NCBI GenBank assembly: GCA_036925085.1
Contig: JAUPFP010000021.1
Coordinates: forward strand, 3,622,027-3,686,026
DNA length: 64,000 nucleotides
Direction: 5' to 3'
From: Brachycybe producta
Lineage: Eukaryota > Arthropoda > Diplopoda > Playtdesmida > Andrognathidae
The notes beneath the pieces are model-generated. The model ran no database searches. It saw nothing but the letters and a program-made list of their open reading frames with translations, and was not told the origin of the DNA. Positions 1 to 64,000 of the stretch are shown piece by piece. Positions within the stretch are counted from its first letter, which is position 1. Every line of letters begins with the position of its first letter. A program made the position numbers and the translations under genes.

Positions 1-104
1 ATACACGCATATTGTTTGTTTGTCCTTCACAGGGCTCTGTAGAACACATTTATTATTTTAATGCATTTAAATTATCAGCTGTGTGTTGTACAAGGTATTA
101 GAAA
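1..104. repeat. Right-hand fragment of dispersed repeat family K
   Basis: The stretch around CAGGGCTCTGTAGAACA, then an ATGCATTTAAA block and a terminal ACAAGGTATTA, recurs at 15,890-15,980 and, partly, at 17,555-17,635. In the full copy at 15,666-15,980 this is the right end of an element whose left end reads TACCTTGTACACACA. It looks like a non-autonomous DNA transposon fragment; class unknown. Confidence 0.55.
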
Positions 105-1142
105 TATTCTGCTAGTTTTTTTTTTCAGCATGTGTGATTCTTCCCTTATTGTAAATTGTTTTTACTGAAGAATCTGATGATGAATGGTTGGTTTGGTGGC
201 CAAAGTGAAATACAGACATAACAAGTAAATAAAAATGAGTCAGGTTGATGACTGCAGAGAAAAAGAGAGACTTTAGAGATTAATAATATTAATAATAAAA
301 AGAGTTGTTTTTCTTTTCAAGTATATAATCTATTACAATGTATATATGATTAGGACACGTGATTTGTGTGGATCATTGAAAAACGGAGAGAGATGCATTG
401 GGGGGAAAAAAGACACATTGTGAAGGGCATCATTGCAACCAAACTCTTAAATTAAAAGTTTCATAAATTTAATATAAAAAAGGAAAGAAATGCAATTCAA
501 GGGAATTTTTTTTTGGTTAACAATGATGATTACGCAGCTTAAATACCCAATTTTATTAAATTAATTTGTCAGACATTAATTAGTTACAAAAGCAAAAAAA
601 AAAAAAAAAAAAAGGAGGCAGTTTTAACCAATTTAAATAAGGGGGGGGGAGTGATTAATATAAGAAAAATAAATTGCCAAGGTTGTGATGACGTCATCGG
701 GTATAGACGTCCTTGTTATTTTACCAATTTCACTTTCTCTCCTCATATTTATTATTATCTATTTTGTCTGGAAAGTTTTCTATTAACTGTGTTCTTCTTC
801 TTAATAAATAATAAATCATACAAAATAAAGCAATCAATCTTATTATTATAAAAAATAATTCTTCTACATATGAATAATATAACGGAAAAGAAAACAACAA
901 CGAGATTCAAGTGTGTGAATTTATTTCTTCTATTTATGTAACATGTTTTTAAATGAAAAAAAAAATATTCAGAGAGGGTGTGTTGTGTTTATGAGAGAAA
1001 GGAATTTTTTTTTCCACAAAAAAAGAGAGATTATGTAATATATTTTTTGCTTCATAATAATAATCTCTGACTGACTTCCTTTCAACACAAAAAAAAACAC
1101 GACACACAATACATTAAAAAAAAGAATTGTTCTTTTTTATTG
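105..1142. other. Non-coding AT-rich stretch, no gene seen
   Basis: Only short open frames full of Lys, Phe and Ile occur, as expected from AT-rich DNA. Homopolymer A and T runs are frequent (for example A-rich at 594-613). I see no splice-linked coding exons on either strand. Confidence 0.5.
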
Positions 1143-1312
1143 AGATGAGAGAGAGTGATAGAGTGAAAGAGAGATAGAGTGAAAGAGAGATAGAGTGAAA
1201 GAGAGATAGAGAAAGAGAGAGTGAAAGAGAGAGAGAGCGAAAGAGAGAGAGAGAGCGAAAGAGAGAGAGAGAGCGAAAGAGAGAGAGAGAGAAAGAGAGA
1301 GAGAGTGAAAGA

Positions 1313-1368
<56 letters not shown>

Positions 1369-1432
1369 AAGAGAGAGTGAAAGAGAGAGAGAAAGAGAGT
1401 GAAAGAGAGAGAGAGTGAAAGAGAGACTGAGA
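1143..1432. repeat. GA-rich microsatellite/minisatellite
   Basis: About 290 bp of almost pure purine, built from GAGAGAAAGA and GAGAGTGAAA variants in register. It gives a spurious Glu/Arg/Lys reading frame at 1,221-1,418 that has no complexity and is not a gene. Confidence 0.9.
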
Positions 1433-1606
1433 GAAAAACCTGTTTAAAACAAGTTTACGAAATTTTACTTATTTTTTGTTTTAACTTTTACACACATCAG
1501 CAAATTATCATTAGAACAAAAAAATGAATTCACAGCTTTTTTTATTATCTAGTTAAGTTTTTTTTTTTATGATTTTAATTTAAAAAAAACTACAAGTGTA
1601 ACTTAA

Positions 1607-1760
1607 GTAATACCTTGTACTCACACATGAGTTAAATGAATTCAAATTATAAACGCATTTAAGTGAATTTATACGGAATCCAGTTAAGGACATGAGCACC
1701 AAAATAAAAATAGACTTTAATATTTTAAAATTGAAATACGACCCACTTCTAATTTTTTTT
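1607..1760. repeat. Left-hand fragment of repeat family K
   Basis: Begins with ATACCTTGTACTCACACATG, followed by TTAAATGAATTCAAATTA and AGTTAAGGACATGAGCACC, matching the left end of the full copy at 15,666-15,980 with scattered differences. The right end is missing here; the window's first 104 bp carry a right end of the same family. Confidence 0.6.
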
Positions 1761-1869
1761 AATTCGGTTATTTTTTTTAAAAAACACTATCCACATTGTG
1801 CAAAAAAAAACCTCTTTTATTATACTTATTAGTTAATACAAGATAACTGGTTAAGCTATTTAAATAAAT

Positions 1870-2067
1870 ACAGGCATTTAGAAATCGGGAAGAACATAAA
1901 AGTTGGCTCCGCTCTTTTTATGACGACTGGCAACTTCTAATTGGTTGGTTATGTAGTCTGACGTCACATGCTCCGCCCTTTTCAACGTCGAACCAATTAG
2001 AAGTTACCAGTCGTCATAAAAAGGGCGGAGCCAACTTTTATGTTCTTCCCGATCTCTAATTGCCTGT
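1870..2067. mobile_element. Foldback MITE, CCGCCC-core family (copy 1)
   Basis: A 198-bp near-perfect hairpin. The left arm begins ACAGGCATTTAGAAATCGGG, the right arm ends with its complement through TGCCTGT, and the inner arms carry GGCTCCGC...TTTTTATGACGAC. Flanks TAAATAAAT and ATTATAAAT match at 6 of 9 positions, compatible with an eroded 9-bp target duplication. No transposase is encoded. Related copies occur at 3,051, 6,661, 36,014, 36,747, 36,975, 37,157, 43,010 and 58,426. Confidence 0.85.
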
Positions 2068-2803
2068 ATTATAAATGTAATGTTGCTCATTTTAATAATG
2101 AAGCCAGTAATCTTGAGTTGTGACAACCATGATGATAATATAAGAAGACCTAGATTATTATACCTATATATTGTCCAATTGCCCAATTTATTTATTTACG
2201 GATACCGCAAACGTTAATAATAATACACATGTTAATAACATATATGTGTGTAGTCGAAAATGTAGGTCTGGGTTGAAAACTAAAAGGTTTTTTTTTTTTG
2301 TTTTTGCTTCTTTTGGTATCATTTACATAACGCTTGAACGATTTGTTAGCTCTATTGATGCTGCTGCTGCTGCCTTGTTACGGCAGCTGTTATTTGTTTC
2401 CCCGTTTATTAGGTCATTGCCAGTATGTTACCTTCCAACCACAACACTAAGAAAGAAAGAAAAAACTACGGCACAACTTTGGAGAAGAAGAAAAAAAAAA
2501 ACACTTAATAAACTGTATTTTTGATGGTTGTTTTTTTTTTTTTATCGATTTTTCTCTCTCTTGTTTGAACACCCTTCAATTGTGTTTTTTTTTTAAATAT
2601 TATTATTTTTGCATTAACCCTTTTATTCAGGGACTCCTTGAATAATCTTTTTTTCTTTATTAACAATTGAAGGGTTTTTTTTATTGTTGGCATTTGAAGG
2701 GCATTTTTTTTTATTATAAATTTTTATATAAATGTTAAGACATATATTCTTATTTGAAAATAATTTCTATTTTCTGTTACATTTGGAGGCATTCAGTACC
2801 ATC

Positions 2804-2834
<31 letters not shown>

Positions 2835-3013
2835 GTGTTGGCACTGTTGCAAATTCAGTTGAATTATTTCATGATTACGTCAATTAATAAGTTTTAGCTG
2901 AAATTAAACGAAAATTGTTTGCCCTTTTATGTGTTATACGGTGGTGGTGGTGGTACCTTCCTTTATCACCACCACCTTTCAACCCTATTATTTTCATTTA
3001 CAGAATGTAATAA
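2068..3013. other. Non-coding stretch, no gene seen
   Basis: Contains an ATT microsatellite near 2,806-2,829 and a GGTGGT/ACCACC inverted pair near 2,940-2,977. Open frames here are short and low in complexity, and I could not link any into a splice-consistent gene. Confidence 0.45.
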
Positions 3014-3050
3014 ATGGTTGTTTTTAAAAGTGTAAAAACGCCTCTCGAAC

Positions 3051-3256
3051 ACAGGTATTTAAAAATCGGGAAGAACTTCAGTTGGCTCCGCCCTTTTTAT
3101 GACGACCAGCAACTTCTAATTGGTTTGTTGAGTGGTTCGACGTTGAAAAGGGCGGAGCATGTGGCGTCAGACTACATAACCAACCAATTAGAAGTTGCCG
3201 GTCGTCATAACAATGGCGGAGCCAACTGAAGTTCTTCCCGATTTCTAAATGAATGT
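3051..3256. mobile_element. Foldback MITE, CCGCCC-core family (copy 2), perfect 9-bp TSD
   Basis: A 206-bp hairpin from ACAGGTATTT to GAATGT with the family core (GGCTCCGCCC and TTTTTATGACGACC on the left arm, mirrored on the right). Flanked by an exact 9-bp direct repeat CTCTCGAAC at 3,042-3,050 and 3,257-3,265. The insertion lies inside a copy of the long foldback family that starts near 3,014, so the two elements are nested. Confidence 0.92.
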
Positions 3257-4015
3257 CTCTCGAACTCTTTGCTTTCATTATTTTTGTCTTTCAGGTGTTT
3301 AAAATAAAAGAGAAACTAGAATGTGTTTTAGAAACTAGAAAGGGTATAGCTCGATCACTTCAGGGGTATCAACAATGTTGATATCTTTCAAAATAAACTT
3401 TTATGTTAAGTTTGAAAGTTTAAGCAGTTTTTTATGCATTTTTTTGTTTATAAAAAGTTTATTTTGAAATATATCAACATGAAAATACTATTAAGGTGGG
3501 TTTAAAGTGTAAACGCCTCTTGAACTAGGATTATTCCTTCATGTGTTGAAATAAAAGAGAAACTTGAATGTGTTTTAAAAACTAGAAAGGGTATAGCTCA
3601 ATCACTTCAGAGTATCATCATTTTGATATCTTTCAAAATAAACTTTTTATGTTAGTTTGAAAGTTTATGCAGTCTATATTTTTTTTACATTTGTTTATAA
3701 AAAGTTTATTTTGAAAGATATCAACATGAAAATACAATTAAGGTGGTTTTTAAAGTGTGTGAACATCTCTCGAACTAGGCTTTAATTCTGTCTTTCGGAT
3801 GCAAAATGAAAAGAAACTTTGAATGTGTTTTAGAAACTAGAAGGGTATATCTCGATCACTTCAGGGTATTTTCATGTTTTGATTAGTTTCAAAATAAGTT
3901 TAAGTTTTAAACAGTCGATATTTTTTTTTAAAAAAAAAATTTTTTTTGTCTATAAAACGTTTATTTTGAAAAATATCGATATGAAAATACACCTAATTTT
4001 CTCTTAATTTTTGCT
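3257..4015. mobile_element. Cluster of long foldback family copies (TTAAGGTGG...)
   Basis: Three degenerate units in tandem contain the family blocks: CTCTCGAACT, TCTTTCAGGTG, GAAACTAGAA, GGGTATTTTCATGTTGATAT, CAAAATAAACTTTTTATG and the complementary GTTTATTTTGAAAGATATCA. Units restart at about 3,494 and 3,738 with TTAAGGTGG. Around 20 dispersed copies exist in the window. Non-autonomous; no protein encoded. Confidence 0.75.
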
Positions 4016-4609
4016 TCGAAAATAAGATGTTGTGCAAGTTTGAAACAAAAAAGGAGAAAAAGAAAAAACAAAATTGATTTTGGTTATTTTTGCGTTGAAA
4101 AAAAAAAGTGGCTCAAGTTGAAATTTATATATAATCAATATAATGACCAATTTTTTATATCCTTGAAGCTCAAATTACCTGAAATTGTGAGAAAGAGGGA
4201 TAAAAAACATTGTATATCCATACAAATATATCTATTATAATATAGTGAAAAATATAAAATCAGTGAACCTCTTTCTCTCTCTATTGTCATCATGATTCAG
4301 AATTTTTCTTGAAAATGTGAATGAATCATCATGAAAAGAAGGGATATGAGAATAAGGGGGGTGGCTGGGTAGAGGGTTAGTGTACACCTATGAATATATA
4401 TTATATACACATTCAATTATTATTATTTTTTTAATTTTAGTTTTACACGAAAAAAACTGTTTGTGGATTTTGTTTGTGTAATAATCTGTGAAGCGAAACA
4501 CAACAAAAGATATTTTATTTTGAAAGAGAAGAGAGAACCAATGAAATTATTAAATACAAATTTCATTTATGGGTAAAGGAAGGAATTTGCATAAAATGCA
4601 TAATTATTA

Positions 4610-4961
4610 GGGCTCGAATTTTTGACGCAATATCAAGGATGTTTCTCAATTTGTGGCCCAAGTGCCGCCAAGTTGTGAAGTAGAATCGTCATCATTATTA
4701 AGAGCAATTGCAATTATGATTTTTTTTTTCTAATAAAAAAAAAGCTGGTTAGAGACTAGATTTCTGATTACTATCAGTTGTCAATTAAGAGTTCTAGTCT
4801 CTAATCAGTGTTTTTTTTTGGGGTTGAAACCTCCTATAATTGTTAGTTAGATCTAATTCTAAACAGGGAGTGTTGTTACTTCACAATTGGCAACTTTAGC
4901 CATAGATTGAGAAACATGTGCTATGATATTAATCATATTATTGCATAAAAATCCGAGCCCT
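4610..4961. mobile_element. Foldback element family D (copy 1)
   Basis: Inverted repeat of about 350 bp. The left end is GGCTCGAATTTTTGACGCAA with GTTTCTCAATTTGTGGCCCA; the right end carries the complements, ending AAAATCCGAGCCC. The centre holds an inner inverted pair, GAGACTAGATTTCTGATTAC against TAGTCTCTAATCAG. Similar copies lie at about 4,974-5,147, 5,898-6,206 and 13,716-14,047. The GTTTCTCAA block resembles hAT termini, but this is only suggestive. Confidence 0.7.
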
Positions 4962-4973
4962 TGTTAATCATAT

Positions 4974-5147
4974 CAGTAGAGCAACTGCAATTATGCTTTT
5001 TTTCTAATCACAAAGGCTAGCTCGCGAGGCTAGATCTCTGGTTACTATCAGGGATTGTAACTTCACAATTGGCACACTTGGGCCACAAATTGAGAAACAA
5101 TTTGCTTTGAAATATTTGCATTAAAATTCGTCGCCTTTAGCCCTACA
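4974..5147. mobile_element. Foldback element family D (partial copy 2)
   Basis: Retains the middle (GCTAGATCTCTGGTTACTATC) and right arm (CTTCACAATTGGCACACTTG, CAAATTGAGAAACAA) of family D, but lacks a clean left arm. It lies directly beside copy 1. Confidence 0.55.
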
Positions 5148-5897
5148 TATAGTAATTATATAATGTTGAGTTTATTCAAAATTTCAAATGGTTACTTATT
5201 ATTACTTATTCAGAGCGGATTGCGGTTTCCGGATCCGCATAACGAAATCCACTGAAGAGATCATCTAGGGTCAGGTTTATTATTAAATGTTTTTTTTTAT
5301 ATTTTTTGCAAGATAAAAAAAAAGACATCCTCAAAAATTTAAGAACGAGAAAAGCTGATGTAAATATTATGTATTTTGTTGCAAACGGATGTAAGAAGGA
5401 AATATTTTAATCTTACATCCATATTTTTCTCAGAATACATTATATTATATTTTTGCGTAATATCTCTGATAATAAATTTATATATTTTTTTTCCAATATT
5501 AACTCAGGGTGAGGAGGAGTCTAAACGGGTTAATATTGTTTTAAGGAAATTTTGCATCCACCCTGTAACATTCTATTCAACTTTGAAAATAAATTTGTTT
5601 TTTAAAAAAAATAAAATAAAATTTCAGGTATTTTATACAAAATTTGAGTGAAATTGTGAACCAATTTTGTAGACAATAATTGAATTGAATTTCAATTTTG
5701 TTTTAGCTTATTAGAAATAATAATGATAATTATCAGGTTAATAAAGATATCAGAAATTTGATTATGAAGATGATGGCTCTTCATACTTATAGTGAACACG
5801 AAATATATTTTCCGTCCCATCTCTTAAAAAACAACAATAACTATTTTTGTAACATGAAATTCGTTTAACACGAAAAACTTTATGTTAAACAGCTTTT

Positions 5898-6206
5898 CTC
5901 GGATTTTTATGCAAAATCAAGCAAATGTTTCTCAATCTGTGGCCCAAGTGCCAATTGTAAAGTAATCATCATCATTAGAGCAACTTCAATTATACTTTTT
6001 TTTCTAATCAAAAATCCTGGTTAGAGGCTAGTTGCCTAATTACTAACAGTTGTCAACTAGAGTTCTAGCCTCTAACCAGATGTTTTTGAATGAAAAAGTT
6101 GTAATTGTTGGTTAATCTATAAATGGGATTTGTCACTTCACAATTGGCACTTGGGCCACAGATTGAGAAACATTTGCTTTGATATTTTGCATAAAAATCC
6201 GAGCCT
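5898..6206. mobile_element. Foldback element family D (copy 3)
   Basis: Complete hairpin from CTCGGATTTTTATGCAAAAT to its complement ending AAAAATCCGAG, with both GTTTCTCAATCTGTGGCCCA and its mirrored partner, plus the inner GTTAGAGGCTAGTTGCC / TAGCCTCTAACCAG pair. Confidence 0.75.
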
Positions 6207-6660
6207 TACGTAATAGACCTCATGTTAGAGGTTTGGGCTTATTTTTTTTTACTTGTGACATTTATTTATCCAGCCGTTTTACGTCATTATTTTAATTTCT
6301 CTTTCTTGATTGACAGTTTCGTTTACACGTGTCACGTGTGTGCAACATAATAATAAAAAAAAACATGCGGCCCAATAGCCCCCCCCCCCCCCATATAATC
6401 TAAAACGTTGCTAAATAGTCGCTGCACTGTAACTTGAAGCTTGTGACGTCAGAGGGGTTGATCAAAAGCATGCCTCATTTTGTCCAATAGAAAAAAAAGG
6501 GGGCGATAACAAAAGTTCTCAAGAAACCTCTTTGTTTTAAACGAGAACTTTGATCTATTCCCCCTTGTCTATTCAAATGACACAAACCTAAATGTTTTAA
6601 TTAACTCGTATGACGTCATAAGTTTGAAGTTTACTGTGCGGTAACTGTAGTAAACTATCA

Positions 6661-6858
6661 ATAGGCATCTCTGTAGACAGCTTCAGAATTTCTTTCGCTC
6701 CGCCCCTTTTATGATCGTCAGACCACAATCAACCATTTATAAATTAAAAAAGGGCGGGACATGTGACATTTGACCCAAGTAACAAACCAATTAGAAATTG
6801 ATGACGCTCATAAAAGGGCGGAGCCAAAGAAATTCTGAAGCTGTCTACAGATGCCTGT
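6661..6858. mobile_element. Foldback MITE, CCGCCC-core family, variant 2
   Basis: A 198-bp hairpin from ATAGGCATCTCTGTAGACAG to TCTACAGATGCCTGT, with inner GCTCCGCCCC and GGGCGGAGC. Flanks AAACTATCA (6,652-6,660) and AACTTATCA (6,859-6,867) agree at 7 of 9 positions, consistent with an ageing 9-bp target duplication. The outer arms match the copy at 36,014-36,207. Confidence 0.85.
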
Positions 6859-7258
6859 AACTTATCATACACACTCTCTGTGTAGACTCAGTAATAGAGA
6901 GAATGCATTACGTCATGTTTTAAGTTTAGCTTTATTTCAAGCAATGTTTAATTAATTAATTAATACAATTATTAATCATTACGTAAGAAATCAATAATTA
7001 TTACAAATGCAACCCCCCCCCCCACACTGTGTTGAGAGATTATTAATTCATAATGGAAAAAAAAAACTAACTTGAAACAATTAAGTTTTTAAACTCAATT
7101 TTACATTTTTTAAGATTTGTCATAATGACATCATCGATTATTATTATTATTCAATAGCTTGATTAATAAGCTGAATTTTTATATAAAGAAAATGTAATGT
7201 TACGTTTATAGTTGAGCATTTTAAGCTAATCTTGTAGCATAATCCATAAAAATCTTTT

Positions 7259-7640
7259 AAGCTTGGAACACACACGCGGAATTCCGTTCAGAAAAATCAA
7301 AACAGAATATTTGAATGAGAAAATTTTCCATAAAAAGTGAACGGAAAATTCATTAAAAATGAGTTTGAACAAAGCTCAACTTTTTTCCGTTCTCAAAATA
7401 TTCCGTTCAAATTCCCACCAATCAGAAAAGAAGCATGTGACATCACAAAAAAAGTACAATGGAATCTTATTTTGGCAATAAATATAATGTTTGTTTTTTT
7501 TGTTCATTCAATAGAGGGCGCACACAACTTTCCTCATTACTTTTCTGTTTCTGTGTGTGAACAACACAGATACCGAAAAAGAAAATGTCTTTTTTTTTTT
7601 CCTTTTCCTTGGCGGAATTCCGCGCGTGTGTCCCAGGCTT
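7259..7640. mobile_element. MITE with 28-bp terminal inverted repeats (family F)
   Basis: Left end AAGCTTGGAACACACACGCG then GAATTCCG; right end GGAATTCCGCGCGTGTGTCC then CAGGCTT: an imperfect 28-bp inverted pair about 380 bp apart. An open frame at 7,337-7,744 runs through it and out of the right end; it resembles no family I know and is not called as a gene. Confidence 0.65.
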
Positions 7641-9680
7641 TAGTGAACTTAAAAGTCTACCAAGCAGTCCATAAGGACCACAAAGACCATCATCAGGTCC
7701 GTGAGCCCCATGACACGCCCTGGTCTAATACACACAGCCTCTGAGCTTTTTGATGATGTCTCTCTAGTATACGAATAATCTAGCACGAAATGCTGACCAT
7801 GTAAACGGGGCCTAAATTGATAAACTAACACATTCCCCGTTATTCATCAGTTTATTCAGCTGTGTGATGTCATCTTCCACATATTTCTATGGACAGTGAC
7901 GGTCACAAAAAACTGTATAACGAGAATGTGTAGATTGTTATTGTTTTTGATGAGATATTTGTATTTTCCCGCGCTTTTTTATACTCAAAACTTTTTTTTT
8001 CCGCCATTTTGTATTTCCCGCGCTTTCCTATATTAGTCATCTAGGATTCTAAATAAAAAACGGCTTTCCCGCGTTTGCAAAACTTTTTCATCAAACGGCA
8101 TTTTGAACAATAGTTCAAAATGCAACTTTTAATGAATACAAAAAATACACTTTTTTTTTATTGATTTTATAATAATTTTATATTCTTAGTTTTTCAGAAA
8201 AACAAAAATTAAGTGAAACTTTTGAAAGTGTTTTTTTTTTTAGAAACTAGAAAGGTTAAAATCTCAATCCCACTTTTTAAAAAAAAAATATTTTTTCGTT
8301 TTTGATATATTTTAAAATGAACTTTTTTTTTATGTTGGTTTGAAAACGACCTAAATTTAAATATATATATTTATACGATATTTTAATTTTTAATATTTGT
8401 ATTTTTTAAAAAAGTTTATTTTGAAAGATATCAACATTAAAAAAAAATACTATTAAATTCATTATACTTTCAATTTTTTTCTTTACTTTTTTTTCTTCTT
8501 CTGAAAACAGCAGAATTTTAAAATTAGCGATATATTCATAGATGACAAAATTTAAAAAAGCCCATCAATAAAATTAAAAAAAAAATGACTTTCAAAATTA
8601 AAAGCTTATTATTAATTAATGAGAAAAAAACAAATAATGAAATATGAACACTCACCTTTTTTTGAAATCATAAAACGGGTTCAAGACGTTTTTTTTTTTT
8701 AAAAAAAAGGAACAAAAAAAAAAAGTTATTTTAAGACGCGAAATATAGACTAAAAAATTATATTGAAAAAATGAAATGACACACTTTTTTTTTTTTTCAA
8801 TATAGAATATATATTGCAATTTATACAATTGTAAAATCACATGTACTTTACTGATTGATCAGTATATGACTGAAGCCGATCCACAGGAGAAAGAAAGAGA
8901 ATATATTTTCTTAATTAAAAATATATATATATATTAATATATTTTAAAATTAAAACAAAAACAAAACCAAATAATGTGTAATTTTGTCCTCTTAACCCTG
9001 ACAGTCCATAGAACTTCTTTGGATTAATAGGTTTTGATGTCGTGCAAGGTTTTTTTTTTTAAAAATTTGATTGTTGTGTTTTTGTCAAAAAATCCTTTTA
9101 GAATATTTATATATTATTATCAATTGTCAAAACAAAAAGGAAAAGAAAAGATAATAATAATAATAATATTAAAAATGCACACACAACTGAGAAAATGCGG
9201 TCATCAACACTTTCACTTTTAGATTGTTGTTGTTGTTGTTATTGTTGTTTCTAACAACCAACTTCTGCACAAACAAAACAAAAAAAAGTACCGTTTCATA
9301 CAAATTGCAACTTTCTTTTGCTGATGATTTTTGCTCCACTGACTGGTTTGGTTGGTTGAAGTTTGAATTTGGGTTGGGAATGTTTTTTTTTCTTTTCTTT
9401 TCTTGCTCTCTCTCTGTCTATGTGTGTCTCTATGTAATTCAGTGAACATTTGCAACAACTGCGTTTTTGTTTCATGGTTTTTCACCATAACATTGAGATA
9501 ACATCATCATCATCATCATCATCATCCTAAGAAGGCATTGAAAAACCGCTAGGTTGTGTGGTGGTGGTTGAGAGAGTGTGTGTGTCTCCAATAGAAAACG
9601 TCAGAATAAAAATTACGGCTTTTTTCTATTGGAGATTTAAACGCCATGCAACGGTGAAAGCTAAAAGTTCAATCAATGAT

Positions 9681-9718
<38 letters not shown>

Positions 9719-9830
9719 GAAACTTAGATTGCTTTTATTATTAATATTAATATATTATTATTATTATTACAAAATGTGTTATACATTGAAGGTTAATAAG
9801 CTTAATATGGTTTTATTAACTGTCTTTTTT
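7641..9830. other. Non-coding stretch, no gene seen
   Basis: Holds degenerate pieces of the long foldback family near 8,180-8,500 (AGAAACTAGAAAG, TTTATTTTGAAAGATATCAA), an ATC microsatellite near 9,505-9,526 and a CT tract at about 9,680-9,713. No convincing exons on either strand. Confidence 0.45.
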
Positions 9831-9839
9831 TTTGTTAGA

Positions 9840-10480
9840 AGCAAAATTATGAGAAACTAGGAAAGTGATTTAAGAAACTAGAATATAATAGCTAGCATGC
9901 AATCATGGTTGTTATTTTCATGTCGATATATTTTTCAAAATAAACTTTTTCACAGACAAAAATTTGAAGAAAAAAAAATATATCGACTGCTTAAAGTTGG
10001 ATCATTTTCAAACTTGACATAAAAAAAAAAGTTTATTTTGAAAAATATCAACATGAAAATACTCTTTTAAGTGATTGAATTACTCTTCTAGTTTATAAAG
10101 CACATTCATAATTCTTTTCATTTTTCACTTGAAAAACAGAATAATAATCAAGAGTTTGAGAGGCGTTCAAGATTTTAAATCCACATTAAGAATATATAAA
10201 CATGAAAATATCTTTAATATTTTCATGTTGATTATCTTTCAAAATAAAGTTTTTATTGATAAAAAAAAATTTAAAAAAAAACATCGTCTACTAACTAAGC
10301 ATTTTGTCTGCTTAAAGTTGGATCATTTTACAAACTGACATGAAAAGTTTATTTTGAATAGATATCAAAGATGAAGTTACTAGTTTAACCCTTCTAGTTT
10401 TTAAACCACATTCATTTTTGCACCTGAAAGACCAAATAATCATATTTCGAGAGACTCGCGTTTTACATCTTAAGACTCAA
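9840..10480. mobile_element. Long foldback family, two adjoining copies
   Basis: Two degenerate hairpins side by side. Each contains TTTTCATGT...GATAT..TTCAAAATAAA and the inverted TTTATTTTGAA(A/T)A(G/T)ATATCA, with outer AGAAACTAGAA and CTTCTAGTTT blocks and a terminal GAGAGACTCGCGTTTACA-like end near 10,450. Confidence 0.65.
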
Positions 10481-10565
10481 GAGGCTACATCACAAAATTA
10501 CTTCGAAAAACCTCCTCAAAGAGCGTTAGCATCGTTTTTTCTATTGAGCCCCCCATAGACCCGAT

Positions 10566-11161
10566 GTTAAAGAAGAAACGTTAATTTTTAAAATACACAG
10601 TTGCGGCGGCAATATGTTTATTTTTCATATTTAAAGTTGTCCAATTTTTATGGTTAAAAGTGCTATTTGCACCTTAAAGATATGCTGATCGAGTGGTAGA
10701 ATGACAAAAAATTGGGAAGTGTGCTTCTATTTTTAAAAAAGTATTTCAAAATCGCAAATAAACTCCATTGAGTACGCGCACTCATAAGCAAAAAAAAAAC
10801 ATCCATTAAAATGCTTGCAAAAATATGTAAAAATAATCTTTAAAAAAATCAACACGTGCGCCAATGTGTGGCTTCACTGTGGTTTAATTGTGTTGTTTTT
10901 TTAAATTACTTTTAGGTATTTTTATCAACATTTTAATGGATATTTTTTTCTTACAAACGCGTACTCAATGGAGTTTAACATTTTTTTTAAAAATAGAACT
11001 GCACTTACCAATTTTTTGTCATTATATTACTCGATCAGCATATAGTTAAGGTGCACGTTGCATTTTGAAAAATGAAAATTGGACAACTTTAAATATAAAA
11101 AATAAACATATTGCCGCCGCAACTGTTTATTTTCAAAACTAACGTTTTTTTTTTCTTTAAG
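10566..11161. mobile_element. Long inverted-repeat element (family E)
   Basis: Arms of roughly 270 bp face each other. Left blocks GTTGCGGCGGCAATATGTTT, GATATGCTGATCGAGT and AACTCCATTGAGTACGCG are mirrored on the right as AACATATTGCCGCCGCAAC, ACTCGATCAGCATAT and GCGTACTCAATGGAGTTT. The spacer (about 10,830-10,900) is unique. No coding capacity is seen. This is the only copy in the window. Confidence 0.75.
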
Positions 11162-11790
11162 TTGATTTTCAACTCTCAACATAACTGATTTAATAAAAAA
11201 ATAACGATTAAGAAATTTAATAAATAAATTTAAATATATATTTTTTTTGCAGCTAGAAACTTGTAACTAGAAAACTAGAAAAGCCTTAATAGACAGGGAT
11301 TTTTGTGTGGTGTTTATTTTTAACTTTTGTAAAAAGCACAATATTATTTCTGTAAAGAGGTTTATTATTATTATTTGTATAAGTATTTGTACAAATATAA
11401 ATAAAATCGCTCTCCGAGCGCGTGTTCTTTTGTCTATTTTGTAGGTAAGCACTTTCAGAACACGTGATTTACACCGAACACACACACACATACCCGGTTA
11501 TGTTATTACACGTGTTACCCTTCTGATTTTGTCACGTGTCTTTTATTGATTATTATTATGTTATGTACGTTGTATGCTTCAAAGTATGGGAAGATTATTA
11601 TTATTATTACTATATTAAGATGGTTAAATTTCTGTCTCATTCAATTCATTCATAAAAAGATCCTATTTTTGACTCTTTTTTTGTCTCTTGTATAGAAAAG
11701 AAGATGAAATAACCCTTTTTTTTCTTCATGGAAATACATTATTTTCATTCAAATTACTCACAAAAATTTATTTACTAGAAAATGAAATAA
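11162..11790. other. Non-coding stretch, no gene seen
   Basis: AT-rich DNA with ATT-type microsatellite patches near 11,365 and 11,600 and a CACACA run near 11,480-11,490. Nothing codes convincingly. Confidence 0.4.
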
Positions 11791-11793
11791 ACA

Positions 11794-11795
<2 letters not shown>

Positions 11796-11870
<75 letters not shown>
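11796..11870. repeat. CT/GA dinucleotide microsatellite
   Basis: About 75 bp of uninterrupted CT dinucleotides, followed by TATAAAATAATG. Confidence 0.95.
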
Positions 11871-11872
<2 letters not shown>

Positions 11873-12389
11873 AAATAATGAAAAATTAATTAAAAATAAA
11901 ATAGGTATTGATTTGATTACAAGATTTAAATAATTCATCTAATAGTCTAAAACACAATAGTAACGTTTTTAATTAATTACGGAATTGATAAGCGACATTT
12001 TTATAGGCTAATTTTAAAATATGTTTAACGTTTCAGAGATAATTACAAAAAAATGTATCTTTTAATATTAAATTAATAAAAAAACAAACAAATTGTGTAA
12101 TTATGAAACAGTAACTAATTACAATTACTAGTTTAGTAATTACATCAGTGAGTGAATAACTTCTTAATTAAAATTACAATTACCACATCAAATGCAAAGA
12201 TATCGAAAAGTACAATTACAAAACTGAATATGTCTGCATGATAATAATCAAGAATATTTTATTACAACAATAAGAAGACAAACGTAATTAGAAAGTAATT
12301 GCATTTTCTAAGAAAATTTAATTAATTAAAGTTACAACTAAAGTTTCAAAAGTAATATCTTTTTAAAAAGTTTTTTTTTTGCAACTTAT

Positions 12390-12900
12390 TTCCGAAAATT
12401 GTTAATAAATATTTTTATTCTAAATATACAGTATAAAATATTTCACTATATTTATTATAAAATATATATTTATTTTTTTATTAATTTGTGGTCTAATATG
12501 TTTAATATTTTATTTTTAATTTTCTTAATATTTTTATATTTTTTGACATTTTATATTTTAAATTTTTGTTTAATATTTTTATTTTTTCAATTTTCTTAAC
12601 ATTTTTTTTTTAGTTTTCAGTTTTTTTTTTTAAAAAACATATTTTTTATATTTTCATTTTCTTAATATTTTTATATTTTCAGTTATTTTAATATTTTTAT
12701 TTTTTCAATTTTCTTGATATTTTTATATTTTAAATTTTCTTGCAATTTTTATATTTTAAATTTTTGTTTAATATTTTTATTTTTGCAATTTTCTTAATAT
12801 TTTTTTATTTTTATATTTTAATTTTTTTTTTAAATATTTTTTTTTCTGTTGTATTTATTATAATATTTTTGTTATTGTAATATTTGATATATAAAATGTA
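12390..12900. repeat. T-rich degenerate tandem repeat
   Basis: A 500-bp stretch on one strand built of variants of TTTAATATTTTTAT and TTTTTCAATTTTCTTAATAT, recurring roughly every 15-35 bp. Frames through it are Phe/Leu/Ile only and are composition artefacts. Confidence 0.7.
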
Positions 12901-13715
12901 TAGATGTGAATAACTTAAAATTCGATGACAAACTACATATGTATATGATTGATTGAACCCAGAGTTATATGAACTCTCTTTTTCTCTCTCTCTCTCTCTC
13001 TCTATTGGTATATTTCCTCTCTCTATGTATCTCTCTACCTATCTATCTTTCTCTCTTTTTTTTCTCTTCAACATCCAATTCCCTTTTTATATTCATTCTG
13101 TGGTTTATGTCTCTGTATGTTTGTAGTTCACAGACCTTTTTTTTTTCTCTCTTTCTTTTGAGGTCTGCATTGCATATGTTTTTCATATGTGTGTGTGTTA
13201 TATTCTTTAACATGTGATGATTTTGTTATTGCATTTATTATATATATGCAGTATATGTATGGGCAATGATTCTCATTAAGAAGTGATTGACCAGCAAGTT
13301 CAATTGAATTTAATGTAGAAAAAAAAGAAGGAAAAAAAAAAGTCTTTAATGTAAAATATATTAATTATGTTGTAATTATGACAACTTCAAGTGTTTTCTT
13401 TTTCAATTTTTTTCTTCTTCTTGATGATGATGATGATGTTGATGAGTTCATTGAAATAATAAATGTTACAAGAACTATGGACCCTTGTTTTTCCACGGTT
13501 GTTTTTTCTTTGCATTTTATCCAGACTGAGTGGACACTGAAATTTCAAGGGAGGAGAAGGAGGAGGAGGAGGGGGTTTGGCCCCCCTATTTGAGGGAAGA
13601 TGTAAAAGGGTTGTTTATTTCACGTTATTCGTGAGTAACGCTATTATGAGTATGAGTAATCAAAAGGTAATCAAGTGACGTGAGGCTCATCAGTGGCTTT
13701 TAAAGCTAATAATTA

Positions 13716-13785
13716 GAGCTCAGATTTTTATGCAATATCAAAGCAAGTGTTTCTCAATTTATGGCTCAAGTGCCCAATTGTGAAG

Positions 13786-13833
<48 letters not shown>

Positions 13834-14047
13834 ACATTAGAGCAAAATCAAAAAGGCTAGTTAGAGGCTAGATGTCTGGTTACTATCAGTTGTCAACTAG
13901 AGTTCTAGCCTCCATCCAACCAGTATTTTTGATTAAAAAAAACGTAATTGTTGGTTGATCTAAATAGGGAATTGTTATTTCACAATTGGCTCTTGAGCCA
14001 CAGATTGAGAAACGTTTGCTTTGATATGGCATAAAAGTCCGGGCTCT
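13716..14047. mobile_element. Foldback element family D (copy 4) with ATC microsatellite
   Basis: From GAGCTCAGATTTTTATGCAA to its complement ATAAAAGTCCGGGCTC. Retains GTTTCTCAATTTATGGCTCA, the mirrored GCCACAGATTGAGAAAC, and the inner GTTAGAGGCTAGATG pair. A (CAT)n tract of about 50 bp at 13,782-13,833 has grown inside the left arm at the site where copies 1 and 3 have only CATCATCATT. Confidence 0.75.
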
Positions 14048-14049
14048 AC

Positions 14050-15360
14050 TAATAATAGTCAGAGGTGTCATTATAGAAAGAAAAAAATATAAGACTGTTA
14101 TATGACAGCCCACTGTCATATCTAGCTCATAACTTTGCAATAATTTCAAATGCAAATTATTCAAAATGTTATTATGACAAATATTGTCCTATGTTTGCCA
14201 TATACAGAATAATATGACGGTCATAAAATAATATAGTGCATAAGCAGTGACATCATAAGATATGGCTGTCAAAACTTTAAGACTTTTTCTGTAAATAAGG
14301 GACCCAGGATAGCGACAATAAAAAAAATACATGGAAAAACAGAATAAACCAGATTTCGAGGGACCTTTTTACAAAAACTGTATTTTTTAAAAAAACTTAT
14401 AAAACAGACAACAAATTTAACTTTTTTTTGGGGGGGGGGGAATGAAATTATTATAAATTATGAAAATATAAGAAAAAAGTTAGTTATTGATTTTTCGACA
14501 CGTCATTGATTGATTGAACACCACTTTTATTTCATCATTGATCTTTTTAATTTCAAATTGAAGGTAATGTCAAAAAAAAAAAAAATTAAGATTTCATGGA
14601 CAATTTCGAAACAAAACATTTCGTTCTTGAGAGAGATTTTATTCATTTGAAATTTTTTACATTGGACCAAGGATCCGACCCTCAATTTTTTCTTAACTCT
14701 TTTTTTTGTTGTTGTTGTCAAATTTAACCCTTCATATTTCATATCATTTTTTTTAATTTTTAAAATATATTACGAGATAGATATATCATGATATGTGTGT
14801 GTGAGGCTTTGACCAACTGGACAAAGGCTAACTTTTTCACAAGTTTGTTCAACGCCCTTTTTTTTTTGCAAAATAAAAAACTTTCTCAGCAAATGTAATT
14901 GCACTCTTTTCATTCATATTGAAAGAAAGAAAAAAAAATTGCCTAATTTGAAATTTTAAAAGGAAAGTTTCAAGTAGCTTTTTTTTTATATAAATTACAA
15001 AAAAAAAACAGTTTGATAATTTTTGTTGCTATTGGTGTTTAGTTCTTATTACTCAGTGATCTTGACCTCGTAAACATGACCCCGTTTTGAGAGAGAAAAA
15101 CATGGAGAAAAACAACAAAAGTCATAGGGAAATAAAAAAGAGTGGTTTTTCTCTTATTTCTTTCTCCTTTTAGTTTTTCTTCCCCTTGGTTTTTGTTGTA
15201 TGTGTGATCTGTGTCAATGTCCACCAGGTCATACATACTCATGTATCAGACTGAAGGTAAAACACAACTTATTTTTTACTGTCTTTTATGTCTGGTTCAT
15301 TTTCACTTTTTTTTATTATTATTTATAAATAATTAATAAATCAAACATATATAATAGTTA
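14050..15360. other. Non-coding stretch, no gene seen
   Basis: AT-rich sequence with homopolymer runs (T, A and a G9 run near 14,433). Short frames on both strands have no recognisable domains, and I found no splice-consistent chain. Confidence 0.4.
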
Positions 15361-15369
15361 AGATAGTTT

Positions 15370-15660
15370 ATGAGCAGCTGATTTTTCGAACTCTTGATTA
15401 TTCTGTGTCTTTCAGGTGCAAAATGAAGAGAAATTAGAAATTTGTTTCAGAAACTAGAAGAGTAACTGAATCATTGAATTTTGATATCGTTTAAATTGAA
15501 CTTTTTTTAATGTCAGTTTGAAAATGATTCAATTTTAAGCAGATGATGTATTTTTTTTTAATTTTTCTCTATCAAAAGTTCATTTTGGAATATATCAACA
15601 TAAAAAATAAACTTTAGTGATTGAGTTACCATTCTAGTTTCTAAAAAAACACTTTCTTAT
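15370..15660. mobile_element. Long foldback family copy
   Basis: Shows the order GAGCAGCTGATTTTTCGAAC, TCTTTCAGGTGCAAAATGAA, AGAAACTAGAAGAGTAACTG, then the inverted TTCATTTTGGAATATATCAA and TACCATTCTAGTTTCTAAA. It abuts the family K copy that starts at 15,666. Confidence 0.65.
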
Positions 15661-15665
15661 TTCTC

Positions 15666-15980
15666 TTATACCTTGTACACACATGAGTTAAATGATTTCA
15701 AATTAAATGTGTTTAGGTGAATTATACGGGATCCAGTTAAGGACATGAACACCAAATAAAAATTGACTTTATTATTAATATTTTAAATTGAAATAGTAAA
15801 TCAATATTTTGTCAATAGTTTATATAATTATATTTAAGTATTAACTCAATATTTTAAGATTATTAACTGAATAAATTGAATGTGACATATTGTTTATTTG
15901 CCCTTTACAGGGCTCTGTAGAACGTGCTTTAATATTTAAATGCATTTAACTGTGTATGTGTGTGGAAGGTATTACACTTA
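15666..15980. mobile_element. Repeat family K, full-length copy
   Basis: Bounded by TACCTTGTACACACATGAGT on the left and GTGTATGTGTGTGGAAGGTA on the right, an imperfect terminal inverted repeat. Internal marks shared with other copies: CAGTTAAGGACATGAACACC and TTTACAGGGCTCTGTAGAAC. Length about 315 bp with no coding capacity, so a MITE is likely; superfamily not determined. Confidence 0.65.
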
Positions 15981-16929
15981 TTTCTGAAACAGGGAATAAT
16001 AAAGAGTTTGACAATCAACTGTCAAAGTAAAACTTTTAATGTTAAGTTTAAACAGACAATATTTTTTTTTTAAATTTTGTCTATAAAAAAAGTTTATTTT
16101 GAAAGATATCAACATGAAAATGTAGCCTATGTTTGAAGTTGGAGCCCGGTTTAGAGGGTTCGAGTTCAAATTCAAGATCTTAAGTTTCTTTTTCTTAAAT
16201 TAATGCCATATTTCTAGTTAAAAAAATACCAAATTTGCACATTTTCTGCATTTTGGTAGTAAATTTACCCCCTGACTAAGTGTTTCTAACAATTTGCAAA
16301 ATGCCTGCATAAATAATTAAGCCAATCTAGAATAATGCTATAATATCAATTAATAATATAGATTTGTTTGTTGTTAAATTCACTAGTGAATTTGCAGAAT
16401 GACTAATTTTTCATTTTGGTGGCAATATATATATTCAATAATAATTTGAGTAGGTTTATTTTAGCTCAGGACTGTTTTAAATTATATTATAGATGAGTCG
16501 AAATTTGCATAATGTTGTTGTGGTAAAAAAATTGCAATAACAATTTTTTTTCTTCTTCAAAATTGTATCATGCAATTAAGGGGTAGAGACAAAAAAGGAT
16601 GTTCCAAAGGGCCAATTTTTGTTGTCTAGACCTTTGTATAATAGCTGTGAGGTGTTTGTTTAGTCACAAGCGCGGTAAGCATCTTACAGAGATTGCTGTG
16701 CATCCGTAAGCAAATTGTACATTTTGACAATCCAAAAATTTGTAATAAAAAATAACGCAAGAAGAAGAAAAAAAAAGAAGATGGTTTGAAAATTGTCTTT
16801 AAGACCCTTTGGCTGTTGTTGTTGTTTTTAAAATTATTACTGTGTTATGTTATTAATCTCATAAGAAATTCAACTTATTCAAGGGCATCGAACTATTGTT
16901 AATTTTAATATTTTTCTTGACAATTTTCT

Positions 16930-17280
16930 AGGCTTTTATTAAGGTTGTTTTTAAAGGTTTAAACTCCTCTCGAGCTCTGGTCATTCTGTTTTTCAGGTGT
17001 AAAATGAAAAGAAAATTTTAATGTGTTATAGAAACTAGAAGAGTAGCTCAATCGCTTATATTTTAACATATTTCAAAATTAGCTTTTTAATGTCAGTTTG
17101 AAAAATATCCAACTTTAATGGTTTTCTTTATAAAAAAAAAAGTTTATTTTGAAAGATAATATTGTTTCTTTGATCAACATGATTATTTATACTTAAATAA
17201 TTGAACTACCCTTCTAGTTTCTAAAACACTTTCAACTTTCTCTTAATTTTGCTTTTCAGAGTTCGAAAATTAGCTGTTTA
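16930..17280. mobile_element. Long foldback family copy
   Basis: Starts TTAAGGTTGTTTTTAAAGGT with TCTCGAGCTCTGGTCATTCT, then ATAGAAACTAGAAGAGTAGC, and returns through GTTTATTTTGAAAGATAA, CTACCCTTCTAGTTTCTAAA. About 350 bp, imperfect hairpin. Confidence 0.7.
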
Positions 17281-17554
17281 ATAAGCCCATCTTAAGATGA
17301 AACTAAAATTATTTTAGAAACTAGAAGAGTTAATGAATCAATCTTTTCAATAATCTTGTTTCTTTCAAAATAAACTTTTTTATGAAAATTTCAAAATTTC
17401 AATTTTCGCAATTTTCGCACAAGATAAAATTGACGTTATTGCTTCTTATCTGAACAATTTGAATTATTAAATTAATATTTTGTTACACTAACTCATTTAT
17501 ATTGAAATACAAATTTAATATATTTAAATATTAACTATGAATAAACTTGATTTC

Positions 17555-17635
17555 GAGAATTTTTTTGTATGTCCTTAACAGGCCTCTGTAAAACATGTTT
17601 AATATTTAAATGCATTAATTGCATTTAACTTTTTA
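17555..17635. repeat. Right-end fragment of family K
   Basis: CCTTAACAGGCCTCTGTAAA followed by ATGTTTAATATTTAAATGCA matches the right half of the element at 15,666-15,980. The left half is not adjacent. Confidence 0.5.
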
Positions 17636-17639
17636 AGTG

Positions 17640-19474
17640 TAAGAGTTCACACTTTCAACTGTTTTTTCTTTAAATTATTATAATATCCAATAATAATTAT
17701 TTAAAGAAAAAAAGTTGAAAATTCCGTAGGTTTTTTTTGTTAAATTTATACGTTTCTAATAGATCATTAATAATAAAATTAATAATGGATCATGAGTTGG
17801 TCATGGCTATGAAAATTAAATTTTGAAACTTGAAAAATTACTTATTTCCCCCCCCCCTCCCCCCTCTCACCCTTCTAATATAAAAACTTGTTAACATTGG
17901 TCAATAGCCCTCTATAATTATTTTCTGACCAGTCCCTCTCTCACCCACAATTTCGATCCCCCACCTCCTCATCAATTTTAAATAAATTTCATTTTTTTGA
18001 CAACTAATTATTTTATTTTTAAACTTTTCTGAGATAAAATGTTTTCTTTTACTTTTATAAATTCAAGGACTTGCCATTTAAATCACAGTTATATTATATA
18101 TATTTTTTAATAATAATATTCGTCTAATAAAATTATGTCTATTTTAAAAAAAATGGCAAAAGTTCAATAACGGTATAAATTACAGTAAAGGGTGGGAGGG
18201 AGGTGGTAACCTCCATAGTTAATTCATGTAATAACCGTTAAGTGGCGTTACTCTACGCTTGCATGTAAGGAGACGACATAGAAGATAATCATGTACGAGA
18301 TTCACTAAGATTCACAGCGGAGCATATATATATGACGAGTAGTTTTACTTTTTATCCGCGTTTTATTGAATACCCAGAATATAACTGAATTCTTAAAACC
18401 CCTAGTAAAACGCGGATAACATTAAAAACAGCTTGCCATACCGCCCATACAATACAAGATTCACCTCATGCGCCATCCCCAATGGAGGACGATATTGGGG
18501 TGAATCTCGTTCGCTTTGTTGTGAATCTAAACGTGAATCAGTGAATCTCTTGTCAATTTGTGAAGCTTCGTGAATCTGTGAAGCTTTGTGAATTTTGGTG
18601 AATCTTTGTTAAACACGGTGAATCTTTGAATCTCTATGTTGTCTACCTTTCTTGCCTGTTTGAGTAACCGGTAATAATGTTTACCAATTATTGGTAAGCT
18701 ATATAATCGGTTACTTATAATTTTGATATGTTGCCAGATACTGTAATTTTTGAGATTCGTTCAGATAACGATATTTTTCTTCTGTCATGAGGAAGTTACG
18801 AAATAAACGAATGACATGTTTTGACTAAAATAATAATGTTTATTTTGTAATTAATTTTTACAGGACTATAAAACATGAAAGAATGTTATGATTTGTTTAA
18901 TTAGATATTTTTATTTTGCAAAAAACCGCTCTGAATTAAAGTGTAAATATGAGTTATCTGACAGCATTACACAAAATTAGGGGAGTAAAAAATAAAAATG
19001 TCGGAATTTAGTGATTTTTGTTGATAAATTGTCAAGTTTAATTTCAATTTTTACGGTGTTTTTAACTTAATTTTTAGCGGAAAACGATCAAGACAACGTA
19101 TTCTACTAAACCATTTTTAATTTTCCGTCATTTTTGCTTTAATTTAACCGATTAGAAACGTATAAAATAGAAACATATTCAAGAACGTTTGGAGAGAAGA
19201 AAAAAAATGTGAAAACCCTATCAATTTTCATTGAAAGCAGACCGAAAAAACAGTTTAAAATGCAATTTTAGTTAATTTTAATTGTCTTTACGCTTTTTTT
19301 ACGAGATTATTCACACAATTATTGGACTAAATCGTTAAAAATGGCTCTAAAGTCTGTTGCGAATCGTCGTTTCAATCTACTGAAATCAGATTAATATCGA
19401 TCCAGAGAAAGAAATTCCTTTAACTAAATTAAGTTTTTGTGTTGCGCTTTTAAATTTTGTTATAAAATAAAATC
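17640..19474. other. Upstream region of GAK; non-coding
   Basis: Contains an inverted pair ATCCGCGTTTTA / TAAAACGCGGAT (about 18,353-18,418) and an array of GTGAATCT-type units at 18,500-18,640. The last few hundred bases before the GAK start codon presumably hold its promoter and 5' UTR, but no TATA box or initiator can be assigned with confidence. Confidence 0.4.
18500..18640. repeat. Degenerate GTGAATCT array
   Basis: GTGAATCT or close variants (GTGAAGCTT, GTGAATTTT) recur about eleven times in 140 bp at irregular 12-17 bp spacing, all in one orientation. It lies about 850 bp upstream of the GAK start codon. Confidence 0.65.
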
Positions 19475-22400
19475 ATGACTGATCTGTTCCGATCTGCATT
19501 GGGTTACTTTAGTAACACAATTCCAAGACCAGATAATATTGATAATGATTTTGTTGGTCAGATTGTTGAGTTGGGATCAGCGAAATTAAGAGTTAAAAGA
19601 GTCATAGCTGAAGGTAAAAAATGAACATAAAAATGACAAATCTAAAAGAATAAAATCGAAAACCGTTTAATTTTGTTCTGTTTTTTTTTTTGTTTCTTTT
19701 AGGTGGTTTTGCTTTCGTTTTTGTAGCTCAGGACATAAACACTGGCAAAGAATACGCTTTAAAGGTTTATTTGTAATCCGTAATTTTAAAACATGTTTTA
19801 TAATGAAGTTTTATTTTAATTTTTCTTACAGAGGCTTATAGCTGCTGACGAAGAATCTTCAAAAGTCATAAAACAAGAAATACTGTTTCTCGTACTTAAT
19901 TTTTTTTATTATTACTTTTTCGTTTGTGACATTGTAAAAGAAAAAAAAAAACGATCTCTTTTTTAATGTTTAACTTTAGAAAAAGCTTGGAAGTCATCCT
20001 AACGTGATAGCTTTTCTTTCCGCTTGTACCGGAAAAGATTCTCCTAGCGGGAAAGCTGAGTATTTGATCCTGACGGAACTATGTACCGGTGGTCCGGTCG
20101 TCGATGCCGTACGTCGTCACCTGCAACAATCGCTTCCTCTCGATCAAGTGGCGACCATTTTCTATCAATCTTGTAAAGCGGTTCAGCACATGCATACCCA
20201 ACAACCGCCAATCATTCATCGAGATTTAAAAGTTTGTTTTTTCGGGTTTTGTAATTTTATTTTAAAATTGTTAAGAAGTTTTTCACTTTTTTTCGATCTT
20301 GTTTATATATTAAAAAAAAAAAGGTCGAGAATCTTCTTCTGAGTTCTTCAGGTCACATTAAACTGTGTGATTTCGGTAGCGCTACAACGAAATGTTACTA
20401 TCCGGATTCTTCTTGGACGGCCATTCAGAGATCGGTTCTCGAAGATGAGGTTTTTTGAACTTTCTTGGTTTTTTTTCTTAGCTGTTTTTTTTTTTCTCAT
20501 CGTAACCTTGACTTTTAGTATTGATTGTTAAATAACATTTAGTTGCATATTACTTATGTTGAGTAAAATTGGAAATGTGGGTTTACAAGAGCAAGAACAT
20601 TATTTAAAAAAAAAGAACTAAAACAATCTTGAAATGTAACTTTTAAGTATTTTTAAAAAACAATACCTAAGAATATTTTGAAAAAATAACTGAAACTGTT
20701 TGTGAAAAGTAACTGGATCTGTTTATTAAAAGAAACTCGAGTTTATTTATAAGTAACTGATATTATTCTCCAAATGTTACTAACACTTTTTCCTAAAAGT
20801 ACTGTATATTAAACAGTTCTCTAAAAAGTAACTAGACTTAATATCTGAAAGTAACTTTACCAGTTACTTTCAGATATTAAGTCTAGTTATATTCTAGTTC
20901 TATTTATATTTTCTGGTGCCGTTTTTCAGAAAGTTACTGAAACTAATTTTAAAATCTAACTTCAACTGTTTCCCAAAAGTAGCTGGAAGTAGTTTTCTAA
21001 AAGTAACTTTAGGCTCTTTTCTAATATTAACTGAGACTGTCCGATTAAAAGTAACTGAAGTTTTTTTCTTAAAAGTAACTGTAACCGTTTTAAAAAGTAG
21101 AATAAAAAATAACTTAAAAGTTTACAACTTGTGTAATTGGGATGAATAGTAAATTATAATTTGTAGGCTTTTCTAATTTTCGAAACTTAAGTGCAACTTT
21201 TAACTTTGTTTATTTTAAAATGAATCTCATTGAACTTACAAGCAGCTGTTTTATTTATTTAGGTTGCTAAAATAACGACTCCGATGTACAGAGCTCCCGA
21301 AATGCTTGATACTTACAATAATTATCCAGTGAACGAAGCTGTCGACATTTGGGTCTGTTCTCTCGTAATTGAATTTCGATTTTTAACCAGAGACGTTTTC
21401 ACGTTGCGACGTTTAAATTTCAGGCGCTCGGTTGCCTTCTGTTTACGCTTTGCTTCATGGAACATCCTTTTCAAGATTCTGCCAAACTCAGAATACTCAA
21501 TGCTAACTATTCGATACCGAGTTCGGACGATAAATACGAAGTCTTTCACGATCTGATACGCGGAATGCTTCAGGTGAATCCGGCCGACAGACCCAACATC
21601 AACGATGTTGTCGAAAGGCTCGAAGAGATCGGAGAAGCTAGACAGATCAAATTGAACGATCCTCTGAGCATCGGCCGGCCGATGGGTAGCAACCAGTCGA
21701 GTCCAGGTTGCGATATACTTTTGATCGGGTTTTTCTTTTCTTTTTGCGATGTTTTAACCGAAGTCTCGATCTTTTGTTCTTAGCTCATTTACCGAATGCT
21801 AATCGTGTTATTCCTCAAAGTAATGAGGAGATTCCGCAGAATAACGGTTCTCCTTGCCGACAGCCACAAACTTATTCACCAGGAGGTCAGAATGAACAGT
21901 TGCAAAATAATGCTATTACGGCTGCTCCTTCTAGCGTTCCGGGAATCGGTGGTGGCGGTGCCGGATTTTTTACATCTTTACGAGGTGGAGCCGGAAGTCT
22001 TTTGAAAAACCTTCGAGACACTTCGTCGAAAGTCATGCAGACTGTACAACAGTAAGTGTTTTAGAAGTGTTTTACAAACAACAATTTAAGAGTAACTAGA
22101 AGAGTAATTGAATTAAACTGGTTTTAAAATGTAGACATTTCTCGGATTCTCGTTATACTGTCTTTCAGAAGCAAAATGAAGAGAAACTTGAATGTGTTTT
22201 AGAAACTAGAAGGGTAGCTCAATCACTTAAGGGTATTTTCATGTTTTGATATCTTTCAAAATAAGCTTTTCGAAATTTGATAAGTAATTCTTTTTAGAAA
22301 GTCTGAAAAAATTCTTAAATCAAACTTTGTAAACTTAAAAAGCCATTAAAAATAGTAATAATTTCAACAACAATTTTAATAATGAACAATCACAAATATT

Positions 22401-25400
22401 AAAAATAACAATAAGTTATTCTATTTAGTCTCGAAAAATTGTTAAAATAAATTTTGAAGAATTAAAAAGTGATTAAAATAACAAATGAGCAACAAGAATT
22501 TTAATATGGACGATTGTGCCTTTTTAATATTGACATTTGGGCTTGTTTCTATTAAATTTTGTGTTAAATTCGGTTTTTAATGGCTTTTTAATGGCTTTAA
22601 AATGTATTTTAACAATTTTGTTAAGTCTATCTAAAAAGAATTAGGCCTACTTATTGTTACTTTTAATATTTGTCTATAAAAAAGGTTAATTTTGAATGAT
22701 TTCAACATGAAAATGCTAATAAGTGATTAAAGCTACTACTACCCTTCTAGTTTCTAACACGTCTTCAATTTCTTCTTAGTTGCTTTTCTGAAAAGCGACC
22801 TAAGTAAGGGTTATCGAAAATCACCTGTTCGTAAAATATTAAGGGGTTTTACATGTTGATATCTTTAAAAAAAATAACGTATTTATGGCAAATTTCAAAT
22901 AATATATTTTCGTTTTTCACTTCAAGTTGGGTGAAAATGAAATGAAAATCTTCTACCAACGTTTTTAAGCGTAGCTTTATTTTAAGCAAAGTTATTTCAA
23001 CTCTGAATTTTTTAAAAGTTGTTTGTAAAACGCAGAAGAACCGTTGAGAATTTTTTGTGTGCGGACCTAACAAAATATTTGTTGCAACCTTTTAGGTCTA
23101 TAGCTCGTTCCGATTTAGATTTTACGTACATCACCTCGAGATTAGCCGGTAATAACGAGTTTCGTTTGTGCCGATCGCCGTTTATGTCGTTTCAATTCGT
23201 GTTTTTTTTTTCTCGGGTTTTTGTTAGCGATGTCTTATCCGGCAGAAGGTCTCGAGTCTACATATCGTAATCACACTGAAGACGTGAAAGGAATGCTCGA
23301 CGCTCGACACGGCAATCACTACTTTATTTATAACGTATCAGGACGTTCTTATACTTCGGCCAAGTTTAACGGCCATGTCTGTATAAATCGTGTCGTTGTG
23401 TACGAAAAAGTCCTTTGAACGTAATCTGACTTTTACCATGTTTTTGTCTTTTTTCGAAGGTTGTTGAGAGTTGTTGGCAACCGAAACGAGCTCCGACGTT
23501 GCGTTCAGTCTTTAAGATGTGTCAGAGTATGGGAGCGTGGTTGAAACAAAATCCTCAGAATATTTGTGTTGTTCATTGTCTCGTACGTTCGTCCAATAGT
23601 TTTTTCACGTTACGGTTTTGTTTTTTTATTCAGAATTTGTTTGTTCGCAGGACGGAAAAGCTTCGACGGCGACTCTCGTCTGCAGTTTTTTAATTTACTG
23701 CCATTTGTTCTCAACACCCGAAGATGCGATGCAAATGTTTGCAGTTAGGCGTTTACCACCTGCTCTCTGTCCTTCTCAGCAGAGGTATCTGAAGTACATC
23801 TGCGGGATGGTGGCTCTCGATCGGTCGGTCGTACCGCACCATCATTCTGTACTCTTTTCTGAAGTTGTCGTTCATCCGGTTCCGCTGTTTACGAAGTTAC
23901 GGTAAGCACTCGAAACGATCAAATCCACCTCTACATCTAGGAAATTTGTCATGTATTTTTCTGTCTCGTAACAGCGATGGTTGTAGACCGTTTATCGAGG
24001 TTTACGTTGGCGACGAAAGGGTTTATACAACTTCGCAGGAGTACGAGCGATTGAGGTTTGTGTGCTAATTTCTAAAACACTTCCAATTTCATTTTCTATT
24101 CAAACAAACAAAAAACAAAACCTCGTTACGATTTATATTCATTTTTATTTTGTTTTTCGAAGAGTTTATTCGTCTAGCGAGACGAGCATAACATTCCCAC
24201 TTAACATTTCTTGCTGCGGAGACATTAGTATCGTTGTCTATCACGCGAGATTGACTCTCGGTGGAAAAGTTCAGGGAAAAGTGACAGCCATCAAGATGCT
24301 TCAGGTCCAGTTTCACTCTGGGTTCATTGCAGCCGACGAAACAAAGTTTACTTTTTCTAAGTAATTGTTTTTTTTTATCGTCGTCGTCTTCTCGATGGTT
24401 TTCTTTATAAAAAGTTTAAAACTCCATTGTGTTTTAGGGCAGAGATGGATGGAATCGAAGAACCTGATCGATATCCCGACGGCTTCGGTATCGAAGTTGC
24501 ATTTAGAGTTTCGACCGGCGAACGAGCGAAACACTGTAACGAACACAGTCCTTGGGATGATTTTGCAAGTCCTTTGATTCCGCATCTTCTCTTTTCGACC
24601 GAGGAAGAGGAAGAACATATTTTGTCGCAATTTGGAAGTAAGTTGCAGTTTCGGATGAGGATAATCAGTAAAAATTTGAAACTTGTGGACTTGTTTTTTT
24701 AATTACTCTTAAAAAAAAAAAATAGGTAACTCTCGGAAAACTCCTTCCGGTTTTAGACCACCGAGACCTCCTCCACCTGCTATCGGAGGAGACGTCGATA
24801 AGAAAGAATTTATGTCAACTCTTAGTTGGGAAGAGGGTGGGGATCGAAATAACGTTGCAAACGGAGAACGACAACGGAACGGTCGTAAGCCGACTTCAAT
24901 CGCTCCAGACGAGAATGACACTGGTGAAGTGATCGAAGCTGTCGATCTTCTCAATCTGGGAGGAGGAGGAGGAGGAGGAGATGGGAAAGGAACGACTAAA
25001 GATGATTCAGCCTTTAACGGAGTTCCTCTGTTAGATATCGGTGGTTCCGATTTCGGTACTTCGAGTCAGCCGCAACGTGCACTCAGTAATTTTGACTTGC
25101 TGAGTGGTGGGCCGCAGGCGTTGCCTTCTCAGGCGCCTTTATTGGATACCGGGTTCGATCCTTTCGGTACGCAGAAGAGTAAAAGCGCATCTAGTCGCCC
25201 GCATTCGGCAAAGGTTTCCGACGATTCAGCTTTGCCGACCATAATGGAACCAAAGAAAGGAATGGCCCACTCTCAGGACGATATGTTTGATCCGTTTGGT
25301 GGCGCTGGTGGTGGAGGTATTTCGAACAGGTCTCGTTCCTCCTCGACTCAGGACTCGAATTTAATGGGAAGTTGGGAGTCCGTGTTCACTCCGGGTGGCA

Positions 25401-27933
25401 CGCAATCTGGGTTGGGGCAGGGGCTTACGAAAGGGCTTGCGGGCGGAAACCTCCCACGTAATGCTTCTACTCCTAATTTGGATGCAAAGGTTGCAGCTGC
25501 TTCTCAGGATCCATTTGCCGATCTCAGTAATTGCTTTTGATTTAAATATGTTTAAGATGTAACCGGAAGAAATTTTAAATTTTGACACATTTTTCGAACG
25601 TCCACAGCTGTATCGAAGTAATTTCTTTTAAATGAAACTCAAAAGTTAATTCAAAACTGGAAAATGAACCGTTATGCAGTAAAACATTTTTGTGACGACA
25701 TCGTAGATAGGGAAAGGGTGCAATTGATTGCCCTCTCTCTACCAAAGCCAAATTTCATTTTGCGCTTCAACGTTTATAAGCTGCGTTTCTGTAGTTCTTT
25801 TCAAATGTAGTCTTTATTGCTCTTCTTTTCCACGAAACAATCGTGTGAGCGCCAATGTATCAGGGTGATTATCTTCGAAAACGGTGGCAATTTTCAAGCT
25901 ATCTGTGCACTTAGGGCCTCAATTTTAAGGGCCGTAACAACATGCAAAAATTGTCAAAATACCAGGGGCCCAAAATCCCGCTAGGGCCCGCCACAAATAT
26001 AAACGTGCCACTGTTTGAAAGTAAACTTTTTATAGCAATCTAACGTTGTTCATGAGTAATTTCAGGATCTTGAAGTGAAAGACAAAAATTTTTACGATTA
26101 AATTTGTTTATGTGTTTCTTCCGATTACGTCTTAGTTTGCGTTTTTTTTTTTTGGCTGATTAACTTATGCAAGTTTTATTTTCCCCCCACGAAAGGTGCC
26201 CTCGGTGGGATGGGTTCAAAGGGAGCCTTTAACAGTTTTCAAGCAAAACCAAAATCAAATGTTCCTCTAACATCACCCGGTTATCAGCAGCCGTGGCAAC
26301 AAGGGAACGAGACTTCCCCTACTACACCTCAGCATGGAAAACCCCCATCACAGCCGCAACCGGCTCCGGGCGGAACGAAATCGGGAGACTACAGTCGTAG
26401 CCATTTCGATAGCGTGTTTTCTCAGCGAGCAGCAGATCAGAAACCATTCGGTATTGTAATAAATTACTCGACACTCTTTGGTTTGCATTTACTTTAATGT
26501 GTGTGTGTGCTTGTCAGGAGTTAAACCTAAACTGGCTGCCGATCAGTTTGAAGATCTTTTAGGGAGTCAAGGGTTTGAATTCGGAGTTGGTAAACCTAGT
26601 GGTCCAACTACGATAAATGCAATGCGAAAAGAGCAGCTCGTCAAAGAAATGGATCCGGATAAGATCAAAGTAATTTGATGAAACACGGAAATCAAAAAAT
26701 GAAATGTATTTGCTTCGTAATTTTGCTATCGTTGTTGTTGTCGACAGATAATGGAATGGACAAATGGAAAACAGCGGAACATTCGAGCTTTACTCTGTTC
26801 TCTTCACACCGTTATTTGGGACGGTGAAACACGTTGGAAAGAGTGCGGAATGCATCAGTTGGTTGGACCGGCCGAAGTGAAAAGGTTCTACAAGAAAGCT
26901 TGTTTAGCCATTCATCCTGATAAGGTCCATTTATTTGACGATCGTAAAAGATGTCTTAAGAGGCACTTGGCACTTTTAAAACTTATGACTAAGATTCTAT
27001 TAGGTTCCTCGGAAGTGACCTTTATAAAAAGAAATTCAAAGTTTGTTAGAAACTGAAAGAAATCACATAAAAGTAACTTCGTGGCCGGTATCTTTCATAA
27101 TGAACATTTTATGACATTTTTAAAATGGCCTAATTAATATACGTTAATTTGAGAACAATGGATTGTTAATTTTTTTTGCAGACTGGACTAAAACGTTTAT
27201 TTTGAAAAATGATGATGGTCATGAATTTGCTTTTTAACATGTTTTATTAACAGCTGATTTATACTGCATTTCGGAAGAGCAAAACTATGGAGAAATTGAA
27301 AATGTTTTAGAAACTAGAAGGGTAGCTCAGTTTCTAGAGTATTTTTTCTGTTGTTATTTTTTCAAAATAAACTATTTAACTTAACGTAAAAAGTTTAATT
27401 TAAAAGATATCTAAATATGAAAATACCCAGAAGAGAAACTAGAAAGTGTTTTAGAAACTAGAATTCTAACTAAATCACTTCAGGGTATTTTCATGTTGAC
27501 ATCTTTCAAAATAAACTTTTAATACACAAAATTAAATAACTGCTTAAAATTGAGCCATTTTCAAACTGAAATAAAAAAACTTAATTTAAAAGATATCAAC
27601 ATGAAAATAGCCTCAAGTGATTGAGCCACCATTCTAGTTTCTAAAACACTGAGGTTTCTCTTAATATTGTAACTGAAAGATAGAATAATCAGAGCTCGAG
27701 AGGCGTTTACACTTTAAAACCAAATTAAGTGATTATTTTAAGGCTCGTTGCTGGTGCCTCTTAAGTAGCAAGCAAAGTGACTCTTTAATTTCAATGATCT
27801 CGTTTGGGTTTTGTAGCAAGTTGGCACCGATAACGAAGAACTTGCTAAAGCAATCTTCATGGAGCTGAATGATGCGTGGAGCGAGTTCGAAAACAATGCG
27901 GACCAACAGAACTTATTCGGTGGTACCAAATAA
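19475..27933 (+). CDS. GAK: Cyclin-G-associated kinase (GAK/auxilin family), complete 20-exon gene
   Basis: Ser/Thr kinase and Hsc70 cochaperone that uncoats clathrin vesicles. Exons: 19475-19613, 19703-19764, 19832-19891, 19980-20231, 20324-20449, 21263-21352, 21424-21706, 21784-22051, 23096-23148, 23228-23376, 23460-23582, 23651-23901, 23975-24055, 24163-24360, 24438-24637, 24726-25526, 26196-26450, 26518-26669, 26748-26924, 27817-27933; all GT-AG and in phase, 1278 aa (human protein about 1311). Visible domains: NAK-family kinase at 30-320 with Lys67, HRDLK 167-171, DFG 187-189 and APE 224-226; PTEN-like domain about 427-600 with HCLDGKAS at 533-540; C2 about 605-760; a disordered clathrin/AP2-binding region about 780-1180 with DPF motifs; J domain about 1185-1278 with HPDK 1237-1240. 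The PTEN loop keeps its Cys but lacks the catalytic Arg, as in GAK and auxilin, so lipid phosphatase activity is not expected. The start is the first in-frame ATG before the kinase. Confidence 0.96.
20450..21262. repeat. GAK intron 5: AGTAACT array with a 27-bp perfect hairpin
   Basis: This 813-bp intron is filled from about 20,630 to 21,110 with variants of AAAAGTAACTGAAACT, repeated roughly 18 times at 25-40 bp spacing. Within it, 20,830-20,856 and 20,862-20,888 form a perfect 27-bp inverted repeat with a 5-base loop, containing two array units in opposite orientation. A short related stretch (AAAGTAACTG, AAAAGTAACTC) lies at about 35,580-35,612 upstream of HAUS3. Confidence 0.8.
22080..22775. 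mobile_element. Long foldback family copy in GAK intron 8
   Basis: The left arm at 22,136-22,275 has TCTTTCAGAAGCAAAATGAA, AGAAACTAGAAGGGTAGCTC and ATCTTTCAAAATAAGCTTTT. The right arm at about 22,660-22,775 has GTCTATAAAAAAGGTTAATT and CTACCCTTCTAGTTTCTAAC. About 370 bp of unrelated AT-rich DNA separates them. Confidence 0.6.
25870..25995. repeat. Truncated CAGTGGCG-type element in GAK intron 16
   Basis: TAGGGCCTC, AGGGGCCCAAAATCC, GGGCCCGCCACAAATATAAA then CGTGCCACTG resembles the right end of the hAT-like element at 62,857-63,202 (GGCCCCAAGG ... ATATAAACGCGCCACTG). No clear left terminus. Confidence 0.5.
27260..27735. mobile_element. Long foldback family copies in GAK intron 19
   Basis: Two partial hairpins: 27,290-27,420 and 27,425-27,735. 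The second is nearly complete, with AGAAACTAGAATTCTAACTA, TTTTCATGTTGACATCTTTC, the mirrored AAAAGATATCAACATGAAAA, CACCATTCTAGTTTCTAAAA and the terminal GAGCTCGAGAGGCGTTTACA, CTTTAAAACC, AAATTAA. Confidence 0.7.
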
Positions 27934-28469
27934 TAACAAGATTAATAGAGGTAACGAATGGTTTGCGGAGAGAGATTTGAGCTTCATTTGATCTCTTATG
28001 TAGTTATTTTCGTTCCGAAATTGTTTCCAGATTTAACTAAACAAAAAAATAGGTGGGAAAAAAAAAACACGAAAGGAAGAGCCGAGTTTTAATTCGGTTT
28101 AATTTCGTGATGTTTATTTATATGTACAAAGATCTCTCTATTTGCCCCGCGTTGATCGTTTTTTTTTTTTTTTCCATTTATAGGATCATTCCTCTTAAAT
28201 GTTTGCTTATCTTTGTTGTGTCGTTTTTTTCTTTCTTCTCGATCGTACAAAGAAAGAAAAAAATGATAATCCGATCGAGTTGAAGGTTTTAAAAGTTCCG
28301 TGGTTCTAACGTACGATACAGAAAGTGAAATCGATGAAGAAGGTGTCAATCCTATCTGTGCTTGAAAACGGGTTGAATATATTACGTTAGTAATGTAGTA
28401 TATGCGTTCAGTTTTTAAGCGCTAGAGACCTACATAAAACCAAAGGGCTGAGAATTCGCTAACAATTTA

Positions 28470-28677
28470 TGTGAGCCTCATCGGTGCCTGGTTCATTTTA
28501 TGGGTCTGGTGCCTGGTGGGCTTTTATAAAAACAAAACCGAGCTGTGTGGCCTTGTAGGATGTGGGCTGTATAGGCTTTGTTGGGGGTCTCATACACTTT
28601 GTGGACTTCATAGGTTTTGTGGGCTTCATGAGCATGGTGGGCCTCACGAGTGTGGTGAGTTTTATGGACCTTTTGGG
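28470..28677. repeat. Degenerate GGGCTTCATGGG-type minisatellite
   Basis: Units such as GTGGGCTTTTAT, GTGGACTTCATAGG, GTGGGCTTCATGAG and GTGGGCCTCACGAG recur at about 15-bp spacing. The same motif array appears at 52,525-52,650. Both are G+T-rich islands in AT-rich DNA. Confidence 0.6.
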
Positions 28678-28745
28678 CTAAACAGCCCAACCTACAAAAG
28701 TTTATAGTGAGCTCACTATAAACTTTTGTAGGTTGGGCTGTTTAG
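28678..28745. repeat. Perfect 68-bp palindrome
   Basis: Two 34-base arms meet with no loop at 28,711/28,712 (centre GTGAGCTCAC). The outer sequence is CTAAACAGCCCAACCTACAA and its complement. No mismatch was found on reading. Confidence 0.95.
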
Positions 28746-29729
28746 AAAGCGTAGCGCTTTTTTCCAAATGGCTCATAAAGCTTATTATTGTATGATGCAC
28801 CGTTCTTGCCAAAATATGATCAGAAATTGAATTATTGATATGGAAAATAGACAACTCTAATTGTAAAGTCATAAAAGACACGAGATTTCAATGACAAATT
28901 GAAAATATTCGTTTAAAAACTTCAAAATTTCAAGTAAAAATCTCTGATATATTGCAACCTTTAAAAAATAAAGTTTGACGGAATTGTTTGACATTAATGG
29001 TGCCTCATACATAAGAAACTTGGAGCCGCTTCAAAAGCCCTTGATAACCGAACGCCGCTCACTTATATTAATTTTGATATTTCGCTGGCTGGTTTATATT
29101 TAAATGAAGTTTAAACCTTCTTAGTTGATGGCTTTTTTTTAAGTTGTGTTTTGTTTGCAGATAGCGACTTACGTATTAATTAATCAGTACTTAAAACAAA
29201 AAGCACAAATTGTTGTATTTTTTAAATCGCATTTTCGTGGTCAGCATCTATATGATTGAAAAAATAACTAGTGGTACAATTTGTTATGATTAGATGTTGT
29301 AGCGAGTGTTAATTAATTAATCTGATGAGAAAAAAAAAGGTGAACTTGTACATAAACCACACTCTCGAATGGAGTCGATCGAAGGTTGAGAAATTGTCGT
29401 ATTTTTTTTTTCTGCTTAAAAGTTTCATCCATTTCTTAGCTGAGCAAAATTAGAAAATTTCATCATTTTTTGTGATTCCAATTGAGGTTATTTTGTATAT
29501 TTGCAAGGAAAAGGGCCATTTTTAAGTGTCTTATTTTTTTTTTCTTTGTTAGGTTTGTTTGCTTTGATAGAAATTAAAATTTTTGTTTGAAAAATGGATG
29601 AAATTTGTTTTCGAGATTTTTTTTGTTGAGAAAAACAAAGTGTTCTTCATACATAGCCTTATAATTTTTTTATTTTCTCAAAAGGTGAAGGATATATAGG
29701 CTATGTTTTGAAAACGCATTCATTTTACA

Positions 29730-30375
29730 TGATCTTTTTCAGGTGTAAGACATTAAGATAAAACTGAAATTGTTTTAAAAACTAGAATAGGTGAAATTTT
29801 ATGATTATCAAACTGCCATTAAAAGTTAATTGTGTAAGATTTCTTTATAAAAATACTTAACAATAGCCACCTAAAATTCTTGTTTTTTAAAACGATCTTG
29901 AATTTTATTTTATTTTTTCATAATTTAAGGTGGCTGAATAGATATTTGTTTTGTTTTGTCTCTTCGAAGTGGCTATTATGTTCTATAAAAGGTTTTTTTT
30001 CCCAATCCACCTCCGATTTTGAGATACTTTATATTTTTCAAGCGAACGTTTTTCAGGAGAACCATTAAGAAAAAATTCAAAGTGTGTTAGAAACTAGAAT
30101 AGTTGATGATAATGCTCGAAGTCTTTTTTATAATATCTTTAAAAATAAACTTTTTATGACAGTTTGAAAAAAGGCAAAAATAGTTTTTCATGAAATGTCA
30201 ATGGAAAAACCTACAAACGGATCATTTTCAACCTGAACCATAAAATGTTTATTTCTTAAGATAAATTACCATGAAAAAACTTTTAGCATAATGTTGTACC
30301 ATTCTAGTTTTGAAAACAATTTGAATTTTTTCATATATTGTAGTTTCCGAAAAAAAAAAGACATCTGTGAAGCTT
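29730..30375. mobile_element. Long foldback family, degenerate copies
   Basis: Carries TTTTTCAGGTGTAAGACATT, AAAAACTAGAATAGG, then a second start TTAGAAACTAGAATAGTTGA with mirrored TACCATTCTAGTTTTGAAAA. The blocks are more diverged than in the copies at 31,878 or 63,250. Confidence 0.5.
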
Positions 30376-31651
30376 AGCATTATCAAGAGAACAAAAATAA
30401 AATAAATATTTATTGAGCTACTTTTAAGTTAAATAGAAAATCCACTAAGGACTACCCTCCTGTCCCAGTGTCCATCGATTCTCTGGCAATAATTTAATAA
30501 GTAATTGAACAGTGGATGTGTTTCACAAGGAGAAATTTATTAGTCGCAAAGCTTAAACGTAATTGCTAATTATGATTAAGAAAATATGTCTCTTATTGTA
30601 CTTGGCTTTGCTGTCAGTCTGTGTATTTGCAGATTAATGTCACTGACCAATGTAAATAAGCTTTTATTATAAATATATTTAATGTTCACCTAATTTAACA
30701 GCGTTCCATTCGTAAAAGTCGCAACATGCCTCGGTTAAAATCATACGACTAAGAGCGGCACAAACGGCAATATGGAATAGTAATGTCATAAATGACATCA
30801 CAGCCAATGTTATGTATCTCACGCCGTAACGTCATTTTGACGTGACTATTCCTTATTGCCTTTTGCACCACACTTAAGTAGTATAATAGTAACCAGGGTT
30901 TCACTGTACTTAAGTAGAATTAAATTTGAGACTACAGTTAGTTTTGCTCGTGGCAACACGTGTCTATAGATTTCTTCTTCTTCTTCTATTGCAACATCTT
31001 ATCAGTTGTCAAATGATGAAATTTTATTGTAAAATGCCTCACACACGAGGCAATACTGTTGTTGTTAATTCGATTACGATTAACTTGCCAATAGAAATTA
31101 CGAACATATTTAATGCTTAAAAACATAAATATATATTATAACACACAAATAAATATTCTTGTGTTCGTTTTTCGAACCACTTAGTTAAGAAAATATCTTA
31201 AAAGTTTATTTTGTGCTTTAAAAGAAATTAATCAGTGGGCTATATGATTATTATATTATATAACTAGAGAAAACTGCAGAATATTTGTGTCTGCGTTTTA
31301 AAATATAATTGTGATCTTAAATGTGGGGGGGAAAAATGGCAGAAAAATATAAATATCGAGCAGAAAAATGAACAAATTTCATTTCTGTGTCGTCGTAATA
31401 TATCTATACACAGAATGAATAATCTATTTATTCCAGTTATTTTTTCTCTTTCTCCTTCTGTAAGTTAGATGTGTAAAACGAGTATTGGTAATATTTCAAT
31501 CGAAATTTTATTGTTAATATACTACAATAATAATAATGTGAAAATAGTGTAAATAAATGTCATATCTTTTTGTTTCCAAGTATTTAATGCAACAAATTTG
31601 AAATTTTAACAACTTATATCTTTTTATTTTTTTTTAAAAAAAAGCAAAATT

Positions 31652-34600
31652 TTAGGTTGATTTCGGTTTGTTTTCTGCAGATCGAATGATGTTAACGGTT
31701 CGTCTCAAAGAATCCGGACTTGTGTAAAAATAGACGTACAATGTTCGTTTGTGAAGTAAACAGATGTCCGAACGTAGAACCTGTTTTGCGAAGAAGAAGA
31801 AAAAAAAGGTAACTTCGCGAATCAACTATCAACGTTGTAACAATTTTATTGTACAATCAAAAAGAGCCTCGTTAATGGTTAAGGTGGTTTTAAAGTGTGA
31901 ATGTCTCTCTCGAACTCTAGATTATTCCGTCTTTCTGATGCAAAATAAAGAGAAACTTGAAAATGTGTTTTAGAAACTAGAATGGTAGCTGAATCATTTT
32001 AAGGGTATTTTTTCATGTTCGATATCTTTCAAAATAAGCTATTTATGTCAAGTTTGAAAACGACCGAACTTTAAGCAGATTATATTTTTTTTTAAATTTT
32101 ATCTATAATAGAAAGTTTATTTTGAAAGATGTCGAACATTAAAATACCCGCAAATGATTGAGCTATCCCTTCTAGTTTACAAAGTTTACTAGTTTACTCC
32201 TGAAAGATAAAATAACCAGAGGGACACTCCGTTTACACTTTAAAAAACGGCTAGTTTTCTCATTTCTGGCTTGTGACTGAAAAAATGTAGCCTCTAACCA
32301 GTGTTTTTTTTTTAACCGAAAAACAAAAGCCTAATTGTAGTTGATCTAATTATCGTAACGTTGTTAACCTTTTGTTTGATGCGATAGTTTTCCATTGTTT
32401 CTAGCAGACTATTTTGTATGACATCGAAGTTCTTTTCGAGTTTATCCAGTGAGACGATGATCTCTCTGGGAGTGACTGTCGGAAGCGCGTTACGCGTTGC
32501 ACATTCGGACCAAATAGCCTCTCTAAGTAAACACAAGCTGCGATCCCTTTTGTTTGGATCAATAGAAAAAATTATTTAGAATCTTATCAAAATTCAAGAT
32601 GTAAAAGTGATAATTGAACTTTTACTTGAACCCTCCAAACAGGGTTACAACCTCAGAAAAAACTTTTCAAGGATACACCGTAAAATGGTTTTTTTTTCTT
32701 CTTCTAGATTCGAACTCATTTCTGAGGGTTCAATTGTCAATTTTTCTTCTTGAATTCAAATTTTGAACGGTTTTAAAAATTATTTAAATTTGGCTTCTGA
32801 CATTTTACGTAAAAAAGACTTCTCTTGTTTGAAATTCAGCTGAAGGGTTTCGCACAACGAGGAATCTTTTTCTTTGAGTTTAACTAATTCCTGTCGTACA
32901 ATTTCTAATTTGTTGCCATTCGAAAGCTTCCGATCATCAATTCCTGAAAAAAAAAAAGACACGAGAACTGTTAATCCTCTCTTTATATGAATTTTACGAG
33001 CAACAGAATGCATGCCTAATATATTTATAATATCGGAAGTGACGTTTTGGTTGCCGTTTGTAAATTGCTTCCTTTCGTCAAATGTTGACTTCAGATAAGT
33101 TACAAATTTCTAAAGATATAAACATGAAGAAGAAAAATTTATAAATAAATGAAAACAGTTTTCGTACGGTGTTCACAAATGAGCGACTTTTAGTGGTCGG
33201 ATTCAACAGTAATCGAAAGCTATGATCGGTGGCTGTGCTGTGGTTGACAATGTATTTCTAATGTAATCGTTCGTGACCTTTTTAAGTGAGCGGCTTCTCA
33301 GCCACAGACTCCAGTCGCCGGACTGTGGTTGAACCCCGCAACAGACGACATCGTTTCTTGTTTTCGCATAGACCACTTGTTAACCACTCGTCGCATCTGT
33401 ACGACGGATCATTTTGTCTGAATGGCTACCGAGTTCCTAGTTCCTTTCTTCTAGTATGACCACTTTTTGCAGTTAAGTCAACTATACTAAGACCCCTTCC
33501 CAACCACTGGCAGTTGACTCGAGTGGTTGGATTTCGGCGACACACACGATCACTTTTAGCAGTTCAACTCAACCACAAAAACTCGTTCTAGTTTGTGAAC
33601 GCCATTAGGTCCAAATTCAAGAAGATAATTTGGTTCATGAACTTCAACTTGAATCCTCTAAGCAGGGTTTACAAACATAGAAAAACTCTTTTCAGGGTTT
33701 TTCTATGTTAGAATCCTGTTTTGAGAGTTCAAATTAAATTTCAAGTGCTGAGTTTTCTTCTCGAGTTTGGATCTGATCCTTTTTAACTCGCCTTTCGTTC
33801 ATTAAATAATCTGCTTTCTTCGCGAATCAACATCTCAAAATCTCCTACCGAATCGACGACATACTTTAAATATCGTTTCTCGATTTCGATTGCGATGAAG
33901 ATGAACTTGACCATCGATAGATGACCAATGAGATAAACAAAGACCTGAGTTTGAACCAAGAAACATTAAGATACAGATTTTAACACCAAGAATGTTGCTT
34001 ATACTTTGTCGCATGTTGCGAACGAGCTTTGTAATCGCTTTAACTTAGATTCGTATAACTTCGAAACGATCAACGTCGACGATTTGTTTGCTTCCTCGAT
34101 AACTTTACTCGAAACGACAGCCAACAACGAATTATATTCAGCGTTTAAGCTTTCAATGGATCCGTTTGCATCCGAAAGCTTGGAACTGAAGCAAAAGAAC
34201 GTAACAGATGAAATGTTCGTTTCGTGAATTCTCGAATCGGATCAAAACCTCAACACTTCTGGAGTCGACCGAAACGTCGAAAGATGCATCGAATTTACGA
34301 TTAACTGTGTCGCAGTTAATGCCGATTCGGTTCCTTCACGACAGATTTCGGCTTTAAAGAACCTCACCTTGTTATTAGACAATCTGAAATAAGATAACAA
34401 TTGAAATTTTCGTAACTCCTTCGTACGATTGCAAACAGTTTTAACCCTTGACGTATAAGTCGATATTCTTTACTGTTTCTTTTGCAGAGTTCTTTCAAGT
34501 CCGATCCCTTCTGAAATGGTTTCAAAAGGTTGTTGTTAAATTTTGAACCAAACCCGTTTCTCGAATTAATTATTACATCAAAAAACCGTTTTCTTAATGA

Positions 34601-35545
34601 TTCAATCGCATCTTCGACGGAACTAAGTGAATACCGATGGAATGGATCGAGATCTAAAACCGATATCCATCCTTTTTTGGAAACGGAAAACATTTCGAGA
34701 CGATTGAAGATCTTCTCTAGTTTCTTATCAATCGTATTCAATGCTTCGTTCATCTGCAAATCGATAAAGATGAACAACTTATATCGTAATCATTTTGTAA
34801 GCTATATGTAAAAGAAACGTAACGGTGATGTTATCGTAATTGCAAGTGTTTTTGCTTGATTCCAACCGTCGTTTCGCATCGTTGACATCGTCTTCCAATA
34901 TTCTGATGTACTTCGAAAGTGAATCGCTGTTAGAACTGTTAGTAAACATCAAAAAAACTAGTCATTAATTAGTTAGTTAACACACGGATAACCGTCATAA
35001 CCTCATTTTCTGCTTTTGTATGGTCAGTATTTGTATCTGTTTATCGTAATTGTCCAATCTCCATTTGAGTTTCAGAACTTCACTTCTATTTTTTTAAAAA
35101 AAAAAAATTTAAACACAAATTATTCCAAAAACAGCTTATTTCTCTCGTTTATAGCATATTAGAAAATGTCATAAAATTAAAATACTGAAGTAATTTCAGA
35201 GTTTTGTCTTCGTTATCTTCAGGTAAAGCGTTGATTTCCTTCAATTGTTGAAAATTCAAAATTTTCTGTCCTGATTTTTCGATTGCATCGTATCTTGAAG
35301 CATTTAAAAAAAACATGATGAGTTATAATTTCTCTGTTTTGCAAGTATATAATTGTGAGAGGTTTTTACCTTGTGATTTCATCTGAACGTAGTATGTTCT
35401 CCGTATGAATATTGTGACAAATCCAATCTAGAAAAGTCGCCAATTTCTTATTACAAAATACAAAATCGATGCTACAATTATCTAAATTCTCTGCTCCAGG
35501 ATAACCCATTTGAGTTAATTTCTCTAAGAATAGTTTGCTACTCAT
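31652..35545 (-). CDS. HAUS3: HAUS augmin-like complex subunit 3, complete 11-exon gene
   Basis: Augmin recruits gamma-tubulin to spindle microtubules; HAUS3 is one of its coiled-coil subunits. Minus-strand exons in order: 35370-35545, 35186-35293, 35002-35085, 34824-34926, 34446-34753, 34249-34383, 34005-34185, 33788-33944, 32802-32943, 32369-32546, 31652-31780. Phases agree throughout and give 566 aa (human about 603). The N-terminus (MSSKLFLEKLTQMGYPGAEN, then a WICHNIHTENIL stretch) matches the HAUS3 pattern of a GYP-x-A-x-N motif and a Trp-containing helix. The rest is heptad-rich coiled coil, and the last exon has the family's LH-...-LYVYF end. Weaker points: exon 4 has two in-frame acceptors 9 nt apart (34,926 or 34,935), and the exon 9 donor at 32,801 (AT|GTCAGA) is weak but is the one that keeps phase. 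It lies head to head with CENP-C copy A. Confidence 0.87.
31878..32256. mobile_element. Long foldback family copy in HAUS3 intron 10
   Basis: About 380-bp hairpin: TTAAGGTGGTTTTAAAGTGT, CTCTCGAACTCTAGATTATT, AGAAACTAGAATGGTAGCTG, ATCTTTCAAAATAAGCTATT; then AAAGTTTATTTTGAAAGATG, CCCTTCTAGTTT and CCGTTTACACTTTAAAA. It is among the best-preserved copies and shows the TTAAGGTGG left end clearly. Confidence 0.75.
33168..33604. mobile_element. MITE-like inverted repeat in HAUS3 intron 8 (family L)
   Basis: Ends GGTGTTCACAAATGAGCGAC and CTCGTTCTAGTTTGTGAACG are imperfect complements. The interior is richer in G+C than its surroundings and has repeated GTGGTTGA and CAACCAC blocks (GCTGTGGTTGAC, GACTGTGGTTGAA, TCGAGTGGTTGGA, CTCAACCACAAA). 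Single copy in the window. Confidence 0.5.
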
Positions 35546-36407
35546 GTCTTCTTTGATATGTCGTTACAAATTACACTTTTAAAGTAACTGTAATATCTAA
35601 AAAGTAACTCATTTGTACTTGAATTTGACAGCTGTTATAATTTAATAAATAACTTTCTACGTTTCCCGCCAAATCGTTGAGGGTGGGGAAACTAACACGT
35701 GATAGGAAATCAACACTCAGTTGTGATACACTACCACTGATAGGAAGTAAGATATTACCTTAATGTTTACGGAGAATGTTGCCATATTGTGTCATTCTGT
35801 TATAATGTGAATAGGGTTTCTTTTTGACACAATATGGTGGTATGAGATACAAGTTTAAATTTCAGTTATTTCTAAAGCAACTACCAAATAATAGTAAAGA
35901 TTGACGCCATTATGTGTCTTTTTTATCATAACATTTATGTATTTTAGATGGACACAATATGGTAGAATGAACTACATGATTAGATGTCAGTCGTAACTTG
36001 CCAGTTTCTCTTAACAGGCATCTGTAGACAGCTTCAGAATTTGTTTGGCTCCGCCCTTTTATGAACGTCAGACCAAATATCAACCAATTCAAAATAAAAA
36101 GAGTGGAGCATGTGACATCAGATTTAGTAATAAACCAATTACAAATTGATGACGCTCATAAAAGAGGCGGAGCCAAAAAAATTGTGAAGCTGTCTACAGA
36201 TGCTTGTGTTTCTCGTATTCTTGAAAGTTAACTGCGAACTTGGAGGGAAGACGAAAATATCATTCGTTTTTTATGCTTTTATTGTGTTATTTCAAGCTTT
36301 TATTGTTGTTTTTATACGAAATATATTCGTTTTCGATCTTGTTTTGTCTGTATGCGACTTAAAAACGACGTGAATTTCAGTGAGAAGAAATTTCATCAAA
36401 ATCGAAA
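35546..36407. promoter_or_regulatory. Divergent promoter region, HAUS3 (-) / CENP-C copy A (+)
   Basis: 862 bp separate the two start codons, of which 194 bp are a MITE insertion. The core contains GCCATATTGTGTC at 35,781 and the mirrored GACACAATATGG at 35,826, then a second pair near 35,905 and 35,951: a roughly 120-bp internal duplication. GCCATATT fits the YY1 consensus GCCATNTT. The same GACGCCATATTGTGTC block lies upstream of copy B at 43,451, showing that the promoter was duplicated with the gene. Transcription from both sides is inferred, not shown. Confidence 0.5.
36014..36207. mobile_element. Foldback MITE, CCGCCC-core variant 2, in the divergent promoter
   Basis: A 194-bp hairpin, ACAGGCATCTGTAGACAGCT to CTACAGATGCTTGT, with GGCTCCGCCC and GGCGGAGCC inside. 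Flanks GTTTCTCTTA and GTTTCTCGTA agree at 9 of 10. The duplicated promoter of copy B reads CAGTTATCTCGTATTC at the corresponding point (about 43,539-43,554) with no insertion, a natural empty site. Confidence 0.9.
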
Positions 36408-39400
36408 ATGCCAAAGGTAAGAAGAAGCAGTTTTCACCCCAAGTTGACACTTTGCCCCAGTTTATATTTTTATTATTACAGATAAGCAACAAGGCTAAGG
36501 CTACGAAGATAACCACGAAACACAAGAAAGGGTTAAAACATTGATTTAATTTAATAATATGTCATTCATAAAATTACGGACAGAAGAAATTAAAGAAATC
36601 TCCGTTTTTGAACGAAAATTTGTAGGATTTTTCAAAGACGGCGATTTTTTTCTTTTTTTTTTTTCTGTGAAGTTCTGTCAGTTTTTTTGTTTGTTTGTTT
36701 TTCGTAACCGGTTACTACTTTTGCGTACAAATGAGGACGTTGCAAGACAGGCATTTAGAAATCGGGACGAACACAAGTTGGCTCCGCCCTTTTTATGACG
36801 ACCGGCAACTTTTAAATGGGTGGTTATGTAATTGACGTCACATGCTCCGCCCTTTTACACATCGAACCACACAACAAACCAATTAGAAGTTGCCGGTCGT
36901 CATAAAAAGGGCGGAGCCAACTTGTGTTCTTCGCGATTTTTAAATGCCTGTCGTTACAAGTGTAACGTTAAAATACAGGCAGTTGGGCGCGGCCATAAAA
37001 ATTCTATTAGCCCCGGCCTTTTATGAGCATCAGACCAATAAGAAACTCATAACAAACAGAATCAAACTTAAATAACCAATCAGAACGAACTTTTCTGGTT
37101 GCACCCAACTGCTTCTGTTAAAATTATTAATATTATAACGCGTCCTTCTTCGAACAACAGGCAAGTAAAGACATTAAGATACAGTCGTTTGCCCCGCCCC
37201 TTTTATGAGGAATGGTAACTTTTAATTGGGTTGTTACGGGGTCTGACGTCACATGCCCCGCCCTTTTCAATTTCCAATTGGTTGATATATATATAAATAA
37301 AAGAGATTTAAAAAAAAAGACCTTTATTTTGCATGAAGAATTATTAAGTTGACAATTTACTGGAAATAAAGAATTAATTGTTCGTTTGTGCTTTTTTTTC
37401 CTGACAGAGGTGAAAATCAGAAGTTGGTCAAACAAACTCTAACATTACCATTTATTCGTTTGGAACAAATTTCTAATGGAAACGGTCGAGGAACGCGTTC
37501 GACGCCGATGCTTAAGAACAAGTATTCGAATCAGTCTCGAAGGAACAAGGCTGTTCGACATGCACGGACGAGGTTAACGAAGCGAATAACGATTTTATCT
37601 TTCATATGTGATTTCACGTTTTTTTTTTGTCATCATGTGTTTGTATTTCAGGTTATCGTACGAAAAGGAAGACAGCGACGAAGACGATCCGGTTGAAAAT
37701 CGTTCACTTATTCCCGATATTTCAAATTTGAAGCGACCGAAACTTCACACGCCTAATCGAGATTTGTCTAAATTGTAAGCAGGTTTGGAACTAAATCTCT
37801 GGTTGCTCTACGTTTTCAAAGAACAACAAATTTTAAAAGTTTATAGAAACTAGAAGAGTAACCAAATTACTTTCACGTTTGACATCTTTAAAAATAGACT
37901 TTTTTTGGCGGCTTTGGATTTTTTTTTTTTTTTCCGACGTTTGGTTCTACCATTACCAAAAGAAAGTTTATTTTTACGTTTCGAATTTGCATTAACAAAG
38001 GGTATCTATAGAAACATTTGTGCCACGTCCACTCTGAATTGGTTTTAATTTATGAGACGCGCCATTGCATGCAGGAAATGAAGACATTCTTGTCTTGCAG
38101 GCTTCAGGTTCACTTGCAATGAATTTTCGAAACGACTCTGTTAACCATTGGTAATTTGGCACGAAAAGTTCCTAAACTTCAGAGGAGTCCAAATTATTTC
38201 TCTTGATTTATTTTACAAAAACAAAAGTAATTCAGGATTAATTATATTTCTAACAAAAAATATATTTAATTATAATTACTATAATTCATTTTTGGCAAAT
38301 TACTTCCTATCAACACAAAAATACCCTCAACTGATTGGGCTACCCTTCGAGTTTTTACAACATATGCAAAGTTTTTCTTTATTTGACTTACGAAAAGCAG
38401 AATATTTAGAGTTCGAGCGACGTTTACACTTTAAAACTAATATACTGTTGCTTTCTAAAGTGGAAAATATAACGAGAGTTTCATTTCGTTCTTTCACTGT
38501 CATATTTTGCAATAGCTGCAACAAATATTTTGAACATAAAAATATTTGTGTTTGTGTTTAGGAAACAAACGGAACGTCTCTCTATTTCAAGCAGTTCCGA
38601 GTTCGACTGTGATGATCTCGGTACGTTTCTCAGTTTATTTTAATAGTTTGCACTATTTTACAGTTGATTTGTTTCGTTTTTCTCTAATAGAAATCGAGGA
38701 CAATGACGATTTTGTGAGATTGAGTTCGAGATCTCCTCGGTCGAAACGGGTGAAAAAGGACTTTTTGGACGAGGATTCCGAAGACGAAGTCGACGACTCG
38801 AATAAGCACAAGAACGTACGAATGGAAAGTATCGCAATGAGGAGCAAAGCGTCGCCTAGTAAACGGCAACTTACGACTAAGAGAAACCAACCAACGCCGA
38901 AGAAATTGAAGGTTATGACGGATAGCGAAAGCAGCGAAGAAGAAAGGTCCGATGGTTCGACGATCGGGATTCAAAGTTTTACGAAGAAAAAAACTGGTCG
39001 CATGTCGAACCAACGGTCGTTAAGCGCAACGCACAAAGATTCGGATTCCGATTTAGAGTGGAGTGCCGGCGAAGAGAAATACGAAGGCAGGACTCGTTGT
39101 ACTTTTGGCTTAAAAAAAACTCAACTTGTATTAACCAATAAAATGTTTTTTGCAAATGCTGATGTAGATAAAAGTACGACAAGCAGCGATTCGGACATAA
39201 TTTCAGAAAACGATTCCGGAAAAAAGGTTAGGTCGTTTAGAGAAGTTCCGAATTTGTCCAAGGAGATGAAGGATGTTCAAGCTGTCAACAAATCCAAGTC
39301 TCGAAATCTCCGTCCTTCTTTCATTTCAAGATCTTCTTTGAAGAGCTCACCTTCATCTGGTGACGAAAGTGATGCATCTCGACAAGACTCGAAGCCGAAA

Positions 39401-41683
39401 AAGAGGCTCTCCAATCGATCGGTCGGTAGCAACGGTGTGAAAACGCAGAACAGCGAATCGAGCGAAGAGGAAACTGATGAAAGCGACGAAGAGAGTGTGG
39501 CATCTCGACAACCTAAAAGGAAGCAATCTGTTCGTGGCATCGGCGCGAACTCCCTGCGCAGTTCTCCTGAACGAAAAAAGCTTGAAAAAGAGGATAGCGA
39601 AGGGAGCGAAGAGGAGACAGATGAAAGTGATGAAGGGAGTGATGCATCTTGGGAGCCGAACAAGAGTGAAGCATCTTTTCAGTCTAAATCGAGGCATTCT
39701 GATCGATCGGTCCGTGGTACGGGTGTGAAGACACTGCGCAGTTGTCCAGCACGAAATAAGCTTAAAAAAGATTATAGGGAATGGAGCGAAGCGGAAACGG
39801 ATGAAAGTGATGATGAGAATGATGCATCTCTGCCGCCTAAAGGGAGGCAATCTGTTGGATCGGCCCGTAGCGCCGGCACGAAGGTGCTGCGCAGGTCTTC
39901 AGATCAACAAAAGCTCAAGAGAGAGACTAGGGACCAGAATGACAAGGAAAGCGATGAAGAGAGCAAAGCATCTCGAGAACCTAAATGGAAGCAATCCGAT
40001 CGATCATTCCGTGGCACGGGCACGAACTTGCACGGTTCTCCAAAACGAAAAAAGCTTGAAAAACAAAATAGAGAATGGAACGAAGGGGAAACCGATGAAA
40101 GTGATGCATCTCGACAGCCTAAAACGAGTCGATCAGTCAGTGGCAGCGGTACAAAGATGCTGCGTAGTTCTCCAGAACATAAGTTTAAAAAGGTGAATGG
40201 GGAACGTACTGAAGAAGAAACAGATGAAAGTGAGGACGAGAGCGATGCATCTCAACAGCCTAAAAGGAGGCAGTCTGTTGGATCGGTCCGTAGCACCGGC
40301 GCAAAGATGTTGCACAGGTCTCCAGATAAAAAGAAGCTTGAAAAAGAGAATAAAGAAAGGGACGAAAAGGAAGCAGATGAAAGTGATGACGATAGTGATG
40401 CATCTTGGAATCCAAAATCGAGACACTCCGGTCAATTGTCTCGTAAAACGGAGACTGGGGAACTTAGCGAAGAAGAAACGGATGAAAGTGATGAAGAGAG
40501 TAATGACGAGAGCGATGAAGAGAGTTATGACGAGAGCGATGAAGACAGTGATGCATCTCGGCAACCTAAAGGGAAGCTTAATGTACGATCGGTCTCGAGT
40601 ACAGGTTCAAAAATGCTGCGGAGTTCTTCAGGACGTAAAAAGTTTGAAAAAGAGAATAGAGAACGGAACAAAGAAGAAACAGATGAAAGTGATGACACGA
40701 GCGATGAAGAGAGTGATGCATCTCAACAGCCTAAAAGAAAGCAATCTGTTCTGTTGGACCCGGGCACCGGCGCGAAGACCGGGCACACTTCTCCACAACG
40801 AGAAAAGCTTAAAAAAGAGAAAGAAAGGGACGAAGAGGAAACGGGTACAAGTGATAACGAGAGTGATGCATCTCCGCAGCGAAAAACGAGGCGATCTGTC
40901 CGTGGCACCGGCGCGAACTCGCTACACAGTTCTCCAGGTTCAAAGAAGCTTGAAAAAGAAAATAAAGAAGGGGACGAAGAGAATGAGAATGATGCATCTC
41001 CACAGCGGAAAACGAGGCAATCAGTCCATGAAGCCGGCATGAAGACTCGGCGCAGTTCTCCAAAACAAAAAAAACTTGACAAAGATAATGAAGAAGGGAC
41101 CGAAGAGAAAACGGAAGTAGGGGATAATGAGAATGATGCATCTCCACAGCGTAAAATGAGACAGTCCGTTCGATCAGTCCGGGCCACTGGTGCAAAAACT
41201 CCGCACACTTCTCCAGAACGAAAAAAGCTTGACAAAGAGAATAAAAAAGAGAACGAAGAGAAAACGAATGAAGTTGATAACAAGAGTATTGCGTCTCGAC
41301 AGCCTAAAACGAGGCGATCAGTTCGTGACAGCGGCGCGAAGACCCGCCTTAGTCTTTCAGAGCAAAAAAAGCTTGAAAAAGAGAATAGAGAACGGAACGG
41401 AAAGAAAACGAATGAAAATGATAACGAGAATGATGCATCTCGACAGCCGAAAACGAGGCGATCCGTTCGATCGGTCCGTGAAGCCGGTGCGAAGACCGGG
41501 CACAGTTCTCCAGAGACAAAAAAGCTTGGAAAGGAGAATAGAGAACGGAACGAAGAGAAAACGGATGAAAATGGTAACAAGAATGAAGCACCTCGACAGC
41601 CGAATACGAGGCAGTTCGTTCGATCGGTCAACGCTTTCGGTAGGAGGTCGTTACGCAGTTTTGCAGGAGATAAAAAAGCTTGA
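36408..41683 (+). CDS. CENP-C paralogue, truncated copy A (no CENP-C motif, no cupin)
   Basis: Exons: 36408-36416, 36482-36531, 37408-37572, 37652-37774, 38562-38620, 38691-41683; phases agree, 1132 aa. Exon number, sizes (9 and 50 nt for exons 1-2), phases and sequence match exons 1-6 of the full CENP-C gene downstream: MPK start, ARTRLSY junction, NLKRP block, DDL-EIEDN-DF junction. Residues from about 350 to the end are some 16 charged repeats of 40-50 residues (TDESDEESDASRQP, SVRG-TG-K, SSPERKKLEKE). It stops inside the last repeat, where one extra G near 41,666 relative to sibling units shifts the frame into TGA. The CENP-C motif that binds CENP-A nucleosomes and the dimerising cupin are absent. 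The 5' part of exon 3 also differs from copy B and lacks its CFDDYF stretch. It may encode a kinetochore-related protein lacking nucleosome binding, or be a gene in decay; the 3-kb open exon favours recent or continuing constraint but repeat composition weakens that argument. Confidence 0.75.
36747..36951. mobile_element. Foldback MITE, CCGCCC-core family, intron 2 of CENP-C copy A
   Basis: A 205-bp hairpin from ACAGGCATTTAGAAATCGGG to AAATGCCTGT. Target duplication CGTTGCAAG (36,738-36,746) and CGTTACAAG (36,952-36,960), one mismatch in nine. The matching position in intron 2 of copy B has no insertion. Confidence 0.9.
36975..37118. mobile_element. Foldback MITE, CCGCCC-related variant 3
   Basis: ACAGGCAGTTGGGCGCGGCC on the left against GGTTGCACCCAACTGCTTCT on the right, about 144 bp. 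Flanking GTTAAAAT is repeated on both sides, an 8-bp or slightly longer target duplication. A related copy surrounds the insertion at 43,010. Confidence 0.75.
37157..37285. mobile_element. Truncated foldback MITE, left arm only
   Basis: ACAGGCAAGTAAAGACATTA with TTTGCCCCGCCCCTTTTATG and TCTGACGTCACATGCCCCGC matches the left arm and centre of the CCGCCC-core family; the right arm is missing after about 37,285. Confidence 0.6.
39358..41660 (+). repeat. Coding minisatellite in CENP-C copy A, about 16 units
   Basis: DNA units of about 120-160 bp are marked by GAAAGTGATG...GATGCATCTCGACAGCCTAA and TCTCCAGAACGAAAAAAGCT. The protein unit alternates an acidic Ser/Asp/Glu run, a basic stretch with SVRG-TG-K, and SSP-R-KLEKEN. 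SDASRQP-like signatures counted: sixteen. Unit length varies by insertion of extra ESDEES acidic steps (for example 40,480-40,550). Confidence 0.9.
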
Positions 41684-41885
41684 AAATGGATGAAATTTCT
41701 AAAGGGAGTGTATCATCTCATGGTAAATTCCGGCTAAAAGCAAAGCAATTCATTAAAGCCGATTGTAGTAACGGTTTTGAGAAGACGTGACACGATTTTT
41801 CGGAACCTAAAAATGGTTCGAAAGTGAACAGAGAACTAGGCTTATATAATATGAAAACGGATAATAACCCTTTTTATTTCGTACT
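41684..41885 (+). pseudogene. Relic of CENP-C exon 6 sequence downstream of the copy A stop
   Basis: After the stop, the DNA still resembles 48,310-48,490 of copy B in the same order: GCAAAGCAATTCATTAAAGC, CGATTTTTCGGAACCTAAAA, ATGGTTCGAAAG and GAAAACGGATAA, but with stops and indels. The resemblance fades near 41,885, which marks the visible edge of the duplicated block. Confidence 0.8.
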
Positions 41886-41994
41886 AAGTGTATATGAAAA
41901 CCTGTTAAACATATGGGTTTGTGCATTTCAGTTGTTTCAGATACATCTATGTTTTGTGATGCTGACTTATAAGGCTCTTTCTTAATTTCAATTT

Positions 41995-42175
41995 TTAGTG
42001 ATCCACTAAGCCCAGTGGTCAACTAATCCCTGTGGTTCATTTAGTTTATTAGTCACCTATACCCAGTGGTCTCTCTTTAGCCCAGTGATCGACTAAGCCC
42101 TGTGTGTCACTTAGCCAAGTGACTCAATTAACTTATTGGTTCACTTATACCTCTGGTTTATTAAGCAAACTATGA
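41995..42175. repeat. Degenerate CACTTAGCCCAGTGGTC minisatellite
   Basis: Variants such as AGCCCAGTGGTCAACTAA, ACCCAGTGGTCTCTCTTT, GCCCAGTGATCGACTAAG and CACTTAGCCAAGTGAC recur about nine times at 15-20 bp spacing just beyond the copy A relic. Confidence 0.7.
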
Positions 42176-42481
42176 TTCATTTTGTTTTTCTAGTTTCTAA
42201 ACCACTTTCTATTTCCTTTAAATGCGTTTCAAGTTAATAATCAAAGTTCTATTATAACAGTATTTTATTTCATTTGCATACGTTGTAATGGTTAGTTAAT
42301 AATAAAAACGTCTCATTTTAATTTATTGATATTATTATTATTGTGACACCCACTCCTGGGGCACCACATGCTGGTGGTGTTGCATCTTTCAGGGGCTGAT
42401 ATTAGCGCCAGATTGAACAAACGTCAAATTTGTCACGTTTATTATTTTATTTTTCGGCTTATTGGCGCTTATTTGGTTTTT

Positions 42482-42896
42482 ACGGAAGCCCTGGAGGCTC
42501 ATGTGTGAAATAATTTTCAACATACTATCTCTGAAATTTCAGAGATACTAAGTCTGAAAAGTGTAATAGTGTTGTAAAGTGTCATAAAAATTAGAAGACA
42601 TCATCAAACAGAATTAAAATAGCACTTTTTACAAAAACAATCACATATAGTTAAAATATTTATTAAATATTGATGAAAATGTACAAAAAGAAGTATAGAA
42701 TTTACAATTTATAAACAAATAATGGTGCAGACACACTCAACCCATTGAATGTATATTGCTCACTTGGAAGTTAATTACTGCTAGCAAGAACAAACCAGCG
42801 GCCATCTTGTGTGAAATTTCAGAGTTAGTATCTCTGAAATTTCAGAGATAGTTTGTTGAGAATTATTTCACACATGAGCCTCCAGGGCTTCCGTAG
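42482..42896. mobile_element. MITE-like element with about 75-bp terminal inverted repeats (family H)
   Basis: The left arm TACGGAAGCCCTGGAGGCTC, ATGTGTGAAATAATTTTCAA, CTATCTCTGAAATTTCAGAG is mirrored at 42,820-42,896 with only a few differences. Both arms also contain the palindrome CTCTGAAATTTCAGAG. The interior is AT-rich and non-coding. Confidence 0.8.
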
Positions 42897-42967
42897 GTTT
42901 TCGAAATTGCGGAGAAGTTTAAGATTTAGCTTCTGTGCAGTAGTGTAGCTAGGTTTTTTGGCGCCAG

Positions 42968-43290
42968 GAGCAATAATCTACAGGCAGATCGGCGCAGCCA
43001 GAAAATTTCACAGGCAATTAGAAATCGGGACGAACTGAAGTTGGCTCCACCCCTTTTTATGACGAACGCAACTTCTAATTGGTTGGTTACGTAGTCTGCC
43101 GTCACATGCTTCTCCCCTTTTCAACGTCAAACCATGCAACAAACCAATTAGAAGTTGCTGGTCGTCATAAAAAGGGCGGAGCCAACGGAAGTTCGTCCCG
43201 ATTTCTAATTGCCTGTGAAAATTTCTGTTAGTAACAAATCTAAATAACTAATCAGAACAAACTTTTCTGGCTGCGCCTAACTGCTTCTCT
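42968..43290. mobile_element. Older variant-3 foldback MITE split by the insertion at 43,010
   Basis: The left piece CAGGCAGATCGGCGCAGCCA and right piece AACTTTTCTGGCTGCGCCTA then ACTGCTTCT are complementary ends of variant 3 (compare 36,975-37,118); the 43,010-43,216 element lies between them. Confidence 0.7.
43010..43216. mobile_element. Foldback MITE, CCGCCC-core family, exact 9-bp TSD
   Basis: A 207-bp hairpin from ACAGGCAATTAGAAATCGGG to TTTCTAATTGCCTGT. Exact target duplication GAAAATTTC at 43,001-43,009 and 43,217-43,225. It is inserted into an older MITE of a related family. Confidence 0.93.
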
Positions 43291-43747
43291 AAAATCTTGT
43301 CATTCTAGGTTTTCCCTCGAAATCCACGAAACGAATCGGAATAAATGTAATACGTGACATAAAAATTACACTTGTTTCTTCTATGCTATTCATGAAGTTA
43401 TTCAAGTACTCATTGAAATATATATTTTTGCTTTTACATCATTGGAGAACGACGCCATATTGTGTCTTTGACAACGTCACGTAATGGAGATATTTTGGAC
43501 ACAAAATGGTGGCATGAACCACACGCTGGTTATATTTCAGTTATCTCGTATTCATGAAAGTTACTGCAACTTGGAGGGGAAGACGAATATCGTTCTTTTT
43601 GTAAGCTTTTATTTATTATGCTATATTTGAATGGTGGTTTTCCTCTTTTTATGCAAAATATATTAGTTTTCGCTTTTGTCAGTCGGCATGCGAGTGTAAA
43701 GCAGCCTGAATTTCATTGACATCTAGGAAATTGCGTCTTTATCGAAA

Positions 43748-46700
43748 ATGCCAAAGGTAAAAAGCGTTTTTCATCCTAAGTTGCGTTTTTTTTTTCATAG
43801 ATTTTATTGTATTATTACAGATAATTAACAAGACTAAAGCTATACGGATAAGCAGGATACGCAAGAAAGGGTTAAAACATTGATTTCATTTAATAATACG
43901 TTATTTTTGTTCAAAAACGGCGGTTTTTTTTTTCTGTCCGTTTTGTGTTCACGTATTTGTCGTTTTTGTTAACCGGTTACTGTTTTTGACAACATATGAA
44001 GACTATTTGTTAGTAATTTATTTTTTGAAGCAATGTGGAGTAATATATTTCTCTGTAGAAATAATTGAGGTAGTTGAACTAATATGGCGTTTTGGTTACG
44101 TTGATATCAACGGAGTGACGCCATTTTAGGACACTTTTTGCTTCAAAAATGTGGATGTAATGTTCTTAGTGGATTAGTTTTCTTGACAGACAACATCATA
44201 ATATAAAAAAAGTGGCGAATTTGACTGAAAATTATTGATTAAATTAACAACTTGTTGAATATGAAGAATAATTGTCTGTATTTGCGTTTTTATCTCACAG
44301 GGAAGATTTTCTTGCCGGAAAAACCGTGCGTAAAAATTCGCTCGGAAAAGAATGTTTCGATGATTACTTCACTGATCAATCGAGCACTTCGATTATCGTT
44401 AAATCGCCGATCAAAGCTCAGAAGTCGGTCGAACGGACTCAAACGTCGCCCGTTATTAACGAGATCGATCGGAATCTTGATTGGAAAACGTCTGCAACTC
44501 CGAAACTCAGCAATAATAAATCTTCAGAAAATGTGGAACGACGTGAATCGCGTACATCTTTTTCAGCTGCAACGATTCCGAAGTCATCGCCTCTAAGGAA
44601 TGAGGCCCTACGAAATGCACGGACGAGGTTAACTAAACGAATAACTATTTTCTCCTCTCTTTCTTCCATACGTAATTTTTCACTTAACAGTTTTTTTTTT
44701 TGGCGGGTATTTCAGGTTATCGTACGACAGTGAAGAATACAACGAAGTCGATGAAAATCGTTTGCACGTTTACGATGTTTCCAATTTAAAGCGTCCGGAA
44801 CTTTACACTGCAAATCAAGATCTGTCTAAATCGTAAGCAGGATGTAACTAGAACTCCGGTTGCTCGTATGTTTTGAAGAACAACTTAGAAGAGGAAAAAA
44901 ATGGTGAACTTTTATAGAAACTTAAATTACTTAAATTCCTAGAATGTTATTTTCATCTTTAAAAATAAACTTTTTATTGTAGTTAGAAGAAGGAAAGTTT
45001 TTGATTTGTTAAATTATGAAACTGCCCTAAAAAGTTCATTTTTAATTACTCTTCTGATTCCTGAAACGCTTAAATTTTTCTTAAGATGTTTTCTGAAAAG
45101 CTGATTATTTTTAAAAAATATACAAAAATTTTAAAAATATTTTTTTTATTTAAATTGGATAATTTTCAAACTCGCATAAAAGGTGTATTTTAAATGATAT
45201 TAACGTGAGCATTCTAGTTTTTAAAACACGTTTTTTTTTTTTAATTTTGCTGAAGATAATCAGACTAATTAGTGTTCAAGGGATGTTACACTTTAAAACT
45301 ACTTGAATGTTGTTTTCTAAAATGCAAAATAACCAGAGTTTTATTACCGGTGTATTCTTTTTTCATTTGCATCTTTTACAATTAGTTGATACTAAAACGT
45401 ATTTTTTTATTAAAATATTTCTGTGTTTAGGAAGCAAACGGAACATCTTTCGATTGCTGGCACTTCCAAGTTTGTGGATGCTATCGTCGATGATGATCTT
45501 GGTACGTAGCTCGGCTTATTTTAATAGTTTGACTTTGTTTAAAAGTTGATTTGTTTCGTTTTTTTTTGTAATAGAAATCGAGGACGATGTCGATTTCTTG
45601 AGACTGGATTTGAGATCTGCTAAGTCGAAACGAACAAAAAAAGTCGAGCAAAAGGGTTTTTCGGACGAGAGTTCCGAAGATGAAGCCAACGAATTGAATA
45701 AACACAAGAATGCACAAAAGGAAAGCTTGACAGCCAGGGAAGAAGCATCGCCTAGTAAACTGACTAGGAAACAACGGACGCCGAAGAAATTGAGCGTTAA
45801 TACGGGCGGTCAAAGCCGAGAAGAAGAATCTTCTGATTCGTCGGTCGATCCTCTACCGAGTTCTACGAAGAAAAAAAGTGATCGTGAGTCGAGTTTGTTT
45901 CACATTAAGAGCGCCATAAAGACGCAGGAACAGTTGTTAAACATAACGGACTCGAAACGCGGCAAATCTCTTGCAAACGAAGACGTTAATTTAGATTTGG
46001 AGTCGAGCGACGGCGAAGTTGTCGCTGAAGATAAGAAAGGCAAGACTCATCGTACATTTGGTTTAAAAAACTCGACTTTTATTAACCAACAAAACGTTTC
46101 TCCCAAATGGCCCTCTCCTTGGAAAATTATATCTACTGTTGCCGATGTAGGTCCAGGTACGACAAGCAGCGATTCGGACACCGTTTCGGAAAAGAATCTC
46201 GCCAAAACTGTTAAATCATTTAGAGAAGTTCCGAATTCACTCAAGAAGAACAGTGTTCAAGCTGTGGATAACTCCAAAGCTGAACCGTCGTCCGTTTCTC
46301 GTAATCGTGATCGTTCTTCTGGTATTTTTAAGTCTCCTTCCAAGTTAGATAGTTCCGTCAAACAAAATGCCGTTCCGATAGCTGCGGCACGACCTCCGAA
46401 AGAATTTATTTCACCCAAAGGTTCTTTCACGAAACCAGTTCGTAGGAGTCTTATTCGTCCTTCTGTGGTGCCGGTACATTTAGATATGAGTTCTCATTTC
46501 GATGCTTTAACGACTTCATGGGGAAGAAATAGACACTCGACGAATAACAAACAGGTTTTGTTGCGTGAATTAGATCCCGAGGTTGTCGAAAAGAACGTTC
46601 AAACACGAAGTTCTAAATTGCAGAAGTTAAAAGAGAAAGACAATGAAGAGAATATTCATAAAAATGACGCTTTGTCGAGTTCTACTGTTTCGGTTGCTTC

Positions 46701-49700
46701 CATGAGAAACCTCAAACGAAGTAAAAATAATCTTTCAAATGAGAAAGAAGAAGAAGCATCTCCTCGGAAATCGCCTCGTTTAGTCGTGGCTGATGTCGAA
46801 CGGGAAGCAGAACCTCCGTCCAGTTACAAAAGTGATACATCTCTAGAAGACTCAAAGCCAAAAAAGGGAAAATCAAGTCGATCTGTTCGTGGATCGGGCG
46901 CGAATACGCTTCACAGTTCTCCAGGACGAAGAAAGCGTGAAAAACAGAATAGAGATCTAGACAGAGAGAAAACGGATGAAAGTGATGAAGACAGTGATGC
47001 ATCTTGGCAGCCTGAACCGTGGCAATCTGATCGATCGGTCCGTGGTGCCAGAGCGAAGGCACTACAGACTTCTCCAGAACGACGAAAGCTTGAAAAAAAG
47101 ATTAAGGAACATAACAAAGAGAAAATGGATGAAAATGATCGACAGCCTAAAACGAGGCAGTCTGATCGATCGGTCCTTGGTACCAGAACGAAGGCACAAA
47201 AGAGTTCTCCTGAACGAAGAAAGTTTGAAAAGAAGAAGATTAAGGAGCGTAACAAAAAGAAACCGGATGAAACTGATGAAGAGATTGATGTATCTCGTCA
47301 GCCTAAAACGAAGCTATCTGATCAATCGGTTCGTGACCTCAGAGCGAAGGCACTACAGACTTCTCCGGAACGAAGAAAGCTTGAAAAGGAGATTAGCGAA
47401 AGTAACAAAGAGAAAACGGATGAAAGTGATGCTGCTCGAGAGCATAAAACGCGACGATCCAATCAATCGGTTTCTGGTACTGGAGTACAGACACTGCAAA
47501 GTTCTCCGAAACAAAGAAAGCTCAAAAAACAGATTGGAGAACGTAATGTAGAGAAAATGGATGAAAATGATGAAGAGAGTGATACATCTCGACAGGCTAA
47601 AACGAGGCAATCTGATCGACCGGTCAGCAGTTCCAGAACGAAGGTACAACATAGTTCTCCTGAACGAAGAAAGCTTGAAAAGAAGAAGATTAGGGCGCGT
47701 AACAAAGAGAAAACGGATGAAAATGATGAAGAGAGTGATGCTTCTTGGCAGCCTGAACCGTGGCAATCTGATCGATCGGTCCGTGGCACCAGTATGAAGG
47801 CACTACAAACTTCTCCGGAACGAAGAAAGCTTGAAAAGGAGATTAGGGAAAGTAACAAAGAGAAAACGAATGAAAGTGATGCTGCTCGAGAGCATAAAAC
47901 GCGACGATCCATTCAATCGGTTTCTGGTACTGGAGTACAGACACTGCAAAGTTCTCCAAAACAAAAAAAGCTCAAAAAACAGATTGGAGAACGTAACGTA
48001 GAGAAAATGGACGAAAATGATGAAGAGAGTGATGCATCTCGACAGGCTAAAACGAGGCAATCTGATCGATCGGTCAGCAGTACCAGAACGAACTCACAGC
48101 AGAGTTCTCCTGAACGAAGAAAGCTTGAAAAGAAGACGATTAGGGAGCGTAATAAAGAGAAAACGGACGAAAATGATGAAGAGAGTGATGCATCTTGGCA
48201 GCCTGAACCGTGGCAATCTGATCGATCGGTCCGTGGCACCAGTATGAAGGCACTACAAACTTCTCCGGAACGAAGAAAGCTTGAAAAGGAGATTAGGGAA
48301 AGTAACGAAGAGAAAACTGATGAAAGTGATGCATCTCATCGCGAATCTCTGCCAAAAGCAAAGCAGCCAGTTAAAGCCAATCGTGGTATTGATAGTGCGA
48401 AGTCGCGAAACGATTTTTCGGAACCTAAAAATGTTTCGAAAGAGAAGAAAGTTGGAAATAATAATACGAAAACGGATAATTTTCCTTTCATTTCTGATGC
48501 CGAGAGTGATTCATTCGATTTTGAGTTGAAAAGGATGCGTTCTGTTCAACAGGATGTTCGGGAACATGGTAGTAGTGGCACCATTCAAAAATCCCACGCG
48601 ATCGAAAAGCAAGTTGACGAACAACAACCGGGACCTTCGGGGATTAAGAAAACAAATAAGACACAATCAAAGAAAAAGGTTCGCTTGTCGATTGTCGAGG
48701 ATGACGAATCGTCGTTAACGAGTACCGATAGTGCATCACTGATGAGCAGTTCGTCATTTGTGAGTAGTGATAGTCGCCACAATGAGATGGCACAATTAAA
48801 GACGAATCCGCCAAGAAATAGTTTGTGTCAGTATTTCGTATCGCTTTTCGTTATAACTAAGGCCAAAAGTTTATGCGAAACGCATGATGATATTTCTAAC
48901 CTCAATTAGGTACCACTGTGATACAATATAAGGCTCTTGTCGACACAGGCGACTTTTGAAACACTTTTCGGCGACATAGTGAAGTCATAGGTTGCTGGGC
49001 TGTCGTTGCAATGTATTTTCTATGGAAAGACGCCAACACAGACGACTTTTTAGCGACAAAAGTTGTCGCCAAAGTTGGCGTCTTTCTATAGAAAATACAT
49101 TGCAACGACAGCCCAGCGACCTATGACTTCATTTTGTCGCCGAAAAGTCGCTTGCGTGCCACGGCCCTAAGAGTGCTGAGTTTGCAATAATCAGTTTAAT
49201 TAATAAAATTTTCATAATCTTCGGAAATTGGCATAATTTTGCATATTTCTTTAAAAAAAACTTTTTGGCCAATTAAGTTGGTTTTAAAAATGTTAGTGCT
49301 AAAATGAAGAAGAAAAAAATAGAAAATATTTTAGAAACTAGAAGGGTAACTCAATCACTTATGGGTATTTTCATTTTTCATGTTGATATCTTTCAATGTT
49401 TTTTATTTTTGTCTATAAAAGTTTACTTTGTTTATTAGCTTAAGCTGCTATTCTAGTTTCTAAAACACTTTTTGGGTTTCTCTTTAATTTTGTTTTTTTC
49501 TGAAAGACTCGACTTTGAATAATCTCGGAGTTTGAAAATCAGCTGTTCTCATAATCTTGCATATTTTACATTTTTTTAGTTGCATAAAAGTGTTTTGGCC
49601 TTAGTTATAAGTTCAATCGACGATGTATCGATTTCAAAACTAACGTTCTTTGTAGATTCGAGAGATCACTTGAAGAGGAATCGATTGCCGCCACTCGAGT

Positions 49701-52700
49701 TTTGGCGGAATCAACGTCCAGTCTATAAACGGAATTCGACAGGAACATTTTCTCTATACACTGTGGACGAAGGTTTTGAACCCATTATTGGTTATGAAAC
49801 AAAACTGGAAATAAAGAAGAATAAGAAGAATGAAAACGTCAATAAGCTTCCTCAACGTACGTCTTTCTCTGATATTGTATTTAATTGTCTTTTTTTATAT
49901 AAGAAAAAGCAACAATTTACAAAATATACAAATTAAATGTGATGATAAAACACAACTTTGATTAGTTTGTGTTTCTCGAGGAAAATGAAGAGAAAGTTTG
50001 AATTGTGTTTTAAGAAACTGGAAGGAGGACTTCCTCAATCATTTAAGGATGTTTTCATGTTGATATTTTTCAAAATAAACTTTTTATGTCAGTTTAAAAA
50101 TGATCCAACTTTAAGAAGACGATAATTTTTGGATGAAAATTTTACTTTGAAAGATAAACAACATAAAAATACAATTAAGTGATTCTAGTTTCTAGCACAT
50201 TTTCAATTTTTCTTCTTCTTAGTGTTGCTCTTACGAAATACAGCATAACCACAATTTTTAAATCAGCCATTCATGAAACATAAGTTTTAGTGATCGAGTT
50301 TTTTTTTTACCCTTCTAGTTTCTAAAACAACTTTGTATCAATTTTATAAGCTCGATTTTTTGTTTTTACACTTCACGTTTGACAAAGAAATCTTTAAAAC
50401 TGTGATTGAAGTGTCAACAAAACCCACATAAATTGTTTTTTGTTGATGTTATTTTAAGCTTCTATTATTCGAAACAGTTTATTTTAAAAGATATTAACAA
50501 GTAATAATTTCTAAACATAATTTACACTTCTAGTTTTTAAAACGTGCACGTGCTGCCATAACAATCTCAATTCTAACTACGAATCTCTCTTCAAATTGAG
50601 TTTTTAACTAGAATTGAAGTTGCAATCGGCCCTTGAATGGTGAAGCCCAGGAATTTACAGGGATTTTTATTTTATGTCCCTTTTTTTTGAATTATGCTAA
50701 TTTGCTAGACCAGTGATTCTCAACCAGGGGTTCTGTGATCCCATGACAGAGGGGGGTTCTGCGAGAATTCACAAAAGCCAAATAGAAATAGCCAATAAAT
50801 ACTCTTGTAATATTTTATTCAAAAGTATGAGTTAATTAATTAATTATTTATTAACTCTACTGCTTTACACGTCTATTTTTGTAATTTACCTCTGTTGAAC
50901 CTAATATGTGTCAGCCAGTGTGTTCCTTGATATGTTCTTCAGGTATTGAGAGAGATTTTCACGGCGTTTTACTTTGGAACCACAAAAATAACCGTGGCTC
51001 GTGCGACTGTGGAGTATTTAGAGAGACTTTTAATTCTTTCTGAAAAAGTATTTTCTCAAAACGTAGACTAATCAGAAGTTAATTTAACTTTTGTTTTATG
51101 TAGCTCCAAAGGCTGTCGTAACAAACAAATCGGACGAAAGTAACGAAAGCGATGTGGCTATAGACATGGAGAATTATTACGTCTCAAAAACTGTGAGGCC
51201 GATTTTAGTTGTGAATCCGATGGATAACGAAGAAGTCTTTGTTGGTTCGTTTTTCATTAGAATGTTATGAGTTTGAAAGAAATGTCATTTGGTGTTTTGT
51301 TTTTATTTATTTCGCCGTTGCTTAAAATTAAAAGATTGTTTGAAAGTGAAAGGCAGTTATAGGTACACGTCTGTGACTGGGAAAGAGTTGCAACCGGAAG
51401 ACACGATTATTGTGGCCAAGCCACTCAGACAGAAAGCTTTTTCTTCGGGTATCATCGTTCTTAAACCCGGTACTGAAAAAGGAATGCACTTTCTCGTTAA
51501 AGACACGATGGTGATTAAGAACACGGTGCAATTAAAAAATTAGACGTGACGGTTTTGATCTCTTTGTTTTTGCTTCTTTTCTAGGTGTTTTGGGTGTTGA
51601 CGGGAACATTGGAAGTTACGATCCACGAAACTACTGTTGTTGTCAATAGGGAAGATTCGTTTTTTGTACCTCTAGGTAATTTTATGTTTTTTGTTTTTGT
51701 TTTCTCAAAATGGGGCTTCGAAGTAGACGCTTTTCAGTTGGTTTTTATACAAACTTCTCTTTATTCTACGTTTTAAAAGCAACAGCCAGAAGAAATCGAA
51801 GATGTTTTCGACACTAAGGGTTGGTTTTTATTACTATACGATGCTAAGCGAAGAATCATTCTCATTTTCGTATCGCTTAGCATCGCAAATTGTTCATTTT
51901 TGTAGCTCTCTTTCGCTTAGTTGGGTTCACACTGAACTTCGCAGTTCGTGTGGAATGCAAAGATTCGTTCACAAAACTCATCAGAACCGCTTTGTTGTTT
52001 TACAAAAACAAAAAGCTGAGCTGTGATTGGCTGTGAAGTTTTTTTTTGTTGTCATTAAAATGATCTAGATTAAGATTTGTTCGAAATATTGTGCGAAAAT
52101 GAAGGTGTGCACAAAGGGGAAAACGTTATTTTATCGCAACGAAAAGTAACGAAAGTGTAAATGTTTGGCTGCATAAGTTAGTTTTTTTCGTTTCGCTTCC
52201 CCCTTTTCACGGCTTTTTCGCCAAGTGTAAACTCCAACCCTTAGAAGACACTAAATGAAACAATTAAAAACTATTTTCGTTGTTAATATCTTTAACAATA
52301 AAATTTTTATGGTAGTTTGAAAATTAATTAAACTTGATGGGGTTTTTTTTTTCATGCTGATAAACAAATGTTTTTTTTTTATTTAATTCTTTACTCGTAA
52401 AAAGTTTATTTTTAAGGATACAAATATGAAACATTTTGAAGTCTATGGTTGTAAGATATAGTGTTGTTTTCTATTGGCATATCGACAGTTGTGAATATGG
52501 TGCCTGATGATTGTCTTGTGCACAGAATAGTTCTGTGGGTTTCATAAGCCTATTGTGCGTTGTGGGCATTGCAGGTTTCATGGGCTTTGTGGGTCTGGTG
52601 GGCTTCATCGGCTGGGTCCAGTGTAAAGTTTCATGGGCTGAGCTGGGCTTCAGATTTGTACACAACGTAAAATCGGAGCCTATGCTAGACATATGACAGT

Positions 52701-53323
52701 CTTATTGTCTTTCTGTAATGAGTACTAATGACACCCAGAGGGATGTTGAAACTTATTTTATTCGGACATATACAATCCAAATTGTTGATTTCAAAAGTAG
52801 ATAATAAACCATTATAAGTTGGGCCAATTGGGTAACAAAAGTAAAACCTGTTCTACTTCTATCCAGCAAAAGCAAGTGCAATTCAAAGTGCAGGTTGAAG
52901 CCCTAAAGAATATTTATATTTTCTACTGCTGTACGTTATCTCGACATTAAGGTTGTGAGCATGGTTGAACTGGTTTCAATTTTGTTTATTCCAAATTCCG
53001 GTCAATCAAACTGTGTATTATCGCCTCTCAGACACTTGAAACAAAAGATTTATCAAAACATTTGGCTTTTGTCATTTGTTTTAAACTGTTGAGAACTTTT
53101 GTGAGATCGTCCCTTTTTTTTCTGCCTAAATTTTTATTCCATCCCTCCTGTGGTGAAAAATGTATTAAAAAATTTAACGAATGTTCTTATTAATATTATT
53201 ATTATTATTAATATTTGTTATTGTTTTCGTCTCTCTTTTTTTCTAGGCAACAAGTATAATATACGGAATATTTCGGAAAAGAAGGCCTCGAAACTTCTGT
53301 TCTTTCAACATAGAGGAGATTAA
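43748..53323 (+). CDS. CENPC: Centromere protein C, full-length copy B
   Basis: Inner-kinetochore scaffold linking CENP-A nucleosomes to the outer kinetochore. Exons: 43748-43756, 43821-43870, 44301-44627, 44716-44832, 45431-45501, 45575-48820, 49656-49856, 51104-51244, 51335-51510, 51585-51675, 53247-53323; all phases agree, 1501 aa (human 943). The signature CENP-C motif starts exon 7 at about residues 1276-1297: RDHLKRNRLPPLEFWRNQRP, with the Arg pair and Trp that contact the CENP-A nucleosome. The C-terminal cupin dimerisation domain fills exons 9-11 (about 1388-1501), with GT-EKGMHFLV, VFWVLTG-LEVTIHET, DSFFVPLGN-YNIRN and a LLFFQHRGD end. The N-terminal region has ECFDDYF (37-43), possibly the Mis12-contacting region by position. 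Extra length comes from about 11 charged repeats in exon 6. The start is the same short MPK exon as in copy A. Introns 6, 7 and 10 hold MITEs. Confidence 0.94.
46810..48345 (+). repeat. Coding minisatellite in CENP-C copy B, about 11 units
   Basis: Units of about 50 residues carry KTDESDEESDAS(R/W)QP, QSDRSV-GT and SSPERRKLEKE, clearly related to copy A's units. Three unit subtypes (AAREHKTRR, SRQAKTRQ, SWQPEPWQ) recur as a block: 47,431-47,880 and 47,881-48,330 are near-identical 450-bp tandem copies, a higher-order repeat that copy A lacks. Confidence 0.9.
48925..49170. mobile_element. Foldback MITE family G in CENP-C copy B intron 6
   Basis: Hairpin with ends AGGCTCTTGTCGACACAGGC and AAGTCGCTTGCGTGCCACGG; inner arms CGTTGCAATGTATTTTCTAT / ATAGAAAATACATTGCAACG are perfect complements. 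A second copy lies at about 62,930-63,085. Confidence 0.8.
49290..50345. mobile_element. Long foldback family copies around CENP-C copy B exon 7
   Basis: One copy at 49,290-49,540 (TTAGAAACTAGAAGGGTAAC ... GCTATTCTAGTTTCTAAAAC) ends just before exon 7; a second at about 49,970-50,345 lies in intron 7. Exon 7 itself (49,656-49,856) is not part of either. The entry span covers both and the exon. Confidence 0.6.
50709..50800. repeat. hAT-like terminal fragment
   Basis: CAGTGATTCTCAACCAGGGG followed by TTCTGTGATCCC resembles the CAGTGGTTCTCAACC termini common in animal hAT elements. No matching opposite end was found nearby. It lies in intron 7 of CENP-C copy B. Confidence 0.5.
51814..52244. mobile_element. 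Inverted-repeat element (family J) in CENP-C copy B intron 10
   Basis: Ends CTAAGGGTTGG and CCAACCCTTAG, 11-bp perfect complements 430 bp apart. Inside, CGATGCTAAGCGA and TCGCTTAGCATCG (about 51,839-51,893) form another perfect 13-bp pair. Target duplication unclear. Confidence 0.6.
52525..52650. repeat. Degenerate GTGGGCTTCATGG minisatellite, second locus
   Basis: GTGGGTTTCATAAGCC, GTGGGCATTGCAGG, TTTCATGGGCTTTGTGGG and TCTGGTGGGCTTCATCGG follow one another at about 15-bp steps, the same family as 28,470-28,677. It lies in intron 10 of CENP-C copy B. Confidence 0.6.
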
Positions 53324-53671
53324 AAGAAAGTGATCACTGTTGTCGAGGGAGTCCTTCCTTCTCTCGCGTTTTGTAGATATGTTTTATTGTTTTCCAATTT
53401 TTCTTTAGCTGCGGTTAGTAAATTTTTATTTTAATAATTAATCTTTAAGATGAAATTTTCAATTGTTTCAAATTTGTTGTTTTCAACTTTGGCCTTGAAT
53501 GTGTTGTCACAGGGAGACGATTTACGAACAGTGAACTATTAAAGTGTATTTTTAAGAAGTTACAAAGTTTACCACCGTGTGTAATTGATTCTAATTTTTT
53601 CTTTTGCTTGTTGACTGTGGCTTTTGGTGGAGCAGAACTTCTAAAAGTAACAACGACGAACGCTCTCGATC

Positions 53672-59179
<5,508 letters not shown>

Positions 59180-59289
59180 TTATTTATAACATATTACAGG
59201 ACTACTTTTACTAATCTGTAATATTCATTTATTTAGACACAATTTTATTAATCGTTTTTTTTACTTGGAATTTTTTTACAAATTGTTTT

Positions 59290-59760
59290 TTTTTTAATTT
59301 GGCGCCAAAATGATTTTTTAAAAATTGGTACCAACTGTTACATTTGATGTGATGTTTAAAACTGGGTGCCAAAGTGATTTTTAAAATTTCCTGCCAATTG
59401 TTTTATTTATTTGGCGCCAATTATGTCTAAATTTTACGCCAAAGTGTTTTTTTTTTTTAATTTGGCTTTAGTAAATGTGTTGTCAATGATTTTTTTAAAA
59501 AATTTAGCGCCAACTGTTTTTTTTTATAAATTTGGCGCCATTGTGATTTTTAAAATTTGTGACTAATTAATTTCGTTCAAAATTCGTCCGAAATTGATTT
59601 TTAAAATTTGGCGTCAATTGTTTTTTTTTTAAATTCTACTGCCAAAATTTTATTTAAGATTTAGAGCTCTTCAATTGTTCTAAATTTGGCGCCAAAGTGA
59701 TTTTTAAAATTTGACGCCAAAGTGATTTTTAAAATTTGGCGCCAAATGTAAATTATGTAA
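59290..59760. repeat. Degenerate array of TTTGGCGCCAAA palindromes
   Basis: Units of about 30-50 bp, AATTTGGCGCCAAAGTGATT with TTTAAAA, recur some ten times downstream of the PLPP-like stop codon. At least five carry an intact TTTGGCGCC (about 59,298, 59,410, 59,531, 59,686, 59,736); the others have one or two changes. Confidence 0.8.
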
Positions 59761-60019
59761 TACGAATTTCTAAGTTCTAACGTTCAGAAGTCTCGTAGAT
59801 GGCACTGATTGCCTTTAATATAGTTTGAAATCTTTTAATATTTGTTATTATTGATATTTTCCTGTTTGAAGTAGAGTGTGTTTGGACGGCCTCCAAACCG
59901 AAAATAAAAAAAGTCAAGTGTAATAATGGATTAATGGTTCTCCGTGTTTGTTTTATTGAGTGTCAAGTGTTAACTTCTTTTTAATTTGTGTTATGTGATG
60001 CATATATGAAATATAATCA

Positions 60020-63000
60020 ATGGCTTTTTCTAGAACCGTTTTTACGTGGCTGTTAGATGTTTTCATAGTTTTGTTTGGTAAGTTTTGAAAAAAAAAAGTT
60101 TGCAAAACTTTTTTTTGGAGAAATTTATTTTTAATTTGTTGCTTTTAGCCTCGATCTTGTGTATCCTCTGTAGGTCTCTTTGATGAGGATGTGTGTTGTA
60201 TAAAATAAGAGGGGGAGATGAAGATGATCATACAGAGATAGAGGGAAAATTATTATTTAATCTGATTGATTAATTATTAATCATATATTTGCACCCCCCC
60301 CCCTCCTCCCTCTCTCTCTTATGGTGGCAAACACATATGTTTAGAAATTCAAACTTTAGAATCTGATTTTTTGTTTTCATTGCAATACACATGTAAATAA
60401 TTAACTCAAATGGCTACTTCGATGACGTCACCGGGCCCAAAGACCTTGACAAGTTGATCCTAGACATTTCTCTCAAGCGCGCATGTGTTCTGTTGAGGGT
60501 TTCACGGGATGGGGGGGGGGATCCCGATCTCCCATTATTTTCATTATGGAGTTGGACAAAATGCTTTAAATGTGCTTTTAATAAATTAGTTAAATAAATT
60601 TCTTTAATTTATTCTTAATCTTATTGGAATGAAATACTCAATCAATGATAAATTTATTTTTTTTAAAAGTAATTTTAGAAATTATAATAGTTAATTAAGA
60701 TGGTTTATTTATGATTATGAACAGCTTATTTTTTGAACTCATTGACTTTCAGAAGAGCACACATTAAGATTAAACTAGAAAGTGTTCTTTTTAGAAACTA
60801 GAAAGGTAACTCAATCACTTAATCACTCAATCACTTTCAAAATAAAAACCTTTTTATAGAAAAACAATTTAAAATAATATTAACAGTACCAGGTATTATA
60901 AAATTAATAAAATAATTTAAAGATATGGGTCATTTTCAAACTTACTTAAAAAAAAATTATTTTGAAAACCTTTCTAGTTTCTAAACACATTTAAGTTTAT
61001 CGTTATTTTGTATCTGAAAAACAGAATAATGCAGAGTATGTAGAGAGTGTAATGTAGAGTGCGAGAGGCATTTACATGTCTACACAGTAAAACCACCATA
61101 AGAATTACATGCGAAAAAATGACAACAGTTTAATTTTAATTACTGTTTTTATTTAGGTAAATTAATAATTCTAAATTAAACTTATTATTCAGTTTGGCGT
61201 TTGTTTCATTTGGCGCTTATTCCAAATTAAAATAGGCGTTTAACTTTATTCCAATAGGCGCTTATTCAATTTGGCGCTTATTCCAATAAGCGTTTGCTCA
61301 GTTTGGCGCTTATTTGGGTTTCTAGATTGAAGAGTTCTGCTTTATCTCGCGCATTCGGCGTGGCGGCGCTCACGCGCCAAACCTAATGTTAAATGATTTT
61401 CTTATTTAAGTTATTTTTGGTAGTTTTAATAAGACTAAAATGGGAATTGTTTGGCGGTTATTCAGATTGGCGCGTTATCAGCGCTATTCTAAACGTAATT
61501 TTATGTGGTTCTTGAAAATCTTGTCAAATTTGGTCCAAACTTCAATAAAAGCTTCCAGCTAAAAAATACAAACAAAAAATAACTTTCTAGTGACCAACTT
61601 TATTTGACCTCGTATTAATTTTGACCCCCTAAAATGCATTTTGCAACGATTATAACAAGATGGCTTCAGTTCATTGCCACATAATTAATTGTTTCAATTT
61701 TCCTTAGAGTAATTGCTGTCAATTTGAACTTTTTTCTTCTTCTAATTTGTTTCTCCTTGGAAATTACAAATTTTCATTTAAAAAAAAACTCCAGAGAGCA
61801 ATTAAAATATAATTACAATATTACAGTAATAGTCTTTTTGTAATTTAAGAGTAATTTTTCTCAATTTATGTTAATATTTTATGGAAATCTTTATTGAAAT
61901 CAGAAAGTACATATATTTTAGAACATTTTCATGTAATTACTAGTTAAAATTTACATGCAATCTATTTTAATCAATTCGAAATGTTAGCCGAGATTGTTTG
62001 CAAAGATAACAATAAAATCCTAAAAATTACCAAATTTTTCTTAAAAATAATTAAAATAAAATGTAAGACAAAATTGACAAAAAATTTCCACATAAAGGTA
62101 TTCTGAATTATATGTACTTTTTTAGTTCAATAAGGATTTTCATGAAATATTGATAGAAATTGACGAAATTTAGCTGAATAACTTGGTTGCTATTTATAAT
62201 TCTATAATTATAATTTATCAATTTGTTTTATAATTTTATGTTTTAATTAATTTTCCTATTAAATTAATTTGTAATTGTGCTTTTTTTTTCTTCTAATTTT
62301 TAGTTGCTTTTATAACGTTAGCTTCGTATTTCGGTCTGGTTCCGATCGACAAACAAGGATTCTATTGTAACGATGAATCGTTAACTTTTACATTTCGAGG
62401 AGATTCGATCAGTCTGTTCAATTTACTGGCCATCAGCCTAATCGTTCCCGTTATATTTGTCTCTAAATACTTGTATTTCTGATTTTGCTAAAGTCGTTTC
62501 ATATATTCATATATTAAAATTTGTAATATTAGATTTTGATGGTGGAGTTTTGGCGCCATCGGTTGCTAGATAGACATTTTCGGCATTCGTGTTCTTCTTC
62601 GTCGTCTTCTTCCGATACTCCGATTCTTGCCAACGGTACGATATGTCACGTTTATTGGCGCTGTTGCACCAGTATTTACGGAACGTACTTCTTTGGTTTG
62701 ACCTGTTGCGGCGGACTTGTCGAGTTTCTTAAAGTGGCCGTCGGTGAGTTGAGGCCGCATTTCATTGACACTTGCAGGCCGGATTTCACGAGGATCAACT
62801 GTTCAGAAGGGTAAGACAGTTTTCGTAAAGGTCGCGAGCGAAGAGTGTATCGTGGGCAGTGGCGATTTTCGGCTGAAGCGCGCGCCTAGGGCACCGAATT
62901 TTTATGACCCCCCCCCAAAAAAAGTCAAAAGTAGGCTCTTGGCACACAGGCGACTTTAAATTAAAAGCCACCTGTGTGCTAAGATTGGCGTTTTTCCATA

Positions 63001-64000
63001 GAAAATATATTACGACGACAGCCCCACGACTTTTATCGTGGAAAAGTCTTTCAAAAGTCGCCTGTGTGCCAAGGGTTTTAGTCAAGCACATACTGTACAT
63101 GCAAAAAATGGTCAAGTTTTAGGTGACCCACCAAAGGGGGTGGGGCCCCAAGGCCTGCAGGACCCCGGCCTTGGGGCCTCGACAGATATAAACGCGCCAC
63201 TGATTGTGTGCGCGGGTACGAGTTTGAAAAACTTTAAAGTAGAAATGTAGAAATTTATCAGAAGCAAAATTGAAAATTGAAAGTGTGTTAAAAAAAACTA
63301 CTAAACTAGAAGGGTAGCTTTATCACTTAAGGGTAATTTCATGTTTGATATCTTTCAAAATAAGCTTTTTATGTCAGTTTGAAAATGGCCTAATTTTAAG
63401 CAGGTGATATTTTTTTTAAAAATTTTTGTCTATAAAAAGTTTATTTTGAAAGATATCATCAACATGAAAATACTATTAAGCTAGTGATTTGAGCTACCTT
63501 TCTAGTTTCTAACATACATTCAATTTCTCTTCAGCTGTTCATAAAATAACTTAAACCCATTTTTTTTTCATTTGATACAGATACATTACGAATTATACTT
63601 GTACCGGAACGGTTCCAGTTTACCGTCTAATGGACGCTTACAAATCGTTTCCTTCGGGACATGCGGCACTTGCTATTTACATGAGTTTATTTCTTTGCGT
63701 ACGTTCAGTTTTTCTCTCTTCTGTATTTTATCTTTTGTAAGATTTCTTTCATGTAACAAAAAATTTAGACATTTTGCGTTTTGAAAGCAACTTCAAGAAA
63801 AACGTCTTAAGTTTTTTTTTTAGAGACTTTAAAAATCACAGTTTTTCCACGTTTTGTATTGTTTTTATGTTACATTTTTTTTTGTCTTTTTCTCTTTGTT
63901 TGGATTTAGTTTTATGTTCACAAGCAAATCTTTCCATCTCCAACATATCTCTCGTCTTCGATGTTACAAACGGGCCTTCTGTTTTGGGCCATTTATTGCA
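60020..64000 (+). CDS. PLPP: Phospholipid phosphatase (PLPP1/2/3 family), 3' end beyond window
   Basis: Integral-membrane lipid phosphate phosphatase acting on phosphatidate, lysophosphatidate and similar lipids. Exons: 60020-60077, 62304-62458, 62533-62810, 63581-63698, 63910-64000 (continues); phases agree and match the upstream PLPP-like gene exon for exon. About 233 residues are present. Helix 1 is followed by IDKQGFYCND. Motif C1 is complete: Lys138 and Arg145-Pro146 in KVAVGELRPHF, then DTCRPDF. Motif C2 is FPSGH at 187-191. Motif C3 (SR-x5-H-x3-D) should lie just outside the window. A Ser run (92-98) in the loop between helices 2 and 3 is unusual. The start ATG gives MAFSRTVFTWLLDVFIVLF, a first helix like the neighbour's. 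Tandem paralogue of the gene at 53,672; intron 1 is 2.2 kb and full of repeats. Confidence 0.92.
60700..61105. mobile_element. Long foldback family copy in PLPP intron 1
   Basis: Starts TTAAGATGGTTTATTTATGA and ends ACAGTAAAACCACCATAAGA, so both outer ends are visible and complementary. Internal TTAGAAACTAGAAAGGTAAC and CCTTTCTAGTTTCTAAACAC arms flank an AT-rich middle. A useful copy for defining the termini. Confidence 0.7.
61190..61510. repeat. GGCGCTTATTC degenerate array in PLPP intron 1
   Basis: TTTGGCGCTTATTCCAA and variants (AGGCGTTTAACTTTATTCCA, AATAGGCGCTTATTCAAT, TTGGCGCTTATTTGGG) recur about nine times. Its TTTGGCGC core is shared with the array at 59,290-59,760. Confidence 0.65.
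61520..62300. other. PLPP intron 1 remainder, AT-rich, nothing recognised
   Basis: Plain AT-rich intron sequence; no exon, repeat family or RNA gene was recognised. Confidence 0.4.
62857..63202. mobile_element. hAT-like element CAGTGGCG...CGCCACTG with nested family G MITE
   Basis: Perfect 8-bp ends CAGTGGCG and CGCCACTG. Flanks ATCGTGGG (62,849-62,856) and ATTGTGTG (63,203-63,210) match at 6 of 8, in keeping with an old 8-bp hAT target duplication. Inside, about 62,930-63,085 is a family G hairpin (CTTGGCACACAGGCGACTTT ... AAAAGTCGCCTGTGTGCCAA). It lies in intron 3 of PLPP. Confidence 0.7.
63250..63560. mobile_element. Long foldback family copy in PLPP intron 3
   Basis: Well-preserved arms: AACTAGAAGGGTAGCTTTAT, TTTGATATCTTTCAAAATAA, TATGTCAGTTTGAAAATGGC, then AAAAAGTTTATTTTGAAAGA, TATCATCAACATGAAAATAC and CTACCTTTCTAGTTTCTAAC. 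It ends just before exon 4. Confidence 0.75.

Follow-up and report, generated by a model that had tools for sequence, protein, structure and literature searches.

The window, a 64,000-nucleotide stretch of a Brachycybe producta contig, contains two CENP-C-related genes, copies A and B, which lie in tandem on the same strand according to splice-site models. The two genes are laid out as follows.

36408–41683, + strand: copy A, a CENP-C-derived gene of six coding exons and 1132 amino acids (splice-site model, open frame)
36408–36416, 36482–36531, 37408–37572, 37652–37774, 38562–38620 and 38691–41683, + strand: exons 1–6 of copy A (splice-site model, open frame)
43748–53323, + strand: copy B, a full CENP-C of 11 coding exons and 1495 amino acids (splice-site model; Pfam and PDB matches)
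43748–43756, 43821–43870, 44301–44627, 44716–44832, 45431–45501 and 45575–48820, + strand: exons 1–6 of copy B (splice-site model)
49656–49856, 51104–51244, 51353–51510, 51585–51675 and 53247–53323, + strand: exons 7–11 of copy B (splice-site model)
49656–49856, + strand: CENP-C nucleosome-binding motif (RNRLPPLEFWRNQRPVY) in exon 7 of copy B (phmmer alignment to the solved CENP-C chains 7by0_K and 7xhn_C)
51353–53323, + strand: Mif2/CENP-C cupin in exons 9–11 of copy B (PF11699)

The defining modules of CENP-C are the nucleosome-binding motif and the cupin. Judged by its sequence, copy B is a full CENP-C, with the motif in exon 7 and the cupin in exons 9–11; the latter matches PF11699 with an E value of 9.1e-19 and 68 bits against the Pfam cut-off of 29. 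The least certain borders of the model are the end of exon 6 and the start of exon 9. The former was modelled at 48820, and phase-1 sites ending the exon at 48730, 48826, and 48868 score equally (5 of 9 consensus positions). Residues 1–220 of B, searched for a Mis12-complex-binding segment, gave no Pfam or PDB sequence match, either up to E 10. Residues 1195–1495 of B and residues 1–420 of its exon-6 ORF (7978 candidates sharing most words) had no match at E 0.001 in a large protein collection, nor did residues 45–290 of the exon-6 ORF of A. This collection probably holds few animal proteins, because not even another animal's CENP-C matched B; the empty search for relatives of A is therefore uninformative on how widespread A is.

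The modelled exons of A run without a stop or frame break up to 41683, and their splice sites are intact. No CENP-C motif was found in A before its frame ends at 41683, and a BLAST comparison of 35000–42950 with 42950–54000 placed no piece on exons 7–11 of B. On the + strand of 41684–43440, the longest frame has 64 codons and does not contain the motif. No Pfam family, and hence no cupin, was matched by the exon-6 ORF of A (38546–41680) or by its first 436 residues, and none was matched by its N-terminus. The first-pass annotation had described A as a 1132-residue product, the length that the splice-site model also gives, and had placed motif and cupin in B alone, which agrees with the Pfam and PDB matches of B and with the lack of BLAST pieces there for A.

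Exons 1–6 can be placed in each copy, with intron phases 0,2,2,2,1 for introns 1–5 in both. The donors are closely similar, and two unusual GTTAA donors are present in both copies. Number and phase thus correspond as had been claimed earlier, and so do the 9 and 50 nt of exons 1 and 2; the claimed equality of size fails for exons 3–6, which measure 165, 123, 59, and 2993 nt (including the stop) in A versus 327, 117, 71, and 3246 nt in B. The shared exons, phases, and flank, together with 179 identical residues among 341 aligned, mark A as a descendant of a CENP-C gene. A processed (retro) pseudogene was rejected, as A retains five introns. Since introns 1–5 agree in phase, every neighboring-exon A-to-B junction would be in frame, so A and B might form one transcription complex, in which A exons are partly spliced into B and provide alternative promoters and N-termini for a common motif–cupin end. 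This arrangement is improbable: the duplication alone accounts for the shared phases, without any function, and A has its own stop, in the last exon of its model, followed by an AATAAA. One of four donor-like sites scoring at least 7 in or just 3' of A exon 6 is in phase 1, at 40230, which is too little to support such splicing.

The CENP-C N-terminus is the usual binding place of the Mis12 complex. Near the N-terminus, two stretches of B exon 3, spanning 36 and 20 aligned residues, are missing from A, and exon 3 is the least conserved among exons 2–6, with 22 of 53 aligned residues identical. Both observations speak against A acting as an N-terminal CENP-C without an anchor, which would titrate partners at the outer kinetochore, as does the fact that neither N-terminus falls in a Pfam family and that of B matches no PDB chain; we give this simple competitor little credence.

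The duplicated 5' flanks comprise the following elements.

35778–36407, + strand: A 5' flank, with two inverted-repeat elements, a hairpin insertion, and then sequence homologous to the B flank
35778–35841 and 35903–about 35962, + strand: two GACGCCAT...ATGG-type inverted-repeat elements of the A flank (sequence)
about 36019–36205, + strand: hairpin insertion of the A flank (sequence)
43451–43747, + strand: B 5' flank, with one inverted-repeat element and a homologous leader
43451–43513, + strand: single GACGCCAT...ATGG-type inverted-repeat element of the B flank (sequence)

The two upstream regions, which the first-pass annotation had called duplicated, are indeed 73% identical (36211–36410 versus 43544–43750). 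The GACGCCATATTGTGTC element has five matches with at most three mismatches in the 64-kb window, where 0.20 would be expected, and all five lie in the two flanks. A scan of the window gave no Rfam family at or above its gathering score. By geometry, the ancestral 5' flank, adjoining HAUS3, would have stayed with A and the ancestral 3' end with B; neither gene is then simply "the copy".

The 3' side of A contains the features below.

41684–41880, + strand: remnant of B-like exon 6 beyond the A stop, outside the A frame and interrupted by a single stop in the B-like frame
42301–42306, + strand: candidate poly(A) signal for A, AATAAA, 618 nt 3' of the stop (sequence)
41881–43443, no strand: junction from the homologous part of A to the duplicated flank of B, with two hairpin (MITE-like) elements
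42481–42895 and about 43010–43216, no strand: the two hairpin elements of the junction (sequence)

A comparison of 41500–41535, 41650–41690, and 48255–48295 shows that the A stop was created by a single additional base near 41666, within the last repeat unit. Homology between the copies extends 197 nt beyond this stop, to 41880 in A and 48494 in B, and because recognizable exon-6 sequence reaches that far, the A protein once ran further. The remnant has a GC content of 0.345 compared to 0.461 in A exon 6. The earlier proposal of a partial tandem duplication that included the promoter is borne out for the duplicated flank and for a paralogue without motif or cupin; its further claim, that a right breakpoint within exon 6 left A truncated from birth, is unproven because the stop stems from a frame change of one base. 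The end of homology at 41880 fits a breakpoint in exon 6 and a later 3' deletion equally. At present, 1.56 kb with the two hairpin elements separates this end from the B flank.

A large part of exon 6 of either copy consists of an array of repeats of about 51 residues, a feature absent from the first-pass annotation.

39437–41656, + strand: A repeat array, 15 units of about 51 amino acids reaching at least 39 model positions (repeat segmentation)
46915–48405, + strand: B repeat array, 10 units of about 51 amino acids (repeat segmentation)

The B array has a higher-order period of 450 nt at 47139–48332. By pattern counts, CDK-type and Polo-docking-type sites are over-represented in the repeats of both proteins. 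The counts covered nine patterns, and A was compared with 500 residue shuffles. The counts for [ST]Px[KR] (11 versus 2.0 shuffled), the Polo-docking type S[ST]P (7 versus 1.4), acidic [ST][DE]x[DE] (24 versus 9.4), and KEN (7 versus 1.0; none in B) were reached in 0 of 500 shuffles each, figures that the repeats inflate, since one ancestral site yields many. The broad pattern [ST]xx[DE] showed no enrichment in A (45 versus 47.3). A has lost sites, as [ST]SP occurs in 7 of its 15 units versus all 10 units of B.

Aligning both loci to date the duplication, as had been suggested, shows that the copies are old: amino-acid identity is 52%, nucleotide identity over aligned codons is 68%, and dS is 0.52–0.73 by four methods, half of which is about 0.26–0.36. 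Because of this age, a haplotype artefact was rejected, the divergence being too great. Tandem near-copies are a common place for assembly errors, and a second haplotype or a mis-joined locus would fit that pattern; given the 68% identity, the differing exon sizes, hairpin insertions, and repeat arrays, and a window containing 0 N, an artefact of either kind is highly implausible.

The frame of A constrains how long it could have evolved neutrally. Drift from its present sequence would produce 193 stops per substitution per site, i.e., about two per 1% divergence, and the probability of finding no stop falls from 0.15 at 1% divergence to 0.02 at 2% and to 8e-26 at 30%. Neutral divergence has a 95% bound of 3/193 = 0.016, about 4–6% of half the A–B dS. 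An old pseudogene was rejected under this model, since the frame is stop-free over 1132 codons; a recent loss of function would still fit such a frame. Given the splice and neutral models, A is shown to have been protein-coding through nearly all its history, and it is probably still expressed.

Selection on A at present is a separate question. The pairwise dN/dS over exons 1–6, a check proposed earlier, is 0.52 (bootstrap 0.40–0.70; no replicate of 500 reaching 1), clear of the pseudogene-like value of 1, but it averages both branches and is no proof of selection on A; that reading was rejected, as 0.5 could also result if B were constrained and A free of constraint. Units within A give 0.50 (0.40–0.58), part of which divergence may predate the A–B split, and a seven-unit A-only clade gives 0.66, with an interval up to 1.07. 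Aligned exon parts are 0.784 identical versus 0.802 for alignable introns and flanks, the exons being lower at all five alignment settings. Across five settings, including the first, non-significant one (p 0.11), gap lengths that are multiples of three were favored in exons under some only (Fisher p 0.11, 0.09, 0.02, 0.03, and 0.005).

These values bear on whether A is dying: a gene that coded until recently and is now functionless, with relaxed constraint and a shortened C-terminus. Exon identity about equal to that of alignable non-coding sequence, fast amino-acid divergence, the frame change that cut the end of A, the decayed remnant beyond it, and the thinned [ST]SP sites all point that way, whereas the 1132 codons without a lesion and the intact splice sites point away from it, and rapid evolution is general for CENP-C in plants and animals, according to excerpts of PMC549713. 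A dying gene is unlikely on balance, though it deserves serious weight.

A could well be a gene in its own right. Our preferred reading, with a probability of roughly 0.5, sees A as a CENP-C paralogue from an old partial duplication that has been retained, evolves fast, and is unanchored, likely a soluble or partner-recruited modulator or competitor of CENP-C. From the ancestral gene, A keeps the N-terminal region and the repeat array and, by geometry, would also keep the 5' flank. A has neither nucleosome-binding motif nor cupin and, so unanchored, would not hold centromeres alone; it would most likely be a soluble or partner-recruited CENP-C derivative. Its repeats, rich in CDK1-type [ST]PxR/K, S[ST]P, and [ST][DE]x[DE], could bind mitotic kinases or partners at the kinetochore, and A might thereby modulate or compete with CENP-C, possibly as a phospho-scaffold. 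A more specific version is doubtful, namely that A is a long-kept, cell-cycle-regulated scaffold whose repeats would dock CDK1-primed Polo kinase and whose KEN boxes would clear it at mitotic exit, so that kinase recruitment is split from chromatin anchoring across two neighboring genes. Against the preferred reading count the exon-3 blocks missing from A and, in Drosophila, an N-terminal CENP-C fragment that went undetected in oocytes, as stated in excerpts of PMC10721191. If selection maintains a derivative without both modules, the remainder of CENP-C has a job of its own, separable from centromere anchoring. The pair would then be a natural experiment on which CENP-C parts do what, and a centromere-protein duplication whose paralogue cannot simply replace its parent.

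The earlier statement that CENP-C is usually single copy is broadly right, and PMC549713 calls it single-copy, yet both duplicates and partial duplicates of CENP-C have been published. In the accessible portions of the literature on CENP-C duplication, paralogues, truncation, Polo docking, and dominant-negative forms, no stand-alone paralogue without both modules was found, which does not establish its absence in print. As far as the available text of PMC9577544 describes it, hcp-3L8 of C. afra is, like A, a partial duplicate of CENP-C 5' exons that lacks the CENP-C motif while the parent gene is kept. Its hcp-4/CENP-C piece (exons 1–3, with exons 1–2 in two copies and exon 3 partial) is fused to CenH3, and its transcript has been shown, whereas A, as predicted, is an unfused gene that has a stop and a 5' flank of its own. 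Second CENP-C genes also occur in Drosophila, as Cenp-C1/Cenp-C2 and in D. vulcana, D. birchii, and D. punjabiensis (excerpts of PMC12724597). D. birchii has a young, near-identical tandem duplicate and D. punjabiensis an incomplete copy near the Cenp-C1c locus. Unlike A, Cenp-C1/C2 and the D. vulcana pair retain key motifs; Cenp-C fragments were judged not intact there, while A is a diverged partial copy with a long intact frame. In grasses, exon duplications and CenpcB likewise show a protein middle that grows by tandem duplication and evolves fast, although these duplications are within one gene or are paralogues, and a shortened Sorghum bicolor copy was called a pseudogene (excerpts of PMC549713). 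Finally, the accessible part of PMC10156168 reports that C. elegans HCP-4/CENP-C binds and recruits PLK-1 via a CDK1-primed STP motif at T163, a docking site in its N-terminal part that resembles those predicted in A; there one site was tested, whereas A would offer an array of predicted sites.

The window (64 kb, GC 33%, zero N) resembles animal DNA and carries two CENP-C-type genes on the forward strand, flanked by HAUS3-like and PAP2-like genes:

36408–41683, forward strand, copy A, a CENP-C-derived gene of six coding exons
43748–53323, forward strand, copy B, the full CENP-C gene (exon 6, 45575–48820)

The copy B model comprises 1495 residues from 11 coding exons, its least certain borders being the exon 6 end (48730, 48820, 48826 or 48868) and the exon 9 start. 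The piece containing its last ~240 residues matched a general cupin model as well as PF11699 (E 9.1e-19), and this piece aligned to solved CENP-C across the CENP-C motif and cupin (best chain E 3.9e-21). Judged by sequence, copy B is CENP-C and copy A, with 1132 residues from six exons, is half a CENP-C; as the first-pass annotation held, copy B carries both modules and copy A neither. The proposed agreement of exons 1–6 was only partly borne out: exon number, intron phases (identical, with closely similar donors) and the sizes of exons 1 and 2 agree, but exons 3, 4 and 5 differ by 162, 6 and 12 nt, each a multiple of three. Unusual splice donors (GTTAAA/GTTAAC) are common to both copies (36532 and 37573 in A; 43871 and 44628 in B). 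Over the codons ahead of the exon 6 repeats, 179 of 341 aligned residues are identical, and in the alignment copy A lacks ~157 residues of B exon 6 immediately ahead of these repeats.

Copy A had been regarded as truncated from birth by a breakpoint within exon 6. Its 3′ end does not bear this out. The last repeat unit carries one surplus base, near 41666, which shifts the frame into the stop at 41681–41683, and local alignment to B exon 6 reaches 41880/48494, 197 nt past that stop. There the B-like frame goes on with one stop in it, and GC drops from 0.461 to 0.345. Since homology continues beyond a stop created by a one-base frame change, the copy A protein was originally longer and lost its end after duplication. 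The end of homology at 41880 may mark either the duplication breakpoint or a later 3′ deletion. Because the outer flanks are ancestral in a tandem duplication, the original 5′ flank, next to HAUS3, would belong to copy A and the original 3′ end to copy B.

The upstream region is indeed duplicated, 36211–36410 (A) and 43544–43750 (B) being 73% alike. A short inverted repeat, of which the GACGCCATATTGTGTC element forms one arm, has two copies before A and one before B (5 arm matches vs. 0.20 expected); the GCCAT core of the element may resemble YY1 sites. An additional GACGCCAT lies at 44117 in B intron 2, and the element may therefore be some small repeat and not a component of the promoter. 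Short hairpin elements occur around and inside both copies (36019–36205, 36746–36952, 42481–42895, 43010–43216 and 48963–49148), of which 36747–36951 and 43010–43216 form one family (85%).

Ten ORF fragments from the window were searched against Pfam, and three had a match: a protein kinase (forward strand, E 3.4e-10), HAUS3 (reverse strand, PF14932, E 9.5e-4, under the PF14932 cut-off) and PAP2 (forward strand, E 5.4e-4, under the family cut-off). A fourth fragment matches the auxilin J domain (PDB, E 6e-22); taken together, this fragment and the kinase one point to a GAK-type gene. At 35369–36408, the HAUS3-like gene stands head to head with copy A, with ~0.86 kb between start codons; this spindle gene and the kinetochore gene may have a two-way promoter in common. 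Two lipid-phosphatase-like pieces (56573–56881 and 62533–62811) are similar and share DTC.PDFT.INCSEG, although only the latter gave the sub-threshold PAP2 match; their likeness suggests that this neighbouring gene was tandemly duplicated too.

The ~51-residue units number 15 in A and 10 in B, counting the 25 of 34 listed model matches that cover at least 39 model positions and excluding nine shorter ones. FastTree clustered the B units (support 0.95); two A units adjoin them and the remaining 13 lie elsewhere in the tree. The B array (47139–48332) has a 450-nt, three-unit higher-order period with 92% matches; as these periods are far more alike than A is to B, the array probably expanded after the A–B split. 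[ST]SP is present in 10/10 B units vs. 7/15 A units. Against 500 shuffles, and with counts mutually dependent owing to the repeats, [ST]Px[KR] (A 11, B 15) and S[ST]P (7 in each) exceeded all shuffles in both proteins, while acidic [ST][DE]x[DE] (A 24, B 7) and KEN (seven in the A repeats, 40343–41533; none in B) did so in A only; the broad [ST]xx[DE] pattern was enriched in neither. The KEN difference may be traceable to very few substitutions.

The open frame is the strongest evidence that copy A is alive. Given the local base composition, neutral drift is predicted to add 193 stops to copy A per substitution per site, and zero were observed. For neutral divergence of 1% and 2%, this has a P of 0.15 and 0.02, whereas the copy A branch length is ~0.26–0.36, half of the A–B dS. 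The pairwise dN/dS was 0.52 (bootstrap 0.40–0.70). Among all A units, dN/dS is 0.50 (0.40–0.58), a divergence that may in part predate the duplication, and within the A-only clade it is 0.66 (0.39–1.07). Weighing against a live copy are the mixing of both branches in pairwise values, gap-length p values ranging from 0.11 to 0.005 across five settings, and A–B likeness of 0.784 in exon parts vs. 0.802 in alignable non-coding sequence, with exons the lower at each of five settings, a comparison biased by the choice of alignable non-coding parts. Copy A was coding almost until now and may still function.

CENP-C requires its C-terminal part for reaching centromeres: PMC10721191 reports that in Drosophila oocytes the C-terminal half of CENP-C loads, the N-terminal half being undetected. 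Given this requirement, copy A should not anchor at centromeres unaided. From what it kept, it could act as a partner-recruited or soluble phospho-scaffold, for which the C. elegans PLK-1 docking site (PMC10156168) offers a precedent. Possibly copy A instead competes for outer-kinetochore partners, as a passage in PMC9252888 would allow, but this alternative to the scaffold is weakened by exon 3, which is shorter in copy A and little conserved.

Second CENP-C genes are on record in Drosophila, grasses and Caenorhabditis. The C. afra partial duplicate also lacks the motif but is fused to CenH3, whereas copy A stands alone. Copy A shows an unusual combination: a stand-alone, strongly diverged partial copy with both defining modules absent and a long intact frame.
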